From the NCBI RefSeq assembly GCF_004168365.1, contig NZ_CP035704.1:248001-312000 (forward strand): a stretch of 64,000 nucleotides of DNA. Direction: 5' to 3'. This document shows positions 1 to 64,000 of this stretch, in pieces. The position numbers were made by a program, and so were the translations under genes. The notes below the pieces were generated by a model. It saw only the letters and a list, made by a program, of their open reading frames with translations, was not told the DNA's origin and did no database searches. Each line of letters opens with the position of its first letter. The stretch's first letter is position 1. Source of the stretch: Pseudolysobacter antarcticus (GTDB taxonomy: Bacteria > Pseudomonadota > Gammaproteobacteria > Xanthomonadales > Rhodanobacteraceae).

Positions 1-6
1 GGTCTG

Positions 7-55
7 CGCACGGTTTTGGTGCGGCGCAGCACTTGATCTGCACCATCTAGGAGCA
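7..55 (+). promoter_or_regulatory. Two putative NtrC binding sites upstream of glnA1
   Basis: Two imperfect dyads resemble the NtrC consensus TGCACY-N5-RGTGCA. Site A (7-23) has left half CGCACG and right half GGTGCG around GTTTT; site B (39-55) has TGCACC and GGAGCA around ATCTA. Their centres are about 32 bp apart, close to three helical turns, and lie about 139 and 107 bp upstream of the predicted +1 of the sigma-54 promoter at 128-143. This matches the enhancer arrangement known for enterobacterial glnA. Site B is the better match. Binding is inferred. Confidence 0.6.
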
Positions 56-127
56 GAAAGGCGCTGCCAACCCGGTCCGCGTGAATAACTTCTCGGCAAG
101 CCATTGTTTTTAATTCGAAAATATAAC

Positions 128-143
128 TGGCATGGCGGTTGCT
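128..143 (+). promoter_or_regulatory. Sigma-54 (-24/-12) promoter of glnA1
   Basis: TGGCAT, five bases, then TTGCT fits the RpoN consensus TGGCAY-N5-TTGCW at every conserved position. The -24 GG and -12 GC are correctly spaced, which puts +1 near base 154 and leaves a leader of about 36 bases containing the AGGAG ribosome site at 177-181 before the ATG at 190. Together with the upstream NtrC-like dyads this predicts nitrogen-limited activation by the NtrC encoded at 45.9 kb. Confidence 0.85.
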
Positions 144-189
144 ATAACGAAGTTCAACCTTTCTATTTACTTACTCAGGAGCCCCTTTT

Positions 190-1599
190 ATGTCCGCCGC
201 AAATGTCCAGAAGCTGATCCAGGAACACGACGTGGAGTTCGTCGATCTGCGTTTTGCCGATATGCTCGGCAAGCAGCACCACGTGACGTTTCCGGCCCAC
301 GCCGCGGACGACGCGCTGTTCGAAGAAGGCAAGATGTTCGACGGCTCCTCGATTGCTGGCTGGAAAGGCATCAACGAATCGGACATGGTGCTGATGCCCG
401 ATCCCGACAGCGCCGTGCTCGACCCGTTCAGCGAAGCGCCAACCTTGATCCTGAATTGCGACGTGCTCGAACCCAGCACCATGCAAGCGTATTCGCGCTG
501 CCCGCGTTCCATCGGCCGCCGTGCTGAGGCCTTCATCAAAGCCTCGGGTGTGGCCGACATTGGCCACTTCGGCCCCGAACCCGAATTCTTCATCTTCGAC
601 AACGTGCGCTGGCGCAACGAAATGTCCGGTGCGTCGTTCGAGATCGAATCCGAAGAAGCCGCCTGGAGCAGCAACAAGGAATTCGAAGGCGGCAACTCCG
701 GCCACCGTCCGGGCGTGAAGGGCGGTTATTTTCCGGTATCGCCGGTCGATTCGCTCGGCGACATGCGCGGCGAAATGTGCAAACTGCTCGAAGCCATGGG
801 CCAGGTCGTCGAAGTACATCATCACGAAGTCGCCACCGCCGGCCAGTGCGAAATCGGCACACGCTTCAACACGCTCGTGAAGAAAGGCGACGAACTGCTC
901 GCGCTCAAATACGTCGTGCAGAACGTCGCGCATCGCAACGGCAAAACCGCCACCTTCATGCCCAAGCCGATCGTCGGCGACAACGGCTCCGGCATGCACG
1001 TGCATCAGTCCCTGACTAAAGGCGGCACCAACCTGTTCGCTGGCGATCTGTACGGCGGCCTGAGCCAGACCGCGCTGTATTACATCGGCGGCATCTTCAA
1101 GCACGCCCGTGCGATCAATGCCTTCAGCAACTCCGGCACCAACAGCTACAAGCGTCTCGTGCCCGGTTACGAAGCGCCGGTGATGCTCGCCTACTCGGCC
1201 CGCAACCGCTCGGCCAGCTGCCGCATTCCGTTCGTGCACAGCCCGAAAGCGCGGCGCATCGAAGTGCGTTTCCCCGATCCGATCAACACCGGCTATCTCA
1301 CCTTCTCGGCGTTGCTGATGGCCGGGCTGGACGGCATCCTCAACAAGATCGATCCGGGTGCACCGATGGACAAGGATCTGTACGACTTGCCGCCGGAAGA
1401 AGAGAAGGGCATTCCGACCGTATGCCACAGTCTGGATCAGGCACTCGAAGCATTGAACAAGGATCGCGCGTTCCTGACCGCGGGCGGCGTGTTCTCGGAC
1501 GACTTCATCGATGCCTACATCGAGTTGAAGATGCAGGAAGTGACGCGCTTCCGTGCGGCCACGCATCCGATCGAATACCAGATGTATTACTCGATCTAA
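190..1599 (+). CDS. glnA: Glutamine synthetase type I (copy 1)
   Basis: Cytoplasmic GlnA, 469 residues, the usual length for dodecameric GSI. It condenses glutamate and ammonia to glutamine with ATP. Visible landmarks are the N-terminal beta-grasp region with DRFADM-like LRFADMLGK, the FDGSSI segment, the EPEFFIFD metal-binding strand, [10 protein letters not shown], and the adenylylation loop DLYDLPPEE with Tyr398, so GlnE control is expected (GSI-beta). The ATG at 190 follows AGGAG at 177-181. It sits behind a sigma-54 promoter with NtrC-like sites. From base 244 to 1597 the DNA matches the second copy at 4739-6092; only codons 14-15 differ at protein level (Asp-Val here, Ala-Ile there). 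Confidence 0.98.
244..1597 (+). repeat. Long direct repeat, glnA unit 1
   Basis: About 1,354 bp that match 4739-6092 (offset 4,495). The overlapping reading frames on both strands translate identically in the two places, so synonymous positions are also unchanged. Similarity breaks sharply at both ends: about 18 codons after the start and inside the stop codon (TAA here, TGA in copy 2). The flanks are unrelated. Confidence 0.95.
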
Positions 1600-1613
1600 A
1601 ACAAATTCAGGCG

Positions 1614-1758
1614 GTTCCGGCGTTGCGGGGGTGCGGCGCCGGAACGTCCGAATCAACAGATAAGGAGAAAGGAGCGAAACACGACGCACAGACGTCGTTT
1701 GCTGGGGAGGGATAGGAGCTGGACTTGGGATTACCGCACGACGCGATTGTGTCGTGCG
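1614..1758 (+). other. Two hairpins in the glnA1-porin intergenic region
   Basis: The 233-base gap between glnA1 and the porin gene holds two clear inverted repeats. The first pairs GTTCCGGCG (1614-1622) with CGCCGGAAC (1637-1645), nine pairs around a 14-base loop. The second pairs CGCACGAC (1735-1742) with GTCGTGCG (1751-1758), eight pairs around eight bases. Neither is followed by a T-run, so they are weak candidates for intrinsic terminators; they may stabilise or process a glnA-porin transcript. No sigma-54 motif was found in this gap. Confidence 0.5.
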
Positions 1759-1832
1759 CAGGCAGGCGTGCAACACGGCGCGTCTGCATGAATACCCACC
1801 GTGCCCTTAACCCGCAAAAAAAGGAATGAGCC

Positions 1833-2600
1833 ATGAAGCGCACTGCGTTTGCTGTTGCAATTTCGATCGCACTATTGAGCGTCGCTCGCACGGCGTTCGC
1901 GGAGGACGCAGTACCCGCCGCACCAGCGAATCCGTGGGTCGGATCGCTGACCGTGGCTAGTGATTATATTTTTCGTGGCTTGACCCAGACCAATGAAAAA
2001 CCTGCTTTGCAGGGCGGTCTGGAGTACGACGATCCCAGTGGTATGTACGCGGGATTCTGGGGAAGCAGCATCAGTTGGCTGTCGGATTACTCGACCTCGG
2101 CCGCGCCGGTGTCGAGCAATGTCGAGTTCGATTTCTACGCCGGTTATCGCGGCAAGTTCAACGATGACTTCGGCTACGACGTTGGCCTCTACACCTACTA
2201 TTATCCGGGCACCTATCCCGGCGGATTCACGAGTGCGAACACGACCGAAATCTACGGCGCGTTGTCGTACAAATTCGTCTCGCTGAAATATTCACACACG
2301 CTGAGCAACGCCTTCGGTTTCAGCGACACCAAGAACTCGGGCTACATCGATCTTTCGGCGAACTACGAGTTCGTGCCGAGCTGGCTGCTGAATGCCCACG
2401 TCGGTCACCAGCGCATCGATGGTTTTGGCGATGCCTCGTACACCGACTACAAGCTCGGCATCACCAAGAATTTCGACAAGGGTTTCGCGCTCGCGATCGC
2501 CTATTTCGACAGCAATGCCGACAAGTCTGTTTACACCAATTACTACGATCACTTTGTCGGTCGCTCGACCGGCGTCATCACGCTGACCAAGACGTTCTGA
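1833..2600 (+). CDS. TorF family putative outer-membrane porin
   Basis: 255 residues starting with a Sec signal peptide (about residues 1-24, ending RTAFA-E). The mature part is rich in alternating aromatic and polar residues (SDYIFRGLTQTNE, VEFDFYAGYRG) and ends in a C-terminal phenylalanine (LTKTF), as in outer-membrane beta-barrels. SDYIFRG near the mature N-terminus is typical of the TorF/gcw_chp family. The ATG at 1833 follows AAGGAATGAGCC. It lies between glutamine synthetase and the P-II/AmtB pair, a frequent arrangement in this order, so a role in passage of nitrogen compounds across the outer membrane is likely but unproven. Confidence 0.85.
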   Translation: MKRTAFAVAISIALLSVARTAFAEDAVPAAPANPWVGSLTVASDYIFRGLTQTNEKPALQGGLEYDDPSGMYAGFWGSSISWLSDYSTSAAPVSSNVEFDFYAGYRGKFNDDFGYDVGLYTYYYPGTYPGGFTSANTTEIYGALSYKFVSLKYSHTLSNAFGFSDTKNSGYIDLSANYEFVPSWLLNAHVGHQRIDGFGDASYTDYKLGITKNFDKGFALAIAYFDSNADKSVYTNYYDHFVGRSTGVITLTKTF

Positions 2601-3005
<405 letters not shown>

Positions 3006-3033
3006 CCGCATCCCTATCAATGAGGCGACCCCA

Positions 3034-4515
3034 ATGATTACCGCAACTCGAACTCCCGATCTAAAAAGTTACACGCCGATGCTGATCGCACTCGCCTGCG
3101 GCGCCGCTGCACTTTTGCTCGCTCAATACGGCTTCGCCCAGGATGCCGTGCCCGCCGTTGCAGCGGCTGTAGCGCCGCCACCCGCACCGGTGCCAAACAA
3201 GGGCGATACGGCGTGGATGCTGACTTCCACCGCATTGGTATTGCTGATGTCGGTGCCCGCACTTGCGTTGTTCTATGGCGGCCTGGTGCGCACCAAAAAC
3301 ATGCTGTCGGTGTTGATGCAGGTGTTTGTCGTATTTTCGCTGATCACGGTGCTGTGGTTCGTTTACGGCTACAGCATTGCGTTCACCGAAGGCAATCCTT
3401 TCTTCGGCGGAATCTCGCGATTGTTTCTCAACGGCACGTTCACTCCAGCCGACGGTTCTTTCTCGATGGCCGCCACGTTTTCCAAGGCGACGCCGCTTTA
3501 TGAAATCGTGTTTGCAGTATTCCAGGCGACCTTCGCCGCGATCACCTGCTGCCTGATTCTGGGTTCGATCGTGGAGCGCGTGAAATTTTCCGCGGTGCTG
3601 ATTTTTATGGTGATCTGGTTCACCTTCAGCTATCTGCCGATCGCGCACATGGTCTGGTTCTGGGCCGGCCCGGATGCGTATGTCGACGCCAGCAAGAGTG
3701 ACGCGATCAACGCCACCGCCGGTTACATCTGGCAGATGGGCGCGCTCGATTTCGCTGGCGGTACGGTCGTGCATATCAATGCCGGTGTGGCCGGTTTGAT
3801 CGGTGCATACATGCTCGGCAAACGCGTCGGTTATGGCAAGGAAGCGATCCGTCCGCACAGCCTGACCATGACCATGATCGGCGCCTCGCTGTTGTGGTTC
3901 GGCTGGTTCGGTTTCAACGCCGGCTCCGCACTTGAGGCGAACGGTTCGGCTGCGCTCGCGTTTCTCAACACCTATCTCGCCACGGCGTGCGCGGTGTTGT
4001 CGTGGACGCTGGTCGAGTGGCTCGTGAAGGGTAAACCATCAATGCTCGGTGCGGCTTCCGGCGCGGTTGCCGGGCTGGTTGCCATTACTCCGGCGGCGGG
4101 CAATGTCGGTGTGCCGGGCGCGTTCGCGATCGGTCTGGCCGCGGGCGTGATCTGTCTCTGGGGTGTGATGGGTTTGAAAAAAATTATCAAAGCCGACGAT
4201 TCACTCGACGTGTTTGGCGTGCACGCGCTCGGTGGCATCAGCGGCGCGTTGCTGACTGGTATATTCAATGCGCCGAGTCTCGGGGGACCGGGTTCGACCC
4301 AGGATTGGGTGAAGATGACGATGGGTTATCCGGGTATTCCGCAACAGTTGTTGATCCAGGCCAAGGCGGTTGGTATCACGATCGTGTGGACGGCGGTGGT
4401 GGCATTCATCGCGTTCAAGATCGCTGATCTGATCGTCGGTCTGCGCGTGACCGAAGAGCAGGAACGCGAAGGTCTCGATATCAGTTCGCATGGTGAGTCG
4501 GCATACGATATGTAG
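3034..4515 (+). CDS. amtB: Ammonium transporter
   Basis: 493-residue Amt/Rh/MEP family channel of the inner membrane. A hydrophobic N-terminal segment (about residues 16-36, ending QYGFAQ) looks like a signal peptide and is followed by a Pro/Ala-rich linker, then eleven predicted helices. Family marks include DTAWMLTSTALVLLM, FYGGLVR, WFWAGPDAY, GALDFAGGTVVHINAG with its pore histidine, and GWFGFNAGSAL. The start follows GAGGCG. It carries ammonium into the cell and is gated by the P-II protein encoded immediately upstream. Confidence 0.96.
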   Translation: MITATRTPDLKSYTPMLIALACGAAALLLAQYGFAQDAVPAVAAAVAPPPAPVPNKGDTAWMLTSTALVLLMSVPALALFYGGLVRTKNMLSVLMQVFVVFSLITVLWFVYGYSIAFTEGNPFFGGISRLFLNGTFTPADGSFSMAATFSKATPLYEIVFAVFQATFAAITCCLILGSIVERVKFSAVLIFMVIWFTFSYLPIAHMVWFWAGPDAYVDASKSDAINATAGYIWQMGALDFAGGTVVHINAGVAGLIGAYMLGKRVGYGKEAIRPHSLTMTMIGASLLWFGWFGFNAGSALEANGSAALAFLNTYLATACAVLSWTLVEWLVKGKPSMLGAASGAVAGLVAITPAAGNVGVPGAFAIGLAAGVICLWGVMGLKKIIKADDSLDVFGVHALGGISGALLTGIFNAPSLGGPGSTQDWVKMTMGYPGIPQQLLIQAKAVGITIVWTAVVAFIAFKIADLIVGLRVTEEQEREGLDISSHGESAYDM

Positions 4516-4684
4516 CCGTTATCGCGCTCGGCGTTTGCGCGGACTTTGCGCAGCGCCGGGTGCAACTCCGGGTCGGCGTTCGCATGTGGGTGCGGCGCCG
4601 ACTTTTCCATGCATTGAGATAGCAAATTTTTACCGCGGTCTGCGATGATGCGAATCCCGTAACCATCACCACCCAGGAGATTTT

Positions 4685-6094
4685 ATGTCCGCTGCGAATG
4701 TCCAGAAGCTGATCCAGGAACACGCGATCGAATTCGTTGATCTGCGTTTTGCCGATATGCTCGGCAAGCAGCACCACGTGACGTTTCCGGCCCACGCCGC
4801 GGACGACGCGCTGTTCGAAGAAGGCAAGATGTTCGACGGCTCCTCGATTGCTGGCTGGAAAGGCATCAACGAATCGGACATGGTGCTGATGCCCGATCCC
4901 GACAGCGCCGTGCTCGACCCGTTCAGCGAAGCGCCAACCTTGATCCTGAATTGCGACGTGCTCGAACCCAGCACCATGCAAGCGTATTCGCGCTGCCCGC
5001 GTTCCATCGGCCGCCGTGCTGAGGCCTTCATCAAAGCCTCGGGTGTGGCCGACATTGGCCACTTCGGCCCCGAACCCGAATTCTTCATCTTCGACAACGT
5101 GCGCTGGCGCAACGAAATGTCCGGTGCGTCGTTCGAGATCGAATCCGAAGAAGCCGCCTGGAGCAGCAACAAGGAATTCGAAGGCGGCAACTCCGGCCAC
5201 CGTCCGGGCGTGAAGGGCGGTTATTTTCCGGTATCGCCGGTCGATTCGCTCGGCGACATGCGCGGCGAAATGTGCAAACTGCTCGAAGCCATGGGCCAGG
5301 TCGTCGAAGTACATCATCACGAAGTCGCCACCGCCGGCCAGTGCGAAATCGGCACACGCTTCAACACGCTCGTGAAGAAAGGCGACGAACTGCTCGCGCT
5401 CAAATACGTCGTGCAGAACGTCGCGCATCGCAACGGCAAAACCGCCACCTTCATGCCCAAGCCGATCGTCGGCGACAACGGCTCCGGCATGCACGTGCAT
5501 CAGTCCCTGACTAAAGGCGGCACCAACCTGTTCGCTGGCGATCTGTACGGCGGCCTGAGCCAGACCGCGCTGTATTACATCGGCGGCATCTTCAAGCACG
5601 CCCGTGCGATCAATGCCTTCAGCAACTCCGGCACCAACAGCTACAAGCGTCTCGTGCCCGGTTACGAAGCGCCGGTGATGCTCGCCTACTCGGCCCGCAA
5701 CCGCTCGGCCAGCTGCCGCATTCCGTTCGTGCACAGCCCGAAAGCGCGGCGCATCGAAGTGCGTTTCCCCGATCCGATCAACACCGGCTATCTCACCTTC
5801 TCGGCGTTGCTGATGGCCGGGCTGGACGGCATCCTCAACAAGATCGATCCGGGTGCACCGATGGACAAGGATCTGTACGACTTGCCGCCGGAAGAAGAGA
5901 AGGGCATTCCGACCGTATGCCACAGTCTGGATCAGGCACTCGAAGCATTGAACAAGGATCGCGCGTTCCTGACCGCGGGCGGCGTGTTCTCGGACGACTT
6001 CATCGATGCCTACATCGAGTTGAAGATGCAGGAAGTGACGCGCTTCCGTGCGGCCACGCATCCGATCGAATACCAGATGTATTACTCGATCTGA
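4685..6094 (+). CDS. glnA: Glutamine synthetase type I (copy 2)
   Basis: 469 residues, identical to the copy at 190-1599 except residues 14-15 (Ala-Ile instead of Asp-Val). Tyr398 in the adenylylation loop and all catalytic segments are intact, so it should be active. An AGGAG site at 4675-4679 precedes the ATG. The upstream 169 bases are unrelated to those of copy 1 and I see no sigma-54 motif, so the two copies probably have different expression. An intrinsic terminator follows at 6103. Use of two different stop codons argues that these are two real loci rather than a simple duplicated assembly segment, although long-read confirmation would help. Confidence 0.97.
4739..6092 (+). repeat. Long direct repeat, glnA unit 2
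   Basis: Partner of 244-1597, in the same orientation. The 3.1 kb between the two units holds the porin, P-II and amtB genes, so homologous recombination between the repeats would delete or duplicate all three. Confidence 0.95.
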
Positions 6095-6102
6095 AAATAA
6101 TT

Positions 6103-6134
6103 AAAGAGACGGCGCAGCTGGCGTCGTCTCTTTT
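6103..6134 (+). terminator. Intrinsic terminator after glnA2
   Basis: AAAGAGACG pairs with CGTCTCTTT around a GC-rich loop, with T-rich sequence at the end, nine bases after the glnA2 stop. The following stretch to 6316 is AT-rich, holds no convincing gene and separates this + strand block from the minus-strand glycosyltransferase. Confidence 0.8.
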
Positions 6135-6316
6135 CTCAGCACGCATGATTGCCAAAAGGCGGCGGTGGCGAACCAGCAGTAATTGTTGATCGTATTTTAA
6201 TTACGCACGAATACCTAATTTTCTTATCGAAAATTGCTATCGGATTTATTATTTTAATAATCGTAATAGTTGCACTGTCAGAAGACTATCGATAAAACCA
6301 TCACGGAAGATCCTGC

Positions 6317-7420
6317 TCAGGCGTCAGCCAAGGGCTTGCGCAATCGAATGGTTTTCCACGCTGCCAATACGGTTTCCAGGGTTATGTTCTCGACATGATC
6401 GGATAGCGGTGGTCCGCCCAACGTCACCACATCGCTACCGGTCGGGCTGCGAGGTTTCCACATTGCCGGCGGCGCTGCGCCATACAAAACCAGCAGCGGG
6501 CAGCCTAGCGCGGCTGCGGCATGCGCCGGACCGGTATCGATGGATATCATTCCGCGCGCGATTTCGAGCAGACTGAATAATCGTCGCAACGGCAAATCCG
6601 TGGCCGCGACTTGCACACACTTCAGTTGCGATGCTTTTTCTACGTCGCTTAGCAGCGTCGCTTCCTGCGGTGATCCACACAGGATTAATCGCGTCTGCGG
6701 CAACTGTGTGTGCAGTGCCTGTAACAGTCCGACCCAGCGCTCGATCGGCCACGCTTTCGAATCGCCGAATTGCCCGAGCCGACCTCGTTTGAACGTGCGT
6801 TTGTTGCCGATCTGAAGCAACAGAAAATCGTGATTTTGCAAGCCGTGCTGTTGCACCCAGGCATCGCGATCGCTGCGATCGACCGCATCGATAGCCAATT
6901 TCGGTGCAGGCAGCAAATCTTCAGGTTGCCATGGGTATTCGCCCGCGTTGAACGCTGGCGGGTTCAGTCGGCCGAGATGCATCCAGCGGTCATTCCAGTG
7001 CTCTCCTTGCTGATCGCGATGCTCGCTCGCAAATACACAGCGTTGCTTGGATACCCCGCCACGGCGCAACAGCCAGCGCACTTTATCGAGGGCGTGATCG
7101 TCGCAAACATATACCGGACTTTGCGGATTTTCGCGCAATGCAGACACCAGCCGCCACTGGCTGGAATCGAGCACATACGGACGTCGCCGACTGCGCACAA
7201 GCCACGTCGAATCGACATCGGGATGACGCGTAAACAGCGGTTGCATCCATCCGCCCGAGCCAATCAACTGGCACGGCTTGCCATAACGTCGGTGCAGCAA
7301 ATGCAGCAACGGTGTCAGCAGGATCAGGTCGCCGAGCGCGCCGAAGCGTACGACGATGGGAGATAAAGCCGCGCCTCTCCGTGCGGCAGAGGTATCGGCA
7401 ATCTCGGTGACTGGATTCAT
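6317..7420 (-). CDS. Glycosyltransferase family 9 (heptosyltransferase-like)
   Basis: About 367 residues from ATG 7420; a longer in-frame extension to 7546 runs through a terminator hairpin and is not used. The GT9 marks are the N-terminal FGALGDLILLTPLL loop, FKRGRLGQF-type donor region, the central LILCGSPQE strand, and DTGPAHAAAALGCPLLVLYG near the C-terminus. GT9 enzymes transfer heptose or related sugars from ADP-sugars to lipopolysaccharide core on the cytoplasmic face. No other LPS gene lies beside it, so the exact sugar cannot be named. Only a weak ribosome site (AAGAA) precedes it. Confidence 0.85.
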   Translation of the reverse strand: MNPVTEIADTSAARRGAALSPIVVRFGALGDLILLTPLLHLLHRRYGKPCQLIGSGGWMQPLFTRHPDVDSTWLVRSRRRPYVLDSSQWRLVSALRENPQSPVYVCDDHALDKVRWLLRRGGVSKQRCVFASEHRDQQGEHWNDRWMHLGRLNPPAFNAGEYPWQPEDLLPAPKLAIDAVDRSDRDAWVQQHGLQNHDFLLLQIGNKRTFKRGRLGQFGDSKAWPIERWVGLLQALHTQLPQTRLILCGSPQEATLLSDVEKASQLKCVQVAATDLPLRRLFSLLEIARGMISIDTGPAHAAAALGCPLLVLYGAAPPAMWKPRSPTGSDVVTLGGPPLSDHVENITLETVLAAWKTIRLRKPLADA

Positions 7421-7493
7421 GGGTGATTCTTGGCAGCGATCGGATCGGCGCGAATATAGCAAGCCGCATGCGCGCCGTGTTTTGGTTTCCGCA

Positions 7494-7537
7494 TAAACAA
7501 AAACTCCCGGCCTTCGCAGACCGGGAGTTTTCTTTTG
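7494..7537 (-). terminator. Terminator after the S53 protease gene
   Basis: AAACTCCCGG pairs with CCGGGAGTTT around CCTTCGCAGA. On the minus strand the stem is followed by a T-rich run, so it ends transcription from the protease gene; on the plus strand it is also followed by T-rich sequence, making it potentially bidirectional. It sits between the protease stop (7593) and the start of the glycosyltransferase (7420). Confidence 0.85.
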
Positions 7538-7592
7538 ATCGATCAACCGATTCGCCTATTAGCGCGGCGGATCGGTCATCAAGCGTGACAGC

Positions 7593-10301
7593 TTACGGCG
7601 TGTACTTGCCGAGCAGGGTCACACCCGAATAGGCAGCATACGCATTGAGCTTGATGTGATACGTATTGCCCGCCGTCAGCGTGCAGCTCTCCGCATTGCC
7701 CGTTACATACGGACGGCAGCTGTAGCTGCTCAGGGTCGGCGCTGCACCGTTCTGCACGTACATGTCGGCATCACCCGTACCACCGGAAATGGCTACAGTG
7801 GCTGCAGTGGCGCCAGCAGGAACGGTGAAGGTGTAATCGGCCGAGAGCACGCCAGTCGCACCGGACAAACCGGTCACCGCGACATTGTTGCTCAGCACAT
7901 TACCGCCACCACCACCGCCACCGGCAGTGTACTTGCCGACCAGGCTCACACCGGTATAAGCGGCATACGCATTAAGCTTGATGTGGTAGGTATTGCCCGC
8001 GGTCAGCGTGCAGCTCTCCGCATTGCCCGAGACATACGGACGGCAGCTGTAGCTGGTCAGCGTGGGGGCTGCACCGACCTGCACGTACATGTCGGCATCA
8101 CCCGTACCACCGGAAATGGCTACGGTGGCTGCAGTGGCGCCAGCCGGAACGGTGAAGGTGTAATCGGCCGAGAGCACACCGGTCGCACCGGACAAACCGG
8201 TCACGGCGACGTTGTTGACCAACACATTACCGCCGCCACCGCCTGCCGCGTTCACGGTCAGCGCGAGGCTGGTCGTGTGCGAGAGCGAACCGGAAGTACC
8301 GGTGATGGTGACCGTGGCCGGACCCGTGGTCGCCGAGGCGCTGGCGGTCAAGGTCAGCGTGCTGGTGCTGGTAGTGCTGGCCGGGCTGAACGACGCGGTC
8401 ACGCCAGAAGGCAGGCCCGAGGCGGTCAAGGCGACGCTACCGGTGAAGCCACCGGAATCGGTCACGCTGATGGTGCTCGTGGCGTTGGCGCCCTGGGTCA
8501 CGCTGGCGCTGCCAGGGGCATCGGACAAGGTGAAGTTCGGCGTTGGCGTGGTGCCACCGACCAAAGCTGCGATCAGGTTCGCACCGTTCGGGCTGCCCCA
8601 ACCAGTGACCAGGTCATAACCAGCGACGGCATTGAAGCCGGTGCCGCTGCCTTTGGATGGCTTGTTATTGCCGCTGGTAACATCGTGGAAGGTCGTTGAA
8701 TAACTCGTGCCCAGACCGATGGTGTAGAGCTTGGCATTGACGAAACCGAGCGGACCGGTGCCGTTGGCAACCGACTGCTGATTCGCCAGCGCGATGAAAC
8801 CAGCGATACGCGGAGCAGCGAAACTGGTGCCGCCGTAACCGGTCAAAAAGCTGCCGTTATCCACGGTCGGATTGTCGAAATCGGCTTCGGCAGAAATATC
8901 CGGATCGTTGCGGTACGTGGTCGAACCCTTGTTGGTCGAGGTGATCACGCCAGTGGTCTGCTGCCAGCTCGGGATAGTGGCACCTGATGCGGAATAAAAA
9001 CCGCCGCCGCTGGTCGCCCAGCCGGTTTCCGACGCCCATGAACCGCCAGCGCCGTTGGTCAGCAAATCCGTGCCGCCGACTTCGAGGACATACGAATCTT
9101 CGGAAGGTGGCAACCAAGTCGAGCTGTTGTATGCACCATCATCGCCGGTGGCGTTGAGGAAGGTCTGGCCCTGCGCTGCCATCTGCTGGAAGATCGGGTC
9201 GTCGCTGGCGCGCGAGAAATCGCCACCGCCCCACGAACAGCTGATGATCTTGCTGGTGTTGTCGGTGGCCATCTTGTTGAGCACCGCCACGCCGCTGCTA
9301 CCTTCGTAGAACTGGATCTGGCTGATGCCCGGCGCCATGCCGATGGCATTGACGATATCGAGAATTTGCTCGCCGTCACTACAGGTGCCGGTGCCGCTGC
9401 CGGTGCCGTCATCGCAAACGCCGCTGTAACCGCCGACGAGTACGTTGTTGACCGGAACGTTCGAGGTCATGCCGGTGGATGTATAGAACTTGGCGATGTC
9501 GGCGGTTTTGTAGCCGTCATACGAGAAGATCGCGATGCTTTGACCGGCACCGGTGAGCGGACCCGAACCGTAATACGCCGCGCGCATGTCGCTCGGCAGA
9601 TACTGGTTGCTCGGACCCGAACCGGTGATGTGCGGCAGGATCTGCGCGGCCCGGGTTGGGTTGCTCTTCAGGTGAGTGAACGGACGAACGTAGTTGTCCA
9701 GACCGGAAACCTTCAGCAGCGGCACACTCAGGCTGCTGGCGACCGGTTCGCGATCTGCCGAGAAGAAGGTGCGGTCTTCGGTCGGATGCTGGTACGTGTT
9801 CATGGTGACGTGGAACGCGCTATTGATGCTCTGCGCGCTGCCTTCGACGCTCACCAGGCGACGGTTCGGCGTGGTCTCGGTGACGGTCAGGCCATTCGCG
9901 TTGGCCCAGGCGACGACCTGGTTATAGTCTTCTTCGGTCGGACCGAATTTCGCGGTGAATTCTTCGCCGCTCAGGTACTGATGGAAATTCGGACTCTGCG
10001 GATCCTGCAGCTGTTCCAGCAGGGTATCCAGATCGGCCTGATTGCGCAGCGGCAGGTTCAAACCGAGTTTGACGTGCTGATCGCCGGACAGTTTGGCCAT
10101 CAACGGCGCCTGGCCGTTGGCAACCGCAGCGGGCACGTGGCGCGCAGCGATGCTGCCAGCGCCGAGACTGGCGACGTTAAAACCGTTCGACGCGATTTCC
10201 GTGGCGCTGACGCCAACGGATAACGACAGGCCGCAAGTAAGACCGGTGGCCAATACAGCGAGTGCAAGCTTGTGCTTCATAGTTCTGATATTGCGATGCA
10301 T
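7593..10301 (-). CDS. Secreted S53 (sedolisin/xanthomonalisin-like) protease with two PPC domains
   Basis: About 902 residues. ATG 10301 is chosen because GGAGGAAAAA sits just before it. Order: signal peptide (about 1-35), pro-kumamolisin activation domain (about 55-195), S53 catalytic domain (about 225-590), an Ig-like region rich in Ser/Thr/Val, then two PPC domains joined by poly-Gly linkers. The catalytic Glu311 and Asp315 lie in DGEQILDIV and the nucleophile Ser493 in GGTSFAAP; SWGGGD precedes the oxyanion region. S53 enzymes are pepstatin-insensitive acid proteases that self-activate at low pH. The PPC domains are normally removed after export. Likely secreted through the Sec and type II routes. 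Confidence 0.93.
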   Translation of the reverse strand: MHRNIRTMKHKLALAVLATGLTCGLSLSVGVSATEIASNGFNVASLGAGSIAARHVPAAVANGQAPLMAKLSGDQHVKLGLNLPLRNQADLDTLLEQLQDPQSPNFHQYLSGEEFTAKFGPTEEDYNQVVAWANANGLTVTETTPNRRLVSVEGSAQSINSAFHVTMNTYQHPTEDRTFFSADREPVASSLSVPLLKVSGLDNYVRPFTHLKSNPTRAAQILPHITGSGPSNQYLPSDMRAAYYGSGPLTGAGQSIAIFSYDGYKTADIAKFYTSTGMTSNVPVNNVLVGGYSGVCDDGTGSGTGTCSDGEQILDIVNAIGMAPGISQIQFYEGSSGVAVLNKMATDNTSKIISCSWGGGDFSRASDDPIFQQMAAQGQTFLNATGDDGAYNSSTWLPPSEDSYVLEVGGTDLLTNGAGGSWASETGWATSGGGFYSASGATIPSWQQTTGVITSTNKGSTTYRNDPDISAEADFDNPTVDNGSFLTGYGGTSFAAPRIAGFIALANQQSVANGTGPLGFVNAKLYTIGLGTSYSTTFHDVTSGNNKPSKGSGTGFNAVAGYDLVTGWGSPNGANLIAALVGGTTPTPNFTLSDAPGSASVTQGANATSTISVTDSGGFTGSVALTASGLPSGVTASFSPASTTSTSTLTLTASASATTGPATVTITGTSGSLSHTTSLALTVNAAGGGGGNVLVNNVAVTGLSGATGVLSADYTFTVPAGATAATVAISGGTGDADMYVQVGAAPTLTSYSCRPYVSGNAESCTLTAGNTYHIKLNAYAAYTGVSLVGKYTAGGGGGGGNVLSNNVAVTGLSGATGVLSADYTFTVPAGATAATVAISGGTGDADMYVQNGAAPTLSSYSCRPYVTGNAESCTLTAGNTYHIKLNAYAAYSGVTLLGKYTP
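7600..7910 (-). repeat. PPC-encoding tandem repeat, unit nearest the C-terminus
   Basis: Near-identical at DNA level to 7927-8237 (offset 327 bp). Each unit encodes a PPC domain beginning after a poly-Gly linker with NNVAVTGLSGATG and ending in a YHIKLNAYAAY-type strand. Most differences are single substitutions. Confidence 0.9.
7927..8237 (-). repeat. PPC-encoding tandem repeat, upstream unit
   Basis: Partner of 7600-7910. High DNA identity between the two units within one gene points to a recent internal duplication or ongoing homogenisation. Confidence 0.9.
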
Positions 10302-10735
10302 TTTTTCCTCCAGGTGAAAAAGCAAAACACAGTTCAGCTAACGAGCAACATGCTTGATACTCGCGGGTAACTTTAATTTTTTTATAAAAGTAATACTGCC
10401 GTGTGCAATAAGATCTTAAAATCGAGTTTTATTGCAGTGCAACAAAGCATGTCGCGGGCCGAAGATTAGCACTAAGTGACAAAAAGTTAATTAATTATTC
10501 TTAATTCAAAATAGCTTCGATCGAGTTCGGTGGTTATTAGTTTCAATTGAAACCACTATTCCGAATGCGCAAAGTTTGTGGCCGTGCCGTTTGCGAATCG
10601 AGCCGCAGCGATCTTCCACGCAAGATGAATTCGCAGTCGCGCGCACGCCATCCCGGGGCAGGCACAGAATGGCGTGCGTTTCCTATTCGCGGACTTTATC
10701 CGCGCCACGGCGCGGACAAGACACTGCAACTGCAG
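10302..10735. other. AT-rich intergenic region with palindromes
   Basis: No gene is supported in these 434 bases. The half next to the protease (to about 10560) is strongly AT-rich, fitting a promoter region for the minus-strand protease. It contains a perfect 14-base palindrome GTTTCAATTGAAAC at 10540-10553, flanked by GTGGTT and AACCAC arms, a possible operator. Nearer the efflux operon, CGCACGCCAT (10642-10651) pairs with ATGGCGTGCG (10669-10678), a ten-pair stem that could end the RND operon although no T-run follows on the minus strand. Confidence 0.5.
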
Positions 10736-13700
10736 TCATGGCGGAGTTATCGCGCGCCGTTCTGCGCGGAGTTCCAACCATTCGTACAGCACCGGCAACA
10801 ACACCAGCGTGAGCAAGGTCGAGGTGAGCAATCCGCCGATCACCACGGCGGCGAGCGGACGCTGCGTTTCTGCGCCGACGCCGGAGGCGAGAAACATCGG
10901 CACGATGCCGAGTATCGCCACGCTCGCCGTCATCAACACCGGACGCAGGCGCAGCGCGGTGCCACGCACGACCGCTTCGCGAATCGACAATCCGCGACTA
11001 CGCAACTCGTTGAGGAAACTCACGAGCACGATGCCGTTCAACATCGCCACGCCGAACACCGCGATAAATCCGATCGCCGACGGCACCGACAGATATTGCC
11101 GCGTGAGCGCCAGTGCAAAAATGCCACCGATTGTTGCGAACGGCACGTTGGCCAGGATCAGCACGGCGTGGCGCAGCGAATTGAACGCGGTGTAGAGCAA
11201 TACGAAGATGAAAAAGATTGTCGCCGGTAAGATCAGCGCCAGCTTCGCCATCGCGCGTTGCTGGTTGGCAAACGCGCCGCCCCATTCGGTCCAGTAACCA
11301 GCGGGCAACTTCACCTGCTGTTCGATGGCGGCATTGGCCTCTTTCACGAAGCCGTCAATGTCACGACCTCGCACGTCCATCTGGATCACCGCGTAGCGCT
11401 GCAGCTGCTCACGGCGCACGAAAGAATAACCTTCGGTCACGCTAATCTCGGCAACTTGGCCGAGCGCCACGATCGCACCGCTCGAACTGCGCAGCGGAAT
11501 CTGCCGAATCGATTCGACCGAGGCCTTTGATGCATCGTCCAGCCGTACCGAAATCGCAAAACGCTTGATGCCGTCCAGTAGGGTGCTGATCGGTTCGCCG
11601 CCGATACCGTTGCGCACGATGGTCAGCACGTCCTGCGCATTTAATCCGTAACGAGCGAGTGCCTCGCGATCCGCCGTTATCTTGATTTGCGGTTTGCCGA
11701 GATTCGCTTCCAGCGAAAGATCGGCCACGCCGGGAATTTTCGCCAGCACTGCTTTGAGCGCCTGGCTTTGCCGATCGAGTTCGCGCAGATCTTCGCCATA
11801 CAGTTTCAACGCCAGCGTCGCGCGCACGCCGGAGATCAATTCCTCGACACGCATCTGGATCGGCTGGGTAAAACTCGGCACCGTATTCGGCACCACCTCA
11901 GCCAGCGTCTGCTGCATCGCACGTTCGAGCGCGCCGATATCGCGACCGGTTTTCCATGTCTGCGGCGGTTTGAGCGCGGTGTAGATTTCCATGTAGTTGA
12001 CGTCGGCGGTTTCGCCTTTCTCGGCGCGCCCGATCATCGCCAGCGTGGTTTCGACCTCGGGAAATTTCTTGAACGCATCGGCAATGGTTTTTGATACTGC
12101 GATCGATTCATCGAGTGATGTCGACGGGATCGAAGTGACCCGCCACATGATCGAACCTTCCTGCAATTGCGGCATGAATTCCTTGCCGAGAAACGGGAAT
12201 AGCACGAGGCTGAAAATCAGTGCGATACCAGCGATAGCGAGCGTCAAGCGCTTGTGTCCGAGCGCCCATCCCAGCAGCGGCAAATAACGGCGCTTCAACC
12301 ACGCAACCAGTCGCGTATCTTTCTCTTCGCCGGGCCGCAAAATCAGCGATGCGAGCACAGGCACCAGCGTCAGCGACAACAGCAACGAACCCGCCATCGC
12401 CAGGCTGATCGTGATCGCCATCGGCTTGAACAGCTTGCCCTCCAGACCTTCAAGACTGAACAGCGGCAGGAATACGACGACGATGATGCCGATGGCAAAT
12501 GCGATCGGATTGGCGACCTCGCGCGCAGCCGCGAGTACCGTGGCAGTTCGATCGACCGGTTCGCCGTGCGCGCGTCGTTCGGCCATCAGCCGGAATACGT
12601 TTTCGATCATCACCACGGCGCCGTCGACCATCATGCCGATGCCGATCGCCAGCCCGGCGAGCGACATCAGGTTGGCCGACAAGCCCATCTTGTCCATGCC
12701 GATGAACGCAATCAACATCGCCATCGGCAAGGTCACGATCACCACCAGTGCCGAACGCAATTCGCCGAGAAAAAGAAACAGGATCAGCGCGACCAACAAC
12801 GCGCCTTCGATCAACGCGCGCACTGCTGTGCTCACGGCTTGGTCGACGAGATCGGTGCGGTCGTAAATCGGCTTGAGCACGATGCCAGGCGGCAATGCGC
12901 TGCGCACGGCTTCGAGTTTCGCCTTCACTCCTGCGACCACCGATTTTGCATTCTCGCCGATACGCGCGAGCGCCATGCCGAGCACGACCTCGTTGCCATC
13001 GCGTGTGACCGCGCCGAAGCGCGCGGCGGCGCCGGGCAGGATCTGCGCGACATCACGCATGTACACCGGATTGCCATCCTCACTCTTGAGCACGATCGCG
13101 CCGATGTCCTCGGCGTTTTTCACGAGGCCCAGGCCGCGCACCAGATATTGCTCGCGGCCGACGGTGATCGAATTGCCGCCGACTTGGCCGTTGTTATCCT
13201 GAAGTGCTTCCATCACCCGCTTGAAATCGAGCTGGTGCTTGATCAGTTTGAGCGGATCGATCTGCACCTGAAATTGGCGCTCGCCGCCGCCCCATGAAGT
13301 GACATCGTCGACCCCCGGCGCGGTGCGCAACATCAGCCGCACCGTCCAATCCTGCGCGGTGCGCAAATCCATGTCGCTGATCGTGTCGGCGAGCTTGCTG
13401 TCGGCACGCTCCACCGTGTACCAGAACACTTGGCCGAGTCCGGAAGTATTCGGCCCCATGCCCGGCTTGCCATAGCCGGACGGCAGGCGATCACCGACTT
13501 CTTGCAGCCGCTCGTTGACGAGCTGGCGCGCGAAATAGACGTCCATATCGTCGGCGAAATATACCGAGATATACGACAATCCAAACAAACTCACCGAGCG
13601 GATTTCCTGCACCTTTGGCAAGCCGGCCATCGTCGACTCGACCGGGAACGTCAGCAGTTGTTCGACATCCTCGGCGGCGAGGCCAGGCGATTCGGTGTAG

Positions 13701-13846
13701 ATATTCACCTGCACCGGCGTCACGTCGGGGAAGGCGTCAATCGGCACGTGGCGCACCGCGCGATAACCGAACAACGCGATCACGACAAATACGATCAGCA
13801 CCAGAATTTTGTAGCGCAACGACAATTCGACCAGACGATTCAGCAT
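10736..13846 (-). CDS. Heavy-metal efflux RND pump, CzcA/CusA family
   Basis: 1,036 residues, the standard HME-RND length. It is a proton-driven inner-membrane pump that forms the core of a tripartite complex with the adaptor and outer-membrane channel encoded upstream. Visible marks are the N-terminal helix LRYKILVLIVFVVIALFGYRAV, periplasmic pore domain start VPIDAFPDVTPVQV, and the fourth helix with GIGMMVDGAVVMIEN, which carries the acidic residue used for proton relay. That motif differs from the classic CzcA and CusA forms, so the metal cannot be assigned. It is the last gene of the operon, 37 bases after the adaptor. Confidence 0.93.
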   Translation of the reverse strand: MLNRLVELSLRYKILVLIVFVVIALFGYRAVRHVPIDAFPDVTPVQVNIYTESPGLAAEDVEQLLTFPVESTMAGLPKVQEIRSVSLFGLSYISVYFADDMDVYFARQLVNERLQEVGDRLPSGYGKPGMGPNTSGLGQVFWYTVERADSKLADTISDMDLRTAQDWTVRLMLRTAPGVDDVTSWGGGERQFQVQIDPLKLIKHQLDFKRVMEALQDNNGQVGGNSITVGREQYLVRGLGLVKNAEDIGAIVLKSEDGNPVYMRDVAQILPGAAARFGAVTRDGNEVVLGMALARIGENAKSVVAGVKAKLEAVRSALPPGIVLKPIYDRTDLVDQAVSTAVRALIEGALLVALILFLFLGELRSALVVIVTLPMAMLIAFIGMDKMGLSANLMSLAGLAIGIGMMVDGAVVMIENVFRLMAERRAHGEPVDRTATVLAAAREVANPIAFAIGIIVVVFLPLFSLEGLEGKLFKPMAITISLAMAGSLLLSLTLVPVLASLILRPGEEKDTRLVAWLKRRYLPLLGWALGHKRLTLAIAGIALIFSLVLFPFLGKEFMPQLQEGSIMWRVTSIPSTSLDESIAVSKTIADAFKKFPEVETTLAMIGRAEKGETADVNYMEIYTALKPPQTWKTGRDIGALERAMQQTLAEVVPNTVPSFTQPIQMRVEELISGVRATLALKLYGEDLRELDRQSQALKAVLAKIPGVADLSLEANLGKPQIKITADREALARYGLNAQDVLTIVRNGIGGEPISTLLDGIKRFAISVRLDDASKASVESIRQIPLRSSSGAIVALGQVAEISVTEGYSFVRREQLQRYAVIQMDVRGRDIDGFVKEANAAIEQQVKLPAGYWTEWGGAFANQQRAMAKLALILPATIFFIFVLLYTAFNSLRHAVLILANVPFATIGGIFALALTRQYLSVPSAIGFIAVFGVAMLNGIVLVSFLNELRSRGLSIREAVVRGTALRLRPVLMTASVAILGIVPMFLASGVGAETQRPLAAVVIGGLLTSTLLTLVLLPVLYEWLELRAERRAITPP

Positions 13847-13883
13847 CGCAATGCTCCATCGCAGGAAAAGGTGGGATCAGTCA

Positions 13884-14981
13884 TCACTCTTCTCCCAGCT
13901 GCGATTTCAACAATCGCGCTTTCAATACGTATGCACCCTTGCTGACTATGCGCGTACCGATATCGAGACCTTGTCTCACGACAGTAAATTCGCCGCGGAC
14001 TTCGCCCGCGAGGATCGGCAAAACTTCGAAGTGCCCGCCGGTTTTTTCCGCGAATACCACCGCCTGTCCCTGCAATTGCACGATCGCATCGGTCGGCACG
14101 ACCAACGTTTGCGCGCTGGCCGTGGTGGCGATAAACGTCTCGACAAATTCGCCCGTGTGCAGTCGATCGCCATCGTTGCCGACTTCGATGCGTACCGGCG
14201 TAGTGCGCGATGCCTCGCGCGTGTGATGCATCAACTGCACCACCTTGCCGACATGCGACTGGCCGTGTCCGACAATGCGCACGGTCGCGCCTGGCGTTAC
14301 TCTTTCGGCCACATCGGGCGCGAGCTGCGCTTCCACCCACACCGTGTTTTCATCGGTCACGGTAAATAGAATCTTGCCGGGTTCGACGCGCTCGCCGACG
14401 ATAAATTCATCGCTGGCAATGCGGCCGGCTTGTATCGCTACCAAGGTGAATTCGCCAGTCGCACTCGCTGATCCACGCTGCAACAACAAGGCGATTTCGC
14501 CATCGCCGACACCATAAGCGCGCAGCTTCGCGCGTGCCTGGTCGCGACCGATTTGCGCCTCGCCATAACGCTTGCCGGATATCGCATCGGCGCCGAGCGC
14601 CTGCATACGCTGCCATTCGCGTTCGCTCACGATCAGCGCGCTCTGCGCCTCCGCCACATCCACACTCGATAGCGTGACCAGCGCCTGTCCGACTTTCACC
14701 GTTTCGCCAAGCCGGGCATGCCGGCCCACGATTTGCGCGGGGATGCGCGGCGAAACCAGCGTCGTCGCGTAAGCGTTGGCCTTGACCTCGCCCGGCGCGC
14801 GCAGCTCGTCTGTCATGGCGCGCTTTTCAGCGATCGCAGTGGCGATGCCAAGCTGTTGTTGCGTGGCAGCGCTGATTGTCAGCGGGCTGGCCGCGGCGCT
14901 TTCACTGGTTTTGGAATCTTGCGCGAAAACGTTTGTGCTCAAGAGAAAGAGCAGCAGATTGCCTATCCATTTTGTGTTCAT
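13884..14981 (-). CDS. RND efflux periplasmic adaptor (CzcB/CusB-like)
   Basis: About 365 residues from ATG 14981, preceded by AGGAAT; the longer in-frame start lies inside the preceding gene. A signal peptide (about 1-20, ending NVFAQ) is followed by a membrane-fusion fold: barrel-sandwich hybrid around APGEVKANAYATTLVSPRIPAQI, a short helical hairpin, and a beta-barrel with VEAQLAPDVAERVTPGATVRI split over the lipoyl and barrel domains. It links the RND pump to the TolC-like channel. The start is four bases after the stop of the channel gene, implying coupled translation. Confidence 0.9.
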   Translation of the reverse strand: MNTKWIGNLLLFLLSTNVFAQDSKTSESAAASPLTISAATQQQLGIATAIAEKRAMTDELRAPGEVKANAYATTLVSPRIPAQIVGRHARLGETVKVGQALVTLSSVDVAEAQSALIVSEREWQRMQALGADAISGKRYGEAQIGRDQARAKLRAYGVGDGEIALLLQRGSASATGEFTLVAIQAGRIASDEFIVGERVEPGKILFTVTDENTVWVEAQLAPDVAERVTPGATVRIVGHGQSHVGKVVQLMHHTREASRTTPVRIEVGNDGDRLHTGEFVETFIATTASAQTLVVPTDAIVQLQGQAVVFAEKTGGHFEVLPILAGEVRGEFTVVRQGLDIGTRIVSKGAYVLKARLLKSQLGEE

Positions 14982-14985
14982 GGGT

Positions 14986-16302
14986 TCATTCCTGAGGGCT
15001 TGGAAAATTGTTGTTGCCATGCAGCCAAATGTTGAGTCCGCCGCTCGCGGCTAGCCAGTCCGCCCATGCCTGCCAAGCGCGTGCGCGCAGGCCGGTTGCG
15101 CCGAGTTCGGTGTCGATGCTCTGCGTGAGTTGCACGAGATAATCCGAGGTGCCGAGTTCGCCCGCCTGCCACAAGCGCTGCAGCAAAATCGCGCGTTCGG
15201 CGATGCGCGGCGCATGACTGCTTTCCCATCCGGCCCACGCCTCATGCAACGCGTTGTAGGTATCGGCCGCCTCACTCGCCTGCGCTTTCGCGCGCAGAAG
15301 CTGATCGCGCAGGCTGGCATCGGCTTGATCGACATCGGCATACGCGGCGGTCACTTCGGCGCGATAGTTGTTGCGCACGAACAGCGGAATGCGCAACGAC
15401 ACACCGATCAGGTTGTCGCGTAGCGGGCCGCTATCGACGCGACCAGCGCTGATGCTGATCACCGGATCGGCGTGACGTTCGCGCTCGGCGACGGTGATGC
15501 GTGCTTGCGCGATTTCGCTATTCGCACGTGCCAGGCGGATCGTCGGCAAACCCTCGATCGACGCTGTGGCGATGGCTGTCGGCAGCGGCGGTGGCAAAAC
15601 GCGCGGCAGCTCGGGCAGCGCATTGGCATCAGCGCCGACGGCGGCGATTGTTCGTCGCGCCTGCGCCTGATTCGCCAACAATTCGGCGAGCTGCGTGCGC
15701 GCTTCAAGCAACGCGAGTTGTGCCAGATCGCGTTCCAGCGAAGGGATATCGCCGGCCGCAAAACGTCGCTGCGCGAGATCAGCAAACTGCTGCAGCAAAC
15801 GGATGCGTTCGTTGCCGAGTGCGACCTGCGCAGCAGCGACCTGATACGCGCTAAATCCGCTCAGCCACTGCAAACCGATTTGCTGAAGCACTTGATCGCG
15901 TTCGGCTTCGGCGGCACGCAACTCGGCGTCGCCGACATCAGCACGCGCGCGACGTTTGCCCGACCAGTCGATCGCCTGGCTGATCCCGACACTGCGCGTA
16001 TTGACATCGGCACGTTGCGCCAAGACTTCGATCTCGGGGTTGTACAGCGGCTGTTGCGCCGCATCAGCACGCGCGTATTGCGCCGCCACTTTTGCCTGCG
16101 CCGCCTGCACGGCGGGGTTGCGTGCCCATACCTCGCGCAGTGCGTGCGACAGCGCGGGCGGCGCTTCGATCAATGCCGTTGCTGAGTCCGACGAAGTCAC
16201 GGCCGAAGAGTTCGACTGCGCCAGAACGGCAGCCGTAAAACAGGCGCTCGCAAATACGAATGCCCAGCACGCACGACGACGTGCGCGAACAGGTGATGAC
16301 AT
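14986..16302 (-). CDS. Outer-membrane efflux channel, TolC/CzcC family
   Basis: About 438 residues from ATG 16302, with AGGAG seven bases ahead. A cleavable signal (about 1-28, ending VLAQ) precedes the TolC-type repeat: two copies of a helix-rich unit, seen as EVWARNPAVQAAQAKVAAQYARA in parts and LARANSEIAQARITVAERER. These channels trimerise across the outer membrane and periplasm. It is the first of the three efflux genes. The eight-permease ABC cluster upstream has no channel of its own, so this protein could conceivably also serve it. Confidence 0.88.
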   Translation of the reverse strand: MSSPVRARRRACWAFVFASACFTAAVLAQSNSSAVTSSDSATALIEAPPALSHALREVWARNPAVQAAQAKVAAQYARADAAQQPLYNPEIEVLAQRADVNTRSVGISQAIDWSGKRRARADVGDAELRAAEAERDQVLQQIGLQWLSGFSAYQVAAAQVALGNERIRLLQQFADLAQRRFAAGDIPSLERDLAQLALLEARTQLAELLANQAQARRTIAAVGADANALPELPRVLPPPLPTAIATASIEGLPTIRLARANSEIAQARITVAERERHADPVISISAGRVDSGPLRDNLIGVSLRIPLFVRNNYRAEVTAAYADVDQADASLRDQLLRAKAQASEAADTYNALHEAWAGWESSHAPRIAERAILLQRLWQAGELGTSDYLVQLTQSIDTELGATGLRARAWQAWADWLAASGGLNIWLHGNNNFPSPQE

Positions 16303-16386
16303 GGAAAACTCCTGAAATTCGATAGCCGGATACACGCGTGAAACGCGTCATCCACCAGCGCTCACGAAGAGCGCAGCAAAACGAAT

Positions 16387-16782
16387 TCAGGCGATAGGAG
16401 GGCGCAGATGATCGTCGTGCACGGCGACGATGGGCGCGGCGGGCGAGAAATCGAACCTTGTCGAAACTGGCGGCTTGATCTCGATATGCCATGCAGACGA
16501 GGTCAGGCTGACACTATGCACACACGCGCAATGACAGCCACCGCTGCCGGCATGCCAGCAATTTTCAGCTTCGTCAGCGGATGGATTTTGTGCGGCAACT
16601 ATCAACGTTACGGCTTGCTCGGCGGTGGCCGTCGCGAGGGTCGATGATGGCGGCGCTGCATCCGTCAGACATACCGTGGCGAACGCGGTCTGCGCCAGTA
16701 CCAGCAAGGCAAACAACCACGCCGACATCGCCACGTGGCGACGCAGTCGGGTCATCAGGGAGCGGGCTGGCACGGATCTCAT
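16387..16782 (-). CDS. Small exported His/Cys-rich protein ahead of the efflux operon
   Basis: Up to 131 residues. A hydrophobic stretch (WLFALLVLAQTAFA) looks like a signal peptide; the mature part has the cluster CWHAGSGGCHCACVH and a C-terminal HDDHLRPP, both suited to metal binding. It lies 84 bases before the efflux channel start. Small exported proteins (CzcI-like) commonly precede czcCBA and are thought to sense or buffer metal; assignment to that family is inference. The start is uncertain: ATG codons at 16782, 16755 and 16728 are in frame and none has a strong ribosome site. Confidence 0.6.
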   Translation of the reverse strand: MRSVPARSLMTRLRRHVAMSAWLFALLVLAQTAFATVCLTDAAPPSSTLATATAEQAVTLIVAAQNPSADEAENCWHAGSGGCHCACVHSVSLTSSAWHIEIKPPVSTRFDFSPAAPIVAVHDDHLRPPIA

Positions 16783-16834
16783 CGGCCGAACTTTAGACGT
16801 TGCGGGCGGCGTTACACAATTGCATCAAGCGAGC

Positions 16835-18169
16835 TCAGAGCGCCGGTGCGGGCAAATGCAGACGTGCGATGCAGCCGCGCGCATCGTGCCGATTTTCCAG
16901 CGTGAGTGTGCCGCCATGCGCTTCGATGATTTGCCGTGCGAGCACCAAGCCGATGCCGGAGCCATCAGGCTTGGTCGTGAAAAACGGTACGAACAAGTTT
17001 TCACTCGGCGGTAGGCCAGGGCCGTCGTCGATCACTTCGATATGCAATTCCGCATCGTTCCGGCGCCAGCGCAGACTCACGCGCGCGCCGCCATCGAGTG
17101 CGGCATCGGCAGCGTTCTTAATCAGGTTGATCAACGCCTGTTCTATCTGGTCGGGATCGACGTCGAGTTGCAATGCCGGGCCGGCATCGATGCTCACCAC
17201 AACGCGTTGTTCGAGCAACGCGGCACGATGCGCCAGCGCACCGAATTCGATCGCGCGCGGACTCGGTGGCGGCAAGCGCGCGAGTTGCGTGTAGCGCGCC
17301 ATGAAACGCGCGAGTGCTTCGGCACGCGCGCCGATCACGCGCAAGCCGCCTTGCACATCTTCGCGCCAGTCATCGGGCAGCGGCTCGCGATCGGTGAGTT
17401 TCGACAAGGTACCGGCCATCGAGCGGATCGGCGCGAGCGAGTTGTTGAGCTCGTGGCCGAGCACGCGCAGCAAACGTTGCCAAGCGAGGCGTTCTTCCTC
17501 GCGCAGCGCGCGACTTAGATCGCTGATCACGAGCAGATCGTGCGAACGACTGTTCTCGCGAAAACGCGCATGCCGCACTTCCCAGCGTCCGCTGCCACTG
17601 GCGAAGCTGCGTTCGAGCACGCGCACGTCGGTGATCGCTAGGCAATCCTGCAGCCCGAGCGATAGCGCGGTCTGCGCGGCCAGCTCATTGGCGTTCGCGG
17701 CGAGCAGGCGTTCCGCCGCCGGGTTGGCCAGCTTGATGTGGCCATCGGCATCGAACGCCAGCACCGCGATATCGAGTGTGGCGATCACCTTCGCCAGCAG
17801 CGCGCTTTTTTCTTCGACGGCGAGGCGTTGTTCGCGCAAGGTCTGTGCGAGCGCGTTGATTTCGAGCACCACTTCGCCGATCGCATCACCGCGGCGCGCG
17901 CGTGATCCGCGCAGGCTGTAGTCGCCTTCACGCAAGGCTTCGAGCAGGTTCGACAAGGTGTACAGCGGATACACCGCGTTGCGTCGCACGACGATGCTGA
18001 GGCCGATCGTCAAAACGGCTACGCCACCCCAGATCGCGACAGTGCGGGTGACATCATTTGTGGCCAACCACAGTGCCGCCGCGAGCGCGATCAGCGCGGG
18101 CAAGGTGGCGAACAGCGCACCGAGCAGGATGCGCGATTCGTAATTCCAGCGCCAGGATCTGTTGCTCAT
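16835..18169 (-). CDS. Sensor histidine kinase (NtrY-like)
   Basis: 444 residues. Two N-terminal transmembrane helices (about 14-34 and 40-60) with almost no periplasmic loop, then a HAMP-like linker, a PAS segment (AFDADGHIKLANPAAERLL), a HisKA box with phospho-acceptor His239 in LGHELNNSLAPI, and an ATPase domain with N box NLIKNAADA, DDGPGLP and GSGIGLVLARQI. It should phosphorylate the sigma-54 regulator encoded 52 bases upstream. The lack of a sensory periplasmic domain suggests detection of a membrane or cytoplasmic signal. It is the last gene of the ABC cluster. Confidence 0.93.
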   Translation of the reverse strand: MSNRSWRWNYESRILLGALFATLPALIALAAALWLATNDVTRTVAIWGGVAVLTIGLSIVVRRNAVYPLYTLSNLLEALREGDYSLRGSRARRGDAIGEVVLEINALAQTLREQRLAVEEKSALLAKVIATLDIAVLAFDADGHIKLANPAAERLLAANANELAAQTALSLGLQDCLAITDVRVLERSFASGSGRWEVRHARFRENSRSHDLLVISDLSRALREEERLAWQRLLRVLGHELNNSLAPIRSMAGTLSKLTDREPLPDDWREDVQGGLRVIGARAEALARFMARYTQLARLPPPSPRAIEFGALAHRAALLEQRVVVSIDAGPALQLDVDPDQIEQALINLIKNAADAALDGGARVSLRWRRNDAELHIEVIDDGPGLPPSENLFVPFFTTKPDGSGIGLVLARQIIEAHGGTLTLENRHDARGCIARLHLPAPAL

Positions 18170-18221
18170 GCGCAGGCATCAGCGAGGGAAATACGAGGCG
18201 TCGGGCGTGGCAGATTCAGCA

Positions 18222-19601
18222 CTATTCGATCCCGTATTTTTCCATGCGCCGATACAGCGCCGGACGGCTCAAGCCGAGCAAGGTCGCGGCGCGCTGGATA
18301 TTACCGGCGGTGCGCTGCAGCGCCTCGCGCACGAGTTGCTCTTCCGCACCATCGACGCGCAACGATGCACTCGATGCGATGCTGTCCGCGCCCGCCAATG
18401 CGTGGCCGGCAGCGGGTTGCAGATTCAGCGCGGCATCATCGATCACAGCGCCGTCCTGCATCAACACGGCGCGCTCGATCACATGCGACAGTTCACGCAC
18501 ATTGCCCGGCCACGCATAAGCCGCCAACGCGCGCAACGCCGACGGTGCAAGACGCACGTCATCGCGCTGATAGCGTTTTGCATACTGTCGGCAGAACGCT
18601 GCGGCGAGCAGCGCGATATCCGCCTCGCGCTCGCGCAGCGGAGGCAAGCGCAGCTCGACCGTGTTGAGACGAAACAGCAGATCCTTGCGGAACGCGCCAC
18701 GCGCAACATCGGTGGCGAGATCGGCATTCGTCGCCGAAATCAGACGCACGTCCACTTTCAACGTGCGCGATGAGCCAACTCTTTCGAGCTCGCCATCCTC
18801 GAGCACACGCAGCAGCTTCGGTTGCTGCGCGAGCGGGATATTGGCGATCTCGTCGAGGAACAAGGTGCCACCGTCGGCGAGCTCGAAACGACCGACACGA
18901 TCGGTCTTCGCATCGGTGAACGCGCCGCGCACATGGCCGAACATTTCGGCCTCGAACACGCTGTCGGGAATGCCGCCCATGTTGACCTTGACCAGCATCT
19001 GCTGTGCACGTTTCGAACCCGCGTGCAGGCGCTGCGCGATCACGCCCTTGCCGGTGCCGTTCTCGCCGAGAATCAACACATTTGCATCGGTCGGCGCAAC
19101 ACGATCGAGCTGGCTCAGCACATTGCGCATCGCCGCCGATTCGGCGATGAAATCCTCCGACGAATCGGCGCGCAAGATTTCATTTTCGCGTTTCAGCTTG
19201 GCGGTTTCGCCGCGCGAAACGGCGAGTGCGAGCTGATTGCGCAGCACGCTCATGAGGCGCTGGTTGTCCCATGGTTTTTCGATGAAATCGCCGGCGCCAA
19301 AACGCATTGCTTCGACCGCGACATTGATCGTGCCCCATGCCGTCATCACCACCACCGGCAAATCCGCGTCGAGTTTTTTCAGCTCGCGCAACAGTTCCAG
19401 ACCTTCGCCGCCCGAGGTGGTATCGCGGGTGTAGTTGAGGTCGATCAGCGCCGCATCAAAACGCTGTTTGCGGATCGCTTCGAGCGCCGCCGGCGGACCA
19501 TCGACGCACGCCGCATCGATGCCTTCGGCCTTGAACAACAGCCGCAACGCCTCGCGTACATCGCGCTGGTCGTCGGCGATGAGGATGCGCGGGCGGGTCA
19601 T
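18222..19601 (-). CDS. Sigma-54-dependent response regulator (NtrC family)
   Basis: About 459 residues. Receiver domain (1-120) with phospho-acceptor Asp54 in DAALIDLNY, AAA+ domain with Walker A GENGTGKG, and a C-terminal Fis-type helix-turn-helix (GNIQRAATLLGLSRPALYRR). The sigma-54 contact loop reads GAFTDA (226-231), with Asp230 replacing the usual second glycine of GAFTGA; this variant occurs in some natural activators. The start at 19601 overlaps the PIN toxin stop as ATGA; an ATG six bases upstream is possible. It probably activates the sigma-54 promoter in front of its own cluster at 42649-42664. Confidence 0.93.
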   Translation of the reverse strand: MTRPRILIADDQRDVREALRLLFKAEGIDAACVDGPPAALEAIRKQRFDAALIDLNYTRDTTSGGEGLELLRELKKLDADLPVVVMTAWGTINVAVEAMRFGAGDFIEKPWDNQRLMSVLRNQLALAVSRGETAKLKRENEILRADSSEDFIAESAAMRNVLSQLDRVAPTDANVLILGENGTGKGVIAQRLHAGSKRAQQMLVKVNMGGIPDSVFEAEMFGHVRGAFTDAKTDRVGRFELADGGTLFLDEIANIPLAQQPKLLRVLEDGELERVGSSRTLKVDVRLISATNADLATDVARGAFRKDLLFRLNTVELRLPPLREREADIALLAAAFCRQYAKRYQRDDVRLAPSALRALAAYAWPGNVRELSHVIERAVLMQDGAVIDDAALNLQPAAGHALAGADSIASSASLRVDGAEEQLVREALQRTAGNIQRAATLLGLSRPALYRRMEKYGIE

Positions 19602-20017
19602 GACCATGGGTTGATGATGCCGACCTCGAAGTTTTTGAAGTCACGCACATTACGCGTAACGACGCTGAATCCGTGAACTTTTGCAGTAGCCGCAATCAAC
19701 GAATCAAACAAGGAGGCGGGTTTGCCCTTGCGTAGCAAGGAGCCACGCAATTCTCCCCATACCAAGGCGATTTCGGTGTCAACGGACAACACGCGATGTT
19801 CAAAGCGCGGCAGCAGTTGCAACTCCAGCCATTCCATCAGGCGCGCGGATTTTTTGGTGTTGGCTATATGTGCGGCGCCCTGTCGAATTTCACCGAGACT
19901 GAGCGCGCTGACGTATAACCGGGTTTCGGCAATACTGTCGATCCACGCAAGAACCTTGGGGTCGGGGACCAGTTGCGTGTATTCGGAAAGCACGCAGGTG
20001 TCGAGCAAATAACTCAC
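19598..20017 (-). CDS. PIN-domain toxin (VapC/FitB-like) inside the ABC cluster
   Basis: 139 residues starting at GTG, which overlaps the antitoxin stop (GTGA). PIN fold acidic residues are visible: Asp6 in LLDTCVLSEY, Glu in SLGEIRQG, and Asp residues in SLFDSLIAATA and VTRNVRDF. Such toxins are RNases held in check by the neighbouring antitoxin. The pattern LLDTCVLSE with LGEI and NVRDF is nearest the FitB type. Its stop overlaps the response regulator start by four bases, so toxin translation leads directly into the regulator. That makes the module part of the transporter transcript. Confidence 0.9.
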   Translation of the reverse strand: MSYLLDTCVLSEYTQLVPDPKVLAWIDSIAETRLYVSALSLGEIRQGAAHIANTKKSARLMEWLELQLLPRFEHRVLSVDTEIALVWGELRGSLLRKGKPASLFDSLIAATAKVHGFSVVTRNVRDFKNFEVGIINPWS

Positions 20018-20262
20018 AGGCCGACGTCCCGGTATTCGGTGTCGCGCGGATTACGCTGTTCGAGTTCCAATCCCTTCAATGGCGAATTACTGAGGAACTC
20101 GGACAAGCTCTGCGAGCTGCCGGACATTTTTTTGTACGTCCCCATGGAAATGACTACAGCCGTTTCCTTGCCACGTACGGTAATCACCTGCGGGCCTTTT
20201 TTTTCCGCAGCCTTCACCACTTCGCTCAATCGATTTTTCGCTTCCTGAAGTTGCCAATTCAT
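20014..20262 (-). CDS. Phd/YefM family antitoxin
   Basis: 82 residues from ATG 20262, preceded by AGGAG. The N-terminal MNWQLQEAKNRLSEVVKAA followed by GPQVITVRGKETAVVIS is the hallmark Phd/YefM DNA-binding fold; the C-terminal tail binds and neutralises the toxin. It begins 35 bases after the second ABC ATPase gene and ends overlapping the PIN toxin. Phd proteins usually repress their own promoter; here the pair may also be transcribed from the long cluster. I saw no obvious operator palindrome in the 35-base gap. Confidence 0.9.
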   Translation of the reverse strand: MNWQLQEAKNRLSEVVKAAEKKGPQVITVRGKETAVVISMGTYKKMSGSSQSLSEFLSNSPLKGLELEQRNPRDTEYRDVGL

Positions 20263-20297
20263 ATTGCTCTCCTGTCTAGCCAGTCTGGCCAGATGCA

Positions 20298-20969
20298 TCA
20301 TACACCGGCTTTCTCGATCCAGCCGTCGAACAGGCGCAAGGTACGTTGTGCTTCCTTCGCATATTCCTCGTTGTGGGTCACTTGCACGATGGTCATGCCA
20401 TCGCGATTGAGATCGTGCAGCAGGTCCATGATCATGCGGCCCTGGCTCGAATGCAATGCGCCGGTCGGCTCGTCCGCCAGCAGCAAAACCGGACGCGTGA
20501 TCACCGCGCGCGCCACCGCAACCAACTGCTGCTGACCGCCCGAAAGCTGATTCGGATACAGATCTTTCTTGCCGACGATCTGGAAACGATCAAGCATGTC
20601 GGCCACTTGTGCGGCGCGTTCCTTGGCCGGGATGTCGCGGTATTGCAGCGGCAGGTCGAGGTTTTCCCAGACCTTCAAATCATCGATCAGATGATAATTC
20701 TGGAAGATGAAACCGATCTTGTCGCGCTGCAGCGCCTGGCGTTGTTTCGGAATCAATTTTTCGACCACGACATCATCCAGCATATAGCCGCCTTGCCAGT
20801 CGTGATCCATCAGCCCGAGCACATTCAACAGCGAGCTTTTGCCCGCGCCCGACGGCCCCATCACGCTGATGAATTCTCCCGCCGCGATATCCAGATTGAT
20901 GTTGCGCAGCACCCAGCTGCGGGCGCCCGCGAGCGGGTAGGATTTTTCGAGATTGCTGAGATGGATCAT
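20298..20969 (-). CDS. ABC transporter ATPase, MacB/LolD type (second ATPase of the cluster)
   Basis: 223 residues, a stand-alone nucleotide-binding domain. Walker A GPSGAGKSS, signature LSGGQQQL, Walker B LLLADEPTGA and the switch histidine in VTHNEEYA are all present. The D-loop reads ALHSSQ, lacking the usual Leu-Asp, an unusual but not necessarily inactivating change. It starts 24 bases after permease 1 and probably energises one or more of the eight permeases. It differs clearly from the first ATPase at 40587-41342, so the two may serve different permease subsets. Confidence 0.93.
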   Translation of the reverse strand: MIHLSNLEKSYPLAGARSWVLRNINLDIAAGEFISVMGPSGAGKSSLLNVLGLMDHDWQGGYMLDDVVVEKLIPKQRQALQRDKIGFIFQNYHLIDDLKVWENLDLPLQYRDIPAKERAAQVADMLDRFQIVGKKDLYPNQLSGGQQQLVAVARAVITRPVLLLADEPTGALHSSQGRMIMDLLHDLNRDGMTIVQVTHNEEYAKEAQRTLRLFDGWIEKAGV

Positions 20970-20993
20970 GCCTGTGTCCTCGGATAAGTGGAG

Positions 20994-23420
20994 TCATTCA
21001 TTGCGCAGCGCGACGATCGGGTCGGTACACGCGGCGCGGTGTGCCGGCCACCAGCACGCGGCGAGTCCGATGCTGCCGAGCAACAGCACGATCACGATCA
21101 GCGTCGGCGGATCGAACGGGCCGATTCGGTACAGTCGCGAAGACAGCGTAACCACCAGCGTCCAGGCCAGCGGCGCGCCGAGCAACAACCCGCCGCCGAT
21201 CCAGCGCAGACCCTGGCCGATCACCGCACGCTGCAGTTGCGCTGCGCTGGCGCCGAGCGCCATGCGTACGCCGAATTCGGTCGAGCGCTGGCGCACGGTG
21301 TAGGCGAGCACCGCATACAGGCCGACGCTGGCGAGACCGAGCGCGATCAGGCCGAGCAATTGCAAAAGCGTGTTCAGGCGTTCGCGATCACGCAGGGTGT
21401 CGGCGATGCGCGAGCGCATGCTGATGATCTCGCCGCCGGGCGCGAGCGGTGCGAGCTCCTTGAGCAAATGTTCGAGCGGTTGCACCAGCGTTTCGGGCGC
21501 GATCTGCGTGCGCAGCAGCAGCGTCGGTTCCGGCGGTGCAACGTCGGGCTGATAGATGAAAACGCGGTCGGCGGTTTCGTCGAGCGCTTTCTGTTTTACC
21601 GTCGCCGCAATACCGACAATGGTCAGTTCGCGCATCGCACTATCGTTGTTGCTGCCATCGTCGATACCCACGCGCAGGCGTTGGCCGATCGGATCGCGGC
21701 CGCCGAGATAACGATCAACAAAAGTCTGATCGACAATCGCGACCGGAGACTTCGCGCGTGCCTCGTCCGCCGTGAACGCGCGACCGCGCAAAATCGGCGC
21801 ACCGAGTGCGGCGAAATACTCGGCATCGACCAAGACGCGATAGGCAGCAGGTTGCGGCTGGATATCTTCATGATCCGGCGGCGTGAAACTATTTACACTG
21901 GCATCCCCACTGAACGGCGCCATATTGCCGACGCCGACATGGGTTACGCCGGGCAGGGTACGCGCGCCTTCAATCAAGCTGTGCAGCAACGCTTTTTGCG
22001 CATCGCCAGTGCTGGACATCAATGCGTCAGGATGCGCAAATACCAGATGATCGCGATCAAAACCGACATTCTCCGCAAGCAGTAGCTGCGAGCTCCGTAG
22101 CAGCAGACCGGTGGTAGTCAACAGCGCGGCGGTCATCGCGATCTGCGCCATGATCAAGGTCGCCCGCGCGCGTTGCGCGCCGCGGCTGGCGGTGTGGCGC
22201 AGGCCGCCTTGCTTTAGGGCTTCGTGCAGGTCGGTGCGTTTGAACCACAGGTCGCACGCGGCCATCGCAGTGGCAATCAGCGTTGCCAGCGCGGCGACAA
22301 ACAACAGCGTCGCTAGGTCGATGCCGATCGCCTGCGGCGCATCGTTTGGCAGCAGATCGAAATGCCGCAATAAAATCAGACTACCCGGCAACAGCGCGAA
22401 GCCCAGCATCGCAGCGCTTGCGCACAGCAGCAGCGCTTCGGCAAACGTCTGCCGCAGGCGTTGCCAAGGCCCTGCGCCGAGCGCATCGAGAACCGCTGCT
22501 TCGTGTTGACGCCCGAACAGCCGCGTGATGAAAAGATTGCACACGTTCGCGGCCGTCACCAGCAGCACCATAATCACCGCCAGCAGCATCAATTCCAGTG
22601 CCGACCGGCGATCGCCGAGCCAGATCGTGCGCAGTGGCAGCACGCGAACCTGCAGGCCGGAAGTGGCGAATGCCTCTTTGAGCTCGTCCATGCCATTGGC
22701 CAGCGTTGTGATTTCGCTCGTTGCCGCGGCCAAGGTCTGCTCTGGCGCGAGGCGAGCGATTGCCTTCAAACCGTTGAACGTGGTGCTGCGTTGCGCTGCG
22801 CGTTCCTGTTCGGAAAATGCCAACGGCAGCCACACCTCCGTTTTGCGCGACGGGAAGTGGAAATCGCCGGGCAGCACGCCGACGATGCGGAAATCCGTGC
22901 CTTCCAATCTGATCCGCGCACCGATGGCCGCGGTTGTATTGGCGTAGTGCGCGCGCGCGTAATCGGCGCTGACCAGCAAGCTGGCGGCCGCGCCAATGGC
23001 GCTGTCTTCGTCGCCGAGCAAACGTCCCGCGGCGGCTTGCGCGCCGAGCAATGCAAAAGCGCTCGGCTGCAATCGCGATGCGTGCAAAGAGACGATCGGC
23101 CGGCCGGTATCATCCTGCAGCGCCAGGCTTTCTTCGCGATAGCCGCTGACTCCCTGCAGTGTTTTTGTGTGCTGCGCGAGTTCGAGCAAATACGGCGCCG
23201 AGACGCCGGTATTGAACGACAAGCCCATCAGTCGTGTATCCAGTTCCACGAGGCGTTCGCTCTGCGCAAACGGCAGTGGTTTGTACAGCAGGCCGTAAAT
23301 CACACTGAACACGCCCGCATTGGCCGCGAACGCCAGACCGAGCAGCAGAATCACCGTGATGCTGAAGCCCGGGCTGCGCGAAAGGCGGCGCAGGGCAAAA
23401 CGGAAATCGGCAGTTTTCAT
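20994..23420 (-). CDS. ABC permease, duplicated MacB_PCD-FtsX type (permease 1)
   Basis: 808 residues, no ATPase domain. Architecture is two MacB-like halves in one chain: helix at about 18-38, periplasmic core domain, three FtsX helices (about 275-390), a second helix (about 415-440), second core domain, and three C-terminal helices (about 690-800). This is the 'ADOP' orphan-permease layout, so one polypeptide may equal a complete MacB dimer. Its last residues, VALRNE, fit the common C-terminal ALR-x-E ending of the array. It is the array member nearest the second ATPase, 24 bases away, and may be that ATPase's main partner. Confidence 0.9.
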   Translation of the reverse strand: MKTADFRFALRRLSRSPGFSITVILLLGLAFAANAGVFSVIYGLLYKPLPFAQSERLVELDTRLMGLSFNTGVSAPYLLELAQHTKTLQGVSGYREESLALQDDTGRPIVSLHASRLQPSAFALLGAQAAAGRLLGDEDSAIGAAASLLVSADYARAHYANTTAAIGARIRLEGTDFRIVGVLPGDFHFPSRKTEVWLPLAFSEQERAAQRSTTFNGLKAIARLAPEQTLAAATSEITTLANGMDELKEAFATSGLQVRVLPLRTIWLGDRRSALELMLLAVIMVLLVTAANVCNLFITRLFGRQHEAAVLDALGAGPWQRLRQTFAEALLLCASAAMLGFALLPGSLILLRHFDLLPNDAPQAIGIDLATLLFVAALATLIATAMAACDLWFKRTDLHEALKQGGLRHTASRGAQRARATLIMAQIAMTAALLTTTGLLLRSSQLLLAENVGFDRDHLVFAHPDALMSSTGDAQKALLHSLIEGARTLPGVTHVGVGNMAPFSGDASVNSFTPPDHEDIQPQPAAYRVLVDAEYFAALGAPILRGRAFTADEARAKSPVAIVDQTFVDRYLGGRDPIGQRLRVGIDDGSNNDSAMRELTIVGIAATVKQKALDETADRVFIYQPDVAPPEPTLLLRTQIAPETLVQPLEHLLKELAPLAPGGEIISMRSRIADTLRDRERLNTLLQLLGLIALGLASVGLYAVLAYTVRQRSTEFGVRMALGASAAQLQRAVIGQGLRWIGGGLLLGAPLAWTLVVTLSSRLYRIGPFDPPTLIVIVLLLGSIGLAACWWPAHRAACTDPIVALRNE

Positions 23421-23451
23421 TTCGATGGCCGTAGTGAGGAAAGGGAAAGAT

Positions 23452-25839
23452 TCATTCGCGACGCAACGCCACCAGCGGAACGACTGCTGCGGCTTGTCGC
23501 GCCGGCAGCCAGCACGCGAATGCGGCGACGCTGGCGACGATCAGCGCGGTCAGGCCCCACGTTTGCGCATCGGAGTAGGCGATGCCGTACAAGCGATCTG
23601 ACAGCAAATACGCGAACGGGATGCCGCACAAAACACCGAGCGTCGCGCCCGCGACGATCAGCGCGCCGCCCTGGCGCATCACCAGGCCGATGATGCGCGC
23701 GGCGTTCGCGCCGAGCGCCATGCGCACACCGAATTCCGCGCTGCGTCGGCGCACCGAAAAACCGAGCACGGCAGCCAGGCCGAGACCCGCCAGCACCAGC
23801 GTCGCGATGGCAAATGCGCCGAGTGCTTCGAGCAAAGCGTGTCGATCGCTGAGTGTCTTCACGATCATTTCCGCGAGCGGGCGATTTGCCACAATGCCGG
23901 CATCGGGCAGGCGCGACAGAATGCGTTGTCGCACCGATTCCGCCAGCGCGGCAGGATCGCCATGCGTGCGCGTTACGAGAAACAGCGTCGACGTCGGCGC
24001 GGTGGCGTAGCCGTAATACAACGGCAGATCGGTGCGTTCGTCGAGCGCATCCTGTTTGACCGTACGCGCGACGCCGATGATCCGCGCGCTGCGATGCATG
24101 CCGGCGTCGGCGTTGAGTTCGATCGTCGCGCCGATCGGATCGATACCCTGCAGATAACGCTGTCGATAGCGTTCATCGACGATCACCGGGCTGGCCTTGC
24201 CGGCGTCGCCGCGTTCGAATTCGCGCCCAGCCGTGATGGCGATGCCGAGCGTTGAAAAATATCCCGGGCCGACGTCCACTCCGCGCAGGCTCTGCATCTC
24301 ATCCTGTCCCGGCACACCCACCTTCACAAAACTTTTGATATTGCTGAACGGCGGCGAATTCGCGATCGCGACCTGATCCACGCCGGGCAAGCTGGCAATT
24401 TCATCGCGCAGCGCGGCGACCTGCGTTTCCCAGCGCGCAGGATCGCTAGTCGGATCGGGCGCGCCCGCGCGCGTGCCGCTCGGATCGATCGCCGTGATCA
24501 GCACGCCGCGTTCGTCGAAGCCGCGGTCCACCGACATCAGGTTTGCCGCGCTGCGCAACAGCAGACCCGCACCACCGAGCAGCGCGGTGGTCAGCATCAC
24601 CTGACACACCAGCATCAGCGGGCGCACATGTCCGAGGCCGCTTATACCGGAACGGCTCGCCAGTTGCGGCGAGCGTTGCGCCAGCAGCGCCGCGATCAGC
24701 GTGCCGCCCAAAGCCAGCAGCGTCACCAACAGTGCGGTGAACAGGGTGACTGGACCGAAGCCGAAACCCTGCGGCAGATTGTCGGGCAGCAGATTGTGCG
24801 CCGCGACCAGGCGCAAGCCGAACGGCACCAGCGCCATGCCGATGACCAGGCCGAGCAGCACCGGCGGTGCCAGGTCGGCGGCGATGCTGCGTGCAATATC
24901 GCTTTCGCGCGCACCCATCGCGCGCCGAATGCCGAGCTCACGCGCACGCCCGAGCAGGCGGTCGAGAGTGAGATTGATCAGCGTCGCGCTGACTACCGCG
25001 AGCAGGATCAACGCGGCGAGCTGCAGCAATACCAGCGCTTGCCAGTGGCCCGCGGCATACCGTTCGCGCCACGCGCGCGCATCGAATTTCAGACGCGTAT
25101 TCTTGATCAGGCCGGCTACGCCGACATCGTTGCCGAGCAAGGTGGTCGCGGCAATTTCGGCCTGTGCCGCGTCGCTGTCCGGCGCGAGTCGCGCAATGAT
25201 ATCGAGGTCGCCGACCGCGCCGTTGTCGGACTGTTCCTGTTCCATCGCCGAAAGCACATACGGCCGCCATGCGTCGACTGCGGCATCTGGAAAAACAAAT
25301 CCGCGCGGCATCACGCCGATCACGCTGAAGCTCTCGTCGCCGAAGCGAACGTGCTGGCCGATGATATTTTGATCGGCGGCGAAACGCGTGCGCCACAGCG
25401 CATCGGAAATCAGCAGCACGTTATCCGTACCGGCCTGCGCATCGGCGCCGGAAAATCCACGCCCGAGTTGCGGCGCGATGCCGAGCACACGATCGAAATC
25501 CCAGCTCGTACGCGCAAGATGCCAGCCGCGCCCGGCATCATCGCTGCGCGATTTGGATTCAACGCTGAATCCGGCCACGCCGCTGAAATGCGCATGATCT
25601 TCGGCGAGGATGCGCCGCAGCCGCTCGCTCAAGCCGATTTTCAGATCGAACTTCTGCAGGTTCGCGGCCAGCTCGATCAGCCGCTCGCCATCCTGATACG
25701 GCAGCGCTTTCCAGCGCAGCGCGTGGATCGCGCCGAACGCGGTGGCGTTGATCGCCACCACGACCGCAATCAGCAGCATGATCGAGAGCGCGAAAAATGG
25801 CGTACGCATTTGTCGACGAAAAACCGCAGCGAAACTCAT
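23452..25839 (-). CDS. ABC permease, duplicated MacB_PCD-FtsX type (permease 2)
   Basis: About 795 residues from ATG 25839 (a longer start would run into permease 3). Same eight-helix, two-core layout without ATPase. The N-terminus MSFAAVFRRQMRTPFF and the GAIHALRWKALPY segment are shared almost word for word with permease 3, so these two are the products of a tandem duplication. It follows permease 3 by ten bases and precedes permease 1 by 31. Substrate unknown; MacB-type exporters move peptides, macrolides, lipoproteins or siderophores without passing them through a membrane channel. Confidence 0.9.
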   Translation of the reverse strand: MSFAAVFRRQMRTPFFALSIMLLIAVVVAINATAFGAIHALRWKALPYQDGERLIELAANLQKFDLKIGLSERLRRILAEDHAHFSGVAGFSVESKSRSDDAGRGWHLARTSWDFDRVLGIAPQLGRGFSGADAQAGTDNVLLISDALWRTRFAADQNIIGQHVRFGDESFSVIGVMPRGFVFPDAAVDAWRPYVLSAMEQEQSDNGAVGDLDIIARLAPDSDAAQAEIAATTLLGNDVGVAGLIKNTRLKFDARAWRERYAAGHWQALVLLQLAALILLAVVSATLINLTLDRLLGRARELGIRRAMGARESDIARSIAADLAPPVLLGLVIGMALVPFGLRLVAAHNLLPDNLPQGFGFGPVTLFTALLVTLLALGGTLIAALLAQRSPQLASRSGISGLGHVRPLMLVCQVMLTTALLGGAGLLLRSAANLMSVDRGFDERGVLITAIDPSGTRAGAPDPTSDPARWETQVAALRDEIASLPGVDQVAIANSPPFSNIKSFVKVGVPGQDEMQSLRGVDVGPGYFSTLGIAITAGREFERGDAGKASPVIVDERYRQRYLQGIDPIGATIELNADAGMHRSARIIGVARTVKQDALDERTDLPLYYGYATAPTSTLFLVTRTHGDPAALAESVRQRILSRLPDAGIVANRPLAEMIVKTLSDRHALLEALGAFAIATLVLAGLGLAAVLGFSVRRRSAEFGVRMALGANAARIIGLVMRQGGALIVAGATLGVLCGIPFAYLLSDRLYGIAYSDAQTWGLTALIVASVAAFACWLPARQAAAVVPLVALRRE

Positions 25840-25849
25840 CGGAAAATTC

Positions 25850-28234
25850 TCATTCGTGACGCAAGGCAATGGTGGGATCGACCGCCGCCGCGCGCCATGC
25901 TGGCAGCCAGCACGCGAATGCGGCGACGGCGCTGACGATCAGTGCGGTGGCGGTCCACGTTTGCGGATCACTGAACGCGATGCCGAACAGGCGATCCGAC
26001 AACAGCCGCGCGAGCGGTATGCCGAGCGCGACTCCGAGCGCCGTGCCGAGTGCGATCAGTGCGCCGCCTTGGCGCATCACGAGGCCGATGATGCGCGATG
26101 CCTTGGCGCCGAGCGCCATGCGCACGCCGAATTCCGGCAGGCGTCGGCGCACCGCAAATCCGAGTACGGCGGTCAGCCCGAGCGCGGCCAAGATGAGCGT
26201 GGCGATGGCAAATCCGCCGAGCGCTTCGAGCAACGCGCGACGACCACTGAGGGTTTTTCCGACCAGTTCGCTCATCGGTTTGTTGACCCCGATATCGACG
26301 TCCGGCATGTGCGTGTGGATTTGCTGGCGCAGGGTTTCGGCGAACGCCGCCGGATCGAGACTTGTGCGAGTGACCAGCCAGAAAATCGGCAGCGGTGCCG
26401 CGTTGAAGTGATACAAGGTCGGCAGGTTGGCGGCCTCGCCGAGCGATTCGTGCTTGACCGTGTGTACAACGCCGATGATGCGCGCGCGGCGATAATTGTC
26501 GGCGTCGATGGGGATCTCGACATACGCACTCAGCGTGTCGCCATCGCGTAAAAAGCGATCGCGATACAGCTCGTCGACGATCACCGGACTGGCCTCGCCG
26601 AAATCCGTCGGTTCGAAATCGCGGCCTGCGCCGAGGCCAATGCCGAGCGCGGAAAAATAACCGGGGCCGACGCCGCGATCGCGCACTTCACGATTATCGG
26701 TTTCTCCGGGCAGGCGGATCGACGATACCGATTCCCAGCCGCTGAACGGCGGCATCGTGCTGACCGCCGCGTAGTCGACGCCGGGCAGGTTGGCGATATC
26801 GGCGCGCAAGCTTTCGACCATCGGCCGGAAGCGCGCCGCGTCGGTGTTTGCGTTGTAGTGTTTGCCGCGCATGCTCACCCCGACCGGATCGATCGCGGTC
26901 AATACCACGCCGCGCGTATCGAAGCCCGCATCGATCGAGACCAAGTTCACCGCGCTGCGCAGCAACAGGCCGCTGCTGCCGAGCAGGGCGGTCGTCAACA
27001 TCACTTGCGCCACCAGCATGGCCGGACGCACGCGGCCGAGACCGGTGATGCCAGCGCGGCTCGACAACGACGATGATCGTCGCGCGGCGAATATCGCCAG
27101 CGACGCGCTGCTGAGCACGGCCAGCGTGACCGCTAGCCCCGCGCCCATCATCGCCACGCCGAATCCGCTGCCTTGCGCGAGATCATCGGGCAATAATCCG
27201 CGTTGCTGGATCAGCCCCAATAGCAGCGGTGCGAGGACCAGCCCGAGGCCGAGGCCGATCGCGACCGGCGCGCCGAGGTCGAGCATCACGCCGCGCAGGA
27301 TCGCCGCTTCACTCGCGCCGATCGCGCGCCGGATTTCGAGCTCGCGCGAGCGTGCCAGCAGGCGATCGAGTTGCAGGTTGACGAGGTTCGCGGCGACCAC
27401 TGCGAGCAGCACCAGCGCGGCGAGTTGCAGCAACGCCAGCGACTGCCAATGCGCGGCGGTAAAACGCTCGCGCCACAGCCGTGCGTGCGCGCTCAAGCCG
27501 GGCCCGCCGCGCAAACCTTGCATGCTCGGCTCGTGTTCGAGAATCGCCGCGAGTGCCGCGTGCGCCTGATCCACGCTGGTGCCCGGCGCGAGGCGCGCGA
27601 CCACGTCGATATCGCCGACATTGCCTTTTTCCGATTGCGCGCGCTCGGCATCGGTCATCACGTACGGTCGCCACGCGTCGGTAGTTGCATCGGGGAATGC
27701 GAAGCCGCGCGGCATCACGCCGATCACGCTATAGCTGCGATCGTGCAGACGTACTTGTTGACCGATCACATTTGGATCGGCGTTGAAACGCGCGCGCCAG
27801 ATGGCATCGCTGAGCACCAGCACGGCATCGTCGCCGGGCTTCGCATCGGTAGGCGCGAAGCTGCGCCCGAGTGCCGCGGATACGCCGAGCACCTGCGAAA
27901 ATTCCTGGCTGACGCGCAACATTTGCCAGCTGCGGCCATCTTCTTCGCCGCGTGTTTTGACGAAGCCGAGCGCGCCGGAAAAATGCGCCTTGTCGACGAC
28001 GATATCCTCGCGCAATTTTTCAGTCAGACCGAGGGTGAAGCCGAATTTCGGCAACTCGGCCTGCAGATCAACGAGGTTGTCGGCGTCGGCATATGGCAAG
28101 GCTTTCCAGCGCAACGCGTGGATCGCACCGAACGCGGCGGCATTGATCGCCACCACAAATGCGATCAGCACTATCACGGTCACGGTGAAAAATGGTGTGC
28201 GCATTTGTCGGCGCAACAGCGAAGCGAAGTTCAT
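25850..28234 (-). CDS. ABC permease, duplicated MacB_PCD-FtsX type (permease 3)
   Basis: About 794 residues from ATG 28234, with GAGGA upstream. Closest relative inside the cluster is permease 2: both begin with an RRQMRTPFF motif, have the loop AFGAIHALRWKALPY, and the second FtsX block FAVRRRLPEFGVRMALGA. Other array members share only the overall layout. Ten bases separate it from permease 4 and ten from permease 2, so the three genes are almost certainly co-translated from one message. Confidence 0.9.
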   Translation of the reverse strand: MNFASLLRRQMRTPFFTVTVIVLIAFVVAINAAAFGAIHALRWKALPYADADNLVDLQAELPKFGFTLGLTEKLREDIVVDKAHFSGALGFVKTRGEEDGRSWQMLRVSQEFSQVLGVSAALGRSFAPTDAKPGDDAVLVLSDAIWRARFNADPNVIGQQVRLHDRSYSVIGVMPRGFAFPDATTDAWRPYVMTDAERAQSEKGNVGDIDVVARLAPGTSVDQAHAALAAILEHEPSMQGLRGGPGLSAHARLWRERFTAAHWQSLALLQLAALVLLAVVAANLVNLQLDRLLARSRELEIRRAIGASEAAILRGVMLDLGAPVAIGLGLGLVLAPLLLGLIQQRGLLPDDLAQGSGFGVAMMGAGLAVTLAVLSSASLAIFAARRSSSLSSRAGITGLGRVRPAMLVAQVMLTTALLGSSGLLLRSAVNLVSIDAGFDTRGVVLTAIDPVGVSMRGKHYNANTDAARFRPMVESLRADIANLPGVDYAAVSTMPPFSGWESVSSIRLPGETDNREVRDRGVGPGYFSALGIGLGAGRDFEPTDFGEASPVIVDELYRDRFLRDGDTLSAYVEIPIDADNYRRARIIGVVHTVKHESLGEAANLPTLYHFNAAPLPIFWLVTRTSLDPAAFAETLRQQIHTHMPDVDIGVNKPMSELVGKTLSGRRALLEALGGFAIATLILAALGLTAVLGFAVRRRLPEFGVRMALGAKASRIIGLVMRQGGALIALGTALGVALGIPLARLLSDRLFGIAFSDPQTWTATALIVSAVAAFACWLPAWRAAAVDPTIALRHE

Positions 28235-28244
28235 CGGAGAGTCC

Positions 28245-30713
28245 TCATTCGTGACGCAAGGCGATAGTGGGATCGACCGTGGCTGCGCGCCACGCCGGTA
28301 TGCCGCACGCGAGCAACGTGGTGAAAACAATCACGCTACAAACCAGCGCGAGCGTGAGCGGATCGTGTGCGTCGATGCCGAACAGTTGCGCGCGTAGGCG
28401 ATACGCGACGCTGAGCGCAATCAGCAGTCCCAGCACCAGGCCGATCGCGACGAGCCGGCCGCCATCGAATAACACCAACCGCAGGATGTCGTGGCGCTGC
28501 GCACCGAGCGACATACGTACACCGATTTCGCCGCGTCGTTGCGTCACGGCGAATGCGAGCACGCCATAAATGCCGACCGCAGCGAGCAACAGCGCGGCGG
28601 CGGCGAACAGCATCAGCAGCAACATTGGCGTGCGACGATCAGTCAGCGAATCGTCGATGCGTTCGTGCATCGTCTTGATATCAAACACGGCCTGGTCGGG
28701 ATCGATTTTTTGCCAGGCCGCGCGCAATGGCCCGATCAATTCGGCGGCGGCGAGTCGGGTTTTCATCACGAGCATGAACAGTCGCGTCGGGTCTTGATGG
28801 AAATTTCGATACAGCGTTTCCATCGTGGTGTTTTCGTACAATTTGTTGCGCTTCACCGTCGCTACAACGCCGATAATCGTCTGCCAGTCACGCTCGATAT
28901 TGACTCCGCGCCACGCAATACGTTTGCCGATCGCGCTCTCGTTCGGGAAATATTTCTTGGCGAACGTGTCGTCAACGATCACGACTTTTTGTGCGCCGAT
29001 ATTGTCGCTACTCAAGAATCCGCGGCCTTGCAACAACGGGATTTCCAGCGTCTTGAAATAGTCCTCGTCGATGACTTCGAGGTAGCCGAACGGTGTCGCT
29101 TGTGCGGCGGAAACATCGCGGCCTTCGATGAAATATGCGGCCGAGGATTCATCGTCGGTGAACAGCATTGAGCTCGCTACGCCAGCGGATTGCACGCCGG
29201 GCAGCGCGCGTACTTCCATCAGTAATCGCTCGTAGAACGGCGCGGCATCGGCGCTGCTTTTATAACGGCTCGGCGGCAGATGTACGCTCACGGTAAGCAC
29301 ATCGTCGGCGTTGAACCCGGGACTCTGTTGCTGCATCCGCGCGTAGCTGTGCAGCAATAGTCCGGCACCTATCAACAGCACCACCGCAAGCGTGATCTGC
29401 GCGATCACCAGCGTATTGCGGATACGGCGCGACGAACGACCGCCGAGGTTGCCGCGTCCGCCTTCCTTGAGAGCATCGGCAGGCCGTTCGCGCATCAGCG
29501 CGAGGATCGGCACCAGAGCAAAAGCCAGCCCGGTAAGCACGGTCAAAATCAGGGTGTAGATAAACACCGGCAGATCGAGATCGATACTGAATCCGTATAT
29601 CGCGCCGTCCAGTCCGAGCGCATGAATCAGCTGGATGCAGACTTGCGCCACAACCATTCCGGCGATGCCGCCGCCGAGCGCGAGCAACAGACTTTCCAGC
29701 AACAGTTGTTGCGCGATGCGCGCGCGCCCGGCACCGAGGGCGGAACGCAGCGCGAGCTCCTTCTGTCGCGACGAAACACGCAGCAACATCAGGTTGGCGG
29801 CATTCGCGCAGGCGATCAGGAGCACCGCAGCGACCACCGCCTGCAGCAGCCACAGCAGCGGTTTGATGTCACCGGCTTGTTGCTCGTGCAGCGATTTGCT
29901 GCGGCCGCGAAAGCCGGAGCTTTCGATGAACGATTTGTAACTCCGGCTATCACCGTTGCCGTCGGCGAAGCGTTCGACATTGTGCCGCACGATCAGATCG
30001 AACTGCGCATCGAGTTGTGCGATCGAGACGCCGGGTCTGAGCCGACCGATACTGCGCGCGAAATCGAAACCGCGCATCGAATCGCCACTCTGTTTCGGCG
30101 TGAACGCAAACGCTGTCCACACCTGCACCGTGCGATTGGGAAAGCCGAAATTTTCCGGCATCACGCCAACCACGCGGTAACTTTCTGCATTCATGCGAAT
30201 GTCGCGACCGACCATCGCCGGATCGGCATTGAACTGGTTTTTCCACAGCGCATGACTCAGCACCACGACATGCTCGTGGCCGATTTGTGCCTCGTCCGCG
30301 GTGAATGTGCGCCCGAGCGCAGCGGTCACCTGCAGCGTCGTGAACAACGACGGCGTCGCGACGATGCCAACTACATTCTGCGCGCCATTCGCATCGGCAA
30401 GGTTGAAGCTGCGGTCGTAATATAGCGCGCTATCGGCTAGCTGATCGGCCTGGTCGCGACGGTCGATGAAGTCCGGCACGGTCATGCCGGATTCGGCCTG
30501 ATCCATCTTCGGATAACTGTTGTAGATGTAGACCAGCCGCGTACTGTCGGGATAGGCCAGCGGCCGCAACAACATGCCGTTGATCACGCTGAAAATCGCG
30601 CTATTGGCACCGATGCCGAGCGCCAATGTCGCGACCACCGCCAGCACAAAACCCGGTCGCGCCGCGAGCAGACGCAGGCTCTGAGAAAAATCGGCGCGCA
30701 GCGAGGTCAGCAC
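28245..30713 (-). CDS. ABC permease, duplicated MacB_PCD-FtsX type (permease 4)
   Basis: 822 residues. Begins with LLAARPGFVLAVVATLALGIGANSAIF in pieces typical of ADOP permeases: a conserved RPGF followed by a helix and GIGANSAIFSV. The second half contains FAVTQRRGEIGVRMSLGAQ, the FtsX signature region. The protein ends in IALRHE. It is separated from permease 5 by 93 bases, one of only two larger gaps in the array, which could hold an internal promoter or processing site; I saw no clear sigma-54 or terminator motif there. Confidence 0.9.
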   Translation of the reverse strand: MLTSLRADFSQSLRLLAARPGFVLAVVATLALGIGANSAIFSVINGMLLRPLAYPDSTRLVYIYNSYPKMDQAESGMTVPDFIDRRDQADQLADSALYYDRSFNLADANGAQNVVGIVATPSLFTTLQVTAALGRTFTADEAQIGHEHVVVLSHALWKNQFNADPAMVGRDIRMNAESYRVVGVMPENFGFPNRTVQVWTAFAFTPKQSGDSMRGFDFARSIGRLRPGVSIAQLDAQFDLIVRHNVERFADGNGDSRSYKSFIESSGFRGRSKSLHEQQAGDIKPLLWLLQAVVAAVLLIACANAANLMLLRVSSRQKELALRSALGAGRARIAQQLLLESLLLALGGGIAGMVVAQVCIQLIHALGLDGAIYGFSIDLDLPVFIYTLILTVLTGLAFALVPILALMRERPADALKEGGRGNLGGRSSRRIRNTLVIAQITLAVVLLIGAGLLLHSYARMQQQSPGFNADDVLTVSVHLPPSRYKSSADAAPFYERLLMEVRALPGVQSAGVASSMLFTDDESSAAYFIEGRDVSAAQATPFGYLEVIDEDYFKTLEIPLLQGRGFLSSDNIGAQKVVIVDDTFAKKYFPNESAIGKRIAWRGVNIERDWQTIIGVVATVKRNKLYENTTMETLYRNFHQDPTRLFMLVMKTRLAAAELIGPLRAAWQKIDPDQAVFDIKTMHERIDDSLTDRRTPMLLLMLFAAAALLLAAVGIYGVLAFAVTQRRGEIGVRMSLGAQRHDILRLVLFDGGRLVAIGLVLGLLIALSVAYRLRAQLFGIDAHDPLTLALVCSVIVFTTLLACGIPAWRAATVDPTIALRHE

Positions 30714-30806
30714 AGATCGACTCCGTTGATCGCGCGCCTCGCAACGGGCGAGCGATCAGGTTTCATCGTGTCCGGCAGGTGGGTCATCGGCGACATGCTA
30801 CGGGCA

Positions 30807-33242
30807 TTATTCCTGGCGCAGCGCGATGATCGGATTGATCGATGCGGCGCGGCGCGCCGGCAGATAACTCGCGAGCATCGCGATCGCCGCGAGCAACAAG
30901 CCGGCGCCGAGGAAGGCCAGCGCATCGGCTGCGTTCGCGCCAAACAACAGGCTCGATACCAGCATCGCGCCACCGAGTGACAGCACCGCGCCGATAACTA
31001 GGCCGCTGCTCGCGAGCAAGGCGCCGCGACGCAATACATCGGCCACGATGCGTCGCGGACTCGCGCCCATCGCGAGGCGCACGCCGAACTCACGTGTGCG
31101 GCTCGCGACATGCATTGCGATCAGGCCGTACAAACCGATCGCGGCGAGCAGCAGGCCGATGCCGCCGAGTGCGAGCGAGATCATGCCGACGATTCGTTGT
31201 GGCAACAGCGACAGCGCAATCACATCGGTCAGCGGATGTATTTGTCCCGCCGGCACTGATGCATCGAGCGTATGCAGTTCGCTGCGCATTTGCATGGCAA
31301 ACGTGTTTGGCGGTAAAGACGTCTTTACCACCAAGGATGCTTCCGCGCGCGGCCATTGCGTCAGCGGCAGGAACAGGAACGGTTCGCTGGTTTCGCTTAG
31401 CGATGCGTATTTTCCGTTCGCGGCAATACCGATCACAGTCAAGGTGTGCAAATCATCCTTGTCGCCGTAAACAAAGCTGCGGCCGAGCACATCGCCGCTT
31501 GGCACCAGCAGGTGCGCCAGTGCGACATTCACCACGCACACTTCGGTGTTGCCCTTGTTATCGTGCAGATCGAAACCGCGGCCTTGCAGCTTGATATCCA
31601 GCGTCTCGAAAAATCCGGGTGAGACGAGATTGGTATCGGGACTCACCGCGTCTTCGGGCAAGTTCGGCAACTGGAAACTGCCGAAACTCATGTGGCTCAA
31701 ATCGAGCGGTACCAGCGCGGCGAGTGCGGCTTGTTCGACTCCTGGCATCTGGCGCACATGTTCAGTGAATGTCTTTTGAATTTGTGCCAGCGCGGCAGGC
31801 GCATAACCGCTCGGTTCGAGATTGAAATCGGCGGTCAGCACATGCTGCGGATCGAAGCCGGTATCGATCGCCGCGGCGCGTTGCAATGCACGCATGAACA
31901 ATCCGCCGCTGACCAGCAGCACCATCGTCAACGCGATTTGCGCAACCACCAGTGTGCTGCCGAGCCGCGACCGACCTCCGGCAATTTGTCGACTCACGAG
32001 CGCCTGGCTCGCACCGGGTGCGTGCTTGGAGATACGCAGCGCCGGCAGCAGTCCGAACACGAGCGCGGTGACCAGTGTGCAGCCGAGCGCGAACATGAGC
32101 GCAGCGCCATCCATCGGCACGTGCATGGATATCGGCACCGGCGTTGGCGGATCGATTTGCGACAACAGCGCGCAACAGCCCCTGCCGAGCAATACGCCGA
32201 TCACGCCTGCACCTAGCGACAGCAAAATACTTTCGGTCAGCAATTGCGAGATCACGCGCGTGCGGCTCGCGCCGAGTACAAAACGCATCGCGATTTCGTG
32301 GCGGCGTGCTTCGCCACGCGCCAGCAGCATCGAGGCGACATTCACACAGGCGACCAGCAGGATCAGCGAAATCAGCGCGAACAACAGGCCGGAAAATGCG
32401 ATCAATCCACCACGGAATTCGCCGGGTACGGCACGTAGCGCTACCACGCTGATGCCACCGTCGTTGCGCGGCCGCGGATACGCGCTGGCGAGTTGCTGGC
32501 CAATCACCGATAACTGATTTTGCGCGAGCGCGACGGTGGTATCCGGCGTCAGTCGTGCCGCGAGCGACAGCCATGCGGAAGCGCGCTCATCGAAGCGGCG
32601 CGGCGCACCGGGCTTGAGCAATGCAAGCTGATGCAACGGCACGTAGAACGCCGGCGTGAGCAAGGCGATGGTGCCGTGGAATTCCGGCGCAGCGATGCCG
32701 GCCAGAGTAAACGCCTGACCGTTGATCAGCACCGGTTTGCCGACCGCCGTGGTATCGCCATCGAGATACTTGCGCCACGCCGCGTAACTGGCAACCACCA
32801 CCGGTGCGGCGCCATCACGATCGTCGTTGTCGCTGAGCAGGCGGCCGCGATACGCTGCTACTTGCAACGTATCGAAATAATTCCCGCTGACCACCAGCCC
32901 GAGGGCGCGCTGCGGTTCGCCCGCGACACTCACGTTGAGGGGCTGCATGGCATACGCGAAAAGTGTTGCGAAATTTTTGGCGCGCAGCGCGTAGTCGCTG
33001 AAGTCCGGATAAGAGAATGATTCGAAGCCGTCGCCGTGCCGCGTACGGCCCAGTTCGACCACCGTGGTTTGGGTGCCGATACCGCTCACCGGCGCGAACA
33101 AAAAAGTATTCACGACACTGAACAAGGTTGTGCTGGCGGCGATGCCGATCGCCAGCGACAACACTGCAAACAGCGTGAAGCCGGGTCGGTTCAGCAGTTG
33201 ACGGGTGGCGTAGCGCAAGTTCTGCAAGAAGATCGATAACAT
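30807..33242 (-). CDS. ABC permease, duplicated MacB_PCD-FtsX type (permease 5)
   Basis: 811 residues, starting MLSIFLQNLRYATRQLLNRPGF, with the GIAASTTLFSVVNTFLF segment that opens many ADOP proteins. First FtsX block near LILLVACVNVASMLLARGEARR; second near HVASRTREFGVRLAMGAS. It ends IALRQE. Nine bases separate its start from the stop of permease 6. It is not obviously a recent duplicate of any other member, so the array mixes old and young paralogues. Confidence 0.9.
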   Translation of the reverse strand: MLSIFLQNLRYATRQLLNRPGFTLFAVLSLAIGIAASTTLFSVVNTFLFAPVSGIGTQTTVVELGRTRHGDGFESFSYPDFSDYALRAKNFATLFAYAMQPLNVSVAGEPQRALGLVVSGNYFDTLQVAAYRGRLLSDNDDRDGAAPVVVASYAAWRKYLDGDTTAVGKPVLINGQAFTLAGIAAPEFHGTIALLTPAFYVPLHQLALLKPGAPRRFDERASAWLSLAARLTPDTTVALAQNQLSVIGQQLASAYPRPRNDGGISVVALRAVPGEFRGGLIAFSGLLFALISLILLVACVNVASMLLARGEARRHEIAMRFVLGASRTRVISQLLTESILLSLGAGVIGVLLGRGCCALLSQIDPPTPVPISMHVPMDGAALMFALGCTLVTALVFGLLPALRISKHAPGASQALVSRQIAGGRSRLGSTLVVAQIALTMVLLVSGGLFMRALQRAAAIDTGFDPQHVLTADFNLEPSGYAPAALAQIQKTFTEHVRQMPGVEQAALAALVPLDLSHMSFGSFQLPNLPEDAVSPDTNLVSPGFFETLDIKLQGRGFDLHDNKGNTEVCVVNVALAHLLVPSGDVLGRSFVYGDKDDLHTLTVIGIAANGKYASLSETSEPFLFLPLTQWPRAEASLVVKTSLPPNTFAMQMRSELHTLDASVPAGQIHPLTDVIALSLLPQRIVGMISLALGGIGLLLAAIGLYGLIAMHVASRTREFGVRLAMGASPRRIVADVLRRGALLASSGLVIGAVLSLGGAMLVSSLLFGANAADALAFLGAGLLLAAIAMLASYLPARRAASINPIIALRQE

Positions 33243-33251
33243 GAAATTTCC

Positions 33252-35669
33252 TTAGTCGTGACGCAGGGCAATCATCGGATCGACGCGCAGCGCACGACGC
33301 GCCGGAATCGTCACCGCGAGCACTGCAGCGAGAATCAAAATGCCGAGCGCGCTCGACACCACAGTGGCATCGCTGGCCGGAATGCTGTGCAGGGATTCAC
33401 TCAATAAATGTGCGAACGGAATGCCGCCGGCCAAACCGATGGCGAGGCCGACACCGAGCTGGACGAAGCTGCGACCAAACAGGTTGCGCAGCACGCTTGG
33501 GCTGCTCGCACCGAGCGCGCGGCGCACGCCGATTTCGCGCATGCGCTGGTCGACGCTGAATGCCATCACGCCATACAAACCCGCGCCGGCCAGCACCAGC
33601 GCGATTGCGCCGAAGATGCCGAAACTTTGCGCGACGATGCGTTCGCCGAACGACACGCTGCGCATGACGGCGGCGTAGTCGCGCGTCCAGTACACCGGTG
33701 TGTCGGGATCGATCGTGCGCATGATTTCGTCAAGGCGCGGTGCGAACGCAAGCGCATCGCCGCGCGTGCGTACCGCGATGCTGGCGACCCGAAACGGCCC
33801 TTGGCGCAACGGGATCAGCAGTGTTGGTTGTGGTTGATCACCGGGTGCATACAGCTTGAGTGCACCGATCACGCCGACGACCGTCACCGCGGCCGCATTC
33901 GGATCGCGTGGATCGAGCCGAAAGCGGCGTCCGAGGATCGGTTGATCGCTGCTGAAGCGCTCGACAAAACGCCGATCGACGACCGCAGTGCGATCGCCAT
34001 CGGCGCGGTCGCGACTGTCGAAAAAACGGCCTTCCTGCAAGGCGATGCCATAGGCCGCGAGAAAATGATCGTCGACGGCGCCGTAGCTTGTCTGCGCTAA
34101 AACGCTGTCGCCGAATATTGTGTTTTCTGCCGGCAACACGGCATGACTTTCGTTGAACCAAGTGCCGGGCAGCGCAGTGCCGAGGCTGCTGTCGATTACG
34201 CCCGCATCGGCGCGCAGGTGTTCCGCCAGTTTGTCGTAAAGCTGCCATTGCGCCGCTGCATTCGGGTAAGTATTTTCCGGTAATACGATGCGAGCGCTGA
34301 GCAGGTGGCCGGTGTCGATACCGAGATCGATGTGGTCGATCGAGACGATGCCGCGCAGCATCGTGCCGACGCTGATCAGCAAGGCGCACGACAACGCGAC
34401 CTCACCGATAACGAGCATGCGGCTGATGCGCCCGAACGAGCCGCCGGCGACGTTGCGTCCGCCTTCGCGCAGGCCGCTCGCGACTGCGGCAGCGGCGCGC
34501 AACGCTGGCAGCAAACCGCTGGCGAGGGCGGTGAGCAGCGCCGCGCCAAGCGCGAGCAGCACGACCGTGCTGTCCAGATCGAAACGCAACCACAGCGGCG
34601 GACCGAAATCCGCAGCGCGCAACATACGTTGTTGCCAGCCGATGCCGATCTGCGCGAGCAGCAATGCGGCGACCGTCGCGAGCAGGCTCAGCAGCAGACT
34701 TTCGGCGAGCAGATGGCCGATCAGGCGTTTGCGCGTGGCCCCCAGCGCCACCCGCAACGCGAACTCCTGGCGCCGACTCAGCGTGCGCGTCAGCAGCAGA
34801 TTTGCGGCGTTCGCGCAGGCCAGCAGCAACACCACAAAAACGCTGCCGAGCATGAGTCGCAACATCGCGCGCATGCTGCGCTCGACCGCCATATACGCGA
34901 GCGGCTCGATGCCCGCACGCAGACCGCGGAAACGCTCCGGCTCGCGCTGCGCGGCTTGCGCCAACCAGTTATCGAGCGTCGCGCTCAGAGCGACATCGGT
35001 CGCATCTGCATGTCGGCGCAGGATCACCCAGTACGCGCGATCGTCCGACTTCGCTGCATCTGTGAGCGCTGCCGCGAGCCAGATCACTTCACGACTCGGA
35101 TAGCTGAAATTTTGCGGCATCACGCCGATCACCGTGGTCGGCTGCGCATTCACGCGCACCTGCCGACCGATGATCTGCGGATCGCCGCCGTAGCGGCTTT
35201 GCCAGAGCTCATAGGACAGCATCGCGGTTGCCGCCGCGCCTTCGCGCTCGTCATCGCCGGAAAAATCCCGACCGAGCAGTGGTGCGATACCGAGCACATG
35301 AAATAGATTGGTGCTGACAAACGCGCCGTTGACGCGCTGCGGCCGATCCTGATCGCTGAGATTGATCGTTGAGCGCGCCACGCCGCCGATTTCCGCCGAG
35401 CTCGCCAAATACCGCCGCATCTCGATCAGATCGGTATTGTTGACCGGGTTGATATTCTCGTCGCCGCTGATATTACGAACACCGGCGTGCAGCAACTGTT
35501 CTGGCGCCGCGAACGGCAGCGGCCGCAGCAGAAAACCGTTGATCATCGCAAGCATGAAAATCACGCAGGTGAGTCCGGCCGTAAGCACGCCGATCACGAG
35601 CGCAGAAAAGGCCGGTCGTGTGGCGATGCCGCGCGCGGCGTGCTTGAGTTCGGTCCAGCAGATGTTCAT
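33252..35669 (-). CDS. ABC permease, duplicated MacB_PCD-FtsX type (permease 6)
   Basis: About 805 residues. ATG 35669 is preferred over a TTG two codons upstream because GGGAAT is better placed. Its first 46 codons match permease 7 almost base for base (three differences over 138 bp), whereas the remainder of the protein is much less similar. Both halves keep the core and FtsX domains (RTLSRRQEFALRVALGA and VDQRMREIGVRRALGA). It ends IALRHD. A 90-base gap precedes it. Confidence 0.9.
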   Translation of the reverse strand: MNICWTELKHAARGIATRPAFSALVIGVLTAGLTCVIFMLAMINGFLLRPLPFAAPEQLLHAGVRNISGDENINPVNNTDLIEMRRYLASSAEIGGVARSTINLSDQDRPQRVNGAFVSTNLFHVLGIAPLLGRDFSGDDEREGAAATAMLSYELWQSRYGGDPQIIGRQVRVNAQPTTVIGVMPQNFSYPSREVIWLAAALTDAAKSDDRAYWVILRRHADATDVALSATLDNWLAQAAQREPERFRGLRAGIEPLAYMAVERSMRAMLRLMLGSVFVVLLLACANAANLLLTRTLSRRQEFALRVALGATRKRLIGHLLAESLLLSLLATVAALLLAQIGIGWQQRMLRAADFGPPLWLRFDLDSTVVLLALGAALLTALASGLLPALRAAAAVASGLREGGRNVAGGSFGRISRMLVIGEVALSCALLISVGTMLRGIVSIDHIDLGIDTGHLLSARIVLPENTYPNAAAQWQLYDKLAEHLRADAGVIDSSLGTALPGTWFNESHAVLPAENTIFGDSVLAQTSYGAVDDHFLAAYGIALQEGRFFDSRDRADGDRTAVVDRRFVERFSSDQPILGRRFRLDPRDPNAAAVTVVGVIGALKLYAPGDQPQPTLLIPLRQGPFRVASIAVRTRGDALAFAPRLDEIMRTIDPDTPVYWTRDYAAVMRSVSFGERIVAQSFGIFGAIALVLAGAGLYGVMAFSVDQRMREIGVRRALGASSPSVLRNLFGRSFVQLGVGLAIGLAGGIPFAHLLSESLHSIPASDATVVSSALGILILAAVLAVTIPARRALRVDPMIALRHD
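35532..35669 (-). repeat. Near-identical 5' end shared by permeases 6 and 7 (unit in permease 6)
   Basis: 138 bp matching 38046-38183 with three substitutions (offset 2,514). The match stops abruptly on the coding side, while the rest of the two genes is divergent. Confidence 0.9.
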
Positions 35670-35759
35670 CGCCAAATTCCCGATGCAGTGCGGGGCGTAG
35701 CGCCTCGTGAAACGTGCGTTGTTAGCCGCGCGGTCAAGGTTGAATTTTTCATGCGACTA

Positions 35760-38183
35760 TCACTCGTGGCGCAGGGCAATCATTGGATCGACACGCAACG
35801 CGCGACGCGCCGGAACGATCACCGCGAATGCTGCGGTCAGCAGCAACATACACAACACGCCGAGTACCATCAGCGGGTCGTGCACAGCAACGGTTTGGGA
35901 ATATCGGGTCAGCATGCGCGCGAACGGAATGCCCATGCCTAAGCCCAAGGCGAGGCCGATCCCGACTTGCGCGGCGGCGCGGGCAAAGACGCTGCGCAAT
36001 ATTCGCCACTGCGGCGCACCTAGTGCACGGCGTACACCGATTTCTCGCGTGCGCTGGCCAACGCTGAACGCCATTACGCCGTAGAGGCCAGCACTCGCGA
36101 TCAACAACGCGATCAAGCCGGAGATGGCAAACCACTGCAAGGTCTGGCGTTCATTGGTGGTGTTTCGATGGTTGTACTTTGCATAGTCGCCGACGCCGTA
36201 CAACGGAATATCCGGATCGATGCCGTGCATGATTTCGGTCAGTCGCGGGGTATACGATTTTGCGTTACCACGCGTGCGCACAGTGACGATGCCATACACG
36301 TTCGGTGCCTGGCGCAGCGGTACCAGCATCGATGGAAACTTCGGCTCTTGTGGCGTGGTCAGGGTCAAGGTTTCGACAACGCCGACCACGGTCACCGTAC
36401 GCATGCTTGGATCGCTCGAATCGATGCGGAAGCGTTTGCCCAACACGCTGGCGCCATCACCGAGACGTTCGACAAAACGCCGATCGACCACCGCCACTTG
36501 CTCACTGTCGGCGCGATCGCGGCTGTCGAAAAATCGCCCTTCCTGCAAATGGATGCCGAAGGTGCTCAGGCTGTGATCGTCCACCGCACCGTAATACATC
36601 GGTGGCAAAACGTGATCACCTATCGGCGCGCTGTCCGGCGCTACATCGAGCGTATCGCTCCATACGCCGGGCTGTATCTGACCGACCGAGGCATCAACCA
36701 CATTGGCATCGTCGCGCAGGCGCTGCGTCAGTTTTTCGTACAAACGCAGTTGATCGTTATTGCTGGGATAGGTGCTCTTGGTCAGATCGAACTTTGCGCT
36801 GAGCAGGTGTTGTTCGTCGATGCCGAGATGCGCATGTTCGACCGCGGTGATGGCGCGCAGCATCGTGCCGACGCTGATCAACAGCACGCACGAAAGCGCG
36901 ATTTCACCGATCACGAGAATTCGACTGACACGCGCGAATGAACCGCCGACGACACTCGGCGCAGCATCGCGCAACGGGCCTGCCGTCAGCGTGTTGCTTG
37001 CATGGAGTGCCGGTAACAAACCGCATAGCAGTGCCGATATCAACGTTGCGCCAATGGCGAACAGCACACTGCTCGAATCCAGCGAAAAATGTTGCCACGG
37101 CGCATGCGCATCGGACTGAAGCCAAGTCGACTCCTGCCAAACCGCACCAATCACGGCCAGCGGCACTGCAATCGCCGCGGCGATCAGACTCAGCAACAGG
37201 CTCTGCATCAGCAATTGCAATACGATCCGTGATCGGCTTGCGCCCAGCGCGATGCGAACGCCGAGTTCCTGGCGACGCGCCAACGTGCGTGTCAGCAATA
37301 GATTGGCGGCGTTGGCGCAGGCCACCAGCAGCACCAGCATCACGGCGACAAATGCGAGCGTAAAAAAAAGCCGTTCGCGCGGGCTGTAATGCGTAAAAGC
37401 CGCGATCACCGCATGCTGATTCTGCAGGCGATGCGGCTCGGCGCGCACGGCGTCGGCGAACCACGAATCCAACGCATTCTGTATCGCCGCATCGTCGATT
37501 CCTGGCATGCGACGCAGCACAATTTTCATGCCCCAATCTGCTGCGACGAGGTTCTTGCCTTCGCCAAGCACGGCGGGAATCCACAGCGCCTCCTTACCCG
37601 GATAACCATAATTTTCGGGCATGACGCCGATGATATTGGCCGCATGAGAGTCGACTCGAATTTGTCGTTCGATGATCGCTGGATCGCCGCCATAACGGCT
37701 CTGCCACAAGCGATAGGACAGCATGGCCACAGCCGGCGAACCTTCACGACCATCGTCGTCGACGAAATCGCGACCGAGCATCGGGGCAACACCGAAGACA
37801 TGAAACAGATTGGTGGTGTTGATGCCGCCTTCGACAACTTCGGGGCGATCCAGATCGCTGAGCCGGATCACCGCCGTCGTATAACTCGCGACTTCGGCAA
37901 TGCCTTTGAGCTGCCGACGGATTTGCAAAAAATCATTATCGTTGCCGACACTCAGGTCCGCATTGTTGAATTGTTCGTGACCGTTTTTTTCGACCAGACC
38001 GGCCTTCAATAATTGATCGGGCGCATTGAATGGCGGTGGACGGACAAAACCGTTGATCATCGCAAGCATGAAAATCACGCAGGTAAGTCCGGCGGCAAGC
38101 ACGCCGATCACGAGCGCAGAAAAGGCCGGTCGTGTGGCGATGCCGCGCGCGGCGTGCTTGAGTTCGGTCCAGCAGATGTTCAT
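35760..38183 (-). CDS. ABC permease, duplicated MacB_PCD-FtsX type (permease 7)
   Basis: 807 residues, beginning MNICWTELKHAARGIATRP like permease 6. The periplasmic cores have diverged strongly from permease 6, which is where substrate or adaptor contacts are expected. FtsX marks: RTLARRQELGVRIALGAS in the middle and VGQRTREIGVRRALGAP near the C-terminus. It ends IALRHE. It is ten bases downstream of permease 8. Confidence 0.9.
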   Translation of the reverse strand: MNICWTELKHAARGIATRPAFSALVIGVLAAGLTCVIFMLAMINGFVRPPPFNAPDQLLKAGLVEKNGHEQFNNADLSVGNDNDFLQIRRQLKGIAEVASYTTAVIRLSDLDRPEVVEGGINTTNLFHVFGVAPMLGRDFVDDDGREGSPAVAMLSYRLWQSRYGGDPAIIERQIRVDSHAANIIGVMPENYGYPGKEALWIPAVLGEGKNLVAADWGMKIVLRRMPGIDDAAIQNALDSWFADAVRAEPHRLQNQHAVIAAFTHYSPRERLFFTLAFVAVMLVLLVACANAANLLLTRTLARRQELGVRIALGASRSRIVLQLLMQSLLLSLIAAAIAVPLAVIGAVWQESTWLQSDAHAPWQHFSLDSSSVLFAIGATLISALLCGLLPALHASNTLTAGPLRDAAPSVVGGSFARVSRILVIGEIALSCVLLISVGTMLRAITAVEHAHLGIDEQHLLSAKFDLTKSTYPSNNDQLRLYEKLTQRLRDDANVVDASVGQIQPGVWSDTLDVAPDSAPIGDHVLPPMYYGAVDDHSLSTFGIHLQEGRFFDSRDRADSEQVAVVDRRFVERLGDGASVLGKRFRIDSSDPSMRTVTVVGVVETLTLTTPQEPKFPSMLVPLRQAPNVYGIVTVRTRGNAKSYTPRLTEIMHGIDPDIPLYGVGDYAKYNHRNTTNERQTLQWFAISGLIALLIASAGLYGVMAFSVGQRTREIGVRRALGAPQWRILRSVFARAAAQVGIGLALGLGMGIPFARMLTRYSQTVAVHDPLMVLGVLCMLLLTAAFAVIVPARRALRVDPMIALRHE
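38046..38183 (-). repeat. Near-identical 5' end shared by permeases 6 and 7 (unit in permease 7)
   Basis: Partner of 35532-35669. A tract this conserved beside diverged sequence suggests gene conversion at the 5' end or a recent recombination that swapped the periplasmic part. Confidence 0.9.
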
Positions 38184-38193
38184 CGTTGCAGCC

Positions 38194-40590
38194 TCAGATC
38201 AACGCATCACGCGGTGCCACCGCGCACGCGCGGCGCGCGGGCAGCAGGCATGCCAGCAGCAGGGTGATAAGTAACAGCAGACTCACGCCGATCAAGGTCA
38301 GCGGATCGCTCGCGGGCACGCCGAACAGCAAGCTGCGCAGGGTGTTGGCGCCGATCAGCGCGCCGATCAGGCCGATGCCGATCCCGCTCGCACCGATGCG
38401 CAATCCGCTGCCGACCACAAGTTTGGCGATGCGGCTGCGCGATGATCCCAATGCCTGGCGCAAAGCGAATTCATGCTCACGCTGGCCGACCGCAAATGCC
38501 ATCAAGCCGTACAGGCCGCCGATCGCGAGCACCAGCGCGACGCTGGCGAATGCGCCCAGCAGGATCAGGCTGAAACGCCGATCCGCCAAAGCCGACGCGC
38601 GTACTTCTTCAAGCGGACGCAAGCTGTACGGAATGCCGCTGGCGAGTTGCTGCAGACTGCCGCGCAACTCACTCATCAGCGCGGTCGTTGCAAGGGTCGA
38701 GCGCACCACGATGTTGAGCTCGGCCGCAACCATCGGGCGCTGTTGAAGATCGACGTAGATCGTGCCGCTCGGCGCGCGTTCGAGTTGTCTTTCGTGCACA
38801 TCGCCGACCACGCCGACGATGGTGAGAATATGCATGTCGCCGTCCATGTTGCCGAACTGGATGCGTTGGCCGATCGGGTCGCGTTCGCCCCACGTGGCGT
38901 GCGCGGCAGTGGCGCTGATCAACGCGACGTGTTCGCTATCGCTGCGATCGGAATCAGCGAAGCTGCGCCCGCGCAACAGCGGGATGCCGCTGGCCGCGAA
39001 ATAGTCCGCGCTGGCAACGCGAAATTCGGCATGCCCGATGGGTGTCGGCGCTTTGTCCGGGCTGGTCACGCTGCCATCCCAGAAACCACCGTCGGCACCG
39101 TCGTCGGTCAGCGGCAGTCCGCTCACGCCGCCGACCGCATTCACGCCGGGCAGTCGCGCGAATGCACTCATCAATTCGGTGTAACGTCGCGCGGTGGTCG
39201 CGGCGACGGCGGCATCGCGTGTCCACGGCTGCGACACCTGCACGTTGACTGCGCCCGCCGTGGCGAAACCCGGATCGACCGCGAGCAAGGCGAGAAAACT
39301 TCGCCCGAGCAGACCGGCGCCGATCAGCAGCACGGTGGTCAGCGCTGTTTGTCCGATCAGCAGCAAGGCGCGCGCGCGCAGATGACTTTTACTTGGCGAT
39401 TGGCCGCGGCCGCTTTCGCGCAATACGCCGATCACACTCTGGCGACGATTGCTGAGCACCACGGCGCCAGTCACGATCAGCGCGATCACGAGCGCGGCAA
39501 GCATGCTGATCGCAATACTGCCGGCGCCGATATGGATTTCCTGCGTGCGCGGCAAACTGGTCGCGGCGAACTGCAGCAGCAACTTGATTGCAACCGCCGC
39601 GGCGATCAATGCCAGCAGTGTCGCGCTGGCGGCGATCAGCAAACTCTCGAACAGAATCTGTCGCGCCAACCGCGCGCCGCTCGCGCCGAGCGCGGCGCGC
39701 ACCGCGAGTTCACGCGAGCGCGAACCGTTCAGCGCGAGCAGCAGATTGGTGGTGTTGGTGATCGCGATCAGCAGCAGGAAAGCGCAGCCCGCGGCGAGCA
39801 GCAACAGCGCGCTACGCACTGGTGCGGCGATCGCATCGCCGAGCGGGGTGAGATCGAATGCGACGGCATCGGTGTCCTTGCCGAAGCGGCGTTTGAGATT
39901 GGTCGCGAGTCCATTCGCTGCCAGCCGCGCCTGGCCCAGATCCGCGCCCGGGCGCAGTCGCGCGAGTGCCTGCCAGTTATGCGCGCTGCGCGAAGTGCCG
40001 GGGTCGTCGAGCATCGGCGTCCACACCGCGGTTTCTTGCGGAAAGGCAAAACCTGCTGGCATCACACCGATGATGATGTGCGGTATGCCATCGATATCCA
40101 GCGACTGGCCGAGCACGTCGGCACGACCGTGCAACAGGTTCTGCCACAACGCGTGGCCGATCACCGCGACAGGCTCGCGCTCACCGGCGGCGAAGGTGCG
40201 TCCGAGTTGCGGCGCGATGCCGAGCGCACGAAAAAAATCGCCGCCGCTGAAGCCGATAATTGCGCGGATCGCGTTATCGCCATTACGCAGCAGACCGGAG
40301 TTGGCGTTGTGGAATGCGATCGCATCGAACTGGTCGAGCGACGCGGCGAGATCGTCGTAATTCGGCGTCGCCAGCGCCATGCTGTGACCGTTGTCGGCGA
40401 CCTCGTGAATCACCACCAGACGCTCGGCCTGCGGGTACGGCAGCGCGCGCAACAACACCGCATCGATCACGCAGAAAATCGCGATCGCCGCCGCCAGACC
40501 GATACCCAGCGTGAGCACCGCAAAACTCGCGGTGCCGCCGCGCGCGCGCAGACTGCGCAAGGCGTGGCGCAGATCGTCGAAGATGTTCAT
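38194..40590 (-). CDS. ABC permease, duplicated MacB_PCD-FtsX type (permease 8, promoter-proximal)
   Basis: 798 residues, first permease behind the promoter. Its ATG overlaps the stop of the first ATPase (ATGA), so the two are made together and probably work together. The layout is as in the others, but the C-terminus ends PRDALI and lacks the ALR-x-E ending of the other seven, marking it as the most distinct member. FtsX marks: NGSRSRELAVRAALGAS and VGQREHEFALRQALGSS. Confidence 0.9.
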   Translation of the reverse strand: MNIFDDLRHALRSLRARGGTASFAVLTLGIGLAAAIAIFCVIDAVLLRALPYPQAERLVVIHEVADNGHSMALATPNYDDLAASLDQFDAIAFHNANSGLLRNGDNAIRAIIGFSGGDFFRALGIAPQLGRTFAAGEREPVAVIGHALWQNLLHGRADVLGQSLDIDGIPHIIIGVMPAGFAFPQETAVWTPMLDDPGTSRSAHNWQALARLRPGADLGQARLAANGLATNLKRRFGKDTDAVAFDLTPLGDAIAAPVRSALLLLAAGCAFLLLIAITNTTNLLLALNGSRSRELAVRAALGASGARLARQILFESLLIAASATLLALIAAAVAIKLLLQFAATSLPRTQEIHIGAGSIAISMLAALVIALIVTGAVVLSNRRQSVIGVLRESGRGQSPSKSHLRARALLLIGQTALTTVLLIGAGLLGRSFLALLAVDPGFATAGAVNVQVSQPWTRDAAVAATTARRYTELMSAFARLPGVNAVGGVSGLPLTDDGADGGFWDGSVTSPDKAPTPIGHAEFRVASADYFAASGIPLLRGRSFADSDRSDSEHVALISATAAHATWGERDPIGQRIQFGNMDGDMHILTIVGVVGDVHERQLERAPSGTIYVDLQQRPMVAAELNIVVRSTLATTALMSELRGSLQQLASGIPYSLRPLEEVRASALADRRFSLILLGAFASVALVLAIGGLYGLMAFAVGQREHEFALRQALGSSRSRIAKLVVGSGLRIGASGIGIGLIGALIGANTLRSLLFGVPASDPLTLIGVSLLLLITLLLACLLPARRACAVAPRDALI

Positions 40591-41342
40591 GGCGCAATGC
40601 GTTGGCTGGCCGGACGACGCAGGCGTTCGTCTTCTTCGTGGCGCAGGCGATGCATCGTTGCCTCGTCGACGACACGGCCATCGAACATGAAAATCCGGCG
40701 CTCGGCGAATTCGGCATAACGCGTATCGTGGGTGACCATGCAGATGGTCGAACCGGCTTTGTGCAGTTCGTCGAGCAGCGTCATCACTGCCTCGCCGTTT
40801 TTGGAATCCAGATTGCCGGTGGGCTCATCGGCGAGCAGGATCGACGGCTGTCCGACCAGCGCGCGCGCGACCGCAACACGTTGCTGCTGGCCACCGGAAA
40901 GTTGCGCCGGATAATGTTTCACGCGATGCGCCATGCCGACTCTTTCGAGCGCCGCAATCGTGCGGTCGCGGCGCTCGGCTTTGCTCACGCCATCGCGATA
41001 GGTCAGCGGCAGTTCGACGTTCTCGAATACGCTCAGATCGCCGATCAGGTTGAACGCCTGAAACACAAAACCGATTTCCTGATTGCGGATCAATGCGCGT
41101 TCGCTCGCGCCGATGTCGGCGACCTCGCGACCGTTCAAAACATAGGTGCCTTCGCTCGGCGTATCGAGTAGACCGAGGATCGCCAGCAGGGTCGATTTGC
41201 CGCAGCCGGACGGGCCGGAAATCGATACGTATTCGCCGCGCCGGATATCGAAATGGACGCCGGCCAATGCGTGCGTTTCCACCTCGTCGGTGAGGAACAC
41301 TTTTTTGATACTGTCGAGGCGGATCAGGGATTCGGTGCTCAT
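40587..41342 (-). CDS. ABC transporter ATPase, MacB/LolD type (first ATPase of the cluster)
   Basis: 251 residues with Walker A GPSGCGKST, signature LSGGQQQRVAVARAL, Walker B ILLADEPTGNLDS and switch histidine in VTHDTRYAEFA. The LolD/MacB-type DSKNG after the D-loop is present. It starts 42 bases after the adaptor gene and overlaps permease 8 by four bases. With the adaptor it forms the conserved head of the cluster. Its C-terminal tail is basic (RLRHEEDERLRRPASQR). Confidence 0.95.
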   Translation of the reverse strand: MSTESLIRLDSIKKVFLTDEVETHALAGVHFDIRRGEYVSISGPSGCGKSTLLAILGLLDTPSEGTYVLNGREVADIGASERALIRNQEIGFVFQAFNLIGDLSVFENVELPLTYRDGVSKAERRDRTIAALERVGMAHRVKHYPAQLSGGQQQRVAVARALVGQPSILLADEPTGNLDSKNGEAVMTLLDELHKAGSTICMVTHDTRYAEFAERRIFMFDGRVVDEATMHRLRHEEDERLRRPASQRIAP

Positions 41343-41384
41343 GCGGTTCTCACGATTGAAAGAAGTATTGAAATCGAGTGCGGG

Positions 41385-42638
41385 TTATTTCAGACGGATA
41401 CGATCGTGCTGATCGTACGCGCTGGTATCGGACAGAATCACCTGATCGCCGACGCGCAGACCTTGCAGAATTTCTATCAAGTTGACCGAACTTTTACCGA
41501 GCCGCACCGGCACGCGCGCGGCAATACCGGTGGCCGCATCGAGGCGAAACATGCGCACCTCGGAATCAGGCTGGCCGAACGCCGGACGACCAACAAAAAG
41601 TACATCTGGCAGGCGATCAATTTCGATCGTCCCGTCGACTGAAAGATCGGGGCGCGCGCCGGCTGGCAGCGCGCCGGTCAGATCGACATCCACCTGCACC
41701 GTGCCGTTCTGCACGGCTGGATCAACGCGCACCACTTTGCCTTCAACGACGCCGTTGCGCGTATCCACTTTTACCGGCTGGCCGAGCACGATGTCCTTCG
41801 CTTGGGTTTCGGCGATGCGCAGTTGCGCGCGCAACTCGTTCGGCCGCGCCACTCTCGCGAGATTGGTACCGGCCACAACCTGCTGGCCTTCCTCGACCGG
41901 CACCTGCTGCAACACGCCGGCGATACCCGCGCGCAAATGCAGCGAATCGGCCTGGCGCTGGCGCAGATTACACGCCCCAACGAGCTGATCAAGGCGCGCT
42001 TGTTCGGCAGCGATCTGCGCCGTGATGTTTTGGCCGAATTCGACCACGCGCTGTTCTTCGATCGACACGCGCCCCTTAAGCTGCTCCAGCATCACCAGGC
42101 TTTTTTTGTATTGCACGGCAGCGATCACGCCTTTGTCGGCGATGACTTTTTCGGCCTCGGCCTGCATCCGCGCGATCTCATAACTGCTGCGCGCCAAGGC
42201 GAGCGCAGATTGTTCGTCGAGAAGTTTCGATTTCAGATCGGTGCGCTTGGCGGCGAGGTCGGCCTGCGCCGCCGTGACGGCAGCTTTTGCGGCGAGCAAT
42301 TGGCTTTCGACCTCGGGATTGCTGAGTTCGAGGATTACCGTATCGGCCTGCACCGTAGCACCGGGGCGCACCACGATGTGTTCGATACGCGCTGCGGTTT
42401 CGGCGGCAATCCAGCGGATTTCCTTCGGCACCAACGTGCCCGGGCCGCGCACTTCGCGCAGCAGTTCGCCGCGTTTGACGGTATCGATCAGCACGCTGCT
42501 GCGATCGACTGAGGCCACGGCGGGGCCGAGCGCATACAGCCCGACGCTGGCGCTGGCGAGGGCGGCAACAATGATGGCGCCGATGATGTACTGGCGGCGG
42601 CGTTTGCGTTTTTTCAGTTCGGGGCGGGCAATGTCCAT
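41385..42638 (-). CDS. MacA/HlyD-like periplasmic adaptor, first gene of the cluster
   Basis: About 417 residues from ATG 42638. A basic cytoplasmic tail (ELKKRKRRRQ) precedes one membrane helix (about 18-38); then a half-lipoyl motif (GTLVPKEIRWIAAETAARIE split over the strand), a long coiled-coil hairpin (about 105-230), the second lipoyl half and a beta-barrel with VKVDTRNGVVEGKVVRVDP. It would bridge MacB-like permeases to an outer-membrane channel. MDIARPE is the family-like start; there is no ribosome site before it and the predicted sigma-54 +1 falls on its A, so a leaderless message is possible. Confidence 0.9.
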   Translation of the reverse strand: MDIARPELKKRKRRRQYIIGAIIVAALASASVGLYALGPAVASVDRSSVLIDTVKRGELLREVRGPGTLVPKEIRWIAAETAARIEHIVVRPGATVQADTVILELSNPEVESQLLAAKAAVTAAQADLAAKRTDLKSKLLDEQSALALARSSYEIARMQAEAEKVIADKGVIAAVQYKKSLVMLEQLKGRVSIEEQRVVEFGQNITAQIAAEQARLDQLVGACNLRQRQADSLHLRAGIAGVLQQVPVEEGQQVVAGTNLARVARPNELRAQLRIAETQAKDIVLGQPVKVDTRNGVVEGKVVRVDPAVQNGTVQVDVDLTGALPAGARPDLSVDGTIEIDRLPDVLFVGRPAFGQPDSEVRMFRLDAATGIAARVPVRLGKSSVNLIEILQGLRVGDQVILSDTSAYDQHDRIRLK

Positions 42639-42648
42639 GGCTTGCAAG

Positions 42649-42664
42649 AGCAGGGAGCGTGCCA
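42649..42664 (-). promoter_or_regulatory. Sigma-54 promoter of the ABC permease cluster
   Basis: On the minus strand TGGCAC-GCTCC-CTGCT matches the RpoN consensus TGGCAY-N5-TTGCW with one mismatch (C for the first T of the -12 element). GG is at 42663-42662 and GC at 42651-42650, correctly ten bases apart. The predicted +1 is base 42638, exactly the A of the adaptor ATG. The cluster encodes its own sigma-54 activator, which supports the call. Confidence 0.75.
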
Positions 42665-42727
42665 AGCTGTCAATGCAGCGCAAGTTGTTGTTTTAGCTCG
42701 CACGCGTATGGGTGGCACTAACTAGAA

Positions 42728-42743
42728 CGTCCATTATCGGACG
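42728..42743. promoter_or_regulatory. Candidate enhancer site for the cluster's sigma-54 activator
   Basis: CGTCC and GGACG form an inverted repeat around ATTATC. Its centre is about 97 bp upstream of the predicted +1 at 42638, a typical distance for sigma-54 activator sites. A related CGGACG element occurs near 42949. Assignment is inference. Confidence 0.4.
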
Positions 42744-43258
42744 CTGCGATGATCGCGAACGGGCGACTGTCCGCCATCAGCAGCTAACGAAGCCGTAGAA
42801 AACTGGCGCCGATCTAGCATGCGCGGCAGAGGTGGGCGAAGCTGGCGCACGCAGTGGATTACGATCCGCTTGCGTGCGTCATCAGTGCGATGCGGTGGCA
42901 ACGGGCCAGACCCATCTGGAGAAAACCTGACTAACTATTCGGACGTCACAACGTGTTTGTGGTTGATCACCGCAACACCGACGACACCGATGAACGAACG
43001 AGGTCTGCGGGCGCGGTTTATAACTAGGTCCGCGCCAGCAATATCGGTGCAACAAGACCGTCTATGACCGAAGGAAATCCCCGCGGGAAGGAAAGCAGTC
43101 TGACATGGGTTGAACCTGCACGGCACTGACAAACACGCACCGTTGAGGACAGCACATGACCAGCAGTGGCCCGAAAGCTCATGGCAAAGAAATAATGTGC
43201 CCGGGATTGACGGGAAGTCTCCTAAGGAGCATTTAGTTAGACTTCGCTCATGAACTAT
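42744..43258. other. Gene-poor region with IS-end-like sequence
   Basis: No convincing gene. Short open frames at 42819-43067 (+) and 42935-43132 (-) have no ribosome site or family match that I recognise. Bases 42784-42812 (GCTAACGAAGCCGTAG and following) resemble the left-end sequence at 43915-43946, so this looks like a decayed insertion-sequence copy. Confidence 0.45.
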
Positions 43259-43564
43259 CTATTCATTTTTTAATTTTTCCATCATGTGCCAACAGTAGTT
43301 GCACATTCCACCATTCTGAAGTGCATGCGCCTTTTCCGACATGGGAATTTCGTTCTCGCATGCGTCGCACGTTGCATTTCCAAAGGTTGTCATCACATCT
43401 CGTTCAAACACGAACTTCTGCTTGTCCGTCAGCGATTCGAGCCCGCGATCAATAACTCGCCGTGTTATTCCTGCTGCCGCACCATCAAGGTGCTCTCCTT
43501 CGAGGAGTTCTATCAGAAATTCCGCAAGCCCATCATTGTCATCCATGTGATCATTGTGTCCCAT
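43259..43564 (-). CDS. Small protein with a CxxC...CxxC zinc-ribbon-like pair
   Basis: 101 residues; I do not recognise the family. An acidic N-terminus (DHMDDNDGLAEFLIELLEG) is followed by CDAC and, about twenty residues on, CNYC, an arrangement typical of a small zinc ribbon. A good GGAG site precedes ATG 43564. Its codon use is visibly AT-richer than the flanking genes, and it lies between IS remnants, so recent acquisition is likely. It is transcribed in the same direction as the small Cys-rich gene 55 bases upstream and may form a pair with it. Confidence 0.65.
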   Translation of the reverse strand: MGHNDHMDDNDGLAEFLIELLEGEHLDGAAAGITRRVIDRGLESLTDKQKFVFERDVMTTFGNATCDACENEIPMSEKAHALQNGGMCNYCWHMMEKLKNE

Positions 43565-43619
43565 TCACTACTCCTTTCCCTATTTGGTTTAAACGCTTTC
43601 CCAAGTCCGTACTCCAACT

Positions 43620-43832
43620 CTAGCCGCAAGCATCATCCTCCACAAAGTACACTGAAATATTATCAACTGGGCCAGGTTGGTTTTTCGCATTGGCCGGACA
43701 TCCCTCGCGCTCACATTCCGACTGAAACGACGGAGCATCAAAATCGAGTTCATTTCCAATTAATGCAACTTCAACACATCTGCCGCAGAGTTCACATCGC
43801 TCTGCCATTGGAGAAATAATTGTTACTTCCAT
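43620..43832 (-). CDS. Small Cys-rich protein of unknown function
   Basis: About 70 residues. Several ATGs are in frame (43847, 43838, 43832); 43832 is preferred because GGAG lies nine bases before it. The N-terminal half holds CELCGRC, the C-terminal half CEREGC and a terminal Cys near DDACG, suggesting a small metal-binding or disulphide-bonded domain. No family recognised. It is AT-richer than the surroundings and directly upstream of the zinc-ribbon-like gene, inside the IS-scarred region. Confidence 0.55.
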   Translation of the reverse strand: MEVTIISPMAERCELCGRCVEVALIGNELDFDAPSFQSECEREGCPANAKNQPGPVDNISVYFVEDDACG

Positions 43833-43914
43833 AAGCATATTCTCCATTTTTTCGATTTTAACATTCTTAAGGGGGAGCTTGATGATCGGAGGGCAAACTC
43901 ACCCGCAAAGTGAA

Positions 43915-43946
43915 GGCTAACGAGGCTGTAAAAAAACTGGCCCCGA
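43915..43946 (+). repeat. IS-end-like sequence, related copy at 42784-42812
   Basis: GCTAACGAGGCTGTAAAAAA followed by ACTGGCCCCGATCT resembles GCTAACGAAGCCGTAGAAAA with ACTGGCGCCGATCT at 42784-42812, with only a few differences. It lies about 40 bases before the transposase fragment. GTTTTTCTACAGCATC at 44815-44830 reads like the inverted complement of the GAGGCTGTAAAAAA part and could be the other end. Confidence 0.5.
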
Positions 43947-43985
43947 TCTTGCGCGCAAGAAGCGAGATGATCAAGGGAGACGGGG

Positions 43986-44276
43986 ATGGCGCGATTCAAA
44001 GTGGTGGGCATGAGTCCGCGGTTGTTGCCGGTAGATCTGGAAGCGCAGCTGATACCGGGCTCGTTCGCCCACGCCGTGCATCACATCGTCGACGCGTTGG
44101 ACTTATCGCTGTTCGATGTGCACTACCGTAACGACGCGGTTGGTGCGTCGGCGATGTCGCTGAAGGCGGTGCTGCTGGCCTATTCGCAAGGCGTGGTCAG
44201 CTCACGCGCAAAGCCATCCGCACGCACACGCAACGCATGCGCGAACGCATCGAAAGCGACTCGATGGAAGGGTTAG
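43986..44276 (+). pseudogene. Truncated transposase (IS1182-like, DUF772 N-terminus)
   Basis: Only the first 75 or so residues look like a transposase: MARFKVVGMSPRLLPVDLEA, LIPGSFAHAVHHIVD, FDVHYRNDAVGASA and LKAVLLAYSQGVVSSR match the N-terminal domain of IS1182-type enzymes, which normally run to several hundred residues. The usual YPP motif before the LK segment is missing three residues. After SSR the frame jumps to unrelated sequence and stops, while another frame continues as a possible fragment (RTHTQRMRERIES). The catalytic domain is gone, so the element cannot move on its own. Confidence 0.8.
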
Positions 44277-44497
44277 GCAGCGCTCGGCCACTTGATCTCC
44301 ACTTTGCGATTTTGCGCGAGGCAGTCTCTGAGGTAGAGATTGATAAGGCTCTGGTAGGGTACGCCTGCCTCCGCGGCCATGCCTTTGAAGTACAAAACCA
44401 CATCTTCGGAAAGACGCATGGTTACCGACTTTTTGAGCTTGGACGCGTACGGGTTTCGACGCGATTTCATCTTCGACAGATCGTATTCAGCCTTCAT
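44273..44497 (-). CDS. brnA: BrnA family antitoxin
   Basis: About 74 residues from ATG 44497, chosen because GAGGTG lies seven bases before it; a GTG at 44506 is also in frame. KKSVTMRLSEDVVLYFKGM is the ribbon-helix-helix core, preceded by the NPYASKLKKS-type linker and followed by GVPYQSLINLYLRDCL, all characteristic of BrnA. It binds DNA and neutralises BrnT. It follows the brnT reading frame directly, as expected for this family, where toxin precedes antitoxin. Its stop overlaps the end of the transposase remnant on the other strand. Confidence 0.85.
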   Translation of the reverse strand: MKAEYDLSKMKSRRNPYASKLKKSVTMRLSEDVVLYFKGMAAEAGVPYQSLINLYLRDCLAQNRKVEIKWPSAA

Positions 44498-44498
44498 G

Positions 44499-44776
44499 TC
44501 ATTCACCTCGGTAGTTGAGCGCTTCGCTTTTGGTCGCTTTGCGCGCGGAAATGATGCGGATAACGTCCCCGTCCGCTCTCTCGCAGTGGCACACCAAGAG
44601 AAGCCTTGCGTCCGAGCTCATGCCCAACAACAAGAAGCCTCTTCGTCGAAGGAGTGTTCTTCATCAAAGAACTGCATCGCAAAGTCGTCGTAGAAGACGG
44701 TCTTCGCCACCTCAAAGGTGACTTTGTGCTTCTTGGCGTTTGATGCCGCCTTGGCGGAATTCCCCTCGAATCTCAT
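44499..44776 (-). pseudogene. brnT: BrnT toxin, frameshifted
   Basis: Reading from ATG 44776 gives a typical BrnT beginning (MRFEGNSAKAASNAKKHKV, then TFEVAKTVFYDDFAM) up to HSFDEEA near base 44640, after which the frame hits TGA. Shifting by one base gives LLLGMSSDARLLLVCHCERA and RIISARKATKSEALNYRGE, the normal BrnT C-terminus, ending at 44499. The total of 278 bases is one short of a multiple of three, so a single base, most likely a T in the TTCTTG stretch, has been lost. Either the toxin is dead or this is a sequencing error. BrnT is a RelE-like RNase. Confidence 0.8.
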
Positions 44777-44777
44777 G

Positions 44778-44790
44778 CATACATTGTATG
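44778..44790. promoter_or_regulatory. Palindromic operator/promoter candidate of brnTA
   Basis: CATACATTGTATG is a 13-base near-perfect palindrome immediately upstream of brnT; on the minus strand it includes TACAAT, a plausible -10 box. BrnA is known to autorepress, so this is a likely binding site. Confidence 0.5.
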
Positions 44791-44857
44791 GACGCATATC
44801 GGGTAGTCAAAGGGGTTTTTCTACAGCATCTACGACACGATGCACTAAACTGGTGCA

Positions 44858-45913
44858 GTGACGACTCACCCCGCCAATCTGCCAGCGCCGCCATCCGCCG
44901 TGCGTGTGGAACCGAAAGTTGCGCAACTCGCGACTGGCGTCGCTTTGCTCGATGCGGATTTGCGTCTGATGTATCTGAATCCGGCGCTGATCGAGTCGCT
45001 CGGTCTTGCGGGCATGCGTTACCTCGGCGCGACGTTGCTGGTATTGAGTCCGGATGCCGAATTCCTCGCCGAAGCGGCGCAGCGCGCGGTGCACGAACAA
45101 CGCCTGTTGAGACTGCGCAATTGTCTGCTCGGGATGCATGCGGGGCATCAGTTTCGTGCCGATGTCAGCCTCGGGCCGGTCAGCGCCGGCGTACTGCTCG
45201 AAGTACATGCACTGGCGAGTGTGGAGGAAACCGCGCCCGATCTGCGGCTGTCGGCATCCTTGCGTGGTCTCGCGCACGAAGTGAAAAATCCGCTGGCCGG
45301 CGTGCGTGGCGCGGCGCAGTTGCTGGCGCGACATTTGAGCGGCAATGCGGAGCTGGCCAAGCTCGCTGAAATCATCATCGCCGAGGCGGATCGGCTGACC
45401 GGTCTGGCGGACCGCCTGCTGCGCGCCGACGGCGCCACCAACCTCGCGCCGATCAACATCCACGAGGTCATCGAACGCGTGCGCACTCTCGTGCTGGCCG
45501 AGGCCGATCAGACGGTACGCATCGAGCGCGATTACGATCCGAGCCTGCCGTCGGTGCAGGCCGATAGCGACCGTTTGCTGCAGCTATTGTTGAACCTCGT
45601 GCGCAATGCGCTGCAGGCCAATGCGCAAGTGATCCGTCTGCGTACGCGTATCGATTACGGCACGCCATTGGCGACGCATGCGGCGCGCCTCGCGTTGCGT
45701 GTGGACGTGATCGACGACGGCGATGGTGTGCCGGATGATTTGCAACCGACTCTATTTCAACCGCTGGTTTCGGGCCGCGTGGAAGGCACCGGCCTCGGCC
45801 TGAGTTTGGCGCAGGAAATCGCGCATGAACATGGCGGCGTGATCACGTGCTACAGCCATGCGGGCCACACCGTATTCACGCTGACCTTGCCGCTCGGAGA
45901 ACCGCATGGCTGA
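44858..45913 (+). CDS. ntrB: Nitrogen sensor kinase NtrB
   Basis: 351 residues from GTG 44858. No membrane helix, an N-terminal PAS domain (ALLDADLRLMYLNPALIESLG), the HisKA box with His140 in GLAHEVKNPLAG, the N box LLNLVRNALQA, and the ATP lid DDGDGVPDD with GTGLGLSLAQEI. NtrB phosphorylates NtrC when nitrogen is scarce and dephosphorylates it when P-II is unmodified. It overlaps ntrC by eight bases. The usual close neighbourhood with glnA is here broken by the roughly 38 kb between 6.3 and 44.8 kb. Confidence 0.95.
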   Translation: MTTHPANLPAPPSAVRVEPKVAQLATGVALLDADLRLMYLNPALIESLGLAGMRYLGATLLVLSPDAEFLAEAAQRAVHEQRLLRLRNCLLGMHAGHQFRADVSLGPVSAGVLLEVHALASVEETAPDLRLSASLRGLAHEVKNPLAGVRGAAQLLARHLSGNAELAKLAEIIIAEADRLTGLADRLLRADGATNLAPINIHEVIERVRTLVLAEADQTVRIERDYDPSLPSVQADSDRLLQLLLNLVRNALQANAQVIRLRTRIDYGTPLATHAARLALRVDVIDDGDGVPDDLQPTLFQPLVSGRVEGTGLGLSLAQEIAHEHGGVITCYSHAGHTVFTLTLPLGEPHG

Positions 45914-47351
45914 TATCTGGCTGGCCGATGACGACAAGTCGATCCGTTTTGTGCTGGCGCAGGCGTTGCGCGAAGCCGATCACACGCCGCGCGAATTCGG
46001 CGATGCGGAATCGCTGCTGGCGGCGCTCGACCACGCGCTGAACGGCGCGATGCCGGACTCAAGCATGCCCGATCTGATCCTGACCGATGTGCGCATGCCC
46101 GGCGCGAGCGGCCTGAAATTGCTGGAGCGGGTCAAGCAGAAAAATCCGCAGTTGCCGGTGATCGTGATGAGCGCATTCACCGATGTGGCGAGCACGTCGG
46201 CGGCGTATCGCAATGGTGCGTTTGATTACCTCGCGAAACCTTTCGATCTGGACGCCGCAGTGACTGCGATCGCGCGCGCGCTGGCGCAGATCCATCCACT
46301 CGCGGTGGTTGCGCCCAAGGTTCAACCGCACGCCGAATTGCTCGGTCAATCCGCCGCCATGCGCGAAGTGTTTCGCGCCATCGGCCGTGTTGCTGCGACC
46401 GAATTGAACGTGCTGATCACCGGCGAAACCGGCACCGGCAAGGAGCTGGTCGCACGCGCGCTGCATCGCCATAGTGGGCGACAAACGCGCCCGTTCGTCG
46501 CGCTCAATACCGCGGCGATTCCAGCGGAATTGCTCGAAGCGGAATTGTTCGGCCACGAGATCGGTGCGTTCACGGGCGCTGTCAAACGCCAGCTCGGACG
46601 TTTCGAGCAAGCCGAGGGCGGCACGTTGTTTCTCGATGAAATCGGCGACATGCCGCTGGCATTGCAAACGCGTTTGTTGCGCGTGCTGGCCGAGGGCGAG
46701 TATTACCGTGTGGGCGGACGCGAATTGATCCGCGCCTCGGTGCGCGTGATCGCGGCAACGCATCAGGATCTGGACGCACGCGCCGAAGCCGGCACCTTTC
46801 GCGCTGATCTTTTGCATCGCCTCGATGTCGTGCGTATTCACCTGCCGGCGCTGCGCGAACGGCGCGATGACATCGCCTTGCTGGCGACGCGTTTTCTCGC
46901 GCAGGCCGGCGCGAGCATGCAGCTCGCGAGCAAGCGATTTTCCAGCAGCGCGCTGATCGTGCTGAGTGCGCAGCCGTGGCCGGGCAATGTGCGCCAGCTC
47001 GAAAATCTGTGCCGGCGTCTGGCGGTAATGGCGCCGGGCCAAGAAATTCTGCTCGGCGATCTTCCACCACTGGCCGTGACTACCACGGCGCTGGCCACGT
47101 CGGCGCCGCTGTTATCTGACGATGCGACTGCGGCCTGGCAAGCGCCGTTGCGCGTTTGGGCCGATGCCGAACTCGCGCGCGGCGGCAACGACCTGCATGC
47201 GCAGGCGGTAGCGAAGCTGGAGCAGATTCTGTTCGACGCCGCACTCGCCGCCAACGACGGCCATCGCCAGCGCGCCGCGCAGCAACTCGGGCTCGGCCGC
47301 AATACGTTGTCGCGCAAACTCGGCGGCCCAAAAAAACCGGATTCGCAATAA
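45906..47351 (+). CDS. ntrC: Nitrogen response regulator NtrC
   Basis: 481 residues. Receiver domain with phospho-acceptor Asp61 in LILTDVRMPG (a few residues later than usual because of a short Ala/Pro-rich insert before it), AAA+ domain with Walker A GETGTGKE and an intact sigma-54 contact loop GAFTGA, and a C-terminal Fis-type helix-turn-helix (RQRAAQQLGLGRNTLSRKL). It should activate the glnA1 promoter at 128-143. The start codon lies inside the end of ntrB, so translation is coupled. Confidence 0.95.
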   Translation: MADIWLADDDKSIRFVLAQALREADHTPREFGDAESLLAALDHALNGAMPDSSMPDLILTDVRMPGASGLKLLERVKQKNPQLPVIVMSAFTDVASTSAAYRNGAFDYLAKPFDLDAAVTAIARALAQIHPLAVVAPKVQPHAELLGQSAAMREVFRAIGRVAATELNVLITGETGTGKELVARALHRHSGRQTRPFVALNTAAIPAELLEAELFGHEIGAFTGAVKRQLGRFEQAEGGTLFLDEIGDMPLALQTRLLRVLAEGEYYRVGGRELIRASVRVIAATHQDLDARAEAGTFRADLLHRLDVVRIHLPALRERRDDIALLATRFLAQAGASMQLASKRFSSSALIVLSAQPWPGNVRQLENLCRRLAVMAPGQEILLGDLPPLAVTTTALATSAPLLSDDATAAWQAPLRVWADAELARGGNDLHAQAVAKLEQILFDAALAANDGHRQRAAQQLGLGRNTLSRKLGGPKKPDSQ

Positions 47352-47391
47352 GGTCTGCTAGCGGTATCACGAGAATTTTAAGGATCAAGCG

Positions 47392-47862
47392 ATGAACCAG
47401 CACGCCATAAAATTGCGCATTGCGACGCACGCCGATATCAATGCGTTGGTCGATTTTAATGCCGCGATGGCGCTCGAAACCGAAGCCAAACAACTCGATC
47501 GCGACGTGCTGCGCGCTGGCGTTGCCGGTGTGCTCGATCAGCCGCGTCGCGGGTTTTATTTGCTCGCCGAGATGGCCGATGGCATCGCTGGCGGTTTACT
47601 GATCACCTATGAATGGAGCGACTGGCGTTGCGGCGACTGGTGGTGGATCCAGAGCGTTTTTGTGCGGCCGGAGTTTCGTCGTCACGGCGTTTTTCGCGCG
47701 TTGCATGCCGAGGTGGAGCAGCGCGCACGCGCCGCTGATGCGGTCGGAATCCGTCTGTATGTCGAATGGGAAAACCAGCGTGCGCAGCAGACTTACGAAG
47801 TGCTCGGCATGCAGCGTGAGCATTACCACATGTACGCTAAAGCGTTCCGAAATATTCTCTGA
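47392..47862 (+). CDS. GNAT family N-acetyltransferase
   Basis: 156 residues, a single GNAT domain. The acetyl-CoA binding motif is VRPEFRRHGVFRAL, preceded by the strand WWWIQSVFV and followed by VGIRLYVEWENQRAQQTYEVLGM, the usual C-terminal N-x-x-A-x-x-x-Y motif region. AAGGA precedes the ATG. The acceptor (small amine or protein N-terminus) cannot be told from sequence. It follows ntrC by 40 bases and may share its transcript, though no functional link is known. Confidence 0.85.
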   Translation: MNQHAIKLRIATHADINALVDFNAAMALETEAKQLDRDVLRAGVAGVLDQPRRGFYLLAEMADGIAGGLLITYEWSDWRCGDWWWIQSVFVRPEFRRHGVFRALHAEVEQRARAADAVGIRLYVEWENQRAQQTYEVLGMQREHYHMYAKAFRNIL

Positions 47863-47877
47863 TATGGACTGTGTGAG

Positions 47878-49062
47878 CTAATGCGTGCGCGGCAGATTTG
47901 CGAGTGCCTGCGGCGGCACGATCAGCGTTTTTTCGGCGTGATTGATCGCGAGTTCGCCCAGACGAATCGGCGCGCCGCTGCTGCCGAAGCGGCGATGTAA
48001 TTCGTCCAGCGCCGCGGCGAAAGCGTTGGGCTGAATCGGATAAGCATGTGCGATCGGATGTGCGTTGCCATCAGCAACCGCGGCGACCGTCAACACGATT
48101 ACGCCGAGTCCGCGCAGCTCGTGCGCAAATACGTGGCGCGCGCCGGGCGTGTTCGCATGCGCCAAAGTTTCGATCCAGTAGCCGCCATCTTCGGCGTGTG
48201 CAGTGTCGCTCGTGTGCAGCAGATGCAGTGGCAATTCGTGCGCCTTGAGCAGAGCTGCGTATTGGCGCAACTCAAAAAGATACGCGGCAAAACCACGCAC
48301 GAATTCGTGCGGCTCGTTGTAATAAGCCGCTGCCTCGGACGCTGCCCAAGCGTGGTAGCCGCGCGGTGCGGTCGTGATGCGACCATCGTCGTAAAAAAAT
48401 GTCTGGCCGCTCGCGCTGATCGCTTCCTCATTCTGCGCAGGGGTGAGCAGCGCGCCTTCGAGCAGTTGCCACAATGGCCCGAAACCCGCGTGTTCGAGCT
48501 GCACGCTGGCGAGCGCACACAGATCGTTGCGCGTGAGGTATCGCGCATGTTGTAGGCGCAGGCCGAAACGTCGCATCAACCAATCGGCGGTCGCGGCGCT
48601 GGCTTCGCCCTTGGCGACAAAATCGCGTTCCATGAGTTCACCGACCGCGCCGACGCGCGTGGCATCGCCGATCAGTATCCACGGAATCAAAAGCATCGTG
48701 CCACCGAGCAGTTCGCGCTCGGGTTGCAGGAGCGGGCTCGGCATCTGGTCGTCGTGTGCGCCGAGGGCAAACACCGGCACTTCGGCGCCGTGAATTCGTA
48801 TTGCGCGCGTGTAGTGCTCAGCCAGCTCGGCGTAGATCGGCCAACCCGGACGCAAAATCTGCGCTTGATCGTAAACCGCGCCGAGCAGGGCTAGTCCGAG
48901 TGCGTCGGCGCCGGGCACCAGCCGCGCGAGATCGGCCGCGACCAGGCTCGCGAGATCGGCCGCGGCATCACGATCCAGCACGAGTTGCGCGGACGCGCTG
49001 CCGGCATCGAGTTCCAACGCGAGCAGGGCGGGACAAAGCGAATGAGATTGGGGATCGGGCAT
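47878..49062 (-). CDS. Conserved protein of unknown function
   Basis: 394 residues, no signal peptide and no membrane helix that I can see; I do not recognise the family. The chain is rich in Ala/Leu with a mid-section PSPLLQPERELLGGTMLLIPWIL and a C-terminal half containing FFYDDGRITTAPRGYHAWAA and HLLHTSDTAHAEDGGYWIE. No catalytic motif stands out. It is convergent with the GNAT gene (15 bases between stops) and divergent from the methyltransferase gene. Confidence 0.7.
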   Translation of the reverse strand: MPDPQSHSLCPALLALELDAGSASAQLVLDRDAAADLASLVAADLARLVPGADALGLALLGAVYDQAQILRPGWPIYAELAEHYTRAIRIHGAEVPVFALGAHDDQMPSPLLQPERELLGGTMLLIPWILIGDATRVGAVGELMERDFVAKGEASAATADWLMRRFGLRLQHARYLTRNDLCALASVQLEHAGFGPLWQLLEGALLTPAQNEEAISASGQTFFYDDGRITTAPRGYHAWAASEAAAYYNEPHEFVRGFAAYLFELRQYAALLKAHELPLHLLHTSDTAHAEDGGYWIETLAHANTPGARHVFAHELRGLGVIVLTVAAVADGNAHPIAHAYPIQPNAFAAALDELHRRFGSSGAPIRLGELAINHAEKTLIVPPQALANLPRTH

Positions 49063-49195
49063 CGGTGCGAATGTGAACAGCGGCTGGCCCGGCGCGCGAT
49101 TACCGCCGCTGCGCCTACCGGCATAAAGGGCGGCAGTGTAACATCGGCGCTCTTTTCTCCGCGTGCGCCATCCGCACGCCAGCCAGGCCGAAGCA

Positions 49196-50122
49196 ATGAC
49201 CTTTCAGAATTACAAGAGTTTTTGGGACAACAAAGCGACCACCATGCAGGGCGCGATGATCGCCGTGGATGGCAGCACCGACGAAAACACCGTGCGCCTG
49301 ACCGGCATCTACAGCGCCGACCAGGCGACCAAGGCGCTGGAATTGACGGCGACCGATCGTGTGCTGGAACTCGGTTGCGGCGTCGGCCGCATCGGCCACG
49401 AACTCGCCCCGCATGTCGGTTATTGGCACGGCGTGGATATCTCGGCCAACATGATCGCGCAGGCCCGCGAGCGTCTGCAGAAATTCGACAATGTCGGCCT
49501 GTCCGAACTCACGCGTACCAGCCTCAGCGAATTTCCTGATGCGAGTTTCGACAAGGCGTATTGCATCGCCGTGTTCATTCACATGGACAAGGAAGATTTT
49601 TTCCTCTACCTGCGTGAGCTCAATCGCGTGCTCAAACCCGGCGGCCGGATCTTTTTCGATCATTGGAATCTGGCCAGCACGGTCGGCTGGCGGCGCTGGT
49701 TTCTCGAAGTGCAGCAATACGTCGATGTCGATCCGAGCGTACGCAAGGATGTCGCGCGTAATCAGTTCACCACGCCGCAGGAAGTGTCGGTATTCCTGCA
49801 GCACGCTGGTTTCGAAGAGCTCGGCAACTGGAGCGAATCGCCGTGGGTGCAGGCGCTCGGTGCCAAGCCCGGCGCGGGCCTTGATATCGCCGCTGCGCGG
49901 GCGCGCGCAGCGGCGAATGGTGCCGATATCGAATACACGCCGCTATGGACCGAGCTGTTCAATCAGCTGATGGATGTGACCATCGGTGAGATGAAACCGC
50001 AGGCGATGCTGGAATTATTGCTGGACGACAATCGCGGCAAGGAAATCCCAATGTTCCGCGCAATGTTCCTCGGTATTTGGCGCCTTAACGAAAAGCATTG
50101 GGGCGCGGCGCCGACGGTTTAA
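49196..50122 (+). CDS. SAM-dependent methyltransferase (class I)
   Basis: About 308 residues from ATG 49196. Motif I is VLELGCGVGRIGHEL, followed by the ribose-binding acid in YWHGVDIS; motif post-I FDKAYCIAVFIHMDK and the beta-strand region PGGRIFFDHWNL complete a Rossmann methyltransferase. The C-terminal 110 residues are an extra helical part. Substrate unknown. The start has only a weak ribosome site; a longer in-frame start at 49163 exists but lacks support. A hairpin at 50132-50162 follows. Confidence 0.85.
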   Translation: MTFQNYKSFWDNKATTMQGAMIAVDGSTDENTVRLTGIYSADQATKALELTATDRVLELGCGVGRIGHELAPHVGYWHGVDISANMIAQARERLQKFDNVGLSELTRTSLSEFPDASFDKAYCIAVFIHMDKEDFFLYLRELNRVLKPGGRIFFDHWNLASTVGWRRWFLEVQQYVDVDPSVRKDVARNQFTTPQEVSVFLQHAGFEELGNWSESPWVQALGAKPGAGLDIAAARARAAANGADIEYTPLWTELFNQLMDVTIGEMKPQAMLELLLDDNRGKEIPMFRAMFLGIWRLNEKHWGAAPTV

Positions 50123-50131
50123 ATCCAGGCG

Positions 50132-50162
50132 GCCATTGCGAGAGTTAAATGCCCGCAATGGC
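50132..50162. terminator. Hairpin between convergent genes
   Basis: GCCATTGCG pairs with CGCAATGGC around 13 bases, between the methyltransferase stop and the stop of the minus-strand oxygenase. No strong T-run follows on either strand, so termination strength is uncertain. Confidence 0.4.
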
Positions 50163-50204
50163 GCAGCAATATAGTTCGGCAGGATCGATTCTTCCGGCAC
50201 GGCA

Positions 50205-50924
50205 TCAGGCTACGTGATAACCCTTGTAGAGCGTGCTATGCGCCGGGCGCTGCTCATCGGCGGGTCGCGTCGTGGTGTAGTAATACATCGCGATCGACTG
50301 ACGATAGATGCCCTCGGGTGCGGCCCACGGAATCGGGTGGCCGTGGAAGGTGTCAGAACGCGTGCTGAATAGCACTGCGCGGTTGAATATCGGTTCGATA
50401 CTGCGCACCAGAGCGCTGGCCTTGGTATCCCATAATTCCAGCTGGCCGCCGAACTCCGGCTGCCATTGCGGGGTGAGATAGATCAGCAGATTCAGGCGTC
50501 GATGCGCCTGAATTTTTTCGTGCCAGTTGAAATCGGCATGGATACCGAGATGATCGCCGCGTCGGCTCAAGTGAATGCCGCCACCGCTCAGATGCGGGTC
50601 GGGCAGCAGATGTTCGATGCCGCTAAGTTGTTCGATGAAACGCACGAACACGCCGGAGTTGAGCTGGTGCACGGCATCGCGCAGCGCTGCGGGGAAACGT
50701 TCCTCGCTGGCGCTGCCGAGCTTGACCTCGTAACCTTGCGCACCGAAATGATCCCACGCCATGCTGTCTTGCGGCTTGGGGAAAACCTCGGCCAGTGCAC
50801 GCGCTGCTTCGGGTTTCAGAAAATCGTCGATGACGATGTGCGGATACGGATTGGCACTGGCAAAATCCTCGGCAAATTGCGCGGCGAGACGCGACAACCT
50901 GTCAAGATCGAAAATGTAAGGCAT
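50205..50924 (-). CDS. 2-oxoglutarate/Fe(II)-dependent oxygenase (prolyl-4-hydroxylase-like)
   Basis: 239 residues. The iron ligands appear as H-x-D in GIHADFNWHE and a later His in DTFHGHP, with the 2OG-binding Arg expected in YRQSIAMYYY. FDDFLKP-like VIDDFLKPEAARAL near the N-terminus and RRLNLLIYLTPQWQPEFGG are typical of the P4H/2OG-FeII_Oxy family. It probably hydroxylates a protein or small-molecule substrate. The gene is divergent from the thiolase gene, 72 bases away. Confidence 0.85.
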   Translation of the reverse strand: MPYIFDLDRLSRLAAQFAEDFASANPYPHIVIDDFLKPEAARALAEVFPKPQDSMAWDHFGAQGYEVKLGSASEERFPAALRDAVHQLNSGVFVRFIEQLSGIEHLLPDPHLSGGGIHLSRRGDHLGIHADFNWHEKIQAHRRLNLLIYLTPQWQPEFGGQLELWDTKASALVRSIEPIFNRAVLFSTRSDTFHGHPIPWAAPEGIYRQSIAMYYYTTTRPADEQRPAHSTLYKGYHVA

Positions 50925-50996
50925 ACAATAGGCACATGCGTTGCAGACGCGCGCATCATATCAGCTGCAAATCGTCCTCCACTCAAGCGCTGGATC

Positions 50997-52289
50997 ATGG
51001 CCATCACAAAACCTATCGGTATCATCGGCGGTGTACGCATTCCGTTCTGTCGCAGCAACACCGCGTACAGCGATGTCGGCAATTTCGGCATGTCGGTGAA
51101 GACGCTCGGCGCGCTGGTCGAGCGTTTCGACTTGCATGGGGTTGAGCTCGGCGAAGTCGCGTTCGGTTCGGTCATCAAACATCCGTCGGATTGGAATCTC
51201 GCGCGCGAAGCGACGTTATCGTCGGGTCTCGCGCCGACCACGCCTGGCATCACCATTGCGCGCGCCTGCGGCACGTCGCTGGATGCGGCGATTCTGATCG
51301 GCAACAAGATTGCGACCGGGCAAATCGACGCGGGCATCGCTGGCGGCGCGGACACCACCAGCGATGTGCCGATCGTCTACGGCAAGCAGCTCGCGGGGCG
51401 CATTCTTGCGACCGCACGCGCAAAAACCTTCGGCGAAAAGCTGCGCGCGTGGAAAGGATTTTCGTTCGGCGAACTGAAGCCGTCGTTTCCGGGCGTGGCC
51501 GAACCGCGCACCGGCAAATCGATGGGCGATCATTGCGAACTCATGGCGCGCGAATGGCATATCGCCCGCGCCGATCAGGATCAGCTCGCGCTGACCAGCC
51601 ATCAGCGCGCGGCTGCGGCGTATGCACGCGGATTCTTCAAGGATCTCGTGGTGCCGTTTCGCACCATCGTGCAGGACAATCTGCTGCGACCGGACAGCAC
51701 GCTGGAAAAGCTCGCAACGTTGAAACCGGCATTCGACAAAACCTCCGGCCAAGGTACGCTGACCGCAGGCAACTCGACCGCGCTCACCGACGGCGCCGCG
51801 GCAGTATTGCTCGCCAGCGACGAATGGGCCGCCGCGCGCGGGCTGAAAGTGCAGGCATATCTCACTCACGCCCGCGTGGCTGCGGTGGATTTTGTGCACG
51901 GCGAAGGTCTGCTGATGGCGCCGACGATTGCGGTATCGCGCATGCTCGACGAAGCCGGTCTGACCCTGCAGGATTTCGATTTCTACGAAATCCACGAAGC
52001 CTTCGCCGCGCAAGTGTTGTGCACTTTGCGCGCGTGGGAATCGGAAAGCTATTGCCGTGATCGCCTCGGCCGCGACAAACCGCTGGGCAGCATTGATCCA
52101 GCCAAACTCAACGTCAACGGATCGAGCCTTGCGCTCGGCCATCCGTTCGCTGCGACCGGCGCGCGCATCGTTGCAAGTCTGGCGAAACTGCTCGAAGAAA
52201 AAGGCTCGGGCCGTGGCCTGATTTCGATCTGCACCGCCGGCGGCATGGGCGTGGTGGCGATCCTCGAACGGCCCGTGAGCAAGAGCTGA
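50997..52289 (+). CDS. fadI: Thiolase (acetyl-CoA acyltransferase, FadI-like)
   Basis: 430 residues from ATG 50997; the much longer open frame upstream runs antisense through the oxygenase gene and is not used. Nucleophile Cys91 sits in RACGTSLDA; the second active-site region NGSSLALGHPFAATG carries the His and CTAGGMG the proton-transfer Cys. Length and the opening PIGIIGGVRIPFCRSNTAYS match FadI-type trifunctional-complex thiolases, which cleave 3-ketoacyl-CoA in fatty acid degradation. No fadJ partner is adjacent, so a biosynthetic thiolase role is possible. Confidence 0.88.
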   Translation: MAITKPIGIIGGVRIPFCRSNTAYSDVGNFGMSVKTLGALVERFDLHGVELGEVAFGSVIKHPSDWNLAREATLSSGLAPTTPGITIARACGTSLDAAILIGNKIATGQIDAGIAGGADTTSDVPIVYGKQLAGRILATARAKTFGEKLRAWKGFSFGELKPSFPGVAEPRTGKSMGDHCELMAREWHIARADQDQLALTSHQRAAAAYARGFFKDLVVPFRTIVQDNLLRPDSTLEKLATLKPAFDKTSGQGTLTAGNSTALTDGAAAVLLASDEWAAARGLKVQAYLTHARVAAVDFVHGEGLLMAPTIAVSRMLDEAGLTLQDFDFYEIHEAFAAQVLCTLRAWESESYCRDRLGRDKPLGSIDPAKLNVNGSSLALGHPFAATGARIVASLAKLLEEKGSGRGLISICTAGGMGVVAILERPVSKS

Positions 52290-52313
52290 AAAAACCGTCA
52301 GCGATGTCGGTTG

Positions 52314-53390
52314 TCAGTGCGCTGATATTGCGGCGTCACGCTGGTGTGTATCCGCGATCAGCGTTTCGCGCGCGGCTTGCCGCAGTTCGCCTAGCGGTAC
52401 TTTTTCCAGTTCGATATCCCCTGTCGTCTGAGTGCGCAGCCGCTGCGAGATCGCCGCGAGTGCGCGCTTGTTGGCGTAGGCGTGTGGCGAGGAAAGATCA
52501 TCGCTCTGATTCTGGGCAAAGGCTTGCAGCAGCTTGTGACTGATTTGGTCGGCGAGAGCCAGCTCGGTCAATTTGGCGCGATATTCCAGCTCCCAACTTT
52601 CGAGTTTCCACGTGCGATGTTTGTCGGCGAAATGCTGACCTTCGTGCGCCAGTAGCGACACGCGATAATCTTCCCCTTGCAGGTCGGGATATCCTGGCGC
52701 GAGCGCAAAAATTGCCTTTTCGTCGGTCCAGCCGCCGGTGCCGCCCAGTCCGCAGCTGCCATATTCACTCCAGCCTTTGCTGACAAAATCGTCGAGCAGA
52801 TTCACCGTCACATGCTCGCTGCCTTCGGGCAAAACGATGTCGTAATCGCGAGTCTCCTGCTTGTGCCACAACATCAGCTCGCGCAGCGGTGGGGTTTCGC
52901 CTTGCAAGCTGTAATAACCGTGCTTGCGCAACTGCGCGGCGAGGATGGGTTCCAGCGCTTCGAATTCCTTTGTGCTGGCAGCGGACGTGCCGAGAAGTTT
53001 GCGTAGCTTCTGCAGAAGTGCGGCGCTGAACGCATCGCGACGAGTCGGCGCGATCAAGGCGTGCCACCAATAATCCTGATACGCGGCGAGGATCGCGCGC
53101 GCGAACGGATCAGCGATCTCGCCGACTAGCGCTGCTGGCGTGGCGCGCTCGAAACGCTCGATTATGCAGCGTCGATAGGTCGCAGCCGTGCCTGCATATT
53201 GCGCCGTCGGCACCGTCGCGAGGGCTCGTAGCGCCGCCGTACCATCGCCCTGCAGCACCGCACTGAAGGATGCGCCTGCGGCCTGTTTCGCTGCCGGTGT
53301 GCTTTCACCCTCGGCGGCGAATGCGGCGGGTGCCGCCAACAACAGCACGAGCAAACATAGCGGAAGCAGCGAACGATTTGGATTTGGCAT
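52314..53390 (-). CDS. Exported protein with an HExxH zincin-like motif
   Basis: 358 residues. Signal peptide about 1-25 (LLVLLLAAPAAFA-A). The C-terminal half has LLAHEGQHFADKHRTWKLESWELEYRAK in segments: HEGQH is an HExxH zinc site and the downstream Glu in LESWELEYRAK could be the third ligand, suggesting a gluzincin-type metallopeptidase. I do not recognise a named family. An IS5-family element begins only 12 bases upstream of its start codon, replacing the native promoter region, so its expression may now depend on the IS. Confidence 0.75.
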   Translation of the reverse strand: MPNPNRSLLPLCLLVLLLAAPAAFAAEGESTPAAKQAAGASFSAVLQGDGTAALRALATVPTAQYAGTAATYRRCIIERFERATPAALVGEIADPFARAILAAYQDYWWHALIAPTRRDAFSAALLQKLRKLLGTSAASTKEFEALEPILAAQLRKHGYYSLQGETPPLRELMLWHKQETRDYDIVLPEGSEHVTVNLLDDFVSKGWSEYGSCGLGGTGGWTDEKAIFALAPGYPDLQGEDYRVSLLAHEGQHFADKHRTWKLESWELEYRAKLTELALADQISHKLLQAFAQNQSDDLSSPHAYANKRALAAISQRLRTQTTGDIELEKVPLGELRQAARETLIADTHQRDAAISAH

Positions 53391-53452
53391 GTTGGAACTC
53401 AGAGCCTGTTCAAAGTCTCAATCTATGAGACCGGCGTGCTGATACTGGCGGA

Positions 53453-53782
53453 ATGAGATCAACCTATCCGAGTGACATCAGTCGCGCCCAGTTTGAGCAA
53501 ATTCATCCTTTGCTGGAAAGCGCACGCAAGAAGACCAGCCCGCGTCGGGTGGATCTGTACGAGGTATTTTGCGCGGTCCGCTACCTCCTCAAAAGCGGCT
53601 GCCAGTGGCGCATGCTGCCCACGGAGTTTCCGAAATGGCGAACGGTACATTCGTACTTTTCGATCTGGAGCGAGCCTGACGAGAACGGCATCAGCCTGCT
53701 GGAGCGGGCGTTAAAAAAATCAGGTGGGCGCGGTGCGTATCAAGCAGGGGCGCAACGCCATGACGAGCTTCTTGATCGTTGA
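53453..53782 (+). CDS. IS5-family transposase, first frame (OrfA)
   Basis: 109 residues. DUF4096-like N-terminal DNA-binding domain (SRAQFEQIHPLLESARKKTS, VFCAVRYLLKSGCQWRMLP, FPKWRTVHSYFSIW). Useful homology ends at LLERALKKS. A run of seven A at 53713-53719 lies there; moving one base forward gives LKKNQVGAVRIKQG and enters OrfB, so the complete transposase is probably made by frameshifting. Confidence 0.88.
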   Translation: MRSTYPSDISRAQFEQIHPLLESARKKTSPRRVDLYEVFCAVRYLLKSGCQWRMLPTEFPKWRTVHSYFSIWSEPDENGISLLERALKKSGGRGAYQAGAQRHDELLDR

Positions 53783-54242
53783 TGCACAAAGCGTAAAGAA
53801 CACCGACACGGCGACGCATAAGGGCTACGATGCCGGCAAGAAGGTCTCGGGGATCAAGCGGCATATTGCCGTGGATACGCAGGGACTGCCTCACGCTATT
53901 GCGGTGACTACAGCGGAAGTCACCGATCGCAAGGGCGCCTTGCAGGCGATGGATCGATGTCAGGCAAACCTACATCGGGTACAAAGTGTCCTAGCGGATG
54001 GCGGCTACGTCGGCCAGCCCTTTGCCGAAGCGGTCCAAGGCGCCATCGGTGCCACCGTGCAGATCGCCCAACGCAATGAATTGCATACCTTCGCCGTTAT
54101 CCCGAAGCGGTGGGTGGTCGAGCGCTCCTTCGCCTGGTTGGAGAAATGCCGACGACTCTGGAAGAACTGCGAGCGCAAGCTCAATACCAGCCTCCAGTTC
54201 ATTCACCTTGCCTTCCTCACGCTACTGCTCAAAAGACTTTGA
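53724..54242 (+). CDS. IS5-family transposase, second frame (OrfB, DDE domain)
   Basis: 172 residues of catalytic domain. The first Asp of DDE is in FLIVDAQSVKNTDTA, the second in VLADGGYVGQPF, and the Glu in WVVERSFAWLEKCRRLWKNCE, with the Y-(2)-R-(3)-E-(6)-K pattern of IS5-like enzymes. It overlaps OrfA in the +1 frame and has no convincing ribosome site, so it is best read as the continuation of OrfA. Confidence 0.9.
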   Translation: MGAVRIKQGRNAMTSFLIVDAQSVKNTDTATHKGYDAGKKVSGIKRHIAVDTQGLPHAIAVTTAEVTDRKGALQAMDRCQANLHRVQSVLADGGYVGQPFAEAVQGAIGATVQIAQRNELHTFAVIPKRWVVERSFAWLEKCRRLWKNCERKLNTSLQFIHLAFLTLLLKRL

Positions 54243-54432
54243 ACAGGTTCTCAGATGATGACGCCGGGAATTGGCGGGTCTCACGCGTCAAGCGAGTCAT
54301 TGGTCGCGCGAATACAAGCCGATGAAGCTCATATCATCAGAATACTGCGGCATCTCGTCAGCGTTAAGCGCACGCGCGAAACTGGATGGAAAACGCGACA
54401 TCGCCCACTGCGCCTTGGAGCTCGTGCAGGCA

Positions 54433-54462
54433 TAAAAAAAGGCGCCAATGGCGCCCTTTTTC
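54433..54462 (-). terminator. Intrinsic terminator after the YkvA-type gene
   Basis: GGCGCC-AAT-GGCGCC forms a tight stem; on the minus strand it is followed by seven T. It lies 19 bases after the stop at 54481. The bases between it and the IS end (54254) hold no gene I can support. Confidence 0.85.
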
Positions 54463-54480
54463 GACACGATGCCACCTGCC

Positions 54481-55053
54481 TCAGGTGAAACGGAACATCG
54501 GCGCGCTGGCCTGGCTCGGCGCAAATGATTCGCTGCGGCGACGACGCATGCGATCCTGCAACTCTTGGCGCCGGCCTTCCAGCCATTCCACGCGCTGCAG
54601 CTTGACCTGGTTGGCATCTTCACCACGGCGACTGGCCTGCTCGTGGCGATACGCGACAAAATCTTCGTAGGCTTCGATCTCGTGCAGCAGCTCGCGCTGG
54701 CACAGCTCGATCATGATGGCGTCATCGAGGAAACCGAGCACCGGCACGTTGTCGGGAATCACGTCATCCGGTTCGGCGAAATAGGTCAGCGATGACAACA
54801 CGCGCTGGCGATCGTCTTCGGACAAACCCCAGCCGGTATCGTTGACCATGTTGATCATCGCGTCGAGCTTCGACAGACGCTCGGCGATGAAGGCTGGAAT
54901 CTTCATGCCTTTCGATTCGACCAGCAATTTGCCGGCGGCTTCGGTGATCTGCTGCGCGGTCAGGTTGGCAGCTTTTTGTTGTGCGCGTTTGGCCGCATCG
55001 TAAAAAAACTGCAGGTCCTGGTCTTCAAGGTCGATGGTGATCTGCAAAGGCAT
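54481..55053 (-). CDS. YkvA/DUF1232 family protein
   Basis: 190 residues. The DUF1232 core is SLTYFAEPDDVIPDNVPVLG followed by FLDDAIMIELC, the family's short hydrophobic hairpin with a conserved Pro-Asp and Leu-Asp-Asp. The N-terminal third (ITIDLEDQDLQFFYDAAKRA) and an Arg/Glu-rich C-terminal helix are outside the domain. Function of the family is not established; it is often membrane-associated. It is bounded by a strong terminator. Confidence 0.85.
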   Translation of the reverse strand: MPLQITIDLEDQDLQFFYDAAKRAQQKAANLTAQQITEAAGKLLVESKGMKIPAFIAERLSKLDAMINMVNDTGWGLSEDDRQRVLSSLTYFAEPDDVIPDNVPVLGFLDDAIMIELCQRELLHEIEAYEDFVAYRHEQASRRGEDANQVKLQRVEWLEGRRQELQDRMRRRRSESFAPSQASAPMFRFT

Positions 55054-55120
55054 GGGAAAATCCGTTGATCATGGACAGACAGGAAGACTAGCCAGCACGC
55101 GCGGCAACGTCAATCTCGAA

Positions 55121-56959
55121 TCACATAATCGAGACCAATCCGGCGCCGAAAGCCGTGACAATGCGCGTATAGAGCGATTTTAGCGGCACATCGACGTCGG
55201 GAAAATCGCCGACGCTCTCGTAGCACTGGTAGAAATCCGGATCGCGCGGCGGCAACGGCGCGCAGCCCGGATCGAGTTCGAAGCTGGTCGAATAACGAAA
55301 CGGCCACAGATCGAACAACGGCAATGCCGTCGAAAAATCGCTGATCGCATTCGATACGCCGCTCACCGCCGCGGGCGCCTTGCGTGGCGCGATCACCCAC
55401 GCGTTCTGCGGCTCGGTATTGCGCAAGATCGATGCACGCACCTGCGCCGCGAACGCCACATCGCGCACGATAAAACCGGCCTCGGTGTTGTAGTTGTCCG
55501 AGCGCGGATCAAAATTGTGCGAGCCGATCAGTGTGATCGCGCCATCAATCACGATGGTCTTGGCATGCAGGCCGATGCGCACGCCTTGCTGCTGCAGCGG
55601 CGCGCGACCGTATTTGCGCAGCGGCACACGCTTGCCCGATTCGGTGCCGAGCTCGGCGTAATTCGCGATCATGTTTTGCGCATCGGCCGGGAACGGCTTG
55701 AACTCGTGGATCTCGAAACCGAGATGTTTGAGATAGCGTTTTTTGTATTTGTACGACAACGCATACACGTAAAACGCATCGGTCGCCGCGAGCGAATTGG
55801 TCGACACCGTCACCGCCACGTGGTGATCGCGATACAGGCTGCGGAATATTTTTTGCGCGGTCTTGCTGAGCACGAGGTACGGCGTTTCCATCACCACATC
55901 GTGTTGCGCATCGATCAGCAGGCGGCTGATGCGCGCGGTCAGTTCGCGGCGCGCCTGGATATCGTTTTCCAGCGGTTTGTTGGGCGAATCGGAGTAATAG
56001 TCGACGCGTCCAACGTGCTGGTTCGCGCTGACAAAATGTTGCTCGATATAATCGATATCGCTGGCACGTTGGCGCAGCGTGGCGACTCGCGCCGCATTGG
56101 TGAATTCGGGCGGTGAATACGCCGCGGCGTTGCCATCGTCGCTGAGGATTCGACGGCCAACATCCTTGAGTCGCACCAGTGGCACGGCGCGCGGATGCTG
56201 CCAGAACTGTTCGAACGACGCCTGCATTTCGCGCGTCGCCGGCCCGACCACGAGCATGTCGCGATCGCGGTAGTCGAAATCGTCGTCCCAATCGTAATAG
56301 CGATTTTCATAATTGCGCCCGCCGGCGATGCCGATGCGGCCATCGATCAGCAGCAGCTTGTTGTGCATGCGCTGGTTGAATTTGAAAAAACAACAGAGGA
56401 TGCCGGCGGCAAATTCCAGCGGTTGCGTGCGCGCCTGGCCGAAAGTCGGGTTGTACACCTTGAGTTCGAAATTCACGTGCGCGCGTGCAAGCCGCGCAAG
56501 AAACTCGGTGTCGTCGAGCGAAAAAAGTTGATCGGTGATCACGCGTACTTTCACGCCGCGAGCGGCGGCTTGCACGAGTTCATCGAGCACCAGATGGCCG
56601 GCGTCGTCCTGCGCGAAAATAAACGTCTGCAGGTCGATGCTGTGTTGTGCGGCGCGAATCAGATGCACGCGAATCAGCAGTGCATCTTCGCCTTGGTCGA
56701 GCAGGTTGACGTAGTGTTGCGGTTCGCTTGGCGTGGACGTTGCCAGCGCGCTTTCGGCCAGCGCAAGGTAGGGTGAAGGCAGCGCGCAAGCGGCGGGATC
56801 GATGCAGCGCACGCGTTGTTCCTGGCCCGCTTTGACCACCGCCGCGGCGCGCGCGGCTTCGCGTGGACTGAGTGATACGCAGGCCGCCAGGCTCAAACAA
56901 AATGCACCGACGAAAAACTGAACGGCGATCCGCCGCAAACCGACGCGCGGCGCTCTCAT
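55121..56959 (-). CDS. Phospholipase D-family lipoprotein (cardiolipin synthase-like)
   Basis: About 612 residues from ATG 56959. Lipobox LSLAACVS near residue 25 predicts lipidation. Two HKD motifs are intact: HNKLLLIDGRIGIAGG in the first half and HAKTIVIDGAITLIGSHN in the second, so both catalytic halves are present as in cardiolipin synthases and PLD nucleases. An acidic insert (YDWDDDFDYRDRDM) follows the first motif. Probably acts on phospholipids at the outer face of a membrane. It lies 28 bases after yceI and may be co-transcribed with it and sixA. Confidence 0.88.
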   Translation of the reverse strand: MRAPRVGLRRIAVQFFVGAFCLSLAACVSLSPREAARAAAVVKAGQEQRVRCIDPAACALPSPYLALAESALATSTPSEPQHYVNLLDQGEDALLIRVHLIRAAQHSIDLQTFIFAQDDAGHLVLDELVQAAARGVKVRVITDQLFSLDDTEFLARLARAHVNFELKVYNPTFGQARTQPLEFAAGILCCFFKFNQRMHNKLLLIDGRIGIAGGRNYENRYYDWDDDFDYRDRDMLVVGPATREMQASFEQFWQHPRAVPLVRLKDVGRRILSDDGNAAAYSPPEFTNAARVATLRQRASDIDYIEQHFVSANQHVGRVDYYSDSPNKPLENDIQARRELTARISRLLIDAQHDVVMETPYLVLSKTAQKIFRSLYRDHHVAVTVSTNSLAATDAFYVYALSYKYKKRYLKHLGFEIHEFKPFPADAQNMIANYAELGTESGKRVPLRKYGRAPLQQQGVRIGLHAKTIVIDGAITLIGSHNFDPRSDNYNTEAGFIVRDVAFAAQVRASILRNTEPQNAWVIAPRKAPAAVSGVSNAISDFSTALPLFDLWPFRYSTSFELDPGCAPLPPRDPDFYQCYESVGDFPDVDVPLKSLYTRIVTAFGAGLVSIM

Positions 56960-56987
56960 GCGACCGACATCATGTCGCGTCGCGCCA

Positions 56988-57638
56988 TCATTGCGCGGGG
57001 GCATCGGTCGCGGGTTCGGCTTCGTTGACGAAGATGGTGAAATCGAGATCGACTTTGTCCGACAAGGTCACGCGGCGCGACGTCATGCCAAATACCGAGC
57101 GCAGCACGGTGCCTTCGGCGCGTACTGGACAATCGTGCGCGAGCCGGCCCTGGCATTCGTTCGGCTTGAGCTGAAAGATCACCGGTTGAGTCACGCCGCG
57201 CAGCTCCAGTGTGCCGCGCAACTCGCCGCCCGTGCGCAGGCGCGGCAATGGAATCGGATCGGACACAAAGTGGATTTGTGGATAATGCTGCACGTCGAAA
57301 AACTCGCGCGATTTCACCCACGCGGCATACTCCGCATTGCGCATGCTGACCGCATTCGCATCGATGCGCGCGTCGACTGTTGCGGTATTGCGGAACGCGT
57401 CGATACGCACGTTGCCGCTGACCGCACCGAACTGGCCGCCGACATTGAACATCCACATCGCCCTGATCTGGAATCCGGCGCGACTGCGACCGGTATCCAG
57501 AATCCAGAGCTGATCGTTTGGCGCCGCTGTTGCGGCAAATGCGGCGGATGATTCAAGCAGCTGCAGCGATATCAGCCAAAAAATCGCCACGCGAAACCGG
57601 CGTCCTGGAAATGCGCTTGGCGAACACATCGGCGCCAT
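56988..57638 (-). CDS. YceI family periplasmic protein
   Basis: 216 residues with a signal peptide (IFWLISLQLLESSAAFAA). The YceI lipocalin-like fold is seen in WILDTGRSRAGFQIRAMW, the repeated SREFFDVQHYPQIHFVS, and GVTQPVIFQLKPN segments. Family members bind isoprenoid-type lipids or quinone-like molecules; the ligand here is unknown. The start has a weak ribosome site and an alternative ATG lies three codons in. It is in the same direction as sixA (53 bases upstream) and the PLD gene. Confidence 0.88.
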   Translation of the reverse strand: MAPMCSPSAFPGRRFRVAIFWLISLQLLESSAAFAATAAPNDQLWILDTGRSRAGFQIRAMWMFNVGGQFGAVSGNVRIDAFRNTATVDARIDANAVSMRNAEYAAWVKSREFFDVQHYPQIHFVSDPIPLPRLRTGGELRGTLELRGVTQPVIFQLKPNECQGRLAHDCPVRAEGTVLRSVFGMTSRRVTLSDKVDLDFTIFVNEAEPATDAPAQ

Positions 57639-57691
57639 CGGCGGCAGAGTGCGGCGATGCGAACGTCAGCCGCGCACGGCGCGATGGCGAC

Positions 57692-58174
57692 TCATGGCGA
57701 CCAGAAATGCTTGAGCGTGGCGACGCCGGGTTCGATCGCACTTTCCGTCGGCAATTCCAGCCACGCTACACCGGCCGTTGCCATGCCGCGATGATCGCCG
57801 GACTGGCCGGTACTGAGCAATGCGACCAGCGATTCCAGCCCGGGATTGTGGCCGACCAGCAGCAGCCACTCGACGTCGGCGTTATCGGTCAGCACGTCCA
57901 TCAACGCACCGGGTGTGGCCTCGTAAATCCGCGCATCTTCGCGCTGCTCAACGGCACCGAGCGCATGCAGCGCGTCTTCTGCAGTCTGCTTGGCGCGCAA
58001 CGCCGGCGAATACAACACGCGCTGGATCGGCGCGGCGTGCGCCTTCAGCCACGCGCCCGCTGCCTCGGCCTCGGTTTCGCCATGCGGCGTTAACGGACGC
58101 GCTTGATCGCTAAGTCCGTTACCCGTGCCGACGGCCTCGGCGTGACGCAGCAGGATGATGTGGCGTTTACTCAT
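57692..58174 (-). CDS. sixA: Phosphohistidine phosphatase SixA
   Basis: 160 residues from ATG 58174, preceded by GGAGAG. It is a minimal histidine phosphatase: the catalytic RHA motif in IILLRHAEAVG, the SPALRAKQTAE segment and the second histidine in LLLVGHNPGLESL. SixA removes phosphate from phosphohistidine in signalling or PTS proteins. It is divergent from the DUF2239 gene, with 231 bases between the two starts that contain a promoter with a palindromic operator. Confidence 0.9.
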   Translation of the reverse strand: MSKRHIILLRHAEAVGTGNGLSDQARPLTPHGETEAEAAGAWLKAHAAPIQRVLYSPALRAKQTAEDALHALGAVEQREDARIYEATPGALMDVLTDNADVEWLLLVGHNPGLESLVALLSTGQSGDHRGMATAGVAWLELPTESAIEPGVATLKHFWSP

Positions 58175-58350
58175 GTGTTCTCTCCATTGGGCGCGGCTGG
58201 CTCGCCTCCGCATACGGCGGTGAGCGGTTCGCCCCTATGTTGCCTGAATTGCGCGCGAGTGTGGGCGCGCAGCGGTCGATTGTGAGTGGCGTTTACATGC
58301 GTGGGAGTTGCTCGCACTTTGCGCACGAAAGTCGCATCCTGCGCAATTTA

Positions 58351-58391
58351 ATCCGGGTAATATTGACACGATAGAAATACCCGGGTAAATT
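58351..58391 (+). promoter_or_regulatory. Sigma-70 promoter with palindromic operator for the DUF2239 gene
   Basis: A perfect -35 TTGACA (58363-58368), 17 bases, then TAAATT as -10 (58386-58391). The spacer contains the perfect ten-base palindrome TACCCGGGTA (58378-58387), which overlaps the -10, and a matching half CCGGGTAA lies upstream at 58353-58360, 27 bases apart. This is the geometry of a repressor-blocked promoter. The regulator is not identified in this window. Confidence 0.65.
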
Positions 58392-58405
58392 GCCAGCTGA
58401 ATCCT

Positions 58406-59047
58406 GTGAGTACCAAACTGATGAATAATCCAGCCACTTACACCGCTTTCCAAGGCGACCGCCGCATCACCAGCGGCAACGGTTTGCACATCGCGCTGGC
58501 GATCAAGGCGGCGACGCGACGCGGTACCGATCACGGCCCGATCCTCGCGTTTGACGACGCAACCGCGCGATTGGTGGATTTTGATCTGCGTGGATCGGAC
58601 GCGGATATAGCCCAGCGACTGACTCTTGCTGATGAGCGAGCGGTGCCAGACGATGTAAAAAAAGCGGAGCTGCCGCGCGCGCCAGGCCGCCCGAAATTGG
58701 GCGTGGTCGCGCGTGAAATCACGTTGTTGCCGCGGCATTGGGAATGGCTCAATCGTCAATCCGGAGGCGCCTCGGTGACCTTGCGCAAGCTGGTCGATGC
58801 GGCACGTGCAGCGAACGGCGAAAACCACCGCAAGCAGCAAGCGCGGGAGATCGCGGATCGTTTCATGTTGGCTATGGCAGGCAACCAGCCGGGCTACGAA
58901 GAGGCGGCGCGTGCGCTTTACGCTGGCAACAAAATGTCGTTCGATAGTTTGATCGAACCTTGGCCGGTCGATATCCGTGATTACATCCGCCAGCTTGCGC
59001 GCGATGCTTTCGATGCAATCGCCGACCAGGGCGCACTACCTGCCTGA
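58406..59047 (+). CDS. DUF2239 family protein
   Basis: 213 residues from GTG 58406; an ATG at 58421 (MNNPATYTAFQGD) is equally possible because the predicted +1 is only a few bases upstream of the GTG and neither start has a ribosome site. Family marks: YTAFQGDRRITSGNG, FDDATARLVDFDLRG, GRPKLGVVAREITLLPRHW and SVTLRKLVDAAR. The family is uncharacterised and common in proteobacteria; it is usually a single gene behind its own regulator. A hairpin overlaps its stop codon. Confidence 0.88.
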   Translation: MSTKLMNNPATYTAFQGDRRITSGNGLHIALAIKAATRRGTDHGPILAFDDATARLVDFDLRGSDADIAQRLTLADERAVPDDVKKAELPRAPGRPKLGVVAREITLLPRHWEWLNRQSGGASVTLRKLVDAARAANGENHRKQQAREIADRFMLAMAGNQPGYEEAARALYAGNKMSFDSLIEPWPVDIRDYIRQLARDAFDAIADQGALPA

Positions 59048-59063
59048 CCGCGATCAGGCAGGT
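59038..59063 (+). terminator. Hairpin across the DUF2239 stop codon
   Basis: ACCTGCCTGA pairs perfectly with TCAGGCAGGT around CCGCGA; the TGA stop lies inside the left arm. Only ATTGATT follows, so it is a weak terminator on sequence but could protect the message end between two convergent genes. Confidence 0.5.
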
Positions 59064-59091
59064 ATTGATTCAATCAGCGCCAAGCCCGGCC

Positions 59092-59604
59092 TCAGGGCGT
59101 CGGGATTTCGAAATTGGCCGCGAAGACCGAATCGATCACGTTGATTACCCCGGTCATTTCGACATGGTTGCCGCAGTTGTAATACAGCGTGCCGATCGCG
59201 CTCGCCGGTACCTTGAAGGTCATGACGGTTGCGGCGGACGTGGCGCCGTTGTGATCAAGGCCGGAGGAAATACCGGTCGGATACGCATTCGCGCTGCCGG
59301 TGCCTTGCACGGTGTTGATGTAGAACGGATGCGCGGCGCTGATGGTGCCGAAACTGAAGGTGTAGGTCAGTCCGACACGTAACGTCAAATCGGGATTGCT
59401 GTCGCTGGGGCCGGCATCGGTCTGCACCGCCCATTTCCAGTGCGGGAATGGCTGCGAGGTATCTGCCGAAATCAGGAAGTCGTTCGCCCATGCCGACATG
59501 CAAAAGCATGATCCGACAAGCATCGCCGCAAACCGCCGCGAGCTACGGCCACGCGCCGCTGCGGAAGGATTGCCGGGCAAAACACCGTGAAGAATTTCGT
59601 GCAT
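59092..59604 (-). CDS. Exported cupredoxin-like copper protein
   Basis: About 170 residues from ATG 59604, preceded by GGGAGC. A signal peptide ends near MSAWA-N. The plastocyanin-like fold shows a His in SAAHPFYIN and the C-terminal ligand loop YYNCGNHVEMTG with Cys, His and Met, a plausible type 1 copper site. The C-terminal VFAANFEIPTP resembles short conserved tails on many exported Rhodanobacteraceae proteins, possibly a sorting or anchoring signal; that reading is inference. Confidence 0.75.
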   Translation of the reverse strand: MHEILHGVLPGNPSAAARGRSSRRFAAMLVGSCFCMSAWANDFLISADTSQPFPHWKWAVQTDAGPSDSNPDLTLRVGLTYTFSFGTISAAHPFYINTVQGTGSANAYPTGISSGLDHNGATSAATVMTFKVPASAIGTLYYNCGNHVEMTGVINVIDSVFAANFEIPTP

Positions 59605-59699
59605 TTCTTGCTCCCAATTGCTGTGCGACGAGCCGGACGAAATCCGCGGCACCATGCCGGTGCGGACTTTCCGAATCGATGGTCGGGAGCGGCGTTATT

Positions 59700-60332
59700 T
59701 CACGTGAGTTTTTTCAGCCAGCGGAACAATTTGTCCCAATCCTGCTGATGTGAACGCACGATTTCCGAGTGGTAATCGAAAATACTTTTCCCCAACGCCG
59801 CCGCCAACACATATCCCTGTGTGTCGCGTAACGTCGCAAAGGTTGCGAATGGCAGACGTTTCATTTCTTCGAGCGCCTGTTGCGAGGCGTTGGTCCACGG
59901 TTTCATGCGATTCGCGACCAGCGCGACCGGCACCTTGCCACGCTTGATGCGCGGCAGTTCGGCAAGTTCGGCGAGAAACGGCGCGGTCGCCTCGAAATCG
60001 ATGTTGGAAGGCAACAACGGCACGATCACCGCATCGACAAACTCCAGATATTCTTCCACGTCGCTGGCGCGCAGGCCTGCTGGCGTGTCGATAATCACGC
60101 GTTGTGCGTCCGCCGGAATTTTGTCGTGCCAACCGCGTTTCAGGCCGCTCAGCGGCAGTACCGCGCTGGCGAGGCCGGCGCGTTTTTCGCACCAGCGATA
60201 ACTGGAACCGAGACGGTCGGCATCGACCAGCACGGTGTTTTTGCCATCCTGCGCGTAATGCGCCGCTAGATTGGTCGCGATCGTGGTTTTGCCACAACCG
60301 CCCTTGGAACTTGCCAGCAGAATCTTCAGCAT
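59700..60332 (-). CDS. ParA-family ATPase
   Basis: 210 residues from ATG 60332, preceded by GGAG; longer open frames upstream overlap unrelated sequence. Deviant Walker A SSKGGCGKTT, followed by LVDADRLGSS and the switch region RVIIDTPAGLRASD, identify a ParA/MinD-type ATPase. No ParB gene is beside it, so it is probably an orphan ParA that places a protein complex or flagellar/secretory cargo rather than a chromosome partition pair. It follows the larger secreted protein gene by 92 bases. Confidence 0.85.
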   Translation of the reverse strand: MLKILLASSKGGCGKTTIATNLAAHYAQDGKNTVLVDADRLGSSYRWCEKRAGLASAVLPLSGLKRGWHDKIPADAQRVIIDTPAGLRASDVEEYLEFVDAVIVPLLPSNIDFEATAPFLAELAELPRIKRGKVPVALVANRMKPWTNASQQALEEMKRLPFATFATLRDTQGYVLAAALGKSIFDYHSEIVRSHQQDWDKLFRWLKKLT

Positions 60333-60424
60333 CGACGTGCTCCGTGTGCAAAGACCGTTGGACTCTACACCGCGCGAGGCGTGCTCTGGAAGCCCCGCCC
60401 CGCGACGATGGATGATTCGGTGCG

Positions 60425-61714
60425 CTAATTCTTGTCGGTCGGGTCCGCCGCGGGTGCGGTTTCCGGCGTGGTTTCCAGCGGCGCTTCCAGCGGCACATTG
60501 GCCTCGCGCAACAACGCATACACCAGTCCGGATTCGGTATGACTCTGCAACGATAGACGCTGCAATTGCCGTGTGCCATCGGCGCTGGCGAGCATGCCTT
60601 GCGTGATTTCGGTGGAGCGTTGTTCTTGCCACGCGAGATTGCGCAGCTTGTTGGCGATCTCCGTATTCGGCTTGTCGCCGCTGCCCTGCAATCGTGCGCG
60701 CAGTGCGAGGCCAGCGCGTTGCGCGAGCAAGCTGGAACCCCATTCGAGCTTGCCCGCCAGCGCCAGACAATCCTTGCGCCGATCATCGAACTGCGCGGCA
60801 TTGATGGTCGGATCGCACAACTCCAGCGCGGCTGCGATGACCGGCTGCGCGCCCGGCCCGAGGCGGCTCGCAAGGTTGTAGGCGATCGTCAGCTGGATGC
60901 CTTCTCGCGTCGCTGCGACGCCTTGCGGTGGTTTTTCCAGCAAGGCCGGCGGCACCGGCAAATCGTTGATCGCCTGCAATAGCGTGCGTGTGAGTTCGGT
61001 CGAATAATCGTTGTACTCGCGCGCCGCACCGGCACGTGCGAGCGCGACATTCGCGGCCGTGCGATCACCGGCCTTCTGCGCGCGTTGCGCATCCAGCAGC
61101 CAAACCGCCGCGTTGTTTGCTGCGATCTGGTCGAGCTTTTGCAATGCGTCCGGCCGCGGGCAGATCTGGATCGCGTTGCCGCAGGCGAACGCCGTGATCC
61201 ACCACGTCAACGCATCTTTCGGCCCGGCAGTTTGCGCGCGCGTCAGCAGCGTGGTCGAGTGGAAAGCATGCGGACGATCCGGATCATTATCGTCCGGGCG
61301 CGCCATGATCGACGCCGCCAGCAACAGCGGCGCATCGGTGCGCAAGGTCAGGAAATTGATCATGTCGCGGCGATAACGTTCGCTCGGTGAAAAACCATCG
61401 TCGGCTACGGGCGTTGCGGGAGCAGCCGCCACCGGTACCACAGGTTTGTTCGCGACAGGATTTTTCTTGGCATTCTTGCCGGTTTTGGCTGGCGGCGAGG
61501 TCGCGGGCGCAGCGGCAGTAGGTGTTGAAGTTTCGCTCGCGGGTGTCGCTTCCATCGGCGCAGCAGCGACAGGAATTTCCGAGGCTTGCGGAATTTCGCT
61601 CGGCACAGAAACTGGCGGAGTTTTCGGCGGCGCGGCAGCACTGGAACTGTCTTGCGCAGTCGCCAGCGATGGCAGCAGAAATAACAGGCAAACAAGAAGA
61701 TGGCGACGCAGCAT
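60425..61714 (-). CDS. Exported protein of unknown function, member 1 of a related pair
   Basis: 429 residues, AAGGAAT before the ATG. Signal peptide (LLVCLLFLLPSLATA-Q), then a long Ala/Pro/Thr-rich, low-complexity linker (about residues 22-105), then an alpha-helical domain. Shared with the next protein: a WLLDAQRAQKAGDRTAANVALARAG stretch in pieces, a DYSTELTRTLLQA helix, and a C-terminal YALLREANVPLEAP ending. The pattern looks like helical repeats but no named family is recognised. Same orientation as its partner and the ParA gene. Confidence 0.7.
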   Translation of the reverse strand: MLRRHLLVCLLFLLPSLATAQDSSSAAAPPKTPPVSVPSEIPQASEIPVAAAPMEATPASETSTPTAAAPATSPPAKTGKNAKKNPVANKPVVPVAAAPATPVADDGFSPSERYRRDMINFLTLRTDAPLLLAASIMARPDDNDPDRPHAFHSTTLLTRAQTAGPKDALTWWITAFACGNAIQICPRPDALQKLDQIAANNAAVWLLDAQRAQKAGDRTAANVALARAGAAREYNDYSTELTRTLLQAINDLPVPPALLEKPPQGVAATREGIQLTIAYNLASRLGPGAQPVIAAALELCDPTINAAQFDDRRKDCLALAGKLEWGSSLLAQRAGLALRARLQGSGDKPNTEIANKLRNLAWQEQRSTEITQGMLASADGTRQLQRLSLQSHTESGLVYALLREANVPLEAPLETTPETAPAADPTDKN

Positions 61715-61870
61715 GGCGATTCCTTGAGCGATGATCGCGAGGAGCAGAAACCGCGATTCTATCCATTGCTGGCTGTGCCGGGCGTTAACCGCTTATCTAC
61801 GTGCGTTTGTGTGGATGCGTGATCCGGCGCAACGGCTGAGCATTTTCACTGGGCACCGCTTGAGAATTGG

Positions 61871-63001
61871 TCAGTACGAATGAAAATGAGGCGATTCCCA
61901 CTCGGCAGGTGGTTCGAGTGGCATCCCGGCTTCGCTGATCAGAGTGCGCATCCTGGAAACTTCGCTATCACCGGCCAGCAACAATTGATATAGGCGCTCC
62001 CGCGAGACGATTTCATCAGCCTTACCGCTAGCGTCAAACAGCCATTCCAGGCGGTGTCGCTCCCGTTCTATTTCTGCAATTCCGGTTGCGTCATCGATCA
62101 ATCGCTGCTGTAAGCGCAAGCCCATCATGCTCGCCATCGCGCTAGTAGAATGGGTGCTCATTAGCCTGCCGATTGCCACGCAATTTAGGCGTAATTGCGC
62201 ATCACTATCTCTCATTAGCTTGGGATCACAGCTATCCAGTAGTGGCCGATACCCGCGATCCATCAGCGCAACAACGCCAAAGCTCATGGCCATATCGCGC
62301 GTTTTTTGTGCATTTATCGCGCGCTGGTTGGAAGGCTGCGACGCCTGCGAAACTTGATGCGCAACATGTGCATCGGCCTGCAGCAGCGTTGCAATAATCG
62401 CCGTGGCATAGTCATCAAAATATTTGGCCTTTGCTGCATGTTCGATAGCAACGTGTGCAGCAATGGTGTCGCCAGTTTTGTTTGCGCCATCGAGTTCCAG
62501 CAACCATGTCGCGCCATTCTCAGGCACAATTTTGGTCAGGCTTTGTATGGCTTGAGCGTATGCGGTGGACGGATCTGGAGCATATGCCTGTATTGCACCG
62601 ACCCATAAAATCTGCGGATCGCGCGGCTCGATTTTTTTTGCGCGAGCTACCAAAATCTCGGGATTGAACGCAGCGGATAGCTCGGCCTCCTTATCTTCCC
62701 GAAGCAAAACGGCATACAGCGCGGCAGCCATCAGCATGCGAGCATCATTACTGCGTGCCAGACTCTGAACCCATTGCTTGAGTAGCGCGTGCTGACTCTC
62801 GTCAGACTGATATTGACTCAAATCATCATCGATCGAAGCTGCTGCGGCGTTAGCGGATTCTTGGGTGTTGTTGGCGGACGAGCCATGAGCGATGACAGGT
62901 GCTAATACTTCTGCTGGAGCAGCAATACGCGTCGTCGGTGTCTGCTGTGACCAACCCGATGTGGCGGCGAATAAAAGTGCGATCAAACTCCAACGCGACA
63001 T
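61871..63001 (-). CDS. Exported protein of unknown function, member 2 of a related pair
   Basis: About 376 residues from ATG 63001. Signal peptide (SLIALLFAATSGWS-Q) and a shorter linker than member 1, then the same helical core: WLLELDGANKTGDTIAAHVA, DYATAIIATLLQADAHV, and a C-terminal MRTLISEAGMPLEPP ending. The two proteins are clearly paralogous though only moderately similar, an older tandem duplication. Codon use here is a little less GC-rich than in member 1. Function unknown; repeat-like helices suggest protein binding in the periplasm. Confidence 0.7.
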   Translation of the reverse strand: MSRWSLIALLFAATSGWSQQTPTTRIAAPAEVLAPVIAHGSSANNTQESANAAAASIDDDLSQYQSDESQHALLKQWVQSLARSNDARMLMAAALYAVLLREDKEAELSAAFNPEILVARAKKIEPRDPQILWVGAIQAYAPDPSTAYAQAIQSLTKIVPENGATWLLELDGANKTGDTIAAHVAIEHAAKAKYFDDYATAIIATLLQADAHVAHQVSQASQPSNQRAINAQKTRDMAMSFGVVALMDRGYRPLLDSCDPKLMRDSDAQLRLNCVAIGRLMSTHSTSAMASMMGLRLQQRLIDDATGIAEIERERHRLEWLFDASGKADEIVSRERLYQLLLAGDSEVSRMRTLISEAGMPLEPPAEWESPHFHSY

Positions 63002-63115
63002 GGACTGCTTCCTTTTGCACATGAGCGGAATATTGCCGACGCAAAGCATAACAATAACGCGTTTGAAAATCGGTGGCGTGGCGCAGCGCGACCGAGCCGA
63101 TATTTTCCGCGCAAA

Positions 63116-64000
63116 TCAGCCCAGCACCCACAGCCACAGCGGCAACGTTGCCAACGACAAAACGATGCCGTAACCGACCAGCGCGGCGGCGAGTTCGGGC
63201 GCGAGTCCGGCGGCGGCGGCGAGTGCGCCGGCGGTAATCATCGACGGCATCGCGGCTTGCAACACGGCAACTTTGCGGATGTCGCCACTGAGTCCAAGCG
63301 GCCCGCACAGGGCCAGCGCCAGCAGCGGCAGCAACAGCAATTTGAACGCCAAACCGGCACCCAGCGGCAGCAGATCGTGACGCGGCAACTTGAAGCGAAT
63401 CTGCATGCCGATCGCCAGAGTCACGAGCGGCAATAACGCGCCGGACAAACGCTTTAATCCTTCGCTGATCGCTTCCGGCGGATGCTCCGGCATGATCGTG
63501 AGCGCCGCCACCAGGGCCAGCATTGGTGGGAAACCGGCGATGCGTTTGAGCATGCCGAACGGCGTCGGGCGGGCCGTATCGCCATACATCGCGAGCACCA
63601 CCAAGCCGAAACTCGACAGGATCAGAAACGAACCGAACTGATCGTAGATCACCGCATACGGCAGTGCCGCTTCGCCCAACAAAGCGACGATCATCGGGTA
63701 ACCGAGGAATGAGGTATTGCCCAGCGATACCGTCAGCAACAGCGCACCGGTGGTATCGCGCCGCACCTGCGCCCAGCGCTGCAATCCGAGTATCAGCAAC
63801 ACGCTGGCCCCGAGCATCAGCCACGGTACGGCCACCAGTCCGAGCAGTTCGCGCTGGAAATGCAGACCCGGCGCATACAGCAGAATCGCGGCGGGTAGAC
63901 ACACGTACAACACGATTTGATTGAGTGCTTCCGGCGTATTCGGCGGCACCCAGCAGCGCCACGCAATCAGCCGACCGATCGCGAGCATTGTCAGAATGAA
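63116..64000 (-). CDS. AEC (auxin efflux carrier) family transporter, N-terminus cut by the window
   Basis: At least 295 codons. The frame stays open to the window end (FILT precedes the ATG at 63988), so the true start probably lies beyond base 64000. About nine helices are visible; marks include LPAAILLYAPGLHF, the SLGNTSFLGYPM crossover segment typical of AEC transporters, and an Asn/Pro-containing ILSSFGLVVLAMYG helix. AEC proteins are secondary carriers for organic acids or similar metabolites in the inner membrane. Substrate unknown. It ends with GYGIVLSLATLPLWLWVLG. Confidence 0.85.
   Translation of the reverse strand, partial: FILTMLAIGRLIAWRCWVPPNTPEALNQIVLYVCLPAAILLYAPGLHFQRELLGLVAVPWLMLGASVLLILGLQRWAQVRRDTTGALLLTVSLGNTSFLGYPMIVALLGEAALPYAVIYDQFGSFLILSSFGLVVLAMYGDTARPTPFGMLKRIAGFPPMLALVAALTIMPEHPPEAISEGLKRLSGALLPLVTLAIGMQIRFKLPRHDLLPLGAGLAFKLLLLPLLALALCGPLGLSGDIRKVAVLQAAMPSMITAGALAAAAGLAPELAAALVGYGIVLSLATLPLWLWVLG

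Follow-up and report, generated by a model that had tools for sequence, protein, structure and literature searches.

A sigma-54 gene normally has a leader of some tens of bases. A locus of Pseudolysobacter antarcticus raises the question of whether a promoter of this class can produce an mRNA that begins at, or almost at, the start codon of its first gene. On the minus strand of the window, i.e. the whole stretch of 64,000 nucleotides that we analysed, a sigma-54 site stands so close to the ATG of a periplasmic adaptor gene that transcription is predicted to begin on the start codon itself. Comparing this arrangement across orthologues, we consider it quite probable that an activator-gated sigma-54 promoter of a MacAB-like exporter operon makes a leaderless or near-leaderless mRNA.

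The sigma-54 site and the adaptor start codon

Around the adaptor start, the minus strand of the window reads TTGGCACGCTCCCTGCTcttgcaagccATGGACATT, the part over the site and the ATG being ...cagcTTGGCACGCTCCCTGCTcttgcaagccATGGACATT.... The predicted sigma-54 (-24/-12) promoter, TGGCACGCTCCCTGCT (42649..42664, minus strand), was assigned by pattern match and by its place being kept in orthologues. It matches the sigma-54 pattern TGGCACNNNNNYTGCW exactly, with GG at -24, GC at -12 and the fixed spacing between them: the first element, the -24 box TGGCAC, occupies 42664-42659, and N5 separates it from the -12 box CTGCT at 42653-42649. A sequence-only reading of this DNA had described the two boxes as correctly spaced, as they are, and had put +1 at the adaptor start codon. 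Our count from the -12 C at 42650 agrees, as it arrives at 42638, the A of the adaptor ATG (42636..42638, minus strand). That reading had also seen no ribosome binding site before the ATG, and the anti-Shine-Dalgarno duplex energy of +0.5 kcal/mol, calculated with a generic 16S tail, bears this out. Two inner genes of the cluster, the first permease and the kinase, are likewise devoid of a Shine-Dalgarno match (duplex energies of +1.2 and +0.6). According to folding of the first 60 nt of the adaptor, the AUG is unpaired at 0.69 versus 0.54 for internal stretches, and this somewhat more open AUG is compatible with leaderless initiation, though weak as an indication.

Taken by itself, the site does not exceed chance expectation, and the weight therefore lies on its conservation at one fixed place. 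With at most one mismatch, TGGCACNNNNNYTGCW has 9 matches in the window versus 5.6 ± 2.3 in shuffles, a number that 14 of 100 shuffles reach; the sole exact match in the window is the promoter site. Genome-wide, the 20 exact matches compare with 16 for the reversed pattern. Given these figures, we rejected significance of the motif derived from window or genome alone. The genome counts also speak for a chance match without function, a reading to which we give practically no credence: it is already contradicted by the same site recurring in the same place in 89 of 99 upstream regions, by the linked activator and by the phased palindromes, all described below. The gene for the sigma factor, rpoN, is present in the genome (one PF00309 match over the cut-off, in a 488-aa open frame).

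We also searched the genome for other genes of this kind. The pattern TGGCAY-N6-TGC-N10..12-ATG matched 7 times versus once in the reversed control, and among these 7 matches the adaptor alone looked like a real gene start, so that no other leaderless sigma-54 gene was found with this pattern in the same genome. At L136 (G000:C2:1678493), a consensus sigma-54 site stands before a small gene whose likely start, MKSSNKVDAQR, lies 14 codons, or about 40 nt, further down. Across 61 genomes, the same pattern with ATGG gave many matches among those listed; as the reversed control is not codon-matched, these were used individually only.

A permease-rich exporter cluster

The adaptor is the first gene of a cluster that spans about 26 kb on one strand (window 16835-42638, minus strand). 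Profile matches identify the adaptor itself (P0001, 417 aa, 41385..42638) as a periplasmic protein of the HlyD/RND_mfp type, with TIGR01730 at 97 bits (cut-off 94.9), and the next gene as a first ABC ATPase resembling MacB, LolD and FtsE (40587..41342). It is followed by a permease with MacB_PCD and FtsX domains that belongs to the ADOP family (38194..40590; TIGR03434 669.8 bits, cut-off 622.3). A second ADOP-like permease (35760..38183) was recognized by the length and look of its translation, and five more, at 33252..35675, 30807..33242, 28245..30713, 25850..28330 and 23452..25869, are putative assignments from translation. The eighth (20994..23420) reaches 620.3 bits with TIGR03434, just under the cut-off, and thus the first and last of the eight permease-like genes are the ones typed by profile. 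A second ABC ATPase (20298..20969, profile matches) precedes a regulator and a kinase gene that end the cluster, all of these genes being on the minus strand.

In its HlyD/RND_mfp adaptor, LolD/FtsE-like ATPase and MacB_PCD plus FtsX permeases, the cluster resembles MacAB-like tripartite exporters and ADOP (TIGR03434). It differs from MacAB-like exporters in that ATPase and permease are separate genes here, and in having eight permease-like genes for one adaptor and two ATPases. Such sharing of one adaptor and two ATPases by eight large tandem permease-like genes marks a permease-rich exporter locus. Assignment as a darobactin exporter (DarC) was rejected, with NF038010 scoring 73.5 bits against a cut-off of 450. 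Adjoining the cluster (10736-16335, minus strand) is an apparent metal RND efflux set of pump, adaptor and outer-membrane factor, judged from translations.

Conservation of the site across orthologues

Two sets of orthologous loci were compared. The first combined a search of 61 genomes, our own included (19 loci, L005-L023), with a named-genome scan, from which the best 80 of 417 matches were used; the closest adaptor among these 80, from a Pseudolysobacter MAG, is 94% identical. Together with the window, and after merging 6 duplicate pairs, this set comprised 94 distinct upstream regions, 57 of them gammaproteobacterial, from within the order or outside it as judged by title or kinship, and 37 from other phyla. 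The second set came from an order-wide draw of 250 genomes. An orthologue at the cut-off of E <= 1e-70 was present in 69 of the 250, and most sampled genomes of the order thus lack the adaptor gene. We took 52 rows that were new by handle, dropping a partial match in G085; nine duplicated first-set loci and L231 duplicated another second-set locus, which left 42. Two gammaproteobacterial loci of about 37-38% identity, L024 and L177, are outside the 57 and hence outside the 99 regions considered jointly.

A sigma-54 site in the same place, with a predicted leader of 0-2 nt, was found in 89 of the 99 distinct upstream regions from the order and near Gammaproteobacteria, a count that overstates independence because the loci are related. 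The first set contributes 56 of 57: a strong site gives a leader of 0 nt in 9 loci, 1 nt in 39 and 2 nt in 7, and L086 joins them with 1 nt from an ATG one codon up, leaving Lysobacter chinensis (L082), devoid of a sigma-54 site, as the sole miss. The second set contributes 33 of 42, with strong sites and leaders of 0, 1 and 2 nt in 3, 25 and 4 loci (n=32), and with L240 as the 33rd, its leader being 1 nt once its ATG is taken. Five further second-set loci carry a degenerate site in the same place (L203, L204, L210, L223 and L224), and in four the site is absent (L215, L221, L222 and L242). In L215 and L222 the distance from the end of a TGA to the ATG is 5 nt, and in L221 it is 8 nt, which might reflect a gene ending there. 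The two more distant loci count against fixed spacing, L024 having a degenerate site with a 27-nt leader and L177 no sigma-54 site.

The bases next to the start codon are conserved as well. Of the 87 upstream regions scored in both sets, 80 have C at position -1 to the ATG (first set: C in 52 of 55, A in 2, T in 1; second set: C in 28 of 32, T in 4), and all 55 first-set loci with leaders of 0-2 nt, window included, start with ATG. A Shine-Dalgarno-like 4-mer within -16..-5 occurs in 1 of these 55 loci versus 15 of 37 from other phyla. Likewise, an anti-Shine-Dalgarno duplex energy of -6 kcal/mol or lower is reached by 6 of the 57 gammaproteobacterial adaptors versus 16 of the 37. In the other phyla, 13 of 37 upstream regions have a strong site, which lies further upstream and predicts leaders of 5-21 nt; the remaining 24 fall below the score threshold, with weaker variants in some (L088, L090 and L100 at 2-3 nt). 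In a quickly built tree comprising 101 adaptors, leader state goes with clade and at least 4 changes are needed; the deep part of this tree is unsure because of long branches.

Along these lines, the comparison supports the proposal, made in the sequence-only reading, of a leaderless message from a sigma-54 promoter. The site could also be a real promoter while most adaptor synthesis draws on a longer transcript from an upstream (sigma-70) promoter, the near-zero spacing being a by-product of compaction. Double promoters of this sort have a precedent in Bradyrhizobium, where 305 transcription start sites with both promoter types predicted are reported from dRNA-seq in the part of the study we draw on (PMC4842269). 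We regard this as improbable for the adaptor, because the spacing of 0-2 nt and the nearly fixed C at -1 argue against a by-product, and because a longer mRNA would still be devoid of a Shine-Dalgarno sequence in nearly all first-set loci.

Predicted transcription start and start of translation

Having found predicted leaders of 0-2 nt in most loci, we asked which base is the likely start. Counted strictly from the -12 element, +1 coincides with the first base of the ATG in 9 of 55 first-set loci and lies one base before it in 39 of 55; in 38 of these 39, the base so reached is C. RNA polymerase favours starting at a purine that is preceded by a pyrimidine. Because of this preference, and as 53 of the 55 loci have a pyrimidine-purine step at the first base of the ATG, we take this A as the likely start. 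Transcription thus likely begins on the A of the ATG, and a leader of 1-2 nt would differ little. Since the usual leader by strict count is 1 nt rather than 0, exact leaderlessness rests on the polymerase preferring the A after the C.

For translation, the sequence-only reading had offered a start further downstream as its alternative, which does not fit the shared N-terminus MD(I)xR of leaderless and leadered orthologues. M1 and D2 are invariant across 21 aligned orthologues, and the same start residue is found in orthologues from Acidobacteria, Opitutae and a deltaproteobacterial record. A few orthologues of other phyla use GTG or TTG instead, or begin one codon earlier. Translation could conversely begin upstream of the ATG, for example at an in-frame TTG 3-15 codons before it, and the sigma-54 site would then be inside the gene. 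The window permits this, its frame being open for 18 codons upstream with TTG codons at 3, 9 and 15 codons before the ATG, and some start-like codon lies upstream in frame in 35 of 57 loci. In the other 22, however, no alternative start codon occurs between the in-frame stop and the ATG. As the leadered orthologues, too, begin with MD(I), we judge an upstream start very improbable and retain the ATG at 42636..42638 as the adaptor start.

Sister adaptors with longer predicted leaders

As controls, we used 19 lower-identity adaptors from the 61-genome search and one further stretch (L189). Thirteen of these sister adaptors (L173, L174 and L178-L188) start with MI(R/K)DTS, and all 13 have a sigma-54 site upstream, which predicts leaders of 23-53 nt when that methionine is taken as the start. 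Six share a genome with a leaderless orthologue (G010, G013, G022, G029, G036 and G039). The leaderless position is also occupied by an in-frame ATG in L173 and by an in-frame GTG in L185, and in L186 and L187 an extra in-frame start lies 2 bases nearer than this position; owing to these second possible starts, the leaders of the four loci are uncertain. Two other adaptors, L171 and L175, start with MDR and are predicted to be leaderless. Among the remaining controls, no sigma-54 site was found for L172 and L176, nor for L177 mentioned above, and only a distant one for L190. The further stretch L189 (G013:C1:2855800-2859000, minus strand) holds a second sigma-54 site of the leaderless type, TGGCACGGCGTTTGC, with C before the ATG. 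It starts a 49-aa frame that begins with MDIA just upstream of a permease, and looks like a copied promoter plus start.

A linked presumed activator and phased upstream palindromes

Sigma-54 promoters served by NtrC-type activators combine -24 GG and -12 GC elements at fixed spacing with upstream palindromes and a linked regulator and kinase, and the adaptor locus is alike in its promoter elements, their spacing and the linked regulator and kinase, the palindromes being conserved among its orthologues. The regulator gene of the cluster (18222..19607, minus strand) encodes a sigma-54 response regulator with receiver, Sigma54_activat and Fis-type HTH domains (PF00072, PF00158 and PF02954, all over cut-off), as in NtrC-type activators. 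The kinase gene (16835..18169, minus strand) encodes a histidine kinase with HATPase_c over and HisKA under the cut-off. We presume that the regulator is the activator of the adaptor promoter and the kinase its partner, the pairing being by linkage only. A regulator homologue occurs near the adaptor, within flanks of at most 10 kb, in 19 of 80 loci, 6 of them gammaproteobacterial; an extra match in L054 is ntrC itself and stands outside the 19. Most gammaproteobacterial loci have no regulator in the flank, and missed regulators are to be expected, as that of the window is itself about 23 kb from the promoter. The regulator loop reads GAFTDA rather than the exact GAFTGA, and the same loop is present in 15 of the 19 linked homologues, from several phyla (it was not read in the other 4). 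In the text we cite, GAFTDA appears among the GAFTGA variants said to keep activation (PMC4641369), and we rejected it as a novelty on these grounds. Upstream of the adaptor and divergent from it lie an NtrB-like kinase (234.3 bits, slightly below the 240 required for NR(II)) and a true NtrC (above the TIGR01818 cut-off), both assigned by profile matches (44858-47351, plus strand). This ntrBC pair was set aside as the activator of the cluster because the cluster ends with a regulator/kinase pair of its own, the homologues of which travel with the adaptor.

A dyad count without preset motif yielded the palindrome TGTCCG-N4-CGGACA. Scores of at least 10/12 were found in 39 of 57 first-set loci and in 23 of 42 second-set loci. 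For the first set, with one plain shuffle per locus, such scores came up in 2 of 57, and among 57 coding stretches they did not occur. Distances from the palindrome centre to the ATG cluster near 78, 87, 98, 108, 120 and 130, with eight beyond 150. Over 63 sites the distances are periodic, with R of 0.59 at 10.5 bp and 0.57 at 11, though nominal probabilities of this periodicity are too small because the loci are related; by set, the first peaks nearer 11.5 (0.65; 0.53 at 10.5) and the second at 10.5 (0.71). In the window, the candidate activator site (UAS) CGTCCGATAATGGACG (42728..42743, minus strand) begins 105 nt before the ATG and matches the palindrome at 9/12, a score not beyond chance in its own genome.

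Proposed mechanism and meaning

Sequence comparison establishes the genes, the site with its spacing, the start codon, the upstream palindromes and the linkage of the regulator. From these elements, we propose that the histidine kinase of the cluster would phosphorylate the sigma-54 response regulator, which would bind palindromes mostly centred about 75-130 bp upstream, on one helix face. The regulator would then open the RNA polymerase-sigma-54 complex at the -24/-12 site, on which expression should depend, and transcription would begin on the A of the adaptor ATG or 1-2 bases before it. Ribosomes would have to start from the 5'-terminal AUG of this mRNA, without a Shine-Dalgarno sequence.

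The predicted adaptor leader of 0-2 nt departs from usual sigma-54 promoters, as the sister adaptors with their 23-53 nt illustrate. A core promoter element at a short fixed distance before the AUG, with no Shine-Dalgarno sequence, is a feature that the adaptor shares with leaderless mRNAs of Deinococcus and Campylobacter, as far as the cited parts of these studies go (PMC12340547, PMC3847290). The element is of the sigma-70 type there, with a -10 motif beside the ORF of leaderless genes in Deinococcus (PMC12340547) and sigma-70 sites in Campylobacter (PMC3847290), whereas the adaptor has a sigma-54 site in this role, conserved across an order. According to the same passages of the latter report, leaderless genes are poorly conserved among the Epsilonproteobacteria studied, with the exception of one gene (PMC3847290). 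Mapping of leaderless genes has been widespread. For S. meliloti, 171 mapped leaderless genes are given in the text cited (PMC3616915). For Bradyrhizobium, the portion we use gives 320 transcription start sites within 0-10 nt of the start codon, 192 of them exactly at it, together with an extended -10 motif (PMC4842269). Among the matches listed in a literature search for sigma-54/RpoN and leaderless genes, Xanthomonas included, none was by title on a sigma-54 leaderless gene; an entry in a supplementary table of transcription start sites is possible. Set against the sigma-70-like promoters in the cited parts of these reports, the adaptor would be a gene that is leaderless order-wide and transcribed with an enhancer-dependent sigma factor.

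Whether the coupling was selected as such is a more speculative matter. A sigma-54 promoter that fires only when activated, joined to an mRNA usable by leaderless (70S-type) initiation only, might permit expression of the first gene of the exporter under impairment of normal initiation, such as the exported compounds could cause. Within one protein family, the same promoter would have switched between leadered and leaderless forms along phylum boundaries. We hold this view tentatively and think it rather doubtful as it stands. The leadered orthologues in other phyla, together with the sigma-54 sister operons that have longer leaders in the same genomes, provide a natural experiment on why the leader was given up. 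Moreover, models of start sites and expression that are based on the Shine-Dalgarno sequence would misjudge this exporter operon.
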